Shown in pieces: positions 1-48,180 of a stretch of DNA of 48,180 nucleotides. The notes beneath the pieces are model-generated. The model worked only from the letters and a program-made list of their open reading frames with translations, did not search any database and was not told where the DNA came from. A program made the translations under genes and the position numbers. Every line of letters begins with the position of its first letter. Position 1 is the stretch's first letter. Source of the DNA: Proteobacteria bacterium CG1_02_64_396 (lineage in GTDB: Bacteria; Pseudomonadota; MNWR01; CG1-02-64-396); assembly GCA_001872725.1 (NCBI GenBank), contig MNWR01000091.1:1-48180 (forward strand), in the 5' to 3' direction.

Positions 1-567
1 GCGCGGGTGGGGGAGGGGGGGTGGGTTTTCACCTGCGGCGGCATCGGCCCGACCCCCGACGACCTGACTCGTCAGTCGGTGGCCGAGGCTTTTGGGCGAC
101 CGCTGGTGCGCTTTGCCGAAGCGGTACGGATGATGGAGATGTATCGCGGGGGACCGGTCTCTGAGATGGCCCAGAAGATGGCCGATCTACCCGAGGGGAG
201 CCTGCTTCTGGCCAACCCCACCGGCGGGGCGCCGGGATTTCAAATCGAGCGGGTGGTGGTCCTCCCTGGCATTCCCCAGGCGATGGAGGCCATTGTTCAG
301 CCTGTTCTCGACAGCATTCAGGCACCGACGATCCACACCCAAGAACGGCTGACCCGCCTGTTTGAATCGGTGTTGACCCCCGCATTCGAAGACTTTGTCG
401 CGAGCTACCCCGAACTCGATTTGGGATCCTACCCGCAGACCAAGGGGGTAAAGGGAACCTTGATTCGGGTTAGCGCCACCGACGCTTTGCGTTTGCAGCA
501 GGGGTGGGATTGGTTGATGGCCCAGGTCGACGCCCTTGAGGGCTCCTCAGCCGCCGACGCCTGCTGA
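1..567 (+). CDS. CinA/MoaB-type molybdopterin-binding domain protein (5' truncated)
   Basis: The reading frame is open from the first base, so the gene starts upstream of the window; the GTG at 7 is unlikely to be the true start because the motif strand before it is already in frame. The segment FTCGGIGPTPDDLTRQ is the hallmark of the MoCF_biosynth fold shared by MoaB, MogA and the CinA N-terminal domain (usual form TGGLGPTxDD). Later residues GSLLLANPTGGAPGF and VVVLPGIPQAME match the CinA-N family. No CinA C-terminal deamidase domain follows, so this is the short form annotated as competence/damage-inducible protein A or molybdopterin-binding protein. In vivo role uncertain. Its 3' end overlaps the convergent MFS gene by 21 bp. 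Confidence 0.8.
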   Translation, partial: ARVGEGGWVFTCGGIGPTPDDLTRQSVAEAFGRPLVRFAEAVRMMEMYRGGPVSEMAQKMADLPEGSLLLANPTGGAPGFQIERVVVLPGIPQAMEAIVQPVLDSIQAPTIHTQERLTRLFESVLTPAFEDFVASYPELDLGSYPQTKGVKGTLIRVSATDALRLQQGWDWLMAQVDALEGSSAADAC

Positions 568-1764
568 GGTTGCCGCCATCTGGCGATGATCGCGCATGAT
601 GGTTTGCCGCTGGACGAACACCATCAGCACTACCGCCATCACCGCCCCCGACATCACAAACGTACGTTCCCCCAACCCTGCGAACATCATCCCCCCCAAG
701 ACCGGCCCAACCACGCGACCCAAAGCGCTGAGAGACTGAAACAGCCCCAGCATCGTCCCCTGATGGTCGGGATCGCTGTTGAGCGAAACCAGGGCCGAAA
801 AGGTTGGATTCACCAGGCCCATGCCAAAAGCGATGGGGATCAAAAGCAGGTACAGCGCCGTTTGGTTATGCCACAGCGACAACAAGCTCAGACCCGCAGT
901 CATCAGTGCCAACCCAATCCGCGCCGCCTTTTTTTCACCCCATTTGGGGACCACCCGCCGCACCATCCCCCCCTGAACCAGCACAATCAACACACCGACG
1001 TAGGCAAACACCCACCCGGCGTCCGCCATGGTCCAACCGAACTTCGCCTCGCCCCAGAGCGGCAAAACCACCTCGAAGGCGGCAAAAGCGGCGATCACCA
1101 GGAAGATCATGCCGCTCAAGGCCAACACCGCCGGATATCGCATCGCCTCTTTCCAAGGGGCCAAACTTAGGGGGTGGATCCACGCCTTGGCGGTCGGCAA
1201 ACCATGTACTCGGGTTTCTGCCAAGAAGAACAGGGCAAAAATCAGGTTCACAGCGCTTAACACTGCGGCGGTCAACGGCGCGGCGGCAATGCCGCCCCAC
1301 TGGGAAAGTACCCCACCCAGTGCCGGACCCATGACAAAACCGAGGCCGAAGGCCGCGCCGATCATTCCCATCCCCGCAGCCCGTTTTTCGGGGGGGGTAA
1401 TGTCGGCCACGATGGCCTGGGCGGTGGCGATGTTGGCCCCCATCACGCCGGCCACTGCCCGGCTCACAAAGAGCACCATCAACGATTCGGCCCAGCCGTA
1501 GACGGCATACGAAATCGCCGATCCTGCCAGGCCGATCAACAACACCGGTCGCCGCCCCCACCGATCCGACATCCGCCCCCAGAGCGGCATGAACAAAAAC
1601 TGCATCAGGGAGTAAATCCCCATCAACCAACCGATCTGGACGGGAGTGGCCAAGAAGCGAGGGTCGCTTGCATACAGCGGCATGAGGGGCAGCACCATGC
1701 CGAAACCGATCAGATCGAGCATCACGGTGACAAACACGATGCCCAAACTTGCTTTGCGTTTCAT
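547..1764 (-). CDS. MFS drug-efflux transporter (DHA1, TetA-like)
   Basis: This 405-residue protein has about 12 hydrophobic segments. It starts with LDLIGFGMVLPLMPLYA in TM1, as in TetA-like DHA1 antiporters. Motif A follows TM2 as GRMSDRWGRRPVLLIG (about residues 63-78), and a glycine-rich motif C-like stretch with GPALGG lies in TM5. These are signs of proton-driven drug or metabolite export through the inner membrane. Substrate cannot be read from the sequence. The gene stands alone; its 3' end overlaps the end of the upstream CinA/MoaB-like gene, and 74 bp separate its start from the methyltransferase gene behind it. Start: ATG at 1764, the first in frame. Confidence 0.85.
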   Translation of the reverse strand: MKRKASLGIVFVTVMLDLIGFGMVLPLMPLYASDPRFLATPVQIGWLMGIYSLMQFLFMPLWGRMSDRWGRRPVLLIGLAGSAISYAVYGWAESLMVLFVSRAVAGVMGANIATAQAIVADITPPEKRAAGMGMIGAAFGLGFVMGPALGGVLSQWGGIAAAPLTAAVLSAVNLIFALFFLAETRVHGLPTAKAWIHPLSLAPWKEAMRYPAVLALSGMIFLVIAAFAAFEVVLPLWGEAKFGWTMADAGWVFAYVGVLIVLVQGGMVRRVVPKWGEKKAARIGLALMTAGLSLLSLWHNQTALYLLLIPIAFGMGLVNPTFSALVSLNSDPDHQGTMLGLFQSLSALGRVVGPVLGGMMFAGLGERTFVMSGAVMAVVLMVFVQRQTIMRDHRQMAATSAGVGG

Positions 1765-1838
1765 TCAATACTCCGCTGTTTGGCGGGGGAGGGGCGGGGA
1801 GGATACGCAGGCTAAAATCCGATCACAACACTCGGGTA

Positions 1839-2456
1839 TCATCGGGCCCCGAATTTCACGGCGGACCACCGGGGTAGGAACATCCCGGTACGCTCGCGAT
1901 AGGGGCCATAGGTTTGCCCGAACCGCTGCATCAGGCGGCGCTCCTCGAAGAGGGCCCCAACCACGAGATAGAGGGAAATCATGGTGGCCGAAACCAGCTG
2001 ATCGGCCTCCAGAGGTCGGCCCCAAACCAGAACCAAACCGGCGGTGTACAGGGGGTGACGAATCCAGCGTAGCGCCCCCTCTTCAACAAACCGATCAGGT
2101 ACATTCAGATTGCGGGCCCGCCACTGCTTGGTTCCGGCAAAGTGGCTCAGGTCGTAACGTCTCAAGGTATCGAGGAACAAGACGAGGGCGGCCACATCGG
2201 CGATCATCACCGCCCAACCCCAGGGGGGGGACCAGGGATCCCAAGCCCTCGGGGTCGGGGTGAAGTATTCCAGCCCCAACAGGGCCGCCACCGCCACGGT
2301 CGAAACCCCATTGAAAATCAAGCGATAGGCCGGCGCCCAGCGCGGTGCATGGAGCACCATCCACCGTTTGGGACCGTTTCCGGCCGCCCAGGAATGGGAC
2401 AACCCAAAGGCCAGCCAGCCTGCCACCAGACCGATTTCATGACCCAGCATAACCAT
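1839..2456 (-). CDS. Membrane isoprenylcysteine-methyltransferase-like (ICMT/NnrU-type) protein
   Basis: About 205 residues with four or five membrane segments. The C-terminal signature RWIRHPLYTAGLVL followed by EERRLMQRFGQTYGPYRERTGMFLP is the SAM-binding pattern of the ICMT/PEMT family of integral-membrane methyltransferases (RHPxY, then E, then FGxxYxxY). Bacterial members act on unknown lipids or small hydrophobic substrates, so no function is assigned. The frame extends upstream to a TTG at 2465, but ATG codons at 2456 and 2450 are more likely starts. Either way the 5' end overlaps the divergent mutY start by 10-20 bp, which is unusual and leaves almost no promoter space between them. 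Confidence 0.65.
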   Translation of the reverse strand: MVMLGHEIGLVAGWLAFGLSHSWAAGNGPKRWMVLHAPRWAPAYRLIFNGVSTVAVAALLGLEYFTPTPRAWDPWSPPWGWAVMIADVAALVLFLDTLRRYDLSHFAGTKQWRARNLNVPDRFVEEGALRWIRHPLYTAGLVLVWGRPLEADQLVSATMISLYLVVGALFEERRLMQRFGQTYGPYRERTGMFLPRWSAVKFGAR

Positions 2457-3470
2457 CCCCCACAAGCGTTCGATGCGGCCTCTGCCTTACTGGCTTGGTA
2501 CGACCGGGGTCACCGCGATCTGCCATGGCGGCATACACGCGACCCCTATGCCATCTGGGTTTCAGAAATCATGTTGCAGCAGACCCAGGTTGCCACGGTC
2601 CTGGATCGATTTCCCCGTTTTATGGCCCGGTTTCCCATCGTGAATGCCTTGGCCGCAGCCGACGAGGATGCGGTTTTGCACGAGTGGGCGGGTCTGGGGT
2701 ATTACCGCCGAGCGCGACTGCTCCACCGGGCGGCTGGGGAGATCGTCCGCACCTGGGGCGGTTCGTTCCCAGACTCGGTGGCAGCACTTTCTTCGCTCCC
2801 CGGAGTGGGGCGTTCGACGGCGGGCGCCATTGCCGCCATCGCCTTCGCTCTGCCGGCCCCAATTCTCGACGGAAACGTGCGCCGGGTACTGACCCGGCAG
2901 CTTGATCTCGATCTTCCTGCCGACCGAGGGCGTGGGCTCGACCTGCTGTGGCGTGAGGCGCAGGCCCGAACCTCGGTGGAGAGACCAGGCGATTACACCC
3001 AGGCGATTATGGAGTTGGGAGCCACCCTCTGTTTGCCCCGCCAGCCCCGCTGCATCGATTGCCCCTGGTGTTCCAGTTGCCTGGCGCTGCTGCGCCAAAC
3101 CATCCTTCAACGTCCAGTACGTGGCAGCGCCCAAAAGGTGCAAGAGGAGGTTTGGCATCTGCTCCTTGCCGAACGCGATGAGGGGGTGATTCTGACCAAA
3201 CGACCGGCTCATGGTATCTGGGGTAGCCTCTGGTCGCTGCCGGTGCAAAACGATCCGCCCCTTCCCCCTTTCGAGATTCTCGGAACCATCTCCCATCGCC
3301 TGACCCATCGTCTGCTCACGCTAATCCCCTATCGGGTCGAGGATGCCCCCGGTACCCTCATCCCTTGGGGGGAGGTATTGTCCCTCGGGCTGCCACAACC
3401 GGTCGGCCGATTGCTGCGCCGTCATTTTCCCCATCGTTTTAGCCCATCCCACCCGGCGGAATCTTCATGA
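2439..3470 (+). CDS. mutY: A/G-specific adenine DNA glycosylase
   Basis: A 343-residue MutY, which removes adenine mispaired with 8-oxoguanine. The ATG at 2439 gives the standard N-terminus, running into LLAWYDRGHRDLPWR and EIMLQQTQVATVLDRF. The helix-hairpin-helix LPGVGRSTAGAIAAIAF is followed by the catalytic aspartate in PILDGNVRRVL. A [4Fe-4S] loop with spacing C-x6-C-x2-C-x5-C is complete in CLPRQPRCIDCPWCSSC. The C-terminal NUDIX-like domain contains the expected SHRLTHRLLTL segment. No good ribosome binding site precedes 2439. The stop overlaps the next start as ATGA, so mutY, the CNNM gene and mgtE look like one transcript. Confidence 0.95.
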   Translation: MTQHNHPPQAFDAASALLAWYDRGHRDLPWRHTRDPYAIWVSEIMLQQTQVATVLDRFPRFMARFPIVNALAAADEDAVLHEWAGLGYYRRARLLHRAAGEIVRTWGGSFPDSVAALSSLPGVGRSTAGAIAAIAFALPAPILDGNVRRVLTRQLDLDLPADRGRGLDLLWREAQARTSVERPGDYTQAIMELGATLCLPRQPRCIDCPWCSSCLALLRQTILQRPVRGSAQKVQEEVWHLLLAERDEGVILTKRPAHGIWGSLWSLPVQNDPPLPPFEILGTISHRLTHRLLTLIPYRVEDAPGTLIPWGEVLSLGLPQPVGRLLRRHFPHRFSPSHPAESS

Positions 3471-4759
3471 GTGATTGGCTTTACCTGACCCTGGCTTTGG
3501 CGCTTGTAGCGGCCAACGCCTTTTTTGTGGCGGCTGAGTTCGCCATGGTCTCCACCGGTCTTGCCACCATTGAAACCCGGATTGCCGATGGGGTGCGTCT
3601 GGCTCGGGTGGTGCAGTACCTCAAATTCAGGCTTGATGAGGCGTTGGCCGCCTGCCAACTGGGGATCACCTTTGCCTCGTTGGGGCTGGGCTGGGTGGGG
3701 GAACCGGCGATGGGGCATCTGCTGGCCGAACCGCTTCAGCGCTTGGGCTACGCAGAATCGACCACCCACACCATCGGTTTTTTACTCGCCTTCGGCCTGA
3801 TTTCTGGGGTGCACATCGTGGTGGGAGAACAGGCACCCAAGGTTTTTTCGATCCGCTTTGCCGCCCGTACCGCCGAGATCGTCGCCCTGCCTCTGTTGGC
3901 CTTCATTTACCTGATTTACCCCTTCATTCGGCTGCTCAGCATCACCACCACCCTGGTCCTGCGCCCGTTTGGGTTTAAGCCGGGGGTTCACTCGGCCCAC
4001 ATCCATTCCACCGATGAATTGCAGCTGTTGATTGAACAAAGCGCCGACATCGGCCACCTGCCCCAAGAGGAACACCGGGTGATCGCAGGCGCCCTCGAAA
4101 TGGGCTCGATCACGGTTCAAGAGATCATGGTCGCCCGCCCCGATGTCACCTACCTGACCACCGACATGAGCTGCGAGGCGGTTTCAAAAACCATCCGCAC
4201 CCATTGGCATGCCCGCTATCCCCTGTTCGACCTTGAGGAACGGGCGGTTGGGGTAGTCGCCACCCGCGATTGGATCAAAGGGGGGGAGCAGGGGGAGGAT
4301 CTGGCCGCCTTGATCGACCAGGCCCCTTTGTTGATCCCTGAAACCCTGCCGGTCGACGAGGTGATGCGCACCATGCAAAAGGCCAGCGCCACGATGGCGA
4401 TTGTCATCGACGAATATGGCGATTGGACCGGCTTGGTCACCTGGCGCGACCTGTTCGAATACTTCACTGGGGTCCAGGCCGACGAGGAGGAGGAGGAGGG
4501 GCCCTCCCTCACCGAGCTGGGACAGGGGGTGTGGGAGGCGGCCGGATGGGTGGCTCTTCGGGATGTGGAGCGGGCACTCGATTGGGAGGTTGAGGCCCTA
4601 CAGGCCAACACCGTGGGGGGGGCGATCATGGAGCGGCTTGGCCGGATTCCCCTGGCTGGGGATGTGGTCGAATTTGCCCCGTATCGTTTCACCGTCTTGC
4701 GGATGGATCACCTCCGGGTCGACCGCCTGCGCATCGAACGACTGCCTGAGGAATCCTGA
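3467..4759 (+). CDS. CNNM/CorC (HlyC)-family transmembrane protein with CBS pair
   Basis: This 430-residue protein begins with a DUF21/CNNM membrane domain (residues about 1-190; motifs AANAFFVAAEFAMV and CQLGITFASLGLGWVGEPA). A tandem CBS module follows (about 205-335, including VIDEYGDWTGLVTWRDLFEYFTG), then a CorC_HlyC C-terminal domain (about 350-425, WVALRDVERALDWE to VGGAIMERLGRIPLAGD). The family is linked to magnesium/cobalt efflux or homeostasis; the hemolysin label is historical. Its position immediately before mgtE supports a role in Mg2+ handling. Translation is probably coupled to mutY through the ATGA overlap. An acidic stretch EEEEEE lies between the CBS and CorC domains. Confidence 0.9.
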   Translation: MSDWLYLTLALALVAANAFFVAAEFAMVSTGLATIETRIADGVRLARVVQYLKFRLDEALAACQLGITFASLGLGWVGEPAMGHLLAEPLQRLGYAESTTHTIGFLLAFGLISGVHIVVGEQAPKVFSIRFAARTAEIVALPLLAFIYLIYPFIRLLSITTTLVLRPFGFKPGVHSAHIHSTDELQLLIEQSADIGHLPQEEHRVIAGALEMGSITVQEIMVARPDVTYLTTDMSCEAVSKTIRTHWHARYPLFDLEERAVGVVATRDWIKGGEQGEDLAALIDQAPLLIPETLPVDEVMRTMQKASATMAIVIDEYGDWTGLVTWRDLFEYFTGVQADEEEEEGPSLTELGQGVWEAAGWVALRDVERALDWEVEALQANTVGGAIMERLGRIPLAGDVVEFAPYRFTVLRMDHLRVDRLRIERLPEES

Positions 4760-4761
4760 TC

Positions 4762-6126
4762 GTGATGCCCTTTACCCCCAAGGACCCCTTCGATCTTTTG
4801 CCTCAAATCTCTGAACGGGTGCAGCGCCGTCATCCCTTCTCGGTGATGGCCCTGCTCTCCCCCCTGCATCCAGCCGACATCGCTCGGATCATCGCCGACC
4901 TCGACGCCGATGACCGGGCCTGGGTCGTCGAGATTCTGCCCGACGAAACCCGGGGCGAGGTGCTGCTGGAGCTGGCCGAGGGGCAACGGGAAGACCTGCT
5001 CGAAGATATGAGCGAGGCTTCGATTTCGGGCGCCTTGGTCCACCTGGATTCGGACGACGCCGCCGACCTTCTTCAAGAACTCGACGACGATCTTGCCCAG
5101 AAGATTGTCTCTGAGATGGATGCCGCCGACCGGCGCGAGGTCGAGCATCTGCTCGGCTACGCCGAAGACACTGCGGGCGGATTGATGCAGGTCGAACTGT
5201 TCAAGGTGCGCGAGGACTGGCCCCCCGAAAAGGTGATGGAGGTCTTTCGCCGCTTTGGTCGTCAGGTCGACCGCATCCACACCATCTTTTTGGTCGACGA
5301 CGATAACCACCTGAAGGGCAAGCTGTCGTTTCGACAATTGATTCTGGCCGAACCGGGACGACCCGTTCTCGAATTCGCCGATGTCGACCCGGTGCGGGTT
5401 CTGCCCGAGGTTGACCAGGAGGAGGTCGCCCGCCTGTTCGAGAAATACGATTTGGTCAGTCTCCCGGTGGTCGACGCGACGGGTCACCTGATTGGACGGA
5501 TCACCTCGGACGACATCTTCGACGTCATCACCGAGGAGGCGAGCGAAGACATCTACCGTCTGGGCGGCGTCGAGGGGGACGATCTTGAAGACGCGGTGTT
5601 GCCGACGGCGGCCCGACGCGGTGCCTGGCTTTTTCTGAACCTGATTACCGCGATCAGCGCCTCATACGTCATTTCTCTGTTCGAGGCGACCTTGGCCCAG
5701 GTGGTGGCGCTGGCGATCTTGATGCCGATTGTCGCCTCGATGGGGGGCAACGCCGGGACTCAAACCCTGACCGTCATTGTGCGCGGCTTGGCGCTGGGCA
5801 GGATCACCCCCCGCAATGCCATGCCGTTGGTCGTCAAACAGGTGGGAGTGGGGATGGTCAACGGGCTGGCCTTTGCCCTGGTGCTGGGTGTGGTGGCCAG
5901 CTGGTGGTTCCCCGACCTGGGCAGCCGCTTGGGGGTGGTGATTGGACTTGCGATGATGATCAATCTGTTGGTCGCTGGGCTGGCCGGAAGTCTGATCCCG
6001 CTGGCGCTGAAAAAGATGAACATCGACCCGGCACTTGCTTCGGGCATTCTGCTCACGACCCTGACCGACGTCATCGGGTTCTTCGCCTTTTTGGGACTGG
6101 CCCAGACGATGTTGCTTGGGTCGTGA
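4762..6126 (+). CDS. mgtE: Magnesium transporter MgtE
   Basis: A 454-residue MgtE channel/transporter. The N-terminal superhelical MgtE_N domain is rich in acidic residues (about 30-130, LHPADIARIIADLDADDRAWVV). A CBS pair follows (about 130-260) and then the membrane domain (about 275-454) with five hydrophobic spans and the pore-family signature MGGNAGTQTLTVIVRGLALG. The cytosolic domains sense Mg2+ and gate the pore. It begins 2 bp after the CNNM-family stop; the start is GTG at 4762 or, equally possible, the ATG immediately after it at 4765. The 107 bp to the convergent CDF gene contain no obvious hairpin terminator. Confidence 0.95.
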   Translation: MMPFTPKDPFDLLPQISERVQRRHPFSVMALLSPLHPADIARIIADLDADDRAWVVEILPDETRGEVLLELAEGQREDLLEDMSEASISGALVHLDSDDAADLLQELDDDLAQKIVSEMDAADRREVEHLLGYAEDTAGGLMQVELFKVREDWPPEKVMEVFRRFGRQVDRIHTIFLVDDDNHLKGKLSFRQLILAEPGRPVLEFADVDPVRVLPEVDQEEVARLFEKYDLVSLPVVDATGHLIGRITSDDIFDVITEEASEDIYRLGGVEGDDLEDAVLPTAARRGAWLFLNLITAISASYVISLFEATLAQVVALAILMPIVASMGGNAGTQTLTVIVRGLALGRITPRNAMPLVVKQVGVGMVNGLAFALVLGVVASWWFPDLGSRLGVVIGLAMMINLLVAGLAGSLIPLALKKMNIDPALASGILLTTLTDVIGFFAFLGLAQTMLLGS

Positions 6127-6233
6127 GCAATCGCTAACTTTCGACGTGTTTGGATTGTTTTCAAACCATTGTAAAATAAAGAAAATATTAGAATCGTCGC
6201 GTTTTGAGGGGCTCAAAATCTTTTCTGAAGGGG

Positions 6234-7436
6234 TCAGCTCGGTCCAATCGAGCCGATAGGGGGTAGTTCCAGGACCGCCTTGACCCGAGAAACCCGCTCC
6301 CACTGCCGAGAATGCTCTACCAGATGTTGGGCCTGGGTTTGGGCCTGTTCGATGGTCCAAGTCGGGTTGACCCTCAGGTGCAGATCGATCTCCACCTCTC
6401 CCCCGAGGTAGTGCAGCGTCACATCCACCACCTCAAGACCGTCGATCGATACCATGGCGGCAAACCGGCTTTTGTATTCCTCGCGGCTGGGGAGGATCGC
6501 CACCCCGACCACATCTTCTTCAGGATCGATGTGGACCATCACGTCGCTCACAGTGGGGACCTTCTGCACGATGGTCCGTCGCACCCGCTCGGCGATCTGA
6601 TGCCCCTCCGAAACGCTGATGCGGTCCGGCACTTGAACATGCACATCGACCAACACCTCGCTGCCCAAGCGGCGGGCCTTGAACATGTGCAAGTCGACCA
6701 CCCCAGCAACCTCGGCGATCTCACGTTTGATCTCTTGGCGTAGCCCCTTCTCGACGCTGGCGTCGGTCAGATCGCGAAACCCCTGAAGTCCGATGGATCC
6801 CCCAACGTGAACCACAATCCCCCCCACCACCACACCGGCGATGGCGTCAAAGACCGGGTACCCAAACAGCCCCCCTACGATCCCAGCCATGGCCCCCACC
6901 GACGACAGGGCGTCGGAGCGGTGGTGCCAGGCGTTGGCTTCCAGGCTTTTGGAATGAAGCTTTCGGGCCACCCGCACCGTGTAGTGGTAGAGCCATTCCT
7001 TGCTCACGATTGAAACGAGGACAATCCACAGGGTGAGGGTGTGGGGCTGGACCAGATCGCCCCGACCGATGTGGGTCAGGGCGTCGGCGATCAAACCGAT
7101 GCCTACCCCGACCAGAATCAGGGCGAGCACCACCTGACCTACGGTTTCGAATTTGCCGTGGCCATAGGGATGGTTTTCATCCGCCTCGGCCCCACCGATT
7201 TTGTTGGTGACCAGGATGACCCCGTCCGAAAGCAGATCCGATAGCGAGTGCAGCCCGTCGGCGACCAGCGCGGTGGAGTGGCCCATGACACCGCCGACGG
7301 TTTTTCCCAAGGCGAGCAGGGTGTTCAGCCCCGCGCCGACCCAGGTCACTCTGGCGATTTCACGGGCCCGCTCCTGCCGCTGTGTCCCCATCAGGGCGCG
7401 CTCGGCGAGATCTACCTGGTGGCGATGGCTGCTCAA
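6234..7436 (-). CDS. Cation diffusion facilitator (CDF) family metal transporter
   Basis: A 400-residue CDF protein. Metal-site motifs are HSLSD in TM2 (inside ALVADGLHSLSDLLSDG) and HHRSD in TM5 (NAWHHRSDALSS), together with HPYGHGKFE between TM2 and TM3. HxxxD at both positions is typical of zinc-preferring CDFs, though metal choice cannot be proved here. It is longer than FieF-type members because the cytoplasmic C-terminus appears to hold two ferredoxin-like dimerisation modules (about 215-290 and 310-385). The preferred start is the TTG at 7436: a GGAGG lies seven bases before it and it overlaps the tusA-like stop as TTGA. The next ATG, at 7391, has no ribosome binding site. Confidence 0.88.
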   Translation of the reverse strand: MSSHRHQVDLAERALMGTQRQERAREIARVTWVGAGLNTLLALGKTVGGVMGHSTALVADGLHSLSDLLSDGVILVTNKIGGAEADENHPYGHGKFETVGQVVLALILVGVGIGLIADALTHIGRGDLVQPHTLTLWIVLVSIVSKEWLYHYTVRVARKLHSKSLEANAWHHRSDALSSVGAMAGIVGGLFGYPVFDAIAGVVVGGIVVHVGGSIGLQGFRDLTDASVEKGLRQEIKREIAEVAGVVDLHMFKARRLGSEVLVDVHVQVPDRISVSEGHQIAERVRRTIVQKVPTVSDVMVHIDPEEDVVGVAILPSREEYKSRFAAMVSIDGLEVVDVTLHYLGGEVEIDLHLRVNPTWTIEQAQTQAQHLVEHSRQWERVSRVKAVLELPPIGSIGPS

Positions 7437-7678
7437 CCCGCCCCTCCAATCTGAACCACGATGCGCACCGAACGCCCATCAACCTGCTGTTCAATCACCT
7501 CATGGCCATGAATCCGACACCAGGCGGGAATGTCGACGGCGGCGCCCGGATCGCTGGCGAGAATCTGCAAGCGGCTGCCCGGCTGCATCTCTTTGACCCT
7601 CTTCTGGGTGCGAATGACCGGTAGTGGGCAGAGCAAACCCCGGCAGTCGAGCTGCTCCAGCTCAGAGGTACCAGTCAT
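7433..7678 (-). CDS. TusA-family sulfur carrier protein
   Basis: An 81-residue TusA-type protein. The motif LDCRGLLCPLPVIRTQK carries the active-site cysteine (C17) in CPxP; a second cysteine, C12, lies just before it. The ATG at 7678 follows GAGGAGG at ideal distance. The family carries persulfide between sulfurtransferases and acceptors such as tRNA thiolases or Dsr/Hdr proteins. It overlaps the end of the upstream PP-loop gene by 17 bp and the CDF start by 4 bp. The pairing of this carrier with a PP-loop thiouridylase-like protein suggests it delivers sulfur for tRNA thiolation, in contrast to the sHdr-linked TusA at 29613. Confidence 0.9.
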   Translation of the reverse strand: MTGTSELEQLDCRGLLCPLPVIRTQKRVKEMQPGSRLQILASDPGAAVDIPAWCRIHGHEVIEQQVDGRSVRIVVQIGGAG

Positions 7679-8732
7679 GGTCGACCTCCTCAGCGGGCAA
7701 AGGGGCGACCTCGCGGACAATCTGCTCCCCCGTTTTTCGGCGTAGGACGATGGCCACTGTGGCATCCCCGCGCCCCTTGCCGAAGCGGGCGGTGATACGC
7801 ATGGCACGTTCAGCCTCTTCCTCACTTTCTAAATTGCCGTCCACCAGCACCACCGGGCCGGGGACCACCTCGGCGCGCAGGGTATCGAAGCGGTCGCTGT
7901 AGCCTTGCAGATAGTGGTTTTCCCCCTCTTCGCGTCCCACGATCAGCTTGTATTGGGGGTTGATGCGCAGGTGGCGCCCCACCTTCAGCAACACAATGTC
8001 GTCCATGGTGTAGCGGCGCGAACCGCGCACCTGCCACATGTCTTTCAACCGCCGGGCATAATTTTCATCGGTCAGAAAACAGCATCCCCCTGCCGGTTGG
8101 GGGAACTCCTTGATGTCGAACTGGCGGACCAGCGCCAGTTGAGGCTTGCGCGATCTTCCACCGATACGGCCCAGTTTGCTCCGGTCGACCCACCCTTTTT
8201 TTTCGGGCTCGGTTTCGGGCAGCAGCTGCGCCGAAAGGGGACGCAGCAGCCACCCCCTCATTTCGGCGTCTCGCTCGATCACCGGGAAGGTATCCCGACG
8301 CTGACTCATGGGGCGCTCCCCCAGCACCTCACCGGTGAAGACAAAATCGAACCCCATCGTCTCCATCATCTGTTTGGCCTTCTGCACCATAAAAATTTTG
8401 CAGTCTAAGCAGGGATTAACGTTCTTGCCGTAGCCGTAGCGAGGGTTGGTAACGATCTCAACGTAGTCCTCTGAGATATCCTCGATGTGCAGCTTCACTC
8501 CTAGCTGTTCGGCGGCCGCCAAGGCGTCGTGCTGCTTCATCGTCCCATCTTTGTTGCTGCGCAACGCCTGGGTGTGGCCGGTGACGCAAAATCCGGTGTA
8601 GAAGTTGACACATTCGACCTCGATCCCTTGATTTTGCAGCATACGCACCGCCAAGATCGAATCGAGCCCCCCGGATAGCATCCCCAGGGCTCGAATGGGG
8701 CGCTGCCCCTGGTGGGTGATGACGTCGTTCAT
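7662..8732 (-). CDS. PP-loop ATPase, tRNA thiouridylase (MnmA/ThiI)-like
   Basis: A 356-residue protein. The PP-loop MLSGGLDSILAV (residues 18-29) binds ATP. Cysteines occur in FCVTGH, the CLDCKIF motif and the PAGGCCFLTDENYARRLKDM motif, as in a bacterial family often annotated as tRNA (5-methylaminomethyl-2-thiouridylate) methyltransferase but related to MnmA/ThiI/TtcA thiolation enzymes. The C-terminal third (from about residue 250) resembles the NFACT-R-like tail of this family. The expected role is adenylation and sulfur insertion into tRNA or another acceptor; the exact nucleotide is unknown. A good GAAGAAGG site precedes ATG 8732. Downstream are a TusA carrier and a CDF transporter, probably one operon, divergent from panE. 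Confidence 0.75.
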   Translation of the reverse strand: MNDVITHQGQRPIRALGMLSGGLDSILAVRMLQNQGIEVECVNFYTGFCVTGHTQALRSNKDGTMKQHDALAAAEQLGVKLHIEDISEDYVEIVTNPRYGYGKNVNPCLDCKIFMVQKAKQMMETMGFDFVFTGEVLGERPMSQRRDTFPVIERDAEMRGWLLRPLSAQLLPETEPEKKGWVDRSKLGRIGGRSRKPQLALVRQFDIKEFPQPAGGCCFLTDENYARRLKDMWQVRGSRRYTMDDIVLLKVGRHLRINPQYKLIVGREEGENHYLQGYSDRFDTLRAEVVPGPVVLVDGNLESEEEAERAMRITARFGKGRGDATVAIVLRRKTGEQIVREVAPLPAEEVDHDWYL

Positions 8733-8793
8733 ATAAAACCTTCTTCGTTCAATCCGGATTGCTCCGGTAGCTCATAAATCGTGAGGTAAGCCG

Positions 8794-9732
8794 ATGGACC
8801 CCATACATTCGAATCGACCCCGCATCTTGATTGTCGGGGCTGGTGGCGTTGGTGGCTACTTCGGCGGACGTTTGGCCCAACACGGTACAGCCGCGGTCAC
8901 CTTTTTGGCCCGGGGGGCACACCTGCAAGCGCTGAAAACGGGGGGATTAACCCTGCACAGCATCGACGGTGACGCACACATCCCGGTCGATGCCAGGGAG
9001 AACATCGACGATCTCCCCCCGTTCGATGCGGTGGTCGTTGCGGTTAAACACCACCACTTACCTTCGGCCCTTCAGCGCATCGCCCCCGCCATCGGCGCTC
9101 AGACGGTGGTGATTCCGCTGCTCAACGGCATCACCGCCACCCCAACCCTACAACGCCGTTTTCCTCATGCCACGGTTTTGGGCGGCATCGCATTCATTGG
9201 CTCGCGGGTGGAACAACCTGGGGTCATTGGCCACACCGCCGCTGGAAGCCTCACCCTGGGGGTTTGGCCGGCGGGGGAGGGGTCTTCGGTCGAACGCTGG
9301 CTAACCCTGATGCAACAGGCGGGGATTGCGGCCCATCGCAGCCGCAACATCCAGCAGGCTGCCTGGAAAAAGATGGTCTGGAACTGCGGCTTCAACGCCT
9401 TTACCTGTTTAACCGGGCAGTGGGTCCACGAACTGCTGATTCACCCCGAGCAGGTCGACACGGTTCGCAGCGCCATGATTGAGACCATTGCAGTGGCCCG
9501 TGCCCAAGGGGTTCGGATTGAGGATACCTTTGCCGATCAAACCCTGGAGTCCACCCGCACCGGGGGCGCCCACGTGAAAACATCGATGTTGCAAGACAGG
9601 GAGGGGGGCAAACCGTTGGAACTCGATGCCATGAACCGGGAGGTGGTCCGACTGGGGCGTGCCGCCGGAATCCCCACCCCGGTCAATCAAACCCTATGCG
9701 CTCTACTTGCGCCTCTTGAGCGCGGGGATTAA
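8794..9732 (+). CDS. panE: 2-dehydropantoate 2-reductase
   Basis: A 312-residue ketopantoate reductase that makes D-pantoate with NADPH for coenzyme A synthesis. The Rossmann motif GAGGVGGYFGG sits at residues 15-25. The catalytic lysine lies in the QQAAWKKMVWNCGFNAFTCLTG segment, and the conserved glutamate region is KPLELDAMNREVVRLGRAAGIPTPVNQ near the C-terminus, all in family order. It starts 61 bp from the divergent thiouridylase-like gene; that gap contains a 10-bp palindrome, AATCCGGATT (8751-8760). The last four bases overlap the convergent rsmB stop codon. Confidence 0.92.
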   Translation: MDPIHSNRPRILIVGAGGVGGYFGGRLAQHGTAAVTFLARGAHLQALKTGGLTLHSIDGDAHIPVDARENIDDLPPFDAVVVAVKHHHLPSALQRIAPAIGAQTVVIPLLNGITATPTLQRRFPHATVLGGIAFIGSRVEQPGVIGHTAAGSLTLGVWPAGEGSSVERWLTLMQQAGIAAHRSRNIQQAAWKKMVWNCGFNAFTCLTGQWVHELLIHPEQVDTVRSAMIETIAVARAQGVRIEDTFADQTLESTRTGGAHVKTSMLQDREGGKPLELDAMNREVVRLGRAAGIPTPVNQTLCALLAPLERGD

Positions 9733-11045
9733 CCCACCTTACGAAAGCGGGCCGAGAAGAAGCCGTCCATCCCCCCCTCGACCAAAGGCGAACGGAACAT
9801 GCCGCTGCGCATGGGCAACCCCAATAAATCGGGCAAGGGGTCGAGCTTCAGATCGGGGATTTCGTGCAATGCGGTCCGCACCACCTCTTCGTCCTCCTCT
9901 TCAAGGATTGAGCAGGTGCAATAGACCAGAACCCCTCCCGGTTTAAGCAATGGTGTCAGCCCTTTGATAATGTGCAGGTTCCGCTCAAGGTAGGCGGGGA
10001 TGTCCTCATCTTTCTTGAGCCACTTGCCATCGGGATGGCGCCGCCAGGTTCCTGAACCGGAGCAGGGGGCGTCCACCAAAATCCGGTCGAAGGTCGCCTC
10101 GGGCAGCAAGGGGTGGCGGGCATCGCCCCTAACCACCCGGACGATTTTTTCTCGTGCGGCCAGCTCTTCAAGGCTTTGCATCCGCTCGCGTTTAAATTCC
10201 ATCGCCACCACGCTCCCCTGACCCCCCATACGCTGCACCATATCTTCGGTTTTTCCCCCAGGCGCGGCGCAGGCATCCAGCACCCGCTCCCCCGGTTGCG
10301 GATCGAGAAAGGTGGTGACGATCTGAGCCGCCTCGTCCTGAATGCGCCACCACCCCTCTTCAAAACCGGGGATCTCCTGTACCGCCCCGCGAAACTCGGG
10401 AAGGATCAAAGCAAAAGGCGCCCAAGGGCTGAACACCGATTTAATCCCTTTGGCCGCCAACTGCTCCCGCACAAACGGACCCTCGACCTTTCGGGTATCC
10501 CATCGCAGGGTGAGGGGGGCTCGGGTTTGCATCCAGCGTAACGTCGCCTCTAAGTCTTCGGGATGGCGTCCCGTTGCCTGACGTTTGATCCGCCGCACAA
10601 ACCAATCGGGAACGCTGAAACGTTCTGCCAGGCGAGGCGGTTCTGGGTGGCGCTCTTCGGCGGCAAACCGGCGTAGCAGCGCATTGACCAGGTTATGGGG
10701 CAACCGCAACCCACTGGCCAAATCGACTGCAGTCGACACTGCGGCGTGAGGAGGGATGCGGTCGGTGAAGGCCATCTGGTATATCCCGATACGCAGCACC
10801 TGACGCAGGGCATAACCCACCTCGTCATCATGCAAAGGCTTGCTGAGCAAGCGGTCGATCTGCCAATCGATCCAACTACGCCAACGGACCACGCCACTGA
10901 CCAGTTCCCGGAAGAGCCCTTGATCTTTTGAAGACAATCCCGCAGGAGGAAGCACCCCCAAGCGGCGACCCCGATCAACCTCTTGCAATACCTGGAATGC
11001 GTGCCAGCGCGGATTGCGCCGATCCGCCGCGTCCTGTTTTCCCAC
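9729..11045 (-). CDS. rsmB: 16S rRNA (cytosine-967-C5)-methyltransferase RsmB
   Basis: This methyltransferase has an N-terminal NusB-like RNA-binding domain (RWHAFQVLQEVDRGRRLG to LVNALLRRFAAEE) and a C-terminal SAM domain. The latter has ERVLDACAAPGGKTEDM (SAM site), RILVDAPCSGSGTWRRHPDGKW (catalytic motif IV cysteine) and VLVYCTCSILEEEDEEVV (motif VI cysteine). The frame is open to 11126, but the extra 27 residues look non-coding. GTG 11045 follows GAGG at a good distance and gives a normal 438-residue N-terminus. A parS-like palindrome lies immediately upstream. The usual def-fmt neighbours are absent. Confidence 0.93.
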   Translation of the reverse strand: MGKQDAADRRNPRWHAFQVLQEVDRGRRLGVLPPAGLSSKDQGLFRELVSGVVRWRSWIDWQIDRLLSKPLHDDEVGYALRQVLRIGIYQMAFTDRIPPHAAVSTAVDLASGLRLPHNLVNALLRRFAAEERHPEPPRLAERFSVPDWFVRRIKRQATGRHPEDLEATLRWMQTRAPLTLRWDTRKVEGPFVREQLAAKGIKSVFSPWAPFALILPEFRGAVQEIPGFEEGWWRIQDEAAQIVTTFLDPQPGERVLDACAAPGGKTEDMVQRMGGQGSVVAMEFKRERMQSLEELAAREKIVRVVRGDARHPLLPEATFDRILVDAPCSGSGTWRRHPDGKWLKKDEDIPAYLERNLHIIKGLTPLLKPGGVLVYCTCSILEEEDEEVVRTALHEIPDLKLDPLPDLLGLPMRSGMFRSPLVEGGMDGFFSARFRKVG

Positions 11046-11308
11046 AATCAACCTCGATGTTTCACGTGAAAACTTTTGATAAGTCGGTTTGAAACAGCCT
11101 GTACACCCAACCAACCATGTCATCAACTCCCGATCTCTTGGGTGTACATGGATGAGTTCGGTTTGGTTTTCAGTAACTTGGATGCTCTTTCAACAGCCCT
11201 TTCCATGCCTAACTACTATTCCTATTTCTTTAAAACCTTCTTTATAGACGAAAACCCTTTGACCAACTCCGCGCACAACCATTTTCCTCCCGGATTGAAG
11301 AGGTAGCC
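11046..11308. other. AT-rich intergenic region upstream of rsmB
   Basis: About 260 bp between the rsmB start and the end of the polytopic membrane protein gene, clearly richer in A and T than its surroundings. It holds the weak parS-like site at 11058-11073. I see no consensus DnaA box (TTATCCACA or one-mismatch form), no tRNA cloverleaf and no convincing small gene. It could carry promoters for rsmB. Its base composition and its distance of under 3 kb from parAB make it worth testing for replication-origin activity, but the sequence alone does not support that call. Confidence 0.4.
11058..11073. promoter_or_regulatory. parS-like site (weak, 14/16)
   Basis: The 16 bases match the parS consensus TGTTTCACGTGAAACA at 14 positions; only the last two differ. 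The central TTTCACGTGAAA palindrome is intact. It sits just upstream of the rsmB ribosome binding site and 2.7 kb from parAB, so ParB may bind here as a secondary nucleation site. Confidence 0.65.
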
Positions 11309-12625
11309 TCAAGACTCCAACCAACGCACCGCCCAGTCCCTCGCCATATCGACAAACCCTAAATCGCCCCAAGTCACCATCAGCAGGGTCATGCCGATCA
11401 AAAACTGAGCGACAGCCAACGCGGGATTAAAGAAAAACCTCAGGTAGGGGTTCCCAGGTTGGATCAATTCCTTATAGCCCCGATAGAGACTGACCAAAAC
11501 GAGCGTCAGCCACATCAGTAAAGCAGTTGCGACCAACGCGACGAATGCAACACCACCCTCAATCACCAATGAAATCCCAGGGATCTGCACGAGTCGATCA
11601 TCCTGCCAGCTGTTCCAAAAAAAACTCAATGGGGCCAATGCGGCAAATCCCAACGCAGTCCATGGACCGGGTACTAAAAGAACCAGAGGAATCATCAAAG
11701 ATGAGCGTGCAGCAGAGGGGACACTCGCCCCGGGTCTCACCTCAAGTTTCATCACGGCCATGATGCCGACCCACCATGTCAGTGCCAACATGGTCCCTAG
11801 ATGAGCCTGCAGCAACACTGATGTCGGTATTTCAAGAATGCCCCACAAGGTGATCCACACACTGATGAGCAGGGGGTGCCATGCCCACCAAGCTCTGAAT
11901 AGGCCCTTGGACAAAATCTCCCGGCCCATCCAAAAACTTGAGAGTAACCCGAATAAACTCATCCACTGCGCGGGCGTCCCCATTTCGATAAGTTCGTGGC
12001 AACCCACAATGGGGGTCACCCCCATGGCTACAACCACCACCCCCGCAACAGGCTGACTCTGAAAGCGCTTCCAAAAGCCATGAAAGGGTGGAAGGTTCAT
12101 CAATCGCCACCAGGCCAATGCCAAGATGAACGCACCCACCTCGTCCTCTTCAAAAACACGACCCAACAAGATCAACACCACCACCTGAATGCCCCACGAA
12201 AAAAAGTCGTGGGTTGGGGTACGCGTCCCGAGATTCCAGTCAAACACGATGGCCAGTGCCAAAACAGAGACGGTGAGCCAAAGCGGTTGTTGAATCCCTA
12301 AAGCAACCATCGCGATGGCAAAGGCCCAGTTACCCGCAACACTGGTCATTGGGTGACTCAGGCCGCAAAACCGAATTCCCTCAAGCACTGGTATGGTCAG
12401 ACTCCAAACCAAACCCAATGTGGTTAGAAACCAGAACGATTCGGGGTGGATGGTCCAAGAGGCCAGGGTTAGTTGGGGATCACAAAAGCTCCAGGTGATC
12501 CACCATAAGGCAACCGCCAAGCCATGCCCCATCCACCGCACGCGGTGATCGAGCCAGAAGATCTCAAAGAACCCGGCAAGAGCGGGAATCAACAAAAGGG
12601 GTAATCCCACCAAGTCGAAATTCAA
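11309..12625 (-). CDS. Polytopic membrane protein, remote NuoN/MrpD-like features
   Basis: About 438 residues with 12 or more hydrophobic segments and many tryptophans. I do not recognise it firmly. The stretch WWRLMNLPPFHGFWKRF resembles the LPPxxGFxxKF loop of the proton-conducting NuoM/NuoN/MrpD family, and a second half-helix region with a lysine follows, so a divergent antiporter-type subunit is possible. There are no other Nuo or Mrp genes nearby. The frame is open to a TTG at 12667 without a ribosome binding site. The TTG at 12625 overlaps the dciA stop as TTGA, follows GGGGGAAGAAA and is preferred. It is probably cotranscribed with dciA. Confidence 0.5.
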   Translation of the reverse strand: MNFDLVGLPLLLIPALAGFFEIFWLDHRVRWMGHGLAVALWWITWSFCDPQLTLASWTIHPESFWFLTTLGLVWSLTIPVLEGIRFCGLSHPMTSVAGNWAFAIAMVALGIQQPLWLTVSVLALAIVFDWNLGTRTPTHDFFSWGIQVVVLILLGRVFEEDEVGAFILALAWWRLMNLPPFHGFWKRFQSQPVAGVVVVAMGVTPIVGCHELIEMGTPAQWMSLFGLLSSFWMGREILSKGLFRAWWAWHPLLISVWITLWGILEIPTSVLLQAHLGTMLALTWWVGIMAVMKLEVRPGASVPSAARSSLMIPLVLLVPGPWTALGFAALAPLSFFWNSWQDDRLVQIPGISLVIEGGVAFVALVATALLMWLTLVLVSLYRGYKELIQPGNPYLRFFFNPALAVAQFLIGMTLLMVTWGDLGFVDMARDWAVRWLES

Positions 12626-13074
12626 GATTTCTTCCCCCGTGGAATGGATGCCAAGAGGGTTTTCCAACGGGCAATTTTGACTTCAACAGGTTCAGATGCA
12701 TCGCGGTAGGAACGGTGATGCAGCGACGCAGGGGCTGGTCCCGATTGAGCGTTTTGGCTCGAACCGGTTTGGCCCAGTCGTGCTACCCGGTAGCGAAACC
12801 GCAATTCCGGCAAGCCCAACACCTGCCGAAACATCCCTTCAAGGGGTTGTAATTGGGTTCTCCAAGCAGGGTGATCGACCAATAAGGTCAGGGTGCCGCG
12901 ATCAATCTGAAGGAAGCGAACATGAGGTTGTACTGAAGGGGGGAGGAGAGGGTTAAGTTGCCGTTTGGCCTTTAACAGAGCACCCACGGTGCCGAGCGCA
13001 CCCTCACCGCTTGAGGTCAAAAGCCCCCCAATAGGTTGAAGTCCCCGACGGGTCGATTTCGGTTTTGACTTCAT
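12622..13074 (-). CDS. dciA: DciA-family (DUF721) replicative helicase loader
   Basis: A 150-residue DUF721/DciA protein. The core LQIDRGTLTLLVDHPAWRTQLQPLEGMFRQVLGLPELRFRYRVAR (about 55-99) matches the KH-like DciA domain. The N-terminus is basic (KSKPKSTRRG) and the C-terminal third is low-complexity, rich in S, A and Q, as is common. DciA assists DnaB loading in bacteria that lack DnaC. Its position 0.7 kb from parAB, on the other side of rpmE, fits a replication/segregation neighbourhood. ATG at 13074. The gene upstream (13075-13360) is replaced by a MITE-like element and a terminator. Confidence 0.8.
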   Translation of the reverse strand: MKSKPKSTRRGLQPIGGLLTSSGEGALGTVGALLKAKRQLNPLLPPSVQPHVRFLQIDRGTLTLLVDHPAWRTQLQPLEGMFRQVLGLPELRFRYRVARLGQTGSSQNAQSGPAPASLHHRSYRDASEPVEVKIARWKTLLASIPRGKKS

Positions 13075-13104
13075 GCGTCTTCACTGGTGGTTAGGGATAG
13101 ATGC

Positions 13105-13273
13105 CTAGGAGTCTGTCGGGCTTGAGCGTCCGTAGCGAGCCGAGTGGGGAATCGAGGCCAAATTTTCACGGTTTTGAGGATCATAGTGGTGGCTATGTGA
13201 CGAAAAACCGGGGGAATTTGGACCGATTACCCGCCGGCGCAGTAGGACGATCTCAAGTCCGACAGACTCCTAG
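13105..13273. mobile_element. MITE-like element with 22-bp terminal inverted repeats
   Basis: A 169-bp element between dciA and rpmE. The left end (13105-13126, CTAGGAGTCTGTCGGG then CTTGAG) and the right end (13252-13273) are inverted repeats matching at 21 of 22 positions. The interior is also imperfectly palindromic around CATAGTGGTGGCTATG, so a single strand could fold into one long hairpin. There is no coding capacity. The outermost CTAG is self-complementary and may be a 4-bp target duplication rather than part of the repeat. These are the features of a non-autonomous, transposase-dependent MITE; the parent transposon is not in the window. Confidence 0.75.
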
Positions 13274-13312
13274 CCTCCCGCCAATGGCTACTCATCACAA
13301 GATACGTCCAAA

Positions 13313-13340
13313 AAAAAAGGGGCCAACAGGCCCCTTTTTT
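13313..13340. terminator. Rho-independent terminator (rpmE)
   Basis: A GGGGCC-AACA-GGCCCC hairpin is flanked by A and T runs, so it can work in both directions. It lies 21 bp beyond the rpmE stop and is its natural terminator; on the other strand it would block entry toward rpmE. Confidence 0.9.
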
Positions 13341-13360
13341 AATCCACAACCAGCGCTTGC

Positions 13361-13567
13361 TTAGTTGGAGCGACCATACTTGCGATTGAAACGGTCCACA
13401 CGGCCAGCGGTATCAATCAGTTTCTCTTTGCCGGTATAGAAGGGGTGGCAAGAGGAACAGACGTCAACGATGAAATCGTCGCCGCGGGTTGAGCGGGTCT
13501 CAATCACGGAGCCGCAGGAACAGGTAACCGTGATGTCTTGATAGTTGGGATGAATATCCGACTTCAT
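13361..13567 (-). CDS. rpmE: 50S ribosomal protein L31 (zinc-binding form)
   Basis: A 68-residue L31. It begins [19 protein letters not shown] and has the cysteines of the zinc-binding type (CSCG near residues 16-18 and [13 protein letters not shown] near 37-40), so this is the C+ form and not the zinc-independent paralogue. AGGAGG precedes ATG 13567 at good distance. It is monocistronic: a terminator follows directly and a divergent parAB promoter region lies upstream. Confidence 0.97.
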
Positions 13568-13623
13568 GGATAGATCCTCCTTTCGAGAGGCTTTGTAGGA
13601 TGTCGCATAGAAAAAGGGGGCGG

Positions 13624-13651
13624 ATCTTACTGATCCTCCATAGAGATTCAA
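13624..13651 (-). promoter_or_regulatory. Candidate rpmE promoter
   Basis: Read on the minus strand, TTGAAT (13651-13646) and TAAGAT (13629-13624) are 16 bp apart, an acceptable sigma-70 pair about 57 bp upstream of the rpmE start. This is pattern recognition only. Confidence 0.35.
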
Positions 13652-13730
13652 GCTTTATAAAAAGTATCGTTTTAGGCGGTCCCACACAAACATCGTCGGA
13701 CTACACCAACCCCACCCGAGCCATGTATCG

Positions 13731-13760
13731 TTAAGCAATATTTGGATTCATTGCTATGAT
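13731..13760 (+). promoter_or_regulatory. Candidate parAB promoter
   Basis: TATGAT (13755-13760) is a 5/6 match to the -10 box; the best -35 partner, TTAAGC (13731-13736), is poor. Transcription would start near 13767, at the edge of the parS site, so ParB bound at parS could repress its own operon. This is inference from position. Confidence 0.4.
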
Positions 13761-13767
13761 TCATTCA

Positions 13768-13783
13768 TGTTTCACGTGAAACG
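13768..13783. promoter_or_regulatory. parS: parS centromere site (15/16)
   Basis: TGTTTCACGTGAAACG matches the parS consensus TGTTTCACGTGAAACA at 15 of 16 positions. It lies 8 bp before the parA start codon. ParB binds such sites, loads as a CTP-dependent clamp and is moved by ParA to segregate the origin region. Its location directly in front of parAB is typical for bacterial chromosomes. Confidence 0.93.
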
Positions 13784-13791
13784 GGGGGTTC

Positions 13792-14559
13792 ATGAAGATC
13801 ATTAGTGTTGCCAATCAAAAGGGTGGGGTGGGAAAGACCACCAGCGCCATCAACGTGGCCGACGGTTTGGCCCGTGCCGGTTATCGCGTTGCCCTGGTCG
13901 ACTTGGATCCCCAGGGGAATGCCACCACTGGATTGGGGGTTTCGAAAGAGAATGACCACCCCGGCACCTTTGAAACCCTGATTGGCGAGGTTCCTCTGTC
14001 CAAGGGTTTGATGGAGGTACGACCCAAATTGGAACTGCTGCGTGGCAGGGTCGACCTTTCGGGGTTTGAGACCATGATGGCCGGCCAGCAGGGGCGGGAG
14101 CGACGGCTCAAAACGGTGTTGGCCGAATACAGCGGCGATGCCGTCATCATCGATTGCCCCCCCGCGTTGAATCTGCTCACCCTCAACGCCTTTGTCGCCA
14201 GCCACAGCATCCTGGTCCCAGTACAAAGCGAGTTTTTTGCCTTGGAGGGCTTGGGTCAGCTGATGAAAACGGTTCTGAAGGTTCAGGAGCGTTTTAATCC
14301 CCAACTCGAATTGTTGGGGGTGGTGATGACCATGTTTGATGCCCGAAACAATTTAGCGGGCCAGGTACGCGATGAGGTGGCCCGGTTCTTCTCATCCAAG
14401 GTGTTCGAAACCCTGATTCCTCGCAACGTCCGGCTGAGCGAAGCCCCCTCGTTTGGAATGCCGATTCACGAATACGACCCAAAATCGAGCGGTTCGATCG
14501 CCTATGAGGCGCTGGTTGAAGAGATCGTCGCGCGACTGTTCAAGAGGAAATCCAAGTGA
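13792..14559 (+). CDS. parA: Chromosome partitioning ATPase ParA (Soj)
   Basis: A 255-residue ParA. The deviant Walker A motif KGGVGKTTSAIN lies at residues 10-21, and Walker A' is LVDLDPQGNATTGLG. The B motif is VIIDCPPALNLLTLNA, with the SEFFALEGLGQL and NVRLSEAPSFGMPIHEYDPKSSGSIAYEAL segments typical of chromosomal Soj proteins. There is no extra N-terminal DNA-binding domain, which excludes the plasmid P1-type ParA. The gene overlaps parB by GTGA. The usual rsmG/mnmG genes are not upstream here; rpmE and dciA take that place. Confidence 0.96.
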   Translation: MKIISVANQKGGVGKTTSAINVADGLARAGYRVALVDLDPQGNATTGLGVSKENDHPGTFETLIGEVPLSKGLMEVRPKLELLRGRVDLSGFETMMAGQQGRERRLKTVLAEYSGDAVIIDCPPALNLLTLNAFVASHSILVPVQSEFFALEGLGQLMKTVLKVQERFNPQLELLGVVMTMFDARNNLAGQVRDEVARFFSSKVFETLIPRNVRLSEAPSFGMPIHEYDPKSSGSIAYEALVEEIVARLFKRKSK

Positions 14560-15467
14560 GTTCAACCAAAAACAAGGGGCCAATGCCGCGACGTGGTCTA
14601 GGCCGCGGTTTGGATGCATTGCTGGGCCCTACGGTTGAAACCAACCATCGGGCCGTGTCGGAACTGCCTGTAAGCGACATTGCCCCCGGTCGTTTTCAAC
14701 CCCGTTCTTACTTTGACGAAGCCGAATTGGATGCTTTGGCGCAGTCGATTGAGGAACACGGCATCGTCCAACCCATTGTTGTGCGTGAAGCAATGAATGG
14801 GGGATATGAGATTGTTGCCGGTGAACGGCGTTGGCGGGCGGCCCAAAAAATCGGGCTATTGACGGTTCCGGTCATCATCCGGGAGATGACCGATCAGATG
14901 GCGCTGGCCATCGGTTTGATCGAGAACCTGCAACGGCAAGAGCTTAATCCGGTGGAACGGGGGGTAGGCATTCGCAGACTGATTATGGAGTTTCAGTTGA
15001 CCCAGGAGCAGGTTGGTAAACAGTTAGGGATGAGCCGACCGGCCATCAGCAACCTGATGCGTCTGCTGACTCTACCCGAGGCGATTCAAAACCTGGTTCG
15101 GGATGGTTCGCTGAGTCAGGGTCATGCGCGGGCACTGCTCGGCATCGAGTCGCCCGAAGACCAAAAAGAGATGGCGCGAGTCTGCATTGACCAGAATTGG
15201 AACGTGCGTGTTCTTGAACGCAAGATTCAGCAATATCGAAAAACACTTGGGGATGAGACCTCAGCAGATCGCCCCGATTCGGGGATGAACGCGACCCAGC
15301 ATCACGAACCCTGGATGCACCGTTTGGGTCAAGTGATGGCCCACAAGGGGATTGAGGTGGCCCACAAGGCCAAAAAGGGGGGTGTGCGGGAGGTGGTGCT
15401 GAAGATCCCATCGGACCAAGAACTTGAAGCGTTGATGGCCTGGATCGAACGGGCCGGCAGCCATTAA
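14556..15467 (+). CDS. parB: Chromosome partitioning protein ParB (Spo0J)
   Basis: A 303-residue ParB. The N-terminus RRGLGRGLDALLG contains the arginine-containing ParA-activating peptide. The CTP-binding domain has the C-motif VAGERRWRAAQ and the ENLQRQELNPVE segment. The central helix-turn-helix is LTQEQVGKQLGMSRPAISNLMRLL, which recognises parS. The C-terminal dimerisation domain ends at the stop. Start is GTG 14556, overlapping the parA stop. The last codons and stop lie inside the 29-bp stem of the terminator that follows. Confidence 0.95.
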   Translation: MSSTKNKGPMPRRGLGRGLDALLGPTVETNHRAVSELPVSDIAPGRFQPRSYFDEAELDALAQSIEEHGIVQPIVVREAMNGGYEIVAGERRWRAAQKIGLLTVPVIIREMTDQMALAIGLIENLQRQELNPVERGVGIRRLIMEFQLTQEQVGKQLGMSRPAISNLMRLLTLPEAIQNLVRDGSLSQGHARALLGIESPEDQKEMARVCIDQNWNVRVLERKIQQYRKTLGDETSADRPDSGMNATQHHEPWMHRLGQVMAHKGIEVAHKAKKGGVREVVLKIPSDQELEALMAWIERAGSH

Positions 15468-15517
15468 CAACAAAAAGGGGCGCCCGATGGCGCCCCTTTT
15501 TGTTGTTAATGGCTGCC
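15456..15517. terminator. Bidirectional terminator with a perfect 29-bp stem
   Basis: Bases 15456-15484 and 15489-15517 are exact inverted complements around a CGAT loop. The inner part, GGGGCGCC with flanking A and T runs, is an intrinsic terminator for either strand, fitting the convergent parB and CDGSH-like genes. The outer arm starts within the last three codons of parB, so the stem copies the parB end on the far side. Confidence 0.93.
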
Positions 15518-15524
15518 CCCGGTG

Positions 15525-15689
15525 TTACTCAGCGTGGCTGAAACCGTCGCAGTATGGGGGGGTCGTAGTATGACCGCAGTCGCAAGGCCAGCCAGTGTCC
15601 TGCTCCACGTCGTCGCGAGAGGCGCGACGGCGCTGGGAGCAGTCGACGACCGGTTGATACTGCAAGTCACAAAAATATTCGGGTTTCAT
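15525..15689 (-). CDS. Small CDGSH-type iron-sulfur protein (variant motif)
   Basis: A 54-residue gene; a good GAGGTG site precedes ATG 15689. The C-terminus CDCGHTTTPPYCDGFSH resembles the CDGSH 2Fe-2S motif C-x-C-x2-[ST]-x3-P-x-C-D-G-[SAT]-H. Here one extra residue separates CDG from the histidine (CDGFSH), so the histidine ligand may be shifted or missing. An additional pair of cysteines lies at C7 and C17. CDGSH proteins carry a labile 2Fe-2S cluster and act in redox or cluster transfer. It lies 31 bp downstream of prmC and just before the shared terminator, so it is probably the last gene of the hemA-prfA-prmC transcript. Confidence 0.7.
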   Translation of the reverse strand: MKPEYFCDLQYQPVVDCSQRRRASRDDVEQDTGWPCDCGHTTTPPYCDGFSHAE

Positions 15690-15720
15690 GGCAACACCTC
15701 GGATGCATCCAATGAGAAGT

Positions 15721-16572
15721 TCATGGGCGCTGCATTGCCACGGCGCGTAAACGCCCCTCGATGTCGAATCCCCTTTCGAAGCGGGCGTAGCCATAGGATC
15801 CCCCCCGGACGATGAGTTCCTCTCCTTGACCGTCGCCGCACTCCAACGCCAGCCACCCTTGTGGCTGCAACACCCGAATCCCCTCACGCAGCAAACAATC
15901 CAGGTGATGCCACCCCTCGTTTGAGGAAAACAGGGCCAGATGGGGTTCGAAAGCGGCCACCTCTTTTTGCACCCGCGCATCGTCATGGGCGATGTAGGGG
16001 GGGTTGGAGACCACCAGTGAAAAGGCTTGATCACCTGCCCAATCGAGCAGCGATCCTTGAAGCCAGCAACAAGGTGCCTGCAAAGCAGCCCCGTTGGCGC
16101 AGGCCACGGCAATCGCTGCCGAACTGATGTCGCTGCCGACCACCCAGGCATCGGGCCGCTCCAAGGCTAGGGTGGCGGCGATAATTCCCGAACCGGTCCC
16201 GACGTCAACCACCCGGTGCAGGTCATGGCTGCGCATCAAACCCAAAGCCAGTTCCACCACCACCTCGGTATCGGGGCGGGGAATCAACACGGCGGGCGAA
16301 ACATGAAAGGAACGGCCGAAAAACTCTCGCTCCCCGATCAGATAGGCGACCGGCTCCCCCTTCATGCGGCGACGAACCAGCAGGCGATACGCCTCACGTT
16401 CTTCGGATGACAAGGGGCGATCACGGTCGAGGTAGAGATCGAGTCGACGCAATCTTAGGGTGTGGGCGAGTAACAACTCACCGTCGAGGCGGGGGGTGTC
16501 GGAGCCGCTCTTTTCGAACAGTCGGGCAGCCTCCAACAAAATCGTTCGGATGGTCCAAAGGGGGGGATTCAA
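15721..16572 (-). CDS. prmC: Peptide chain release factor N5-glutamine methyltransferase
   Basis: A 283-residue PrmC (HemK). The SAM motif VVDVGTGSGIIAATLALERP starts near residue 121, and the catalytic NPPY motif occurs in LVVSNPPYIAHDD (190-193). The N-terminal helical domain has RLDGELLLAHTL and GEPVAYLIGEREFFGRSFHVSPAVLIPRPDTE, as in the family. It methylates the glutamine of the GGQ loop in release factors. The start overlaps the prfA stop by 4 bp, keeping the enzyme next to its substrate gene. Confidence 0.95.
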   Translation of the reverse strand: MNPPLWTIRTILLEAARLFEKSGSDTPRLDGELLLAHTLRLRRLDLYLDRDRPLSSEEREAYRLLVRRRMKGEPVAYLIGEREFFGRSFHVSPAVLIPRPDTEVVVELALGLMRSHDLHRVVDVGTGSGIIAATLALERPDAWVVGSDISSAAIAVACANGAALQAPCCWLQGSLLDWAGDQAFSLVVSNPPYIAHDDARVQKEVAAFEPHLALFSSNEGWHHLDCLLREGIRVLQPQGWLALECGDGQGEELIVRGGSYGYARFERGFDIEGRLRAVAMQRP

Positions 16573-17645
16573 GAACGAGAACCCTCGGCCAGCGCCTCCT
16601 GGGCGTCGAGGAGAGGTTCAATCAAGGGGTCAAGTAGCCCTGAAATGACCTCGTCGAGCCGGTAGATGGTGACGTTGATACGGTGGTCGGTGACACGGTT
16701 TTGCGGGAAGTTGTAGGTACGAATCCGCTCGGAGCGATCCCCCGAGCCGACCTGAAGACGGCGCATTTCGGCCCGCGACGAATGGGCCTGCTCGGCGGCC
16801 CGGTCGAACAAACGGGCGCGCAGGATCTTCATCGCTTTGGCTTTGTTCTTGTGCTGCGACTTTTCGTCTTGGCAAATGACCACCACCCCAGTGGGAATGT
16901 GGGTGATGCGCACAGCCGAATCAGTGGTGTTGACGCTCTGCCCCCCGGGCCCTGAGGAGCGATAAACGTCGATGCGCAGCTCGTTGGGATTGAGTTCGAC
17001 CTCGACCTCTTCCGGTTCGGGAAGCACCGCCACGGTGCAGGCGCTGGTATGGATCCGTCCTTGGTTTTCGGTCTCGGGAACGCGCTGCACACGATGAACC
17101 CCACTTTCGAACTGATAACGTTCGAAGGATCCACTGCCCTGAATCTGGATCACCGCTTCGCGCAGCCCCCCCACCTCGGTCGGAGCCATCTCCAATTCCT
17201 CAACCTTCAAGCCGTGTACTTGGGCATCGCGCACGTACATTTTGAGCAGATCGACAGCAAACAGGGAGGCCTCGTCCCCCCCGGTCCCGGCTCTGATTTC
17301 AAGAATGGCGGGGCGGTCGGCGAAAGGGTGACGCGGGCGCATGCTGCGTATCAGATCGCTGGCCAGTGCCCGGCGCTTTTGGCTTAGTTCCCCAAGCTCG
17401 AACTCGGCAAGTTCGACCATCTCCCCCGATTCGCTTGCGATCAATTCTTCGAGGTCGGCCATTTGGGCACCGAGCGACTGCCACTGTCGGAACTGTGCCA
17501 CGAGGGGTTCCAGTTGGGCATGTTCACGGCTTAATGCGGTGAGTTTGGGGGGATCGGCGGCGATGATGGGATCGACCAAGGCCGCCTCAAGCTCGGCCAG
17601 GCGCTGGGCCATCTCTTCCAGGCGGCCAAGGGGCAGCGTGGTCAT
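16569..17645 (-). CDS. prfA: Peptide chain release factor 1
   Basis: A 358-residue RF1. The GGQ loop is in RSSGPGGQSVNTTDSAVRI (residues 234-236). The codon-recognition PxT motif is present in RVPETENQGRIHTS, which identifies RF1 (UAA/UAG) and not RF2. RAGTGGDEASLFA and CQDEKSQHKNKAKAMKIL are also family hallmarks. It lies between hemA (11 bp upstream) and prmC (4-bp overlap), a classic proteobacterial arrangement. Confidence 0.97.
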   Translation of the reverse strand: MTTLPLGRLEEMAQRLAELEAALVDPIIAADPPKLTALSREHAQLEPLVAQFRQWQSLGAQMADLEELIASESGEMVELAEFELGELSQKRRALASDLIRSMRPRHPFADRPAILEIRAGTGGDEASLFAVDLLKMYVRDAQVHGLKVEELEMAPTEVGGLREAVIQIQGSGSFERYQFESGVHRVQRVPETENQGRIHTSACTVAVLPEPEEVEVELNPNELRIDVYRSSGPGGQSVNTTDSAVRITHIPTGVVVICQDEKSQHKNKAKAMKILRARLFDRAAEQAHSSRAEMRRLQVGSGDRSERIRTYNFPQNRVTDHRINVTIYRLDEVISGLLDPLIEPLLDAQEALAEGSRS

Positions 17646-17656
17646 GAAAAGCCCCT

Positions 17657-18958
17657 TTAAGGTTGTTCCTGCAGATCTTCGGCGGTGGATTGCAATTGGG
17701 GATGGAGATCAAAAAGGGTTCTCACGCTGTCGAGCAGCAGCTCCCCATCGTCTCTTTTGGCCCCCTCGCGCAGGGCGATGGTCGGCTTGTGCAGCAGTTT
17801 ATTCACCACGCGGCGGGTCATCCCTCTCATCGCCTCTTGTTGTGCCTCGTCGAGCTTGGCAAACCCCTTGTCGGCGGTCAGAGCATCAAGGGCATCCTGA
17901 TGAAACCGCTCGCGCAGGGCGGCCAACATCGGGGTGAACTCCAGGGAGTCGATCCAGTGCAGGAAATTGCCAACCTCCTCCTCGACGATCTCCATCGCCT
18001 TGCGGGCCTCGTCCTCGCGCGCCTTGAGGTGATCGGCCACCACCGAAGACAGATCGTCCATGTCGTAACGGAAGACCCCGTCGATGTCGCTAACCGCCGG
18101 GTCGATGTCGCGCGGGACCGCAATATCGATAAAAAACATCGGTTTAAATCGGCGCTGTTTGAGGGAACGCTGCACCATCGTGGGGTAGATGATCGGCACC
18201 GGCGAGCCGGTCGAGGTGATGACAATATCGGCCTCGTGAAGCCGCGCGCCGATTTGATCCAACGCAAAGGGTTCGCCACCGAAGCGTTCGGCCAAATCGC
18301 GGGCGCGGGCCAATGTACGGTTGGTGATGAGAAAACGGGTGGCGCCCGAGGCTTTAAGATGCGTGATGGCGGTTTCGCACATCACGCCAGCCCCGACGAC
18401 CAAAATGGTGCGCCCGGCAAGATCGCCGAAAATCCGCTTGGCCAGATCGACCGCTATCGAGGCAACGCTGACCGATTGGCTGCCGATGCCAGTGTCGGTC
18501 CGGACCCGTTTGGCGCATCCAAATGCTTGATGATAAAGCCGTTTTAGGATCGGACCTAAGGTGTCGGATTCCATCGAGAGCCGGTAGGCATCCTTAACCT
18601 GACCCAAAATCTGAGGCTCACCCAGCACCAGAGAATCGAGGCTGGCGGCGACCTTAAAGGTATGGGCCACCGCATCTTTTTCAGACAGGACGATCAGGTG
18701 TTCGCGCAAGGATTCGAACCCGATGCCGGAGCGAGCCGCCAGCTCTTCACACAGGTGCGCCTGCGCCCGCTCGACATCGCGGGTGGCGGCGGTCAGTTCG
18801 ACCCGGTTGCAGGTCGAAAGGGCGCTGATCTCCAGGATACCGGGCAGCTGCCGCAGGGACCGAAGATCCTCGACGAAGGAATTGGGGGCAAAAGCCAGAC
18901 GCTCGCGGACTTCGACGGGAGCAGTTCGGTGATTCACACCGACGGTGATGACCTTCAT
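17657..18958 (-). CDS. hemA: Glutamyl-tRNA reductase
   Basis: A 433-residue HemA, the first enzyme of the C5 haem pathway: it reduces glutamyl-tRNA to glutamate-1-semialdehyde with NADPH. GVNHRTAPVEVRERLAF opens the catalytic domain, and the nucleophile is C50 in ALSTCNRVEL. The NADPH domain has ILVVGAGVMCETAITHL. The C-terminal dimerisation helix domain follows. The gene starts the hemA-prfA-prmC-CDGSH operon. The organism makes cytochromes (see the heptahaem protein at 27886), so haem demand is expected. Confidence 0.96.
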   Translation of the reverse strand: MKVITVGVNHRTAPVEVRERLAFAPNSFVEDLRSLRQLPGILEISALSTCNRVELTAATRDVERAQAHLCEELAARSGIGFESLREHLIVLSEKDAVAHTFKVAASLDSLVLGEPQILGQVKDAYRLSMESDTLGPILKRLYHQAFGCAKRVRTDTGIGSQSVSVASIAVDLAKRIFGDLAGRTILVVGAGVMCETAITHLKASGATRFLITNRTLARARDLAERFGGEPFALDQIGARLHEADIVITSTGSPVPIIYPTMVQRSLKQRRFKPMFFIDIAVPRDIDPAVSDIDGVFRYDMDDLSSVVADHLKAREDEARKAMEIVEEEVGNFLHWIDSLEFTPMLAALRERFHQDALDALTADKGFAKLDEAQQEAMRGMTRRVVNKLLHKPTIALREGAKRDDGELLLDSVRTLFDLHPQLQSTAEDLQEQP

Positions 18959-19080
18959 TCAGCGCATACCGGGGGTTCGGATCGAAACAGGGGGGAATCG
19001 ATGCGATCCGTCGCTTGATTCAAAGGGCGGCAAGTCTACCCGCGATGGTGGAGTGTCGAAAACCTTTTGGATTGAAAACC

Positions 19081-19224
19081 TTAACCCTTGAGCATCATCT
19101 TGGTCAGCAGGTAGGCCAGGATCGCCCCCACCAAACAGATGGCGAGGATGATCCAGCGTGGGCTGCCCTTCGACCGTTGATTCCAGCGCTCTGACGGTTC
19201 TTTTTGCTGCGGACGACCAAACAT
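19081..19224 (-). CDS. Small single-pass membrane protein
   Basis: A 47-residue gene read directly from the sequence: MFGRPQQKEPSERWNQRS, a short charged N-terminus, then one membrane span (about residues 25-44, WIILAICLVGAILAYLLTKM) and a KG tail. A G-rich segment ending GGGTGAT precedes ATG 19224. It starts 27 bp after the deoxyhypusine-synthase-like gene, with which it is probably cotranscribed. I do not recognise a family. Confidence 0.55.
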   Translation of the reverse strand: MFGRPQQKEPSERWNQRSKGSPRWIILAICLVGAILAYLLTKMMLKG

Positions 19225-19251
19225 ATCACCCCCCCCAGGGTTTCAAAGGCC

Positions 19252-20145
19252 TCAAGCCTCTTCGAGCAAGGCGGCGCACAGCAGGGGCCAAGTCAGCTCC
19301 AGGGCGCCAACGAAGTCGAACGATTCCCCCGCCGCATCGAGCAACCAACCCAGCCGTTGCCCGCGCCCCTGAGTACCGGGAAGCAGGGAGATCCCCATGT
19401 CCCACTCAATCGCTTTGCCGGAGGCCTCAAGCAGCGAAGAGGTGTTGTTGAGTACCTCCGGCAGCAAACGGGCCGAACCAAGGTTGATCCAGGAGATTTT
19501 GCGCTGGCGGTCGAGCCAGGCGGGCAATTCCGACAGATCGAGCAGACTGCCCAACGCCAGATCTTCAACGCGAAGATCCTCAAGCAGGTGGACCGGATCG
19601 TCCCCCAATGAAATGTGCACCGTGATAGGCAGACTAAAGCGGCGGGCCGCCATCAGGATGCTGTCCCCCTCATGGCGGGGGGCGAGTTCTGCCAAGACGC
19701 TCGCGATGGCGGCCCCCAATCCGGAGCGTTGATCGCGGACCAGATCGGTGGCCGCTTGCAACACCGGCAGCACCTCGGGGGCTAAAGGCAGCCCCCCCTC
19801 TTGGTGGTAACGATCCAGGGGCGGGGTGGCGCTGCCGGTCATGGCAACATGCAAGTCGGACATCATAGCGTTGCCCGAAAAGGCGACCGCCTGGATGAAG
19901 CCACGCTGAACCAGATCAATCACCAGAGGGGAAAGTCCTAGGGATACCGCTTCACTACCAACGAGCAGAACGAAGCTTTGTTGTTGCTGGCGGCGGGCAA
20001 GCCAACCGTCACGAACATCAAAGATCTTTTGCGCCTCGCCCAAGCTGGGCAGATTGATCAGGAAATCGAGAAACGACGAATGGGGACGATGGATCCCGGC
20101 AAAATCGTCGATGGAGATCACGCGGGGGGGACGGGGTTCGGACAA
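19252..20145 (-). CDS. Deoxyhypusine-synthase-like protein of unknown function
   Basis: About 297 residues with the pattern of the bacterial deoxyhypusine-synthase-like family. FVLLVGSEAVSLGLSPLVIDLVQRGFIQAVAFSGNAMMSDLHVAMTG is the NAD-site region; related proteins read GAHxIKxGLSPxxIDLMxRGxIxxIAxNGAxxIHDFExA. FSLPITVHISLGDDPVHLL and ISWINLGSARLLPEVL are the other two family blocks. Bacteria have no eIF5A, so true hypusine synthesis is not expected. Several otherwise conserved positions are changed (SGNAMMSDL for NGAxxIHDF). The frame opens at TTG 20157, but TTG 20145 directly follows GGAGG and is preferred. A small membrane protein follows. Confidence 0.6.
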   Translation of the reverse strand: MSEPRPPRVISIDDFAGIHRPHSSFLDFLINLPSLGEAQKIFDVRDGWLARRQQQQSFVLLVGSEAVSLGLSPLVIDLVQRGFIQAVAFSGNAMMSDLHVAMTGSATPPLDRYHQEGGLPLAPEVLPVLQAATDLVRDQRSGLGAAIASVLAELAPRHEGDSILMAARRFSLPITVHISLGDDPVHLLEDLRVEDLALGSLLDLSELPAWLDRQRKISWINLGSARLLPEVLNNTSSLLEASGKAIEWDMGISLLPGTQGRGQRLGWLLDAAGESFDFVGALELTWPLLCAALLEEA

Positions 20146-20168
20146 GGGTTCCTCCAACTGCTTGGGAG

Positions 20169-20325
20169 TTAGGGAAGCGCTGATTTAATGGCGCTTCCGA
20201 GCGGCCCAGGGATGGGCTGCCAAAATCAGGAACGTCAGTGACTGATTTTGAAAGTGAAGCAAAAACGGCGCTTTTTGCGGAGCGTGCAGATTCAAGGCAG
20301 GATGCCTTGAATCTGCACTTCCTTA
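20169..20325. repeat. Palindromic intergenic repeat, copy A
   Basis: One of five related elements in the window. Left end TTAGGGAAGCGCTGATTT, right end ...CACTTCCTTA. It contains a chain of hairpins: GGAAGCGC/GCGCTTCC at the left end, CAAAATCAG/CTGATTTTG in the middle and GCAGATTCAAGGC/GCCTTGAATCTGC at the right. The right end supplies the TAA stop of the SIS-domain gene (20325-20323). Confidence 0.85.
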
Positions 20326-20898
20326 GGATCTGCCGAACAGACGTTCGTCGATCAGTTCGCACAAAATGTGCACGATCAAGATGTGATTTTCTTGGACGCG
20401 GGGGGTTGAGTTGGAGGGGACGACAATCGCCACGTCGCACAGAGGGGCGATCTTACCCCCGTCGCGCCCCAACAGACCGATGATTTTCATGCCCAGCTCC
20501 CGCCCCCGCTCAATGGCGCGTAGCACGTTGCCGGAATTGCCCGAGGTCGAAATCCCAAACAGCACATCACCCCGCCGTCCCAACGCCTCGACCTGCTTGC
20601 TGAAGATCTCGTCGAAGGAGTAGTCGTTGCCGATGGCGGTCAAGGTGGAGCTGTCGGTGGTCAGGGCGATGCCGGGCAGGGGGGGGCGCTCGATTTGAAA
20701 GCGATTGAGCAGCTCGCCCGAAAAATGCTGCGCGTCGGCGGCGCTGCCACCATTGCCGCAAATGAGAATCTTGCCTTCGTGGACCAGCGTGTCGGTGAGC
20801 AGGTCGACCGCCTTGATGATGTCGTCTTGAACGGCGGGAAGCGCGACCGACTTGGCCTGAATGCTCTCCTCATAACGGCGTTGCACGATGTGAAGCAT
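20323..20898 (-). CDS. SIS-domain protein, DiaA/GmhA family
   Basis: A 191-residue sugar-isomerase-fold protein. ILICGNGGSAADAQHFSGELLNRF and IALTTDSSTLTAIGNDYSFDEIFSKQVEALG are diagnostic of phosphoheptose isomerase GmhA and its relative DiaA. The catalytic glutamate (GELLNRF) and histidine (ENHILIVHIL) of GmhA are both kept, which argues for isomerase activity on sedoheptulose 7-phosphate. The neighbourhood (YraN, RsmI, LpoA-like) is that of DiaA, a DnaA-binding protein. Both calls are possible. An AGAAGG site precedes ATG 20898; yraN lies 18 bp upstream. The stop codon is inside repeat copy A. Confidence 0.8.
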   Translation of the reverse strand: MLHIVQRRYEESIQAKSVALPAVQDDIIKAVDLLTDTLVHEGKILICGNGGSAADAQHFSGELLNRFQIERPPLPGIALTTDSSTLTAIGNDYSFDEIFSKQVEALGRRGDVLFGISTSGNSGNVLRAIERGRELGMKIIGLLGRDGGKIAPLCDVAIVVPSNSTPRVQENHILIVHILCELIDERLFGRS

Positions 20899-20916
20899 CG
20901 AAAAAACCTTCTTTTT

Positions 20917-21285
20917 TCAAAAAGGATGGGAAGGGTCGTTTTGGACTACGTTACGAAGATGTTCCAATCGCCCATGCCGGTCAAGAATCAGCAGGTCCAA
21001 ACGGATAGAGCGATCCCACAATTCAGAAAACCGGGCTTGCATCTCTTCGGTGGTCTGAATCCAGCGCCTCACCTTGGTGGGGGTAAGCGATTCCAGCGCC
21101 TGGTCGAGGGTACCGCGCAAACGGACCTCGACCGAGACAACAATCTCGCCGTCCAGGGCCAACAGATCGATCTCTCCCCGCCGACCCCGCAGGTTGCGCC
21201 CCAAAATCGTCCATCCCAGGGTTTGGCAGTGTTGGGCAACCTGATCCTCCCCCCGTCTTCCGCGCAGGTGGGAGAGCAGTCCCAT
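20917..21285 (-). CDS. yraN: YraN/UPF0102 family nuclease-fold protein
   Basis: A 122-residue member of UPF0102, an endonuclease-like fold of uncertain role. The core VAQHCQTLGWTILGRNLRGRRGEIDLLALDGEIVVSVEVRLRG holds the GEIDL-x-EV(K/R)xR pattern; here the usual FVEVKxR is SVEVRLR. It overlaps the rsmI stop as ATGA (21285). The rsmI-yraN-SIS order is the same as in the Escherichia coli yraL-yraM-yraN-diaA region, with lpoA turned to the opposite strand. Confidence 0.88.
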   Translation of the reverse strand: MGLLSHLRGRRGEDQVAQHCQTLGWTILGRNLRGRRGEIDLLALDGEIVVSVEVRLRGTLDQALESLTPTKVRRWIQTTEEMQARFSELWDRSIRLDLLILDRHGRLEHLRNVVQNDPSHPF

Positions 21286-22187
21286 CAGGGATTCTCGGTC
21301 AGGAGCTGCCCAGCCAGCGCCAAAGCGAGGGGGTAGACCCTTTTTTTGGGGGCGCCGGTCAACTGCTGGGTTACCCGGCTGGCGGCGCTGACGGAAAGTC
21401 CCTCGGCAAGCAGCAGGGTCAAGATGTGATCGACTTCATCCGAGTTTTCACTTGCGGCAACCGGAGCGGGCGCCAGCGCCACCACAATCTCGCCGCGGGG
21501 ATTGGGAGGATCGGCGGCCAGGGCGGCGGCGGTACCGTTGTAGAGGGTTTCGAACCGTTTGGTCAGCTCCCGACCCACCACCACCTCACGCTCGGGGGCG
21601 TGGGCGGCCAGGAGGTCGAGCAGGTCGTGCAACCGATGGGGTGCTTCGAGCAGCACCGTGGTTTCGGGCCGCGCCAGGGCCTCCTCCAGCGCCTCTTGCC
21701 GCTTTTTGCCTTTGGAGGGGAGGAAACCGAGAAACGAAAACCGGTCGGTCGGTAGCCCCGCTACCGCCAGCAAAGCAAGCAGACTGGAGGCGCCCGGAAT
21801 CGGATGAACCTCGATTCCCGCCGCACGAGCGGCCCGGACCAGCCGGTAGCCCGGATCGGCCAAGGTCGGGGTTCCAGCATCCGAAATAAGGGCGACACTT
21901 TGCCCCTCTTGCAGTCGAGCCACGATCTGGGGGGCAGTTTTTTGCTCCACCTCGTCGTAGTAGGGGGCCATCGCCGGACGACGCAGCCCCAAATGGTGGA
22001 AGAGTTCTCCCGCCCTTCGGGTATCCTCTGCCGCCACCAAATCGACCCCCTCCAGAATGTGGCGGGCGCGGGCCGAGATATCCCCCAGGTTGCCGATGGG
22101 GGTCGAAACCACGTAGAGATGACCGGCCACCGGCTCCCCGGCAGAGGGGTGCAACGTGGCTTGAGATGTGTCGGAGGCTGGATTCAT
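21285..22187 (-). CDS. rsmI: 16S rRNA 2'-O-ribose C1402 methyltransferase RsmI
   Basis: A 300-residue tetrapyrrole-methylase-fold enzyme. HLYVVSTPIGNLGDISARA (SAM loop), AAEDTRRAGELF and ALISDAGTPTLADPGYRLVRAA are the three strongest RsmI blocks, followed by PGASSLLALLAVAGLPTDRFSFLGFLP. The frame is open to 22367, but the first 60 residues lie over the divergent lpoA-like gene and are low-complexity; ATG 22187 gives the usual N-terminus. Only about 16 bp separate it from the divergent gene start. Confidence 0.93.
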   Translation of the reverse strand: MNPASDTSQATLHPSAGEPVAGHLYVVSTPIGNLGDISARARHILEGVDLVAAEDTRRAGELFHHLGLRRPAMAPYYDEVEQKTAPQIVARLQEGQSVALISDAGTPTLADPGYRLVRAARAAGIEVHPIPGASSLLALLAVAGLPTDRFSFLGFLPSKGKKRQEALEEALARPETTVLLEAPHRLHDLLDLLAAHAPEREVVVGRELTKRFETLYNGTAAALAADPPNPRGEIVVALAPAPVAASENSDEVDHILTLLLAEGLSVSAASRVTQQLTGAPKKRVYPLALALAGQLLTENP

Positions 22188-22203
22188 GACCCCATTTTGC
22201 CTG

Positions 22204-23916
22204 ATGGATGCACAACGCGACACCGCCACCCTGCGCGCAGCCCGGCGAACCGGGTGGGGATTGGCGTTCGCCTTGGTATTGGCCTCGTGTGGCGGACCTA
22301 AAGCGCCGGTGCAGCCAAGCGCGCTGGAAGAGGTGGCGCCTCCGGTACAGCTCAAACCGGTGGCCATCGCCAGTGACCGCGACCTGGAGCAGGCCCGCCA
22401 AACTTACCTTGAAGGGGGGGTCGATCAAGCCTGGGAGATCCTGGCGCCGGTATTGGAGCGGCTAAGCCCCGAAGATGCATCCCAATGGGAAAACGGCTGG
22501 GTGGCTCGCATCGCTTTAAGCGGTGGCCACCTGACTGAGGCGGCCCGCTGGATCGAGAACCTTGCCTCCTCGTGGTTGAGCCGGTTCGACCGCCTGTGGC
22601 TGGCCCGGGAGCAGGGGGAGTTTGATCTGGCCGAGGCCATCGACCTGAGCGGCGACCCGCAGTGGAACGACCAAGAGTTGGGGGATCGAAAGCTTTTGGC
22701 GCGGTGGTTGTGGCAGCGACAGGAGGCGGTCCCCGAAGTGGTGCTGCTTCACCTCGCGCCCGTGATTCAAGAAACCCTCACCCCATTGGGGGGCGAGTGG
22801 CCGAGTGCCGACCGGCTCCACCCCTGGATTAAAACCTTGGATCAAAACGGCAGCGCCGAAGAGGTGGCATTACTGGCCCCGGCACTGCTCAGCCGAAGCG
22901 TTGCCTTGGGGGACCGAATGGCTCTGGGACAGCTGGGCAAGATCTGGAAGCGGGGGGAGCCGGTGGCGAACTCCGAGGAATACCGGCAGGCGACCCAGGC
23001 GCTGGCTTTGGCTCGCCCGACCGTGTTGGCGCTATGGCTCCCCCCCCAATCGCAGTGGGAGGCTGCCGCCATTGAGGCCAAGGGGATGAGTCGACCTGGC
23101 GGTGCGGCGTTGGAGTGGGGGGGGGAGCGCCATTTTCCCGACCGTACCCTGTGTGCAGGGACGCTCTGTCAGGATGCTCAGGGTGATGTAGTGAACCTGG
23201 ACCAACTGGCGCAGGCAGTGGACGAACCGTGGGTCGCTGCCGCCCGCCGCCTGAGCGGCGATCACCCCGGCGACGGGGTGGTATTGATGCTGCCCGCCGC
23301 TGGGCAAGAGGGGGTTGAGGGTTTAGTGCCCCTGCTGGCGGAACTGCGTGAGGCCCATATTCCGGTCGAGGGATGGTACCGCTTCGAAGGCAAGGATCAG
23401 GATCCGGGCAAGGTGGTTGACGACATCCCCATCGCGGTGCCCCGTTTTCCGGATCGTGAGGTCGAGGAGCGCTTTCGTACCCGCTATCCCCTGGTCGAGG
23501 GGGCCGGCATCGTCTTGATGGCCTCCAGCGAGGTGGCCAAGTTGCTGGTGCCGAAATTGCGGTTTTCGAGCATCGATTTGCCGGTGCTGGGGATCGGCGA
23601 TTGGGACCAGCTCGTGCTCGATCCCAGCGACCGTGACGCCTTCGAGGGGGTCGCCTTTTTGCTGCCGGGCCGCGATCCCCAAGAGGCGCTCAGCGGGTCG
23701 GTGGCCCAGGTGGTGCGCCGGGCGGTGGTGGGGGCCTTGATTCAGGGGTGGCAACCGGAGGAGGCGGGTTGGCAAGAGTGGGAGGTCCCCGGCCAGGGCA
23801 AGATCGAAATCAGCGGCGGTGGGGTGCGGTTGCCCTATCAGATCTTCCGCTTCAAAAATCTGACCCCCCGACCGGTGGGAACTTTGCAGATGGAGCCGCA
23901 GGAGGCGGCCCCTTAA
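22204..23916 (+). CDS. LpoA-like (LppC family) lipoprotein
   Basis: About 570 residues. The N-terminus has RRTGWGLAFALVLASC, a lipoprotein signal whose lipobox cysteine follows LVLAS, so the mature protein is membrane anchored. The middle region (about 60-290) is helical and TPR-like (ARQTYLEGGVDQAWEILAPVL), and the C-terminal part (about 350-540) has a periplasmic-binding-protein-like pattern ending GIGDWDQLVLDPSDRDAFEGVAFLLP. This architecture and the rsmI neighbourhood match LpoA, which activates penicillin-binding protein 1A; sequence similarity is weak. ATGs at 22168 and 22186 are alternative starts. The TAA stop is part of repeat copy B. Confidence 0.65.
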   Translation: MDAQRDTATLRAARRTGWGLAFALVLASCGGPKAPVQPSALEEVAPPVQLKPVAIASDRDLEQARQTYLEGGVDQAWEILAPVLERLSPEDASQWENGWVARIALSGGHLTEAARWIENLASSWLSRFDRLWLAREQGEFDLAEAIDLSGDPQWNDQELGDRKLLARWLWQRQEAVPEVVLLHLAPVIQETLTPLGGEWPSADRLHPWIKTLDQNGSAEEVALLAPALLSRSVALGDRMALGQLGKIWKRGEPVANSEEYRQATQALALARPTVLALWLPPQSQWEAAAIEAKGMSRPGGAALEWGGERHFPDRTLCAGTLCQDAQGDVVNLDQLAQAVDEPWVAAARRLSGDHPGDGVVLMLPAAGQEGVEGLVPLLAELREAHIPVEGWYRFEGKDQDPGKVVDDIPIAVPRFPDREVEERFRTRYPLVEGAGIVLMASSEVAKLLVPKLRFSSIDLPVLGIGDWDQLVLDPSDRDAFEGVAFLLPGRDPQEALSGSVAQVVRRAVVGALIQGWQPEEAGWQEWEVPGQGKIEISGGGVRLPYQIFRFKNLTPRPVGTLQMEPQEAAP

Positions 23917-24048
23917 GGAAGCGCTGATTGAATAGCGCTTCCGAGCGACTTAGGGATGGGTGCCGTCGTAGGAGGCGACCCCGTCGCCGAAGCCCCGCTT
24001 TTTTTGTGCTGATCCAAGACAGGATGCCTTTAATCAGCGTCTCCTTAA
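23913..24048. repeat. Palindromic intergenic repeat, copy B
   Basis: TTAAGGAAGCGCTGATTG at the left and ...GCGTCTCCTTAA at the right form inverted ends. The centre contains the GTCGTAGGAGGCGAC / GTCGCCGAAGC module shared with copies D and E. The left TTAAGG contains the stop of the lpoA-like gene and the right one the stop of ubiA. Confidence 0.85.
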
Positions 24049-24932
24049 GGTAGGTTTAGCAGCATTCCCAACCAGACCACGGCAGCCAGGTAGGCGCCGA
24101 CCCAGCGGTTTTCGCGAAAGGCGGCAAAACAGGCACCCCGGTCGCGGGCGCGGCTCATCCATAGTTGGCGCCCCAGCATGGCCCCGGCTCCTACCGCGCC
24201 GACCAGGGCGATGGAGATGCGACCATCGATCCAACCGGCTCCCATCCACGCCAGCAGCGCCCCCCCGTAGAGCAGCCCCACTGCCAACAAATCGTGTTGA
24301 TCAAAATAGAGGGCGGTGGAGCGTACCCCTGCCTGCCGATCATCGTCGCGGTCGACAATGGCATAAAGGGTGTCGTAACCCGCCGACCACAGTAGGGTGG
24401 TCAGCAGCAGCAGCCAGGGGACCGGCGAAAGCGACTCGGCCCCAATCAACCAAGCCACCACCACCCCCCATGAAAAGGCCAGCCCCATCACCAGTTGGGG
24501 CAGGTGGGTGATCCTTTTGCTGAAGGGGTAGAGGATGGCGATGGCAGCCCCCCCCAGCGCCCACAACCACACCCGGCTGGGGAGCAAAAACAACAGAGAG
24601 GCGGCTGCGGCAAGGAGGATCAAGAACACCGCCAGTCCCTGCTTGGGACTCAGCTCACCCGCCGCCAGAGGGCGCGCGCGGGTGCGCTCCACCTGTGCAT
24701 CGAAGTCGCGGTCGGCTAGATCATTGACCACACAGCCTGCCGAGCGCATCAGAAAACTCCCCAGCGCTACCACCACCACCGCCCACCAGGGGGGCAAACC
24801 CTCAGTGGCCCAGATCAAGGCCCACATGGCGGGCCAGAGGACCAACCAAGTGCCGACCGGGCGGTCGAGTCGCATCAACCGGGCAATCGGGTGGCTGAGC
24901 AGCGGAACGGAGAGACGGTGTTCAATACTCAT
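24045..24932 (-). CDS. ubiA: 4-hydroxybenzoate polyprenyltransferase
   Basis: A 295-residue UbiA with about nine membrane spans. The first aspartate-rich motif is NDLADRDFDAQVERTRARPLAAG (70-92) and the second is DTLYAIVDRDDDRQAGVRST; both bind the polyprenyl diphosphate through Mg2+. RLDRPVGTWLVLWPAMWALIWA is the typical N-terminal span. It attaches the isoprenoid tail in ubiquinone synthesis. It overlaps ubiC by ATGA-type coupling at 24929-24932, so the two are an operon with the NIF3 gene. The stop codon lies in repeat copy B. Confidence 0.96.
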   Translation of the reverse strand: MSIEHRLSVPLLSHPIARLMRLDRPVGTWLVLWPAMWALIWATEGLPPWWAVVVVALGSFLMRSAGCVVNDLADRDFDAQVERTRARPLAAGELSPKQGLAVFLILLAAAASLLFLLPSRVWLWALGGAAIAILYPFSKRITHLPQLVMGLAFSWGVVVAWLIGAESLSPVPWLLLLTTLLWSAGYDTLYAIVDRDDDRQAGVRSTALYFDQHDLLAVGLLYGGALLAWMGAGWIDGRISIALVGAVGAGAMLGRQLWMSRARDRGACFAAFRENRWVGAYLAAVVWLGMLLNLP

Positions 24933-25501
24933 GGCAGTTCAAGGCTTTCGGGGATGGTGCCGGGCAAGAAGATCTCTTCGACCACGATGTTTAAACCGGG
25001 ACGGCCGGTTTCGAGAATATGGCGTCGCCCCGGGCAGGGGGTGTCGATGCCAGGAACCTCGGCTTCACCAATCGCCAGCGAACGGCGGTGGGGGGGAAGC
25101 CCCAGACTTGAGAGCCACTCCCCGATGGGTTGATCCCCAGCGACGATGCCGGCCCAGACCTCGGGACGCCAACCGTCCCGGGGCAGCCCCATCCGGGTGA
25201 GCACCTTGGGGCGCCCTTGAACCACCAACAAACCGGTGCGACCGAACAAACGTGAGCCCTCGCTCACCCCGAGCAGCGCCAGTCGCACCGGATCCCCCTC
25301 GGCCTCCCCCTGCCAAAGCACCTCAAGGCGGGCGCGGGCGCCAAAGCGGTCGGCCAAACGGTGGGTCAGCACCCCCTCGTCGGTCAGCCATACCCCCGCC
25401 ATCCCGGAGGGAATCGGCCGTTCGGCCAGCGGTAGGGTCCAAAGGATTTCGGGCCAGGGATCTTGGCCTGCCGGGGTGGTGAAGGGGGGGCGCAGGCTCA
25501 T
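24929..25501 (-). CDS. ubiC: Chorismate lyase
   Basis: A 190-residue UbiC that splits chorismate into 4-hydroxybenzoate and pyruvate, the first committed step of ubiquinone synthesis. WLTDEGVLTHRLADRFGARARLEVL, QPIGEWLSSLG and the C-terminal VVEEIFLPGTIPESLEL with the conserved glutamate support the call. The family is poorly conserved, but direct coupling to ubiA makes it secure. The start overlaps the NIF3-gene stop by 4 bp. Confidence 0.85.
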   Translation of the reverse strand: MSLRPPFTTPAGQDPWPEILWTLPLAERPIPSGMAGVWLTDEGVLTHRLADRFGARARLEVLWQGEAEGDPVRLALLGVSEGSRLFGRTGLLVVQGRPKVLTRMGLPRDGWRPEVWAGIVAGDQPIGEWLSSLGLPPHRRSLAIGEAEVPGIDTPCPGRRHILETGRPGLNIVVEEIFLPGTIPESLELP

Positions 25502-26271
25502 AGGGGGTTGGGAATATCGATAAAGTCGTGGGTCAGGCCGAAGTGACCGGCCAGCTGGTCGCCCAGACGGGCAACCCCACCGCGCTCGGTGGCGTGATGG
25601 CCCGCCGCGATCCAGGCGACGCCACTCTCAAGAGCCAGCGCCTGGGCCCACTCCTCACCCTCGCCGGTCACAAAGGCGTCGTACCCTTGGGCGATGGCCT
25701 CATGGGCCGCCTTGCCTCCCCCCCCCGACATCAGGGCGACGCGATGGATGGGGCGTTCGGGAATGGGGGCAAAAACCTGGGTTTGGGTATCGAGCCGCTC
25801 ACCGAGAGCCTCCCCAAGTGCTTGGGGCCCCAATGCAATGGGGAGCAGACCGCCAACCCCCAAAAACAGATCGCCAACCCGACCAAAAGGGGTGCGTTCG
25901 TTCAATTGAAGCAGGTCGGCCAGGGCGGCGTTGTTGCCCAGGGTGGGGTGGGCATCGAGGGGGAGGTGATAGGCGGCCAGAGCCGTGCCGCTTTGCATCA
26001 AGGCACGCACCCGGCGGCCCAGAACGCCGGTCAGGGGGCGGGGATCCCCCCCCCAGAACAGGCCATGGTGGACGAGGATCAAATCGGCCTGGAGGGTGAT
26101 GGCTGCCTCGATCAATGTCAGGTTGGCGCTCACCCCGGTGACCAAACGGCGCACCGAGCGTACCCCCTCGACCTGTAGGCCGTTGGGGGTGTAATCCCGA
26201 AAGCGGGCGGCTTGCAGCAGGGTGTCGCAGTGGGCGACCACCTCGGCGGGGGAGGGGAGGTGACGATTCAT
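25498..26271 (-). CDS. NIF3-family (DUF34) metal-binding protein
   Basis: A 257-residue NIF3-like protein, also labelled GTP cyclohydrolase I type 2. Metal ligands are visible in DLILVHHGLFWGG, YHLPLDAHPTLGNNAALA and the C-terminal HHATERGG. NPFTPNGLQVEG-type motif appears as FRDYTPNGLQVEG. The physiological role of the family is not settled. ATG 26271 follows an AAAGG site; the extension upstream to 26361 is unlikely. First gene of the NIF3-ubiC-ubiA transcript, divergent from the small TusA-like gene. Confidence 0.85.
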   Translation of the reverse strand: MNRHLPSPAEVVAHCDTLLQAARFRDYTPNGLQVEGVRSVRRLVTGVSANLTLIEAAITLQADLILVHHGLFWGGDPRPLTGVLGRRVRALMQSGTALAAYHLPLDAHPTLGNNAALADLLQLNERTPFGRVGDLFLGVGGLLPIALGPQALGEALGERLDTQTQVFAPIPERPIHRVALMSGGGGKAAHEAIAQGYDAFVTGEGEEWAQALALESGVAWIAAGHHATERGGVARLGDQLAGHFGLTHDFIDIPNPL

Positions 26272-26431
26272 GCCGACCTTTGCAGGACGAGGGAACGGGT
26301 ATTCAAGGGATGGTCCAATGGGGGCCCGAATACTGCGAAACATTGGTTCGCGCCCCCCCACAGGATACTCTTCCTACAACCCAATGCTCAAAAGCGCCGC
26401 ATCAGCGGCTTTCGACGCGAGGATTCCCAGC

Positions 26432-26692
26432 GTGCAACAACCCAACGATCACATCGTGCCCGACGACACCATCGACATCACCCGCGAGATCTGCCCCATG
26501 ACCTTCGTGCGCACCAAGCTCAAAATCGAGCGGATGGGGCAGGGTCAGGTGCTGGAGGTCCGACTCAAGGGCAAAGAGCCGCTTGAAAACGTCCCCCGCT
26601 CCCTGACCGACGAGGGGCATACGGTATTAATCAACGAAGAGGTGGCTGAAGGGGAAGGGGTGCACCGCCTGCTGGTGCGGGTGAAAGGGTAA
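26432..26692 (+). CDS. TusA-like sulfurtransferase with CPMT motif
   Basis: An 86-residue protein starting at GTG 26432 after a GAGG site. DDTIDITREICPMTFVRTKLKIERM has the TusA-fold active-site cysteine (C21) in CPM, lacking the second proline of CPxP; EPLENVPRSLTDEGHTVLINEEV completes the domain. This variant family is annotated as TusA-like but its acceptor is unknown. It is the third TusA-fold protein in the window. It ends 5 bp from the convergent LysR gene. The frame is open upstream to 26270, but those codons overlap the NIF3 start region and look non-coding. Confidence 0.75.
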   Translation: MQQPNDHIVPDDTIDITREICPMTFVRTKLKIERMGQGQVLEVRLKGKEPLENVPRSLTDEGHTVLINEEVAEGEGVHRLLVRVKG

Positions 26693-26697
26693 GCCTC

Positions 26698-27636
26698 TCA
26701 CCCCATCATCTGGGCCGGGATACCGTCCGGGTTGTCCTGCTCGCCGCACTGCTTTTTGCAGAAGGTTAAAAAGAGCTCGGCGGCCCGGCTTTTGAATTTT
26801 TGCTTTTGGTAGACGAAGCTGAATTTGCGCAGCAAGCGGCAGCCCTCGATCCGCCCTTCGAGCAGGGTCCCCAGGTCAATCTCTTTGAGAATTGTCGCTC
26901 GCGACACAATCGAGAACCCAAGCCCCCCCTCCACCGCGCTTTTGATCGCCTCGCTCGATCCCAACTCCAGCACCACATCGAGATCCTTCTTGTATTGGAT
27001 GCCGATGGTCGCCAGGTAATTTTCGATCACCCGGCGGCTGCCCGATCCCTCTTCGCGGCTGACAAAGGGGTGGCGGGTCAGCTCCTCGACCGGAATCTCG
27101 TGGAGCCCTGCCCAAGGGTAGTCGGGGGGGAAGATCACCACCATCTCGTCGGTCATACAGGGTTCGATCAGCAGGTTGCGATTCTGCACAGGCCCTTCGA
27201 CGATCCCGAGGTCGATGGTGTTGTCCTCGACCAGGTGGACGATCCGCTCGGTGTTGCCGACCGTGACCTGGGGGCGTACGTCCCCAAAATTGCGGGTGAA
27301 ACGGCCCAACATCTGGGGCAGTAGGTAGTGGCCGATGGTGGTCGAGGCCCCGAGCAGCAGGCTACCGGCGATTTTGCCGGTCATCTCGTCGACCGCTTTT
27401 TCCATACGTTGGTAGAGCAGCAGGATCTGTTCGACATGATCGAGCACCACCTTGCCCGCTTCGGTCAAGGTGATGCGATTGTGGTGGCGATCGAAGAGGC
27501 GGGTGTTGAATTGCTCTTCGAGTTGCTTGATCTGGAAGGTGATCGCCGGCTGGGTGAGGTTGAGTTCTTCGGCGGCGCGGGTGAAGCTCAGATGTTTGGC
27601 GACCGCGAAGAAGACCCTCAGTCGGGTGTCGGACAT
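26698..27636 (-). CDS. LysR-type transcriptional regulator
   Basis: A 312-residue LysR protein. Helix-turn-helix: LRVFFAVAKHLSFTRAAEELNLTQPAITFQIKQLEEQF at residues 5-42. The effector domain has the GHYLLPQMLGRF and EGPVQNRNLLIEPCMTDEMVVIFPPDYPWAG blocks seen in the CysB/CysL/CbbR-like group. GAGGAG precedes ATG 27636. It is convergent with the TusA-like gene and faces away from the sHdr locus; only repeat copy C lies between it and the cytochrome gene. It could regulate either side, but no target site was identified. Confidence 0.92.
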   Translation of the reverse strand: MSDTRLRVFFAVAKHLSFTRAAEELNLTQPAITFQIKQLEEQFNTRLFDRHHNRITLTEAGKVVLDHVEQILLLYQRMEKAVDEMTGKIAGSLLLGASTTIGHYLLPQMLGRFTRNFGDVRPQVTVGNTERIVHLVEDNTIDLGIVEGPVQNRNLLIEPCMTDEMVVIFPPDYPWAGLHEIPVEELTRHPFVSREEGSGSRRVIENYLATIGIQYKKDLDVVLELGSSEAIKSAVEGGLGFSIVSRATILKEIDLGTLLEGRIEGCRLLRKFSFVYQKQKFKSRAAELFLTFCKKQCGEQDNPDGIPAQMMG

Positions 27637-27650
27637 CGCATGTACTCCTC

Positions 27651-27807
27651 TAAGGAAACGCTGATTCAAGGCATCCTGCCTTGAATCAGCACGCTACGCA
27701 AAAAGCGCCGTTTTTGCTTCGCTTGCAAAATCAGTCACTTACGTTCCTGATTTTGGCGGCCCATCCATGGGCCGCTCGGAAGCGCTAATAAATCAGCGCT
27801 TCCCTAA
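27651..27807. repeat. Palindromic intergenic repeat, copy C (inverted)
   Basis: Opposite in orientation to copies A, B and E: TAAGGAAACGCTGATTCAAGG at the left, ...AATCAGCGCTTCCCTA at the right. It carries the same CAAAATCAG/CTGATTTTG module and ATTCAAGGC/GCCTTGAAT hairpin as copy A. It begins immediately upstream of the lysR ribosome binding site. Confidence 0.85.
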
Positions 27808-27885
27808 AAATCCAGCCAGTGGAGGCAATTCCTTGTTGTTTTTGTCCGAAATCCTCCTTGCCCGACCAAAAATATCCTTATCGAC

Positions 27886-28947
27886 ATGAGAATCCAACTC
27901 AATTTAGGCGCGACAGTGCGGGCCTCCCTGCTTGCGCTGCTGACGTTGGCTCTGCTGGGTTGCACCACCTCGCAGCAACAGGCAAGTGTCGAGGTGACCA
28001 TCGATCTCCCCTCTCCGCCTCCCGCTCCCATCATCGTGACCCCCGAGTGGTGGATGCCGCTGTCGCGGCAGGTCGAGGGGGTGCGGCAGTGGCTGCCACC
28101 CGCTACCGCTTGGGGCGACTTGGGGGGGTGGGTGTTGCTGCCCGAGGTCCACTGGGAGCGAATCCTGTGGCGGGTCGACATCGATGAGCATGGGGCGCCC
28201 CACCGGGGGCAGGAGCAGCTAGAGCAGGTCGCTTGGACCCCCGGCAACAGCCCCGTGCCGTATGCGAACGCAGAATCACGGGTACAAGGGTGCGTCGCCT
28301 GCCACCAGGAATCGGCCAACGGGGGGCGCTACCCTTTGTACAAGCTGGGGGCAACCCCGCAAACCGCGGCGGTGCTCTCGATGCTCGAAATCCACGATGA
28401 TCGCCATCGCACTCAGTTAACCCTGGGGCTGCGCTACCCCAAGGGGGAACCGGTCACCCTCAAAGCCCCGGTCCGCTGCGCTTCGTGCCACGATGCGTTG
28501 GCCCCTTTGATTCACCGCAGCCACGACATGGGACGGCAGATGGGAGGGTGCGCCTCGTGTCATGAGGGGGGTGATGAGCCCGTCGCCCTTGGCAAGCAGC
28601 AGGGGTGCCTGTTTTGCCACCAGATCCCCGAAAAGGGGCGGACCCTTCAAGAGACCGGGGCCAAAAACTGCGCCCAGTGCCACCCGGATCCCTTCACAGG
28701 AATGCACCGCCAGGGGCACGGGGGTCTGCAATGCCTCGATTGTCACGGCGGGGTTCACGGCGGTCATGGCCAGCCCAATCCCCAACTGGTGGGTCATGAA
28801 AAGGATCAACAGGGACCCAGGTGCGGCGGCTGCCATCAGGTCGACGCCAGCGATCGCCCCGTGCCACAGGACAATCTTTACGAAGATCGCTGGCTTTCCC
28901 TGGTGCGGGCCCACTGGGGTAAGGGGGCTCAGGGGACGAAACCGTAA
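27886..28947 (+). CDS. Seven-haem c-type cytochrome lipoprotein
   Basis: A 353-residue exported protein. ALLTLALLGC gives a lipobox with the anchoring cysteine C26. Seven CXXCH haem sites are visible: CVACH (136), CASCH (198), CASCH (222), CLFCH (241), CAQCH (262), CLDCH (283) and CGGCH (313). Extra histidines between them (H210, H213, H274, H278, H291, H294) could be distal ligands. The first about 130 residues contain no haem site and many tryptophans. Seven haems and the spacing do not match a family I can name. It lies just upstream of the rhodanese-sHdr genes in the same direction, but 154 bp and a promoter intervene. The ribosome binding site is weak. Confidence 0.85.
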   Translation: MRIQLNLGATVRASLLALLTLALLGCTTSQQQASVEVTIDLPSPPPAPIIVTPEWWMPLSRQVEGVRQWLPPATAWGDLGGWVLLPEVHWERILWRVDIDEHGAPHRGQEQLEQVAWTPGNSPVPYANAESRVQGCVACHQESANGGRYPLYKLGATPQTAAVLSMLEIHDDRHRTQLTLGLRYPKGEPVTLKAPVRCASCHDALAPLIHRSHDMGRQMGGCASCHEGGDEPVALGKQQGCLFCHQIPEKGRTLQETGAKNCAQCHPDPFTGMHRQGHGGLQCLDCHGGVHGGHGQPNPQLVGHEKDQQGPRCGGCHQVDASDRPVPQDNLYEDRWLSLVRAHWGKGAQGTKP

Positions 28948-29008
28948 CCATGGTGATGGGTCGGCGAAGGGGGCTGCGGCGCCAAGGTGAGCCGACACAC
29001 TCAGGGGC

Positions 29009-29039
29009 TTGAAAAGACATCTAGTTTAGTATTTACTAA
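29009..29039 (+). promoter_or_regulatory. Candidate sHdr-locus promoter with palindromic operator
   Basis: TTGAAA (29009-29014) and TTTACT (29032-29037) are 17 bp apart, a fair sigma-70 pair in a locally AT-rich 150-bp gap. A perfect palindrome, TTAGTA-TT-TACTAA (29026-29039), covers the -10 box and would suit a dimeric repressor. The known sHdr regulators are ArsR-type repressors, but none is encoded in this window, so the binder is unknown. Confidence 0.45.
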
Positions 29040-29101
29040 TATTCGGATGTTCTAGATTAACCATCCTACCGGCCCGTGATGCCCCCATAAGGAGTCCCAA
29101 C

Positions 29102-29452
29102 ATGTTCTTCACCCCCTCCATTCAAAATGTAACGGCTCAGCAGATCGCCCCCCGTTTGCAGCAGGGCGATGCCAATCTGGTGGTGATCGATGTCCGTGAG
29201 GTTGGCGAGCACCGCCAGGCCCACATCCCCAATACCGCCTTGATCCCCATGCATCTGTTGCCGATGCGTTTTCAAGAGATCCCCCGCGATAAAGAGGTGG
29301 TGCTCTATTGCCGCAGCGGCGCTCGCAGCGCCCAGGCCACCGCATGGCTCAATGCCCAGGGGTTCGACAACGTTTCGAATCTGGCGGGGGGGATCATGGC
29401 CTGGCCCTTCGAGATCGAGCGGGGCGAAAATTCGGTTTCCCTGAGCGCGTAA
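29102..29452 (+). CDS. rhd: Rhodanese-like sulfurtransferase (sHdr-associated)
   Basis: A single-domain rhodanese of 116 residues. The active-site loop is CRSGARS with the persulfide cysteine at C70 (VVLYCRSGARSAQATAWL). VVIDVREVGEHRQAHIPNTALIP is the conserved CH2A-type segment. In sHdr loci the rhodanese, TusA and DsrE proteins form a cytoplasmic persulfide relay that feeds sulfur to the Hdr-like complex. No signal peptide. AGGAG precedes ATG 29102. First gene of the relay set. Confidence 0.93.
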   Translation: MFFTPSIQNVTAQQIAPRLQQGDANLVVIDVREVGEHRQAHIPNTALIPMHLLPMRFQEIPRDKEVVLYCRSGARSAQATAWLNAQGFDNVSNLAGGIMAWPFEIERGENSVSLSA

Positions 29453-29514
29453 ATCGGGTTTTCAGCAGCAAGACCGGGAAAAATTTCTTTATTAGAGTTT
29501 CATGATTACTTGTT

Positions 29515-29539
29515 TGTCCCTTGGTTTATTGGGGGGACA
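29515..29539 (+). promoter_or_regulatory. Hairpin in the rhodanese-tusA gap
   Basis: TGTCCC (29515-29520) and GGGACA (29534-29539) form a short stem in the 160-bp space between the two genes, which is AT-rich and could also carry an internal promoter for tusA. There is no following T-run, so it is not a classical terminator. Confidence 0.35.
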
Positions 29540-29612
29540 GAATGCGACCGCGCTAGATTCGGGGCCTTATCCTCGAACTCGCCAACGAATCGATACTAAG
29601 AGGAGAAGACCG

Positions 29613-29849
29613 ATGAGCATTACCGCCCAACAAGAACTCGACGCCAAAGGTTTGAACTGCCCCCTGCCGATCCTGCGCACCAAGAAGGCGCTGAAGGATA
29701 TGGCGGTGGGCGACGTTCTGAAGATCATCGCCACCGATCCCGGTGCGGTGAAGGACTTCGAGGCGTTTGCCAAGCAGACCGGCAACGAGCTGCTCTCGGC
29801 CGAAGAGGGCGGTGGTGTCTACACCTTCTTCATGAAGAAGCTCAAGTAA
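29613..29849 (+). CDS. tusA: Sulfur carrier protein TusA (sHdr-associated)
   Basis: A 78-residue TusA. LDAKGLNCPLPILRTKKALKDM has the CPxP cysteine C16, and VLKIIATDPGAVKDFEAFAKQTGNELL is the second family block. The ATG 29613 follows AAGAGGAG. It receives persulfide sulfur from rhodanese and passes it to DsrE-type proteins and on to the sHdr complex. A strong hairpin follows the gene, which may stabilise the tusA end of the message and allow it to be made in excess. Confidence 0.95.
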   Translation: MSITAQQELDAKGLNCPLPILRTKKALKDMAVGDVLKIIATDPGAVKDFEAFAKQTGNELLSAEEGGGVYTFFMKKLK

Positions 29850-29856
29850 TCAACAT

Positions 29857-29894
29857 CGCCCCGAAGAGCCGCATGGGGAGCGGCCTTCGGGGCG
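29857..29894 (+). promoter_or_regulatory. Strong hairpin between tusA and dsrE2
   Basis: CGCCCCGAAGAGCCGC and GCGGCCTTCGGGGCG pair around ATGGGGA with one bulge, without a T-run. It may be an RNA-stabilising or attenuating stem that sets different levels of tusA and the downstream genes. Confidence 0.5.
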
Positions 29895-29934
29895 AATTAC
29901 CCACGCGACATACATACTCAAAGAGGGGGAAGTC

Positions 29935-30483
29935 ATGTCCGAGGTCGATCTGCAAGGTCTCATCGCCCGAGTCGAGGCTCTTGAAGGCCGGGTTTTCCGC
30001 GACGAAAAGCGGCTGGCCATCATCGCCACCAAGGGGACGCTGGACATGGCCTACCCGCCACTGATCCTCGCCTCCACCGCCGCCGCCCTGGGTTACGAAG
30101 TTACCATCTTCTTCACCTTCTACGGCCTGCAAATCCTCAAGAAGAACCTCAACCTTGAGGTCAGCCCCACCGCCAACCCCGCCATGCCCATGAACATGGG
30201 GGGGATGGATTTCGGTTGGATGCCCGACATGGTTCGTTCGCTGCCCGGCATGACCAAATTCGCCACCGGCATGATGAAGGGTCTGACCAAACAACACGGG
30301 GTCGCCTCCATCGAGGAGCTGCGTGATCTGTGCATCGAGGCCGACGTGCGCATGATCGCCTGCCAAATGACGGTCGACCTGTTCGGCTTCAAGACCAGCG
30401 ATCTGATCGACGGTCTGGAATACGCCGGCGCGGCGACCTATTTTGAGGTCGGCGGCGAGGCCGACATCAACCTCTTCATCTGA
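29935..30483 (+). CDS. dsrE2: DsrE2-family sulfurtransferase-like protein
   Basis: A 182-residue DsrE/DsrF-fold protein of the DsrE2 type. RLAIIATKGTLDMAYPPLILASTAAALGYEVTIFFTFYGLQIL is the typical start, and the conserved cysteine is C143 in RMIACQMTVDLFG, with a second at C133. A methionine- and glycine-rich loop (NPAMPMNMGGMDFGWMPDM) follows the first strand-helix unit. Family members interact with TusA and bind persulfide or membranes. It lies in the relay cluster, 51 bp upstream of a shorter DsrE3 protein. The gap to the next gene contains a CGCCCC/GGGGCG hairpin (30498-30513). Confidence 0.88.
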   Translation: MSEVDLQGLIARVEALEGRVFRDEKRLAIIATKGTLDMAYPPLILASTAAALGYEVTIFFTFYGLQILKKNLNLEVSPTANPAMPMNMGGMDFGWMPDMVRSLPGMTKFATGMMKGLTKQHGVASIEELRDLCIEADVRMIACQMTVDLFGFKTSDLIDGLEYAGAATYFEVGGEADINLFI

Positions 30484-30548
30484 TCCTATCCCTGGGGCGC
30501 CCCCCATGGGGCGGCAGCTCCAGGCTCACTTCCAAGAGGTACGTTTCG

Positions 30549-30920
30549 ATGGATGAGCAAAAGCTGTTGATGATTATGACCTCCGGCGCCAACACCCCGA
30601 CCCGCTGCGCCGCCCCCTTCGCCATGGCCACCGTGGCGGCGGTGATGGACTCCGAAGTCGCCATGGTCTTCAACATGGACGGGATCTCCCTGCTGAAAAA
30701 GGGTGTGGCCGAGAACGTCTACGCCCTTGAGGGTGGCATGAGTGCGCTGGAGTTTTTGCGCCAAGCCAAAGAGGCGGGCGTTTCGATCTACGCCTGTGCC
30801 CCCGCCCTCGACCTCTACCACATGACCAAGGCCGATCTAATCGACGAAGTCGACGAAGTGGTTGGCGGTGCCTGGGTCATTGAAGAGGGTTACGAGTCCG
30901 ACATGGTGTTGACCTTCTAA
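30549..30920 (+). CDS. dsrE3: DsrE3-family sulfur-transfer protein
   Basis: A 123-residue DsrE-fold protein. Likely active cysteine C83 in VSIYACAPALDLY; another, C20, lies in TPTRCAAPF. It is paralogous to the protein at 37154, sharing ALEGG, GVAENxxAL and the TP-x-RCAxPF segment. DsrE3 proteins exchange sulfur with TusA in the sHdr pathway. An AGAGGT site precedes ATG 30549. A 152-bp gap to hdrC1 follows, with a GGGTCC/GGACCC stem (30936-30963) and no T-run. Confidence 0.88.
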   Translation: MDEQKLLMIMTSGANTPTRCAAPFAMATVAAVMDSEVAMVFNMDGISLLKKGVAENVYALEGGMSALEFLRQAKEAGVSIYACAPALDLYHMTKADLIDEVDEVVGGAWVIEEGYESDMVLTF

Positions 30921-31072
30921 ATCAAATTTCGGGGGGGGTCCGGGGGTGCTTGTCCTAGGACCCACGCTTCGTTAGGGGGAGGCTGCCCCGGTTCTTTTGC
31001 CATCACAGGCGGGGGGACAGGGCAGTTTGAGGGGCGGCTTTCGCCCCGCGCGATACCAGAGGAGGTCTTTCG

Positions 31073-31765
31073 ATGGCCACCCACCAGGAAATGCAGCAGA
31101 TCTTCTCGGACATCAAAAGCGACTTTCGCTTTCACCACGAGCTCAACGGCTGCCTGAATTGCGGCGTCTGCACGGCGACCTGCCCGTCGGCCCACTTCTA
31201 CGACTACTCGCCCCGCGAGATGGTGCAGCTGCTCTGGACCGAGAACGTCGAGCAAATCTACGACGCCATGCAAGAGAAGATGTGGGCCTGCGCCCAGTGC
31301 TACACCTGCGCCGCCCGTTGCCCCTTCCGCAACTCCCCCGGCGGCCTGGTGATGATCATGCGCGAGGTATCGATCAAGCACGGGATGGAGTCGGCCAAGA
31401 GTGTGCTGCGCCCCTTCGGGCGGGTGATGCTCAAGCTGATTACCACCGGCAACCAGCTTTCCCCCGACATGATCCAGCCCGACCACTTCCCCGACTGGGG
31501 TCCGAACATCCAAAAGGTCCACGGCGACCTGACGGTGCTGCGCAAGGCGATTCCGATGAAAACCTTGCAGACCACCAGCACCGCCTGGGAGGTCGCCCTG
31601 AAGACCTCGGTCGAGATGTACACCATCTGGGAGATGACCGGGGTGCTCAGCTCCCTGGAGACCATGGACGAGAACCTCTACGACGTGATCGTCGACTTCA
31701 TCGACGAGAAGAAAGAGGACTACGAGGACTGGCTGGAGGAGCAAGAAGAGGACGATGACGACTGA
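31073..31765 (+). CDS. hdrC1: sHdr complex iron-sulfur subunit HdrC1
   Basis: A 230-residue HdrC-like protein. Two [4Fe-4S] sites: C27, C30, C33, C37 (CLNCGVCTATCP) and C73, C76, C79, C83 (CAQCYTCAARCP). A helical C-terminus ends in an acidic tail. GAGGAGG precedes ATG 31073. In sulfur oxidisers the HdrC1B1A-hyp-C2B2 proteins form a soluble complex that oxidises sulfane sulfur to sulfite. C1 passes electrons between the A and B subunits. Confidence 0.95.
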   Translation: MATHQEMQQIFSDIKSDFRFHHELNGCLNCGVCTATCPSAHFYDYSPREMVQLLWTENVEQIYDAMQEKMWACAQCYTCAARCPFRNSPGGLVMIMREVSIKHGMESAKSVLRPFGRVMLKLITTGNQLSPDMIQPDHFPDWGPNIQKVHGDLTVLRKAIPMKTLQTTSTAWEVALKTSVEMYTIWEMTGVLSSLETMDENLYDVIVDFIDEKKEDYEDWLEEQEEDDDD

Positions 31766-31834
31766 TTCTTGGGTCGTTGCGGTCGGTCTGGGGTTAACGC
31801 TGTCGGTACGAGGCTTTGAGGAGGTCAGAAACAA

Positions 31835-33157
31835 ATGAGCGAACAACAAGGGCAAGGTCAGGCCGGTCACGGTACCGCCTGGCAACCCACCAACCTTTCG
31901 AAAGAGGATGCCGTCGAGGCGTCGCGCTGGGTCGGGGCCAAGATCGACAAGCGCCACCTGACCGGGGAGCGGATCGACGATGTCCGCGACCACATGTGGC
32001 ATCTCGAAAAAGAGGGGGAGATTCTCGTCCACCGCATCACCGAGCAGCATGAGCCGGTCGAGGTCGAGACCATCTTCGGCTGGAAGAAGAAGATCCCCAC
32101 CAACCGTCTCTGGCACCACAAGAGTTGCGGCCAGTGCGGCAACATCCCCGGCTACCCCGCATCCTTGCTGTGGTTCATGAACAAGTTCGGCATGGAGTAC
32201 CTGGACGAAACCGACCAGACCTCCTGCACCGCCTGGAACTACCACGGCTCCGGAATTGGCAACGTCGAATCGCTGGCTGCGGTGTTCCTGCGCAACTTCC
32301 ATCAAGCCTACGTTTCGGCCAAGGCCCACGGCCTGCCCGAGGGGTATTACTACCCCTTGGTTCACTGCGGCACCTCGTTTGGCAACTACAAAGAGGTGCG
32401 CAAGTACCTCATCGAGTCGCCCGAACTGCGCGAGAAGGTTAAGAAGATCCTGGGCAAGCTCGGTCGTCTGGTCGATGGCAAGCTCCTCATCCCCGAGGAG
32501 GTCGTCCATTACTCCGAGTGGCTGCACGTCATGCGTAAACGGATCGCGAGCGACCTGCAAACCGTCGACGTCTCGAACATCCGCGCCACCGTTCACCCCT
32601 CCTGCCACGTCTACAAGATGGTGCACGAGGATGCGATCTACGACCCCGAGGTCCTGGGCGGCAACCGGGTTGCGGTCGGGACCGGCATCCTGCAGGCGCT
32701 GGGCGCCGACGTGCGCGATTACTCCACCTGGTACGACTGCTGCGGCTTCGGCTTTCGCCACATCATCTCCGAGCGTGAGTTCACCCGCTCTTTCACCATC
32801 AACAAGAAGCTCAAGGTGGTGACCGAAGAGGCGCAGTCCGACGTGATGATCGGCTTCGATACCGGCTGCATCACCACCATGGACAAGAACCAGTGGGTCG
32901 GCAAAGCCCACGACATGCACTACCCGGTGCCGGTCATCGCCGACATTCAGTTTGCCGCCCTGGCCTGCGGCGCCCACCCCCTCAAGGTGGTTCAGCTGCA
33001 ATGGCACGCCTCTCCGGTGGAGGAGCTGGTCGACAAGATGGGGCTGAACTGGGCCCGCTCCAAGGCGGAGTTCGAGGCGTATCTGACCGAGGTTAAGAAG
33101 GGCAACATCGAATATCTCTACAACCCGCAGCTTGCCTACGGAGGCCTAAAGGCATGA
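31835..33157 (+). CDS. hdrB1: sHdr complex subunit HdrB1
   Basis: A 440-residue HdrB-like protein. The C-terminal half has one clear CCG domain (C257, C302-C303 in DCCGFGFRH, C345 in FDTGC). The N-terminal half is non-canonical, with C98-x2-C101, C131 (SCTAWNYHG) and C178 (HCGT) and no CCG pair. It also has an approximately 90-residue N-terminal extension compared with methanogen HdrB. This asymmetry is characteristic of sHdrB1. Start ATG 31835 with GAGGAGGT; the stop overlaps hdrA as ATGA, so translation is coupled. Confidence 0.93.
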   Translation: MSEQQGQGQAGHGTAWQPTNLSKEDAVEASRWVGAKIDKRHLTGERIDDVRDHMWHLEKEGEILVHRITEQHEPVEVETIFGWKKKIPTNRLWHHKSCGQCGNIPGYPASLLWFMNKFGMEYLDETDQTSCTAWNYHGSGIGNVESLAAVFLRNFHQAYVSAKAHGLPEGYYYPLVHCGTSFGNYKEVRKYLIESPELREKVKKILGKLGRLVDGKLLIPEEVVHYSEWLHVMRKRIASDLQTVDVSNIRATVHPSCHVYKMVHEDAIYDPEVLGGNRVAVGTGILQALGADVRDYSTWYDCCGFGFRHIISEREFTRSFTINKKLKVVTEEAQSDVMIGFDTGCITTMDKNQWVGKAHDMHYPVPVIADIQFAALACGAHPLKVVQLQWHASPVEELVDKMGLNWARSKAEFEAYLTEVKKGNIEYLYNPQLAYGGLKA

Positions 33158-34188
33158 GTCAATCGGTATTGGTGGTAGGTGGCGGGCCTGCGGGCCTTTC
33201 GGCGGCGCACGCCCTGGCCAGCGTTGGGGTTCAGGCGATCCTGGTTGAAAAAGACGAAGTGCTCGGCGGCGCCCCTGTGCGCGACAAATACGCCAAGCTG
33301 GTCCCGAGTGGTCAATGGGCCAAGGATGCCATCGGCGGAATGGTGGAGCGGGTTCAAGACAACGAGAAGATTCGGGTTCTGACCGGCACCACGATCACCG
33401 AATTCGACGGCACCCCCGGCGCCTTCACAGCGAAGACCAGCTCCGGCGAAGAGCTCAAAGTGGGGGCGACGGTGCTGGCCACCGGCTTCACCCACTTCGA
33501 CCCGATCAACAAGCCGGAGTGGGGTTACGGCACCTTCCCCGACGTGGTCACCACCACCGAGGTGGAGGCGATGATCTCCTCCAGCCACAAGGTGACCCGT
33601 CCTTCCGACGGCGCGATCCCCAAGCGGGTTTGCATCCTGCTTTGCGTCGGTTCGCGTGATCGCCAGATTGGCCGCGAGTACTGCTCGCGCATCTGTTGCA
33701 CCGTCTCCACCAATCTGGCGATGGAGATCAAAGAGCTGCACCCCGAGACCGAGGTGTACATCTACTACATGGACATCCGTACCTTCGGGCTCTACGAGGA
33801 CAAGTTCTACTGGAAAAGCCAGGAGGACTACCACGTCAAGTTCGTGAAGGCCCGGATCGCCGAGATCACCAAGCGGGCCGGTCAGATGGTGGTCAAGGGC
33901 GAAGACACCCTGGTCAAGCGCCCCATCGAGATCCCATTCGACCTGGTCATCCAGGCCATCGGCATGGATCCCAACGAACTCAACCCCCAGGTCGCCAAGA
34001 CCTTCGGGGTGGGGCTGGAGAGCCACGGCTACCTCGATAAGTCCGATTCTTATTCCGATTCCTGCGGCACCACCCGTCCCGGCGTCTTCGTGGCCGGTTC
34101 GGCCACCGGCCCTCTCGATATCGATTCGTCGATCAACGAGGGGCAGGCGGCGGCTCTGCGGGCGCTGCAACTGATCAACAACGCCTGA
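33154..34188 (+). CDS. hdrA: sHdr complex flavoprotein HdrA
   Basis: A 344-residue short HdrA. The FAD motif VLVVGGGPAGLSAAHAL starts at residue 5. A cysteine group C160, C164, C177, C181, C182 (CILLCVGSRDRQIGREYCSRICC) is the HdrA-type [4Fe-4S] site. The C-terminus has VFVAGSATGPLDIDSSINEGQAAALRAL, closing the flavin fold. Methanogen HdrA has extra ferredoxin domains that are lacking here, as expected for sHdrA. ATG 33154 overlaps hdrB1. The stop overlaps the next start (TGATG). Confidence 0.95.
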   Translation: MSQSVLVVGGGPAGLSAAHALASVGVQAILVEKDEVLGGAPVRDKYAKLVPSGQWAKDAIGGMVERVQDNEKIRVLTGTTITEFDGTPGAFTAKTSSGEELKVGATVLATGFTHFDPINKPEWGYGTFPDVVTTTEVEAMISSSHKVTRPSDGAIPKRVCILLCVGSRDRQIGREYCSRICCTVSTNLAMEIKELHPETEVYIYYMDIRTFGLYEDKFYWKSQEDYHVKFVKARIAEITKRAGQMVVKGEDTLVKRPIEIPFDLVIQAIGMDPNELNPQVAKTFGVGLESHGYLDKSDSYSDSCGTTRPGVFVAGSATGPLDIDSSINEGQAAALRALQLINNA

Positions 34189-34964
34189 TGAGCGCCCCCC
34201 CCCTGCCTCGCTTCGACGAGGTGCGGCTGCTCGCCCACTGGAAGTCCCTGGGCAATGCCGCCGAGACCCAAGGGGGGCTGGAGTTCTTCGTGGCGGGGTT
34301 AAAGGCCAAGCAGCAGCTCTTCGTCAACGTGTTGGCCGATGAGGCGCTGCCCCAGCTCGACCCCGAAAACCTGGCTTTGATTGTCGAGTCGGTCTTCCCG
34401 GCCCGCCGTCGCCTGTGGTGCTACCTCGAAAACCTGGGTTGGCCCCGGGTGAGGGAGTTGATTGGCGAGCTCTTCGCCGAGGGCAAGCCGGTGGAGGAGC
34501 GGATCACCACCTTTGTGGCAGCCTTCCCCAGCGACAAAAGGGCCCGGGGCGCCCGCGATCTGGCCGCCGAGCTGTTGCACTTTCGCCAGCCCGAGCGCTA
34601 CCCCCTGATGGCCCGCTGGGTCTGGGATGCCAAGGTCAACACCGGGGCGTTGCGGGAGCTGACCGCAGAGGGTCCCCGGGGTGAGCCGATGGCGGTGGGG
34701 GACGATCTGCCGGTCTTTCAAGAAACGTTCGAGCGGTTGCAGCGGTTTTTGGGCGAGCAGGGGGTGTTGAAAGATCTGACGCTCACCGCCGATCTCTTGA
34801 TCGCCCATGTGTACGCCGACTACCTACGGTCTCTGGCCGAGGGGTATCTGAAGAGCGATTTCGGCGGCAAACACGACCCGATGGAGCACACCAAGAAGCT
34901 CCTGGGGATCGACGAGTCCCGACGTCAGGATAAAAGCAGGCTGGTACGCGACCAGGTTCATTGA
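34188..34964 (+). CDS. Conserved sHdr-cluster protein Hyp
   Basis: A 258-residue soluble protein of unknown function. It occurs at this exact place, between hdrA and hdrC2, in known sHdr loci, which is the main basis for the call. It is mostly helical, with no cysteine motif (one cysteine, in RRLWCYLEN) and no membrane span. WHFRQPERYPLMARWVWDAKVN-like segment (LHFRQPERYPLMARWVWDAKVNTGAL) is the most distinctive part. It may help assemble the complex. Start ATG 34188 shares a base with the hdrA stop. Confidence 0.85.
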   Translation: MSAPPLPRFDEVRLLAHWKSLGNAAETQGGLEFFVAGLKAKQQLFVNVLADEALPQLDPENLALIVESVFPARRRLWCYLENLGWPRVRELIGELFAEGKPVEERITTFVAAFPSDKRARGARDLAAELLHFRQPERYPLMARWVWDAKVNTGALRELTAEGPRGEPMAVGDDLPVFQETFERLQRFLGEQGVLKDLTLTADLLIAHVYADYLRSLAEGYLKSDFGGKHDPMEHTKKLLGIDESRRQDKSRLVRDQVH

Positions 34965-34987
34965 ACCCGGTCCCTTGAGGAGGACCC

Positions 34988-35707
34988 ATGCCCATTCATG
35001 AAAAACATCTCATCGAGCCCGAACGTCTGCTCGAAAACGACAACCTGATCGTCGACGGGGTCGATGTCTCCGGCCACTGGAACACCATGATCCAGCCCCG
35101 GACGATCAAGGCTTACGACCCCGAACTCGAAAAAACCATCGAGGCGATCCCCGGTGGGGAGCGGCTGCATCGCTGCTGGCAGTGCGGTTCGTGCACCAAC
35201 GCCTGCACCATGAACGCCCTGAATCCCGACTTCAATCCTCGCTACTGGATCTACCTGATCCGGCTGGGTTTGATGGACGAGATCGCTAAGAACAAAGAGA
35301 TCATTTGGCAGTGCGTGTCGTGCAACAAGTGCACCCACATCTGCCCCAAAGATGTCCGCCCCGAGGCGGTGATGAAAGCGTTGTCGCACCATATGGAGCA
35401 TGTCGGACTCACCCCGACCACCCAATCGACCATCTTCGACGAGGAGTTCACCGAGCAGATTCTGCAACGGGGCCGCATCGAGGACGGGCAGGTGCTGGTG
35501 CAGTACATGCAAAAGAGTGGTCAGTCGCTCAACCAAACGTGGCTGGTGAAGTTGATGAAAGCGACCATGCGCCACCTGCCCGTCGGGCATCTGGTCCACA
35601 TGGGGCTCCACTTCCTGATACCGCCCAAAACCCGCCAGTGGAAGAAGACCGGCGCGGTGTTGCGCCGTTATGTCGAAAAGCAGAAAGGGGCGGTGTCCCA
35701 TGGCTAA
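34988..35707 (+). CDS. hdrC2: sHdr complex iron-sulfur subunit HdrC2
   Basis: A 239-residue HdrC-like protein. Two [4Fe-4S] sites: C63, C66, C69, C73 (CWQCGSCTNACT) and C109, C112, C115, C119 (CVSCNKCTHICP). The first site has CT where CP is usual. The amphipathic C-terminus is basic (LIPPKTRQWKKTGAVLRRYVEKQKG). GAGGAGG precedes ATG 34988. It pairs with HdrB2, whose start overlaps this stop by 8 bp. Confidence 0.95.
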   Translation: MPIHEKHLIEPERLLENDNLIVDGVDVSGHWNTMIQPRTIKAYDPELEKTIEAIPGGERLHRCWQCGSCTNACTMNALNPDFNPRYWIYLIRLGLMDEIAKNKEIIWQCVSCNKCTHICPKDVRPEAVMKALSHHMEHVGLTPTTQSTIFDEEFTEQILQRGRIEDGQVLVQYMQKSGQSLNQTWLVKLMKATMRHLPVGHLVHMGLHFLIPPKTRQWKKTGAVLRRYVEKQKGAVSHG

Positions 35708-36614
35708 GAAGGTTGCCTACTACCCCGGTTGTGCCCTGGAGGGGAGCGGTTCCCCCTACGATCACTCCACTAAGGAGCTGGTCGGTCACCTCGGCCTAGA
35801 GATGGTCAACATCAAGGACTACAACTGCTGCGGGGCGATGGAGGCCAAGAACATCCATCCCATGCTGCAAACCTATATGTCGGCCCGAAACCTTGCCATC
35901 GCGGGCGAGAAAATGGGTTTCGATACCGTCATGGCCCCCTGCAACGGTTGCTACCACAACCTGAAAAAGGCGGAGTACGAGCTCTCCCATGAGCCGAGCT
36001 CCCTCAAGACGGTCAACGAGCTGGCGGCCGAGGCGGGCGATCCCGAATACAAGGGCAACGTCACCACCCTGCACCTGCTCGAATGGCTGATGCAAGAGAT
36101 CGGTCCCGAGGGGATCAAAGCGCGGGTCAAGAACAAGCTGGCCGGGCTGAAGATCGCCTGCTACTACGGCTGCATGTACACCCGTCCTCGGCAGATCTAC
36201 CCCGAGAAAGACAAGGGGCCCGGCTCGGAATCGACCTACAAGCCCTACTACATGGACGAGCTGCTGCGGGCGGCGGGGGCGCAGATCGTCGACTACCCCC
36301 TGAAGACCCATTGCTGCGGCGGCGCCCACACCTTGTCGGACAGCGACACCTCGACCCAGTTGGTGCTCAAGCTGATCGACGCCGCCGACGAGATCGGGGC
36401 CGACATCATTGCCACCGAGTGCCCCACCTGCCATTCGGGGTTGGAGCTGCACCAGATTCGGGGTGAGGATGTTCTGGGCCGTAAAACCGAGGCGCGGATC
36501 GTCTACTTCACCCAGCTTCTGGGTTTGGCTTTGGGGATTCCGGCCCGCAAGCTGCACATCCACGACAACATCTCGGATGCGATTCCCCTCTTGAAGGCCA
36601 AGGGTCTGATTTGA
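35700..36614 (+). CDS. hdrB2: sHdr complex subunit HdrB2
   Basis: A 304-residue HdrB-like protein with two CCG domains. Domain 1: C11, C43-C44 (YNCCGAMEAKN), C81, C84 (CNGCYHNL). Domain 2: C154, C158, C205-C206 (HCCGGAHTL), C241, C244 (CPTCHSGL). These would bind the noncubane [4Fe-4S] clusters where disulfide or persulfide chemistry occurs. Unlike HdrB1, both halves are canonical. ATG 35700 is preferred over an upstream ATG at 35670 because it is preceded by GAAAGGGG. Confidence 0.95.
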   Translation: MAKKVAYYPGCALEGSGSPYDHSTKELVGHLGLEMVNIKDYNCCGAMEAKNIHPMLQTYMSARNLAIAGEKMGFDTVMAPCNGCYHNLKKAEYELSHEPSSLKTVNELAAEAGDPEYKGNVTTLHLLEWLMQEIGPEGIKARVKNKLAGLKIACYYGCMYTRPRQIYPEKDKGPGSESTYKPYYMDELLRAAGAQIVDYPLKTHCCGGAHTLSDSDTSTQLVLKLIDAADEIGADIIATECPTCHSGLELHQIRGEDVLGRKTEARIVYFTQLLGLALGIPARKLHIHDNISDAIPLLKAKGLI

Positions 36615-36689
36615 CCCCGAGGGTCGGGGGGGCAGAATGGCAGGCCGCAATGCCTTCGTTCTTCAACCCCACGGGACTGCGCCCAAACG

Positions 36690-37157
36690 ATGATTGGTGA
36701 TTGCTGCTTCGACCCCAGCCTCTACTACGACGACCAGTATCAGGTCTGGGTCCGGCGTGAGGGTGATGGTACGGTGACGATCGGCATGACCGATCTTTCC
36801 CAAGCCATCGCCGGGCGGATCCTTCACTGCCGCATCCGCAAGGTTGGCACCCTGCGCGAGCTGGGGCGTCCGGCCGCGACCCTTGAATCGGGTAAGTGGG
36901 CCGGTCCCGTTCCCAACCCGCTCACCGGCACCATCGTCGCCCGCAACGAGGTGGTGTTGAACGATCCTGGGCTTCTCAACCGCGACCCAGTGGGGGAGGG
37001 GTGGATCGTGCGGATGCAGCCCGAACGCCTGGAGGAGGAGATCCTGAACCTCGTGACCGGTGAGACGGCGGCGGAGGGCTACAAGGCCCGGATGGAAAGA
37101 GAGAAGATCGTCTGCTCATCGACCCGTGACCCCAATCTCAGGGAGCTGCGCAAATGA
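36690..37157 (+). CDS. lbpA1: Lipoate-binding GcvH-like protein LbpA (copy 1)
   Basis: A 155-residue GcvH-like protein. The lipoyl lysine is K69 in ATLESGKWAGPVPNPLTG. It is not part of a glycine cleavage system (no gcvT or gcvP nearby) and its place after hdrB2 marks it as LbpA, the lipoylated partner of sHdr. It has a longer C-terminus than LbpA2. The sequence starts MIGDCC, with two adjacent cysteines near the N-terminus. No clear ribosome binding site is visible before ATG 36690. The stop overlaps the dsrE3 gene as ATGA. Confidence 0.92.
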   Translation: MIGDCCFDPSLYYDDQYQVWVRREGDGTVTIGMTDLSQAIAGRILHCRIRKVGTLRELGRPAATLESGKWAGPVPNPLTGTIVARNEVVLNDPGLLNRDPVGEGWIVRMQPERLEEEILNLVTGETAAEGYKARMEREKIVCSSTRDPNLRELRK

Positions 37158-37540
37158 CCGACGATTTTCCCGAAGAACAGAAGGTGGTGGTGATCGTCAC
37201 CAGCGGTCCCTCCACCCCTCACCGCTGCGCCACCCCCTTCTTCATCGCCTCGATCCTGGCGGCGATGGACAACGAGGTGGCGGTCTTTTTGACCATGGAG
37301 GGGGTCAAGTTGGCTCAGCCCGGAGTGGCTGAAAACATGGCGGCGCTGGAGGGGGGCAAGCCGATCCTTCAGTTCATCCGCGAGGCCAAACAGGCGGGGA
37401 TCAAGCTCTACTGCTGCCGCCCCGCCCTGCCGGGGTACGAGATGGATGCCGACAATCTGATCGAGGAGATCGACGAGATCGCCTCGGGGGGGACATTGGC
37501 CGATTTGATCTTGAGCTACGACAAGGTCATCTCTTTTTGA
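37154..37540 (+). CDS. dsrE3: DsrE3-family protein, second copy
   Basis: A 128-residue DsrE-fold protein, paralogous to that at 30549. It has C25 (TPHRCATPFF) and an adjacent pair C87-C88 in IKLYCCRPALPGYEM, where the paralogue has a single cysteine (YACAPA). It is embedded between two lipoate-binding proteins and overlaps the first by 4 bp, so it may deliver sulfur directly to, or take it from, an LbpA partner. No other family-level function is known to me. Confidence 0.85.
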   Translation: MTDDFPEEQKVVVIVTSGPSTPHRCATPFFIASILAAMDNEVAVFLTMEGVKLAQPGVAENMAALEGGKPILQFIREAKQAGIKLYCCRPALPGYEMDADNLIEEIDEIASGGTLADLILSYDKVISF

Positions 37541-37678
37541 TGGCTTGACGGGTGGTGCGACAGGTCGCTTGGCGAGCGTCTGTGAATCCCCCCGATCCGG
37601 CAACGACGAATTCATCTGCTGTCCTACCAAACCTTGATGGGGACTCATCCCCGCGCAACAACAACCTGGAGGTGTTTC

Positions 37679-38119
37679 ATGGCAACCGTGATGGGCTGCA
37701 ACGTTCCCGAGGATCTGTTCTACAACGTAGGTGACAACGTCTGGGCCCGCGAAGAGGGTGACGGCACCATCACCGTCGGCATGACCGCTGTGGCCACCAC
37801 TCTGGCCGGCGCCATCGTCGCCTTCACCCCCAAGAAGGCGGGTAAAGGGGTCGAGGCCGGTAAATCGATTGCCACCGTCGAGTCGGGCAAGTGGGTGGGA
37901 CCTGTGAAGAACCCGGTCGGCGGCGAAGTGATTGCCATCAACGAAGATGCCAAGGGCAACCCCGGCATCATCAACGAAGACCCCTACGGCGCGGGCTGGC
38001 TGGTGAAGGTGCAACCCGCCGATTGGGCCGCCGCCAAGGGCGCCCTGCTCACCGGCGGCGACGTCGCCTCCGCCTACGAGACCAAACTGGCGGCCGACGG
38101 CTTCGGCGGCTGCAAGTAA
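37679..38119 (+). CDS. lbpA2: Lipoate-binding GcvH-like protein LbpA (copy 2)
   Basis: A 146-residue GcvH-like protein. The lipoyl lysine is K71 in ATVESGKWVGPVKNPVGG. The sequence ends FGGCK. It is more typical of sHdr-associated LbpA2 than the first copy. GGAGGTG precedes ATG 37679. A strong terminator follows, so this is the last gene of the sHdr transcript. Two LbpA proteins with different tails suggest either two sHdr partners or a lipoylated carrier pair. Confidence 0.94.
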   Translation: MATVMGCNVPEDLFYNVGDNVWAREEGDGTITVGMTAVATTLAGAIVAFTPKKAGKGVEAGKSIATVESGKWVGPVKNPVGGEVIAINEDAKGNPGIINEDPYGAGWLVKVQPADWAAAKGALLTGGDVASAYETKLAADGFGGCK

Positions 38120-38152
38120 GCAACCCAAGGCGGTGGTTTCAACGGATCAATC

Positions 38153-38186
38153 AAGGGGGGAGGCGCGGTTGGCCTCCCCCTTTTTT
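38153..38186 (+). terminator. Rho-independent terminator of the sHdr unit
   Basis: GGGGGAGGC (38156-38164) and GCCTCCCCC (38172-38180) form a stable stem followed by six T. It closes the hdr-lbpA transcript ahead of the lipoate-assembly genes. Confidence 0.93.
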
Positions 38187-38195
38187 GTCTGTTTC

Positions 38196-38333
38196 TTAAA
38201 GAAACGCTGATTAAAGGCTCCTGCCTTTTTCAGCAGGGCTTCGGCGACTTAGATCGCCTCCTACGACCGCGCTATTTGGGCGGCCCATCCGTGGGCCCCG
38301 CTCGGAAGCGCGAATCAATCGGCGCTTCCTTAA
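38196..38333. repeat. Palindromic intergenic repeat, copy D (inverted)
   Basis: Same orientation as copy C: TTAAAGAAACGCTGATTAAAGG at the left, ...ATCGGCGCTTCCTTAA at the right. The centre has the GCTTCGGCGAC / CGCCTCCTACGAC module of copies B and E in reverse. It lies between the terminator and the lip operon. Confidence 0.85.
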
Positions 38334-38338
38334 GCTTT

Positions 38339-38365
38339 TGTAGGAGCGGCGCCCCGCCGCGATGC
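38339..38365. repeat. REP-like hairpin
   Basis: GTAGGAGCGGCGCCCCGCCGCGATGCC contains a GCGGCG/CGCCGC stem after the GTAGGAGC tag typical of REP sequences in gammaproteobacteria. It abuts repeat copy D and lies about 40 bp upstream of the lipS1 start. Confidence 0.7.
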
Positions 38366-38403
38366 CTTGGTTTTTCGTTTGTTTATCCCTCCCCGGAGGC
38401 GGC

Positions 38404-39447
38404 ATGAGCATCTGGCCCCAACCCCTGTTGCAACACGAGATGTACGAAGATCTCCCCTTCGACGCCGACCTGATGGCCCAGCTTGAGGCGTTGCAGCCGA
38501 CCGTGACCGCCGGGGCGGGCAACCGCATCAATTTTTACGTTCCGACCTTCAAGCAGTTCGAGACCAGCGAGGTCTCCTCCTGCGGCAAGAACGACTTTCC
38601 CGGCATCTCGATCACCGGCGGCGATTGCGATCTGCAATGCGACCACTGCAAAGCCAAGATTCTCGCCCCGATGATCCCGGCCCGGACCCCCGAGGCGCTG
38701 TGGCACGAGGCGACCAAGGCGGCAGGTCAGGGGGCCAACGGATTGCTGATCTCGGGCGGTTCGAACGTGCGCAACGAGGTTCCCTTCGCCCCCTTCTTCC
38801 CCACCATGAGCCGAATCCGCGAAGAGCTGGGCTTGAAGCTCGCGGTCCACACCGGATTGGTCGACGAGGAGCAGGCGGCCGGGTTCGCCCAGGCCAAGGT
38901 CGACGTGGCGATGCTCGACATCATCGGGGCGCAAGAGACCATCACCGAGGTCTACCACCTCAAGCGTCCGGTCGAGGAGTTCGAGCTCAGCCTCAAGCGG
39001 CTCAACGAGGCGGGGCTCAAGACGGTCCCTCACATCGTCATCGGGCTGCACTACGGCAAGTTCCTGGGGGAATACAAGGCGCTGGAGATGATCGCCCGGC
39101 AGAAACCCTCGGCGCTGGTGCTGGTGGTGGTCATGCCCTTCTACGCCCCGGCCAACAAGATCTTCATGACCCCCAACGTGCATCAAATCGGCCGCTTCTT
39201 CATGGCGTGCCGCAAGGCGCTGCCCGACATCCCGATTCTGCTCGGCTGCGCCCGCCCCCCCGGCGAGCACCGCTTGATGACCGACGCCTACGCCATGCTC
39301 TCGGGGCTGAACGGCATTGCCTTCCCCAGCGAGGGGCTGGTCGGGATTGCAGAACAACTGGGGCGCCAGGTCGGGGTGCACCCCTCCTGCTGCTCGATGG
39401 CGGTCGATCCCCAGCTTTTTGAGGGCAAGGAGGAGGTGGCGGCGTGA
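38404..39447 (+). CDS. lipS1: Radical-SAM lipoyl synthase component (LipS1 type)
   Basis: A 347-residue radical-SAM protein. The SAM [4Fe-4S] cysteines are C75, C79, C82 (CDLQCDHC). C60 (VSSCGKNDFPG) precedes them, and C-terminal cysteines GCARPPGEHR and HPSCCSM could bind an auxiliary cluster that donates sulfur. It belongs to the pair of radical-SAM proteins (LipS1/LipS2) that jointly insert the two sulfur atoms into octanoyl groups. Which of the two radical-SAM genes here is LipS1 is inferred from gene order. ATG 38404 follows GGAGGC. The stop overlaps the ligase start as GTGA. Confidence 0.8.
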   Translation: MSIWPQPLLQHEMYEDLPFDADLMAQLEALQPTVTAGAGNRINFYVPTFKQFETSEVSSCGKNDFPGISITGGDCDLQCDHCKAKILAPMIPARTPEALWHEATKAAGQGANGLLISGGSNVRNEVPFAPFFPTMSRIREELGLKLAVHTGLVDEEQAAGFAQAKVDVAMLDIIGAQETITEVYHLKRPVEEFELSLKRLNEAGLKTVPHIVIGLHYGKFLGEYKALEMIARQKPSALVLVVVMPFYAPANKIFMTPNVHQIGRFFMACRKALPDIPILLGCARPPGEHRLMTDAYAMLSGLNGIAFPSEGLVGIAEQLGRQVGVHPSCCSMAVDPQLFEGKEEVAA

Positions 39448-41090
39448 GTGGGCACCAACCCTGGAGAGAGATCGACACCGGACTCCAGTCCGCCGCGACC
39501 AACATCGCCTGGGATCGGACCCTGCTCGAACTGCGCTCCGAGGGGGTCATCCCCAACACGCTGCGTTTCCTGCGGTACACCCCCACCGCGCTGGTCGGCT
39601 ACCACCAATCGCTCAACGAGGAGCTGCGGCTCGACTACTGCCGCAAGCAGGGAATCGAGATCAACCGCCGGGTGACCGGCGGCGGCGCCATCTACTTCGA
39701 CGAACCGCAGCTCGGTTGGGAGCTGATCTTCGACCGTCGCCTTTTCGGCGCCACCACCGACATGGCGACGATCTCGCAGCGCATTTGCGAGGCGGCGGCC
39801 GAGGGACTGCGCGGTTTGGGGATCGAGGCGGCCTTCCGCCCCCGCAACGACATCGAGGTGGAGGGACGCAAGATCTCCGGCACCGGCGGCGCCTTCGACG
39901 GCGACGCGGTCCTTTTTCAGGGCACACTCCTGATCGATTTCGACGTCGAGGCGCTGCTCAAGGCGTTGCGGGTTCCCACCGAAAAGCTCAACAAGCGGGA
40001 GATCACCTCGGCCCGGGAGCGGGTCGTCTCGGTCAAGGATCTGCTCGGCCACATCCCCGACTTCGAAACGGTGAAGGAGGTGATGCGCGACGGTTTTCGC
40101 CGCCACTTTGGGATCGATTTTACCCCCGGCGAGCTCACCGCCGCCGAGCGGGAGCGGTTCAAAGAGGTGCTGCCTGAAATCGAAGAGACCGAGTGGGTCG
40201 AGCTGGTCACCACCCCCGAGGAGCAAGCCGACATCCCGGTCGTCTACGGGGTGCACAAGGTGCGGGGCGGTTTGCTGCGGGCGCGCCTGGCGCTCGATCT
40301 CAAGCGGCGCACCGTGCGCAGCGCCATGATCTCGGGCGATTTCTTCATCCACCCCAAACGGTTTGTTTTCGACCTAGAGGCGGCGCTGCGCGACTGCCCT
40401 CTCGACCAGGTCGAGGTGAGGCTCGACCTCTTCTTCGCTGGGCAGAAGGTGGAGATGCTGCTGCTCTCCCACCGGGAATTCCGCGAGGTGATCCTCAAGG
40501 CGCTCGATAAACTCAAGATCGCCGACCGATTCGGCCTGAGCGTCGAGGAGACCCGTGATGTCATGCTCTGGGGCAACCAGCCGATGGAGCAGACCCTGCG
40601 CGAGGCGACCGTCATGCTGGTCCCCTACTGCGCCAAGCCGACCGATTGCGAGTGGCGCCACAAGGATGGTTGCGACGAATGCGGTCGCTGCGCGGTCGGC
40701 GACGCCTACCGGATGGGGCGCGAACGGGGGATGAAGGTCATCACCGTCATCAATTACGAGCAGCTGGGCGACACTCTGGATCGCATGAAGCAAGAGCAGG
40801 TGCCGGGTTATGTAGGGATGTGCTGCGAGGCCTTCTTCATTAAGCGTCAGAAGGCGTTCCGCGATGCCGACCTGCCCGCCGTGCTGCTCGATATCGAGGG
40901 GGCGACCTGCTACGAGCTGCGCGAGGAGGACAAGGCCTACGCCGGAACCTTCGAGGCCTTTGCGGGTTTGAAATTGCCCATCGTCGAAAAGGTGATGGCC
41001 TTTGTGCCCCCCCTCGGCTTGCCGGTCGAGGAACAGAGCGACGCCTTCCCACGCCGCAGTTTTTTAAAGCAGAAAAAGGTTTCTGGGTGA
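39444..41090 (+). CDS. Lipoate-protein ligase sLpl(AB) fused to a DUF116 domain
   Basis: A 548-residue three-part protein. Residues about 1-240 form an LplA ligase domain with the lipoate loop RRVTGGGAIYFDEPQLGWELI (75-95) and the catalytic lysine region GRKISGTGGAFDG (K143). Residues about 262-360 form an LplB-like domain (GLLRARLALDLKRRTVRSAMISGDFF). Residues about 388-505 match DUF116: PYC-x5-C-x7-C-x2-C-x2-C (C396, C402, C410, C413, C416), then GMCCEAF (C460-C461) and C489. The cysteine layout suggests iron-sulfur binding. It attaches octanoate or lipoate to apo-LbpA. The GTG starts and stops are coupled to lipS1 and lipT by 4-bp overlaps. Confidence 0.85.
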   Translation: MSGHQPWREIDTGLQSAATNIAWDRTLLELRSEGVIPNTLRFLRYTPTALVGYHQSLNEELRLDYCRKQGIEINRRVTGGGAIYFDEPQLGWELIFDRRLFGATTDMATISQRICEAAAEGLRGLGIEAAFRPRNDIEVEGRKISGTGGAFDGDAVLFQGTLLIDFDVEALLKALRVPTEKLNKREITSARERVVSVKDLLGHIPDFETVKEVMRDGFRRHFGIDFTPGELTAAERERFKEVLPEIEETEWVELVTTPEEQADIPVVYGVHKVRGGLLRARLALDLKRRTVRSAMISGDFFIHPKRFVFDLEAALRDCPLDQVEVRLDLFFAGQKVEMLLLSHREFREVILKALDKLKIADRFGLSVEETRDVMLWGNQPMEQTLREATVMLVPYCAKPTDCEWRHKDGCDECGRCAVGDAYRMGRERGMKVITVINYEQLGDTLDRMKQEQVPGYVGMCCEAFFIKRQKAFRDADLPAVLLDIEGATCYELREEDKAYAGTFEAFAGLKLPIVEKVMAFVPPLGLPVEEQSDAFPRRSFLKQKKVSG

Positions 41091-42148
41091 GTACGGACTT
41101 ACCCGCTCAGGTCGATGTGGTGGTGATCGGCGCCGGTCCCGCCGGGGGCAACGCCGCCCAAGCGGCGGCGTGCCGGGGGCTCACGGTGCTGTTGGTCGAC
41201 AAGCGGGCCGAGCCCGGTCTGCCGATTCAGTGCGCCGAATTCATCCCGCTGATGATGCGCCGCTACGCCCCCGAGGGGGTCTTGGTCCAAGAAATCGAGG
41301 GAATGCGCACCTTTCTCTTCGGACAAGAGGACCGCTGGGATCCCTTCCCTGGCCTGATGATCGACCGCCACGCCCTCGATGCCGGGCGGGTCGCGGCGGC
41401 GGTTGCCGCCGGGGCGCAGCTTGTCGTCCACACCCGGTTCGAGGGGTTCGACGAGGAGGGGGTGGTGTTGGAGCAAAGGGGCATCCGCCGGACGGTGCGG
41501 GCCAAGGTGGTGATCGCCGCCGACGGCCCCAAGTCGGCGGTTGCCAAGGCGCTGGGGCTGCCGCTGCAACCGACCATCCCGACCCGGCAGGTGACCGTCA
41601 GGCTGCTCAAGGAGTACGGCTCCACCGACATCTTCCTCGATCCCGAATTTGCCGGGGGGTACGGCTGGCTCTTTCCACGTGGAACCATCGCCAACCTCGG
41701 GTTCGGCGGCTTTCGGGTCGGCAGCGACTTCAAAGCCAAGCTGAGCCGTTTGATCGAACGCAACGTGGCGCGGGGTCTGATCGCCCCCGAAATTCTCAGC
41801 ACCACCGGCGGCGACATCCCGGTGGGGGGGGTGCGTCCTTTGGTGCACGGCCATGTGCTGCTGGCGGGCGACGCGGGGGGTTTCACCCATCCGATCACCG
41901 GGGGGGGGATTCCGGCGGCGTTGATTTCGGGGCAGGCGGCGGGGGAGGCGGCCGCCGCTTGGCTATCGGGTGACGGCGAAGCCTTCACCGAGTACGCGCA
42001 AGAGATGCAGGACCACTTCGGTCCCGCCCTGGAACGGGCGGTCCGCCGCCGCCGCGTCATTGAGCAAGAGATGGCCAACCCTGAGGTCGATTGGGCCGAC
42101 GCGCTGCGGCGTAGTTGGATTGCTTACCCGCAATACATGACGGCGTGA
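41087..42148 (+). CDS. FAD-dependent oxidoreductase of the lipoate cluster (LipT type)
   Basis: A 353-residue geranylgeranyl-reductase-like flavoprotein. FAD motifs: VVVIGAGPAGGNAAQAAACRGL (10-31), AKVVIAADGPKSAVAKALG, and HVLLAGDAGGFTHPITGGGIPAALISG. Here a GGR-fold enzyme is not linked to lipid genes but sits between the ligase and the second radical-SAM gene, the place of LipT in sHdr-type lipoate loci, where it is proposed to supply electrons for LipS1/LipS2. The substrate is not proven. GTG 41087 overlaps the ligase stop. Confidence 0.8.
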   Translation: MSTDLPAQVDVVVIGAGPAGGNAAQAAACRGLTVLLVDKRAEPGLPIQCAEFIPLMMRRYAPEGVLVQEIEGMRTFLFGQEDRWDPFPGLMIDRHALDAGRVAAAVAAGAQLVVHTRFEGFDEEGVVLEQRGIRRTVRAKVVIAADGPKSAVAKALGLPLQPTIPTRQVTVRLLKEYGSTDIFLDPEFAGGYGWLFPRGTIANLGFGGFRVGSDFKAKLSRLIERNVARGLIAPEILSTTGGDIPVGGVRPLVHGHVLLAGDAGGFTHPITGGGIPAALISGQAAGEAAAAWLSGDGEAFTEYAQEMQDHFGPALERAVRRRRVIEQEMANPEVDWADALRRSWIAYPQYMTA

Positions 42149-42198
42149 ATGGTGGAGGCGCTGCGCTGACCCACCCTGCATCCGCGCATCCCGAAAAT

Positions 42199-42332
42199 TG
42201 TAAGAGCGCCGCCTCGGCGCGATGGCCTGTAACGACCTTTGCAACAACCGAAAGGCATCGCGCCGGGGCGGCGCTCCTACCGCGAAGACGAACGGCTGAT
42301 CCGAGGGTAGGAGCCTGGCCTGCGGGCGATGG
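42199..42332. repeat. Cluster of three REP-like units between lipT and lipS2
   Basis: Unit 1 (42199-42227) reads TGTAAGAGCGCCGCC..., unit 2 (42254-42281) is its inverted partner ending GGCGGCGCTCCTAC, and unit 3 (42306-42332) starts GGTAGGAGCCTGG. Units 1 and 2 can pair with each other into a BIME-like structure. They fill most of the 261-bp gap. No terminator T-run is visible. Confidence 0.75.
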
Positions 42333-42409
42333 CTTTTGCTTTGTTCCATTCAACAACACGGCCCCGCATTTGGGCCACGACATAACGAGTCACCAAGAGG
42401 AGCCTGCCC

Positions 42410-43552
42410 ATGACCGCGACCGCCCCCAAAGCCGAAGCCGCGCCGTTGAACTTCTATCGCCCCAACAACAATGTGCTCACCCCCGAGATGCGCTCCCCCC
42501 AGTGGGTGCAGATGAGCACCGCAGCGGCGATCACCTTGGGGATCATGCCGGGCTGGATGCACCGTACCGATTGCACCCACTGCCTGAACCTGCTGCTCAC
42601 CTACCCCGAGGGGTGCCGCGCCAACTGCGCCTATTGCGGCCTGGCTCGCCACCGCGACGAGGAGCGCAACTACGCCGACCGCAATTTCATCCGGGTCGAT
42701 TGGCCCTCGGCCCCGCTCGACGACGTGATCCAGACGATTAAAGAGGGGAAAGACGGCGGCAAAGTCGAGCGGATGTGCATCTCGATGATTACCCACCCCC
42801 GCTCCGAAGAAGATACCTTGGCGATCCTCAAAAAGTGGCGGGCCGAGCTGCCCGAGATCCCCACCTCGATCCTCTCCAACCCTACCACCATGAACCGTGC
42901 CGACTTGGTGGCACTCAAGGAGGCGGGGGCCGACATCTTCACCGTGGCGCTCGACGGAGCCAGCGAGGCGGTCTTCGAGGCGACCCGGGGCAAGGGGGTG
43001 CAGGGGCCGCATACCTGGAGCAAATACTGGGAGGTGCTGGGGATGGCCCGCGAGATCTTCGGCCGCGAGCGCATCGGCGCCCACATCATCATCGGCATGG
43101 GGGAAAGTGAGCAGGAGGCGCTTGAGACCATCCAGAAGGTGCGTGACATGGGGGGGCACAGCCACCTGTTCGCCTTCTTCCCCGAAGAGGGCTCCCTGAT
43201 GGACGACCGTCCCGCCGTCGACCGCGCCCAGTACCGTCGGGTGCAATTGGGCCGCTACCTGATCGACTTCGATCACGCCCGTATCGAGCAATTCAGCTTC
43301 GACGCGGACGGTGTGGTCACCGACTACGGCCTGTCGGCCGAAGATTACGACTACTTCGTCAACCAGGGGCGCGCCTTCCAGACCTCGGGCTGCCCCGGCA
43401 AGTCCCACGACGTTTCGGCCTGCAACCGCCCCTACGGCGATTCCCCGGTCTCCGACATCGCCTCCTTCCCCTTTGCCCTCAATGCCGAGGATGTTTTGAT
43501 CGCCAAGGCGCAGCTGGAGGGCAAGCCGGTGCCGGAGCGGGCTGAGGACTGA
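42410..43552 (+). CDS. lipS2: Radical-SAM lipoyl synthase component (LipS2 type)
   Basis: A 380-residue radical-SAM protein with BioB/LipA-like features. SAM-cluster cysteines are C69, C73, C76 (CRANCAYC). A preceding pair C55-x2-C58 (CTHCLN) may hold part of an auxiliary cluster, with C-terminal cysteines GCPGKSHDVSACNRP. SMITHPRSEEDTLAILKKW and GAHIIIGMGESEQEALETI are TIM-barrel segments. It is the second of two radical-SAM proteins in the locus and fits the LipS1/LipS2 two-protein lipoyl synthase. AGAGGAG precedes ATG 42410. The REP cluster upstream separates it from lipT. Confidence 0.8.
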   Translation: MTATAPKAEAAPLNFYRPNNNVLTPEMRSPQWVQMSTAAAITLGIMPGWMHRTDCTHCLNLLLTYPEGCRANCAYCGLARHRDEERNYADRNFIRVDWPSAPLDDVIQTIKEGKDGGKVERMCISMITHPRSEEDTLAILKKWRAELPEIPTSILSNPTTMNRADLVALKEAGADIFTVALDGASEAVFEATRGKGVQGPHTWSKYWEVLGMAREIFGRERIGAHIIIGMGESEQEALETIQKVRDMGGHSHLFAFFPEEGSLMDDRPAVDRAQYRRVQLGRYLIDFDHARIEQFSFDADGVVTDYGLSAEDYDYFVNQGRAFQTSGCPGKSHDVSACNRPYGDSPVSDIASFPFALNAEDVLIAKAQLEGKPVPERAED

Positions 43553-43561
43553 GCGGGGGGT

Positions 43562-43589
43562 GGTGGGGGGATTTCCCACTCCCCCCACC
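43562..43589 (+). promoter_or_regulatory. GC-rich hairpin between lipS2 and the thioredoxin gene
   Basis: GGTGGGGGG (43562-43570) pairs perfectly with CCCCCCACC (43581-43589) around a 10-base loop, starting 9 bp after the lipS2 stop. It is followed by a C-rich stretch without a T-run, so it is more likely an attenuator or mRNA-end stabiliser than an efficient terminator. Confidence 0.5.
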
Positions 43590-43616
43590 CTCTCCCACCC
43601 CCCCAAGGTCCGAGCT

Positions 43617-44132
43617 ATGCCCCATCCTCCCCCCAGCCGGCGCTCCTGGCTTACCAACCTGCTGCTCTTCCTCGCCGTGTTCGCCGCCGTCACCTGGTGG
43701 CAAACCCGCAATCTCGTCTCAACCGGCGAACCCCTTCCCCATCTCACCCTCACCACCCTCGACGGTCAGATCCTGCGCACCGCCGATCTGCGCGGTCGTC
43801 CCACCCTGATTTACGCCTTTGCCCCCTGGTGCTCCATCTGTCGCCTGTCGGCGGGTAATTTGGAATCGCTCAAGGGGGAGGTCACGTCGGGGAGGCTCAA
43901 CCTGCTGATGGTGGGGCTGGCGTATCAAACCGGGGATGAGGTGGCGCGGTTTATCCGTGACCAAAAATTGACCGTGCCGGTGGCGCTGGGCGACCCGGCA
44001 ACGGCTCGGGCGCTCAAAATCGAGGCCTTCCCGACCTACTACCTGCTCGATGCTCAGGGGCGGGTGGTGTTTCGCTCGGTGGGGTACAGCAGCGAGGTAG
44101 GGATGCGGCTGCGGTTGCTGGGGGTGGAGTAG
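43617..44132 (+). CDS. Membrane-anchored TlpA/ResA-like thioredoxin
   Basis: A 171-residue protein with an N-terminal membrane anchor (about residues 10-27, LTNLLLFLAVFAAVTWW) and a periplasmic thioredoxin domain. The redox motif is WCSIC in YAFAPWCSICRLSAGNLESL, followed by VPVALGDPATARALKIEAFPTYYLLDAQGRVV with the cis-proline. Related proteins (TlpA, ResA, CcmG) reduce apocytochrome c or other periplasmic thiols. It may serve maturation of the heptahaem cytochrome or be a thiol oxidoreductase for sulfur compounds. AAGG precedes ATG 43617. It ends 2 bp from the convergent PAS-GGDEF gene. Confidence 0.82.
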   Translation: MPHPPPSRRSWLTNLLLFLAVFAAVTWWQTRNLVSTGEPLPHLTLTTLDGQILRTADLRGRPTLIYAFAPWCSICRLSAGNLESLKGEVTSGRLNLLMVGLAYQTGDEVARFIRDQKLTVPVALGDPATARALKIEAFPTYYLLDAQGRVVFRSVGYSSEVGMRLRLLGVE

Positions 44133-44134
44133 GC

Positions 44135-46666
<2,532 letters not shown>

Positions 46667-46732
46667 TTCACCAACCGAAATACCCACCCATACCTTTTCG
46701 GCCTTGGGGTCGAACCACCTTTTGAGGAAGCA

Positions 46733-47227
46733 ATGAGCCAAGACAATAACGCCGCACCGGCTACCCCCGAGAACGCTCCGATTTTTCAGCTCAAGAGCGT
46801 TTACGTGAAGGATCTGTCGTTCGAGGCCCCCAACACCCCCGAGATTTTTTTCAACCAGGCCGAGCCCAAGATCGAGGTCAACCTGCGCAACGAGATGCGC
46901 CAGCTCGACGCCGATCACCACGAGGTCACCCTGATCGCCACCGTGACCGCCAAGGCCGACGACAAGACCCTCTACATCGTCGAGGTTCATCAGGGGGGCG
47001 CCTTCATGCTCAAGAACATCCCCCCCGAGGCGGGCAACGTGGTGCTCAACGTCAACAGCCCCACCATCCTCTTTCCCTACCTGCGCGAATCGATCTCCAG
47101 CGCGATCATCCGCGGCGGTTTTCAGCCCCTGCTGCTCGCCCCGGTCAACTTCGAGGCGATCTACCAGCAAAACCTCGCCCGCGAGCAGGCGGCTGCCGCC
47201 GAAGCCGAGCCTGTGACCAAGCACTGA
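46733..47227 (+). CDS. secB: Protein-export chaperone SecB
   Basis: A 164-residue SecB. IFQLKSVYVKDLSFEAPNTPEIFFNQAEPKIEVNLRNEMRQL is the family N-terminal block, and the central VHQGGAFMLKNIPPE and NSPTILFPYLRESISSAIIRGGFQPLLLAPVNFEAIYQQNL segments follow in order. SecB keeps secretory precursors unfolded and hands them to SecA. GAGG precedes ATG 46733. It sits 21 bp upstream of the metallo-beta-lactamase gene. Confidence 0.97.
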   Translation: MSQDNNAAPATPENAPIFQLKSVYVKDLSFEAPNTPEIFFNQAEPKIEVNLRNEMRQLDADHHEVTLIATVTAKADDKTLYIVEVHQGGAFMLKNIPPEAGNVVLNVNSPTILFPYLRESISSAIIRGGFQPLLLAPVNFEAIYQQNLAREQAAAAEAEPVTKH

Positions 47228-47248
47228 TCTGGATTGAAGGAGACTCCC

Positions 47249-47977
47249 GTGGCGCAGAGCCGTGAACTAATTTTGGCGGTCCTGCCCACGGGACCCCTTC
47301 AGGTCAACACCACCCTGATTGCCGATCCCCGCGCCAAGCGGGGCTGGGTGATCGATCCCGGCGGCGACCCCGACCGCATCGATGAGTGGATGACCGCCCA
47401 AGGGGTGACCCCCGCTGGTATCCTGCTCACCCATGGCCACTTCGATCACATCGGCGCGGTCGCCGAGCTGAAAAAGCGCTGGGGAGCCCCGGTGGCGCTG
47501 CATGGGGGCGACCATTTCATGGTCGAACGGGCCAGCGCCCAGGCGCAGAGCTATGGCTTGCCCCCGGTCGATCCCTTCGAGATCGATCATGCCTGGAGCG
47601 AGGGGGAAGAAACCTTCGCCGAACTCGACGTCGACATCCTCCACACCCCAGGCCACACCCCCGGTTCACTGCTGATCCGCCTGCCCAGCGGTGTGGTCGC
47701 CACCGGCGACACCCTTTTTAAGGGTTCGGTGGGCCGCACCGACTTCCCCGCCTCCGACCCCGCCGCCATGCAGGACTCCTTGCGTCGCCTTGACGCATGG
47801 CTGAATGAAGACGAAATCCTCATCCCCGGCCACGGCCCCAACACCACTCTGGCCGACGAACGGCGCAGCAACCCCTTCTTGCAGCAGGCGCTGCGGTGGC
47901 GGGCGGGGGTGAATGTGAAGGGTGAAGTGGACCCCAAAAACTGGACAGTAGGTTTTGTTAAGACCGAGGGGGCATGA
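47249..47977 (+). CDS. Metallo-beta-lactamase hydrolase (glyoxalase II-like) with IS-derived C-terminus
   Basis: A 242-residue MBL-fold hydrolase. Zinc-binding motifs: THGHFDHIG, TPGHTPGS, TGDTLFKGSVGRTDFP and IPGHGPNTTLADERRSNPFLQ, the pattern of YcbL-type glyoxalase II-like proteins. The catalytic fold is complete. The last 18 residues or so (EVDPKNWTVGFVKTEGA region) are encoded inside the left end of an IS3-family element starting about 47923, so the native tail has been replaced. Because the family normally ends soon after NPFL, function is probably retained. GTG 47249 follows AAGGAG and is preferred to the TTG at 47234. Confidence 0.88.
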   Translation: MAQSRELILAVLPTGPLQVNTTLIADPRAKRGWVIDPGGDPDRIDEWMTAQGVTPAGILLTHGHFDHIGAVAELKKRWGAPVALHGGDHFMVERASAQAQSYGLPPVDPFEIDHAWSEGEETFAELDVDILHTPGHTPGSLLIRLPSGVVATGDTLFKGSVGRTDFPASDPAAMQDSLRRLDAWLNEDEILIPGHGPNTTLADERRSNPFLQQALRWRAGVNVKGEVDPKNWTVGFVKTEGA

Positions 47978-48180
47978 TTGGCGAGAGCGAGGAGCCAAGC
48001 GATGCCCGGAAAACACAAACGACACAGTGCGCAGTTCAAGGCGAAGGTGGCGCTGGAGGCCCTGAAGGGGGTCAAAACCACAAGCGAGTTGGCCAGTGAA
48101 CACCAAATCCACCCGGCGCAGATCAGCCAGTGGAAGAAGGTGGCCATGGAGGGGCTGTCGACCCTTTTTGAGCGTCCAGG
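47923..48180 (+). mobile_element. IS3-family insertion sequence, left end (truncated by window)
   Basis: The left end begins near TGAAGTGGACCCC at 47923, followed by AAAAACTGGACAG, the typical terminal pattern of IS3-family elements. An orfA with an IS3-type helix-turn-helix starts at 48002 and runs off the window. The element inserted into the 3' end of the metallo-beta-lactamase gene. The exact left boundary and target duplication cannot be fixed without the right end. Confidence 0.85.
48002..48180 (+). CDS. IS3-family transposase OrfA (3' truncated)
   Basis: The first 59 codons of an IS3-family orfA, read from the sequence. MPGKHKRHSAQFKAKVALEALKG, then TTSELASEHQIHPAQISQWKKVAMEGLSTLFE, is the HTH_Tnp_1 domain with the HPxQIxQWK segment that defines these proteins. 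GAGGAG lies 8 bp before ATG 48002. The leucine-zipper region, slippery frameshift site and OrfB integrase lie beyond the window end. Confidence 0.93.
   Translation, partial: MPGKHKRHSAQFKAKVALEALKGVKTTSELASEHQIHPAQISQWKKVAMEGLSTLFERP

Follow-up and report, generated by a model that had tools for sequence, protein, structure and literature searches.

The window, the whole 48,180-nucleotide stretch of DNA from Proteobacteria bacterium CG1_02_64_396 that we analyzed, contains a complete sHdr-lbpA-lipS1-sLpl-lipT-lipS2 cluster of sulfur-oxidation and lipoylation genes (Table 1). The order of its sHdr genes matches that of the published hdr-lbpA operon (PMC6382920), and the order lipS1-slpl-lipT-lipS2 is the same as in PMC10332631. 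As an earlier reading made from the sequence alone had noted, the lipoate ligase gene lies between lipS1 and lipS2, with lipT separating it from the latter. The gene is open through 548 codons, has no internal stops, and shares 4 nucleotides with the lipS1 stop and 4 nucleotides with the lipT start, a tight fit in the operon. A TlpA-like thioredoxin-family gene (43560-44132) stands immediately after lipS2. Elsewhere in the window, an open reading frame of 582 amino acids (22168-23916) has no Pfam match.

Table 1. Features of the sHdr-lip cluster in the window and of the fusion protein that it encodes (res., residues).
Feature	Position	Strand	Basis or remark
Upstream sHdr cluster	29102..36614	+	Rhodanese, TusA, two DsrE proteins, Hdr-like C/B/A, hypothetical protein, Hdr-like C/B
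GcvH-like lipoate-binding protein LbpA, likely substrate	36690..37157	+	GCV_H 4e-34
DsrE family protein, between the two lbpA genes	37154..37540	+	DsrE 2.5e-21
Second LbpA, likely substrate, ESGKW lysine motif	37634..38119	+	GCV_H 2.4e-35
lipS1, radical SAM lipoyl synthase component	38362..39447	+	Radical_SAM; CxxxCxxC in the sequence
sLpl(AB)-DUF116 fusion gene	39444..41090	+	548 aa, GTG start
LplA catalytic domain (res. 17-218)	39492..40097	+	Pfam LplA-B_cat PF21948, 2e-46
LplB accessory domain (res. 269-354)	40248..40505	+	NCBIfam NF053749 and Foldseek match to two-domain LplA
Junction and linker (res. ~345-381)	40476..40586	+	Alignment
DUF116 domain (res. 382-491)	40587..40916	+	PF01976 above cut-off
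Cys396, Cys402 and CxxCxxC Cys410/413/416	40629..40691	+	Invariant in 67-68/68; probable metal (Fe-S) site
Cys460-Cys461 pair	40821..40826	+	Invariant in 68/68
Cys489	40908..40910	+	Invariant in 68/68
lipT, FAD oxidoreductase	41087..42148	+	FAD_binding_3, GGR_cat
lipS2, radical SAM lipoyl synthase component	42410..43552	+	Radical_SAM 2.8e-16

The encoded protein is a true sLpl(AB) ligase joined to a Pfam DUF116 domain. The presence of LplA, LplB, and DUF116 on one chain, proposed in the sequence-only reading, is confirmed by Pfam, NCBIfam, and structural matching. In a motif comparison, the LplA domain carries the true-ligase motifs RRVTGGG and RPRNDIEVEGRKISGTGG, the second of which holds the ligase lysine (Lys143) and agrees with true sLpl(AB) proteins. 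NCBIfam model NF053749 matches the LplB domain with an E-value of 6e-15 and 55.2 bits, slightly below the model cut-off of 65. AlphaFold produced a confident single-chain model (pLDDT 88.5, pTM 0.86), the N-terminal ~360 residues of which match two-domain lipoate ligases in Foldseek, such as Listeria LplA1 (TM 0.82 on the target, E 4e-23). The DUF116 assignment also held: PF01976 matches at 2.7e-9 and 37.1-40.1 bits, over a gathering cut-off of 25. This is the only DUF116 domain in the genome. Two more ligase-like proteins are encoded on contigs C39 and C7 (L035:5623-6387(-) and L036:6669-7718(+)), both without DUF116; one is single-domain and LplA/LipM-like and lies close to a GcvH-like gene, and the other is a 349-residue Lpl(AB)-like protein.

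What kind of domain is DUF116? All eight cysteines that had been pointed out from the sequence (C396, C402, C410, C413, C416, C460, C461, and C489) are conserved, each in 67-68 of 68 aligned homologues, and this invariance across the subfamily is far above chance. PF01976 matches the DUF116 domain of 61/61 homologues. Over 1953 pairs, mean identity is 62% for DUF116 and 35% for the ligase-like part to which it is usually fused, and DUF116 is the higher of the two in each pair; DUF116 is therefore the constrained part of these proteins and their conserved core. For true sLpl(AB), mean identity is 55%. AF2 modeled the isolated domain with a mean pLDDT of 89 as a mixed alpha/beta fold. Foldseek searches of this model against PDB and viral libraries gave no match at E <= 0.001, and a DUF116 profile compared with PDB sequences found no solved relative, only chance matches such as zinc-ribbon ribosomal proteins. 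Neither Pfam nor fold matching revealed an Nfu/NifU or other known Fe-S carrier domain in the fusion protein. Judged from its sequence, DUF116 is probably a [4Fe-4S]-binding module. It is very unlikely that DUF116 is instead a structural (zinc) or docking domain with no part in catalysis or transfer. CxxC-type motifs bind zinc too, and such a domain would fit the failure to match any known Fe-S carrier by fold, but a simple zinc knuckle needs less than the CxxCxxC spacing together with eight invariant cysteines, two of which form the CC pair.

When a collection of about 85,000 genomes was scanned for the DUF116 part of the protein, 70 loci came back, all of them in Proteobacteria or unclassified bacterial bins. 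Nearly all complete loci encode a protein of ~530 residues in which DUF116 follows an N-terminal ligase-like part. We name these proteins Lpl*-DUF116, for a divergent ligase-like domain with a C-terminal DUF116. The Lpl* part shares only 24-45% identity with the window ligase and has lost the KISGTGG loop; it keeps Lys143 in 64/68 proteins and retains an RR(T/S)GG motif. A separate true sLpl(AB) of ~360 residues, 42-58% identical to that of the window, is found in 48 of the 50 Lpl*-DUF116 genomes, and none of these ligases carries DUF116. Three genomes of the class sample (G607, G816, and G721) encode divergent Lpl*-DUF116 proteins with no sLpl(AB) detected, and in all three homologues Cys460 is replaced and Cys461 kept. 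No lip or ubi genes were recognized around these three divergent genes (L192:6863-8503(-), L193:6769-8505(-), and L194:7116-8693(-)). Besides the window protein, no true ligase joined to DUF116 was present in the phylum sample or the class sample, and a plasmid search yielded, among the matches listed, only LplA-type ligases without DUF116. The sequence-only reading had pictured octanoyl attachment and sulfur insertion as coupled on one chain. Since DUF116 is elsewhere fused to a divergent ligase-like paralogue, such coupling is not general, and the union of a true ligase with DUF116 is peculiar to the window genome among those examined.

How did this union arise? In a phylogenetic tree, the N-terminal part of the window protein falls inside true sLpl(AB) and apart from Lpl* (SH-aLRT 100 for a 49-row clade and 96 for a 47-row clade). 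The DUF116 part groups on a long branch with lipS1-linked Lpl*-DUF116 members of Thioalkalivibrio (97/86). Alignment of the junction agrees with both placements: the sequence upstream of residue ~358 resembles true sLpl(AB), and from there onward it resembles the Lpl*-DUF116 linker. The window protein has the DUF116 and linker of the Lpl*-DUF116 family without the divergent Lpl* domain, and the fusion partner of DUF116 is changed. Read most simply, the trees and the alignment point to a fusion or an exchange of domains around residues 345-358; some small probability remains that the window has retained an ancestral fusion.

The association of DUF116 with lipS genes that the earlier reading proposed to survey is present and strong. 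In counts that take genomes as independent and in which related genomes share ancestry, LipS1 was detected in 45 of 50 Lpl*-DUF116 genomes vs 7 of 399 in the phylum sample (where 2/2 DUF116 genomes have LipS1), and, in a 369-genome class sample, sLpl(AB) was found in 9/12 genomes with DUF116 vs 19/357 others (Fisher p 4e-9). Three of the five Lpl*-DUF116 genomes without clear LipS1 (G407, G426, and G427) retain sLpl(AB). In G426 and G427, the ligase lies close to a contig edge or adjoins a LipS1 fragment, so assembly gaps are likely behind the missing LipS1. Membership of DUF116 in the LbpA lipoylation pathway is thus well supported by genome comparison. The dependence of LipS1/LipS2 on DUF116 is another matter. 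DUF116 is absent from 19 of 40 LipS1 genomes in one order and from 5 of 7 in the phylum sample. Because so many LipS1-positive genomes are without it, the link between DUF116 and LipS1 alone is not significant within that order (p 0.70). The proposed tie to LipS1/LipS2 therefore stands as an association but not as a general dependence, and the many LipS1 bacteria without DUF116 indicate that the domain is accessory rather than essential. Many LipS1 genomes of the Thioalkalivibrio order are without DUF116, and Thioalkalivibrio K90mix may therefore lack the protein; we did not use a missing DUF116 as the cause of the K90mix reconstitution in E. coli stopping at one sulfur (PMC10332631).

Could DUF116 serve ubiquinone rather than lipoate? 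The genes ubiU and ubiV belong to oxygen-independent ubiquinone synthesis. In about 37 of the 70 loci, the Lpl*-DUF116 gene stands directly 3' of ubiV, which itself follows ubiU; in 12 loci it flanks or stands near lipS1, 19 loci have neither context, and none has both. The expected lipS neighborhood thus exists in the window, whereas most DUF116 genes with a recognizable context are in ubiUV operons. The arrangement ubiU-ubiV-[Lpl*-DUF116] recurs in most of loci L058-L109 (e.g. L079:4590-8725), often with ubiT, nrdD/nrdG, hemN, and ubiD nearby, and Lpl*-DUF116 is a conserved additional gene in the oxygen-independent ubiquinone operons of sulfur oxidizers. TlpA-like genes lie close to Lpl*-DUF116 in loci L071 and L076. 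This gene order, and UbiU matches that pass the cut-off in the majority of Lpl*-DUF116 genomes, would suit a factor that serves UbiU/UbiV, for example by supplying clusters, with the LipS1 link reflecting a shared lifestyle. We regard this explanation as quite unlikely. In a tally of 47 genomes of one order, from which we excluded a genome whose UbiU is partial and two small bins that have neither UbiU nor LipS1, DUF116 was present in 14/14 UbiU+ LipS1+, 0/4 UbiU+ LipS1-, and 7/26 UbiU- LipS1+ genomes, and UbiUV therefore exists without DUF116. Moreover, UbiU is missing from the window genome and from two genomes of Thioalkalivibrio, yet all three have DUF116 within or next to the lip cluster, which argues that its main business is lipoate and not ubiquinone, and in the window the domain is attached to an LbpA ligase. 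The rule of one order that UbiU+ LipS1+ genomes have DUF116 is not general, since three alphaproteobacteria of the phylum sample (G003, G332, and G366) are UbiU+ LipS1+ without DUF116. Such genomes also indicate that the domain is not a strict requirement of LipS chemistry or of anaerobic growth.

What might a probable iron-sulfur domain contribute to lipoylation? The sulfur that LipS1 and LipS2 insert comes from an auxiliary [4Fe-4S] cluster in each enzyme, and with physiological reductant they perform only 1-1.5 turnovers (PMC9585515). A cysteine-rich domain that is linked to this pathway, and that the LbpA ligase carries in the window, could reasonably be what restores clusters or supplies sulfur or electrons. 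We therefore tentatively propose, as a possibility that falls somewhat short of probable, that DUF116 is an accessory LbpA-lipoylation module, probably one that contains a [4Fe-4S] cluster. The window protein would be the cluster's functional lipoate/octanoate:LbpA ligase, having acquired the DUF116 tail of an Lpl*-DUF116. The ligase-like partner, which is Lpl* in most species and a real ligase in the window, would probably dock on LbpA or on the acyl-lysine, and DUF116 would provide LipS1/LipS2 with an iron-sulfur cluster, sulfur, or electrons. Every turnover of LipS1/LipS2 uses up their auxiliary clusters, which therefore need regeneration. We infer that DUF116 would be useful but not essential, perhaps chiefly at low oxygen, which would explain the usual location of its gene in ubiUV operons. 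A bolder version, about which we are doubtful, makes DUF116 the partner so far missing for LipS1/LipS2, regenerating their clusters or sulfur at low oxygen in many sulfur oxidizers, with Cys460 in the transfer site. To date, the only members found to have lost Cys460 come from genomes in which no sLpl(AB) was detected.

Two other roles for the domain deserve consideration. First, Lpl*-DUF116 could be an alternative LbpA acyltransferase that uses octanoyl or lipoyl groups from another donor, with DUF116 as an integral part, merged in the window with the ATP-dependent ligase. Lpl* retains Lys143 and the RR(T/S)GG motif, and published sLpl(AB) takes only free octanoate or lipoate (PMC10332631), so a second acyl route would be useful. 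However, the window has its Lpl* part replaced by a true ligase and DUF116 retained, and DUF116 is the better conserved half, which makes this role unlikely in our estimation. Second, DUF116 could be a redox or oxygen sensor or switch that tunes the ligase or LbpA lipoylation through its cysteines without donating anything. In every full-length member seen, DUF116 is fused to a ligase-type domain; this fusion, the association of DUF116 with oxygen-independent ubiUV operons, and its invariant cysteines are all consistent with a switch. Nevertheless, the usual partner is so divergent, with its KISGTGG loop lost, that it is not obviously an enzyme to regulate, and the true ligase functions without DUF116 in most genomes. 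A sensor is accordingly an improbable role for DUF116, and we retain the accessory lipoylation module as our working proposal.

Our literature searches found no bacterial DUF116 function in titles or abstracts and no article joining DUF116 with lipoate terms, no description of an sLpl(AB)-DUF116 or Lpl*-DUF116 fusion, and no named partner that rebuilds the auxiliary [4Fe-4S] cluster of LipS1/LipS2. An eight-cysteine domain that occurs mainly with the LipS1/LipS2 pathway is a concrete candidate for that partner. Additionally, these findings offer a functional lead for a family without an assigned role and link lipoate assembly for sulfur oxidation to the genes of oxygen-independent ubiquinone synthesis. 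Altogether, DUF116 is a credible candidate for an accessory part in building the lipoic acid cofactor of sulfur-oxidizing bacteria.

How does the window protein compare with known systems? By proposed role only, it may be likened to NfuA, the cluster donor to LipA, which restores the sacrificed auxiliary cluster of that lipoyl synthase; the two are unrelated in sequence, and the window protein has no Nfu/NifU domain. Its cysteine-rich C-terminal domain is like Pfam DUF116 (PF01976), whose model it matches over the cut-off. The closest known relatives of its ligase are the sLpl(AB) proteins of the sHdr-LbpA system (Cao 2018, PMC6067878; Tanabe 2023, PMC10332631), in which LplA and LplB also form one chain, identity to the window protein is 42-58%, and the gene likewise lies in a lipS1-slpl-lipT-lipS2 cluster with lbpA and shdr. 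In Hyphomicrobium denitrificans, LbpA2 stays apo when sLpl(AB) is deleted (PMC10332631); where it has been tested, then, the ligase is indispensable. These pathway-defining papers (PMC6067878, PMC10332631) do not mention DUF116, and the sLpl(AB) homologues without the domain in our comparison stop at about residue 357, whereas the window protein continues into DUF116. Finally, the Lpl*-DUF116 proteins of proteobacterial sulfur oxidizers share with the window protein the DUF116 domain (44-64% identity), the linker, and all eight cysteines; unlike it, they have a divergent ligase-like N-terminus, occur beside a separate true sLpl(AB), and are often encoded in a ubiUV operon.
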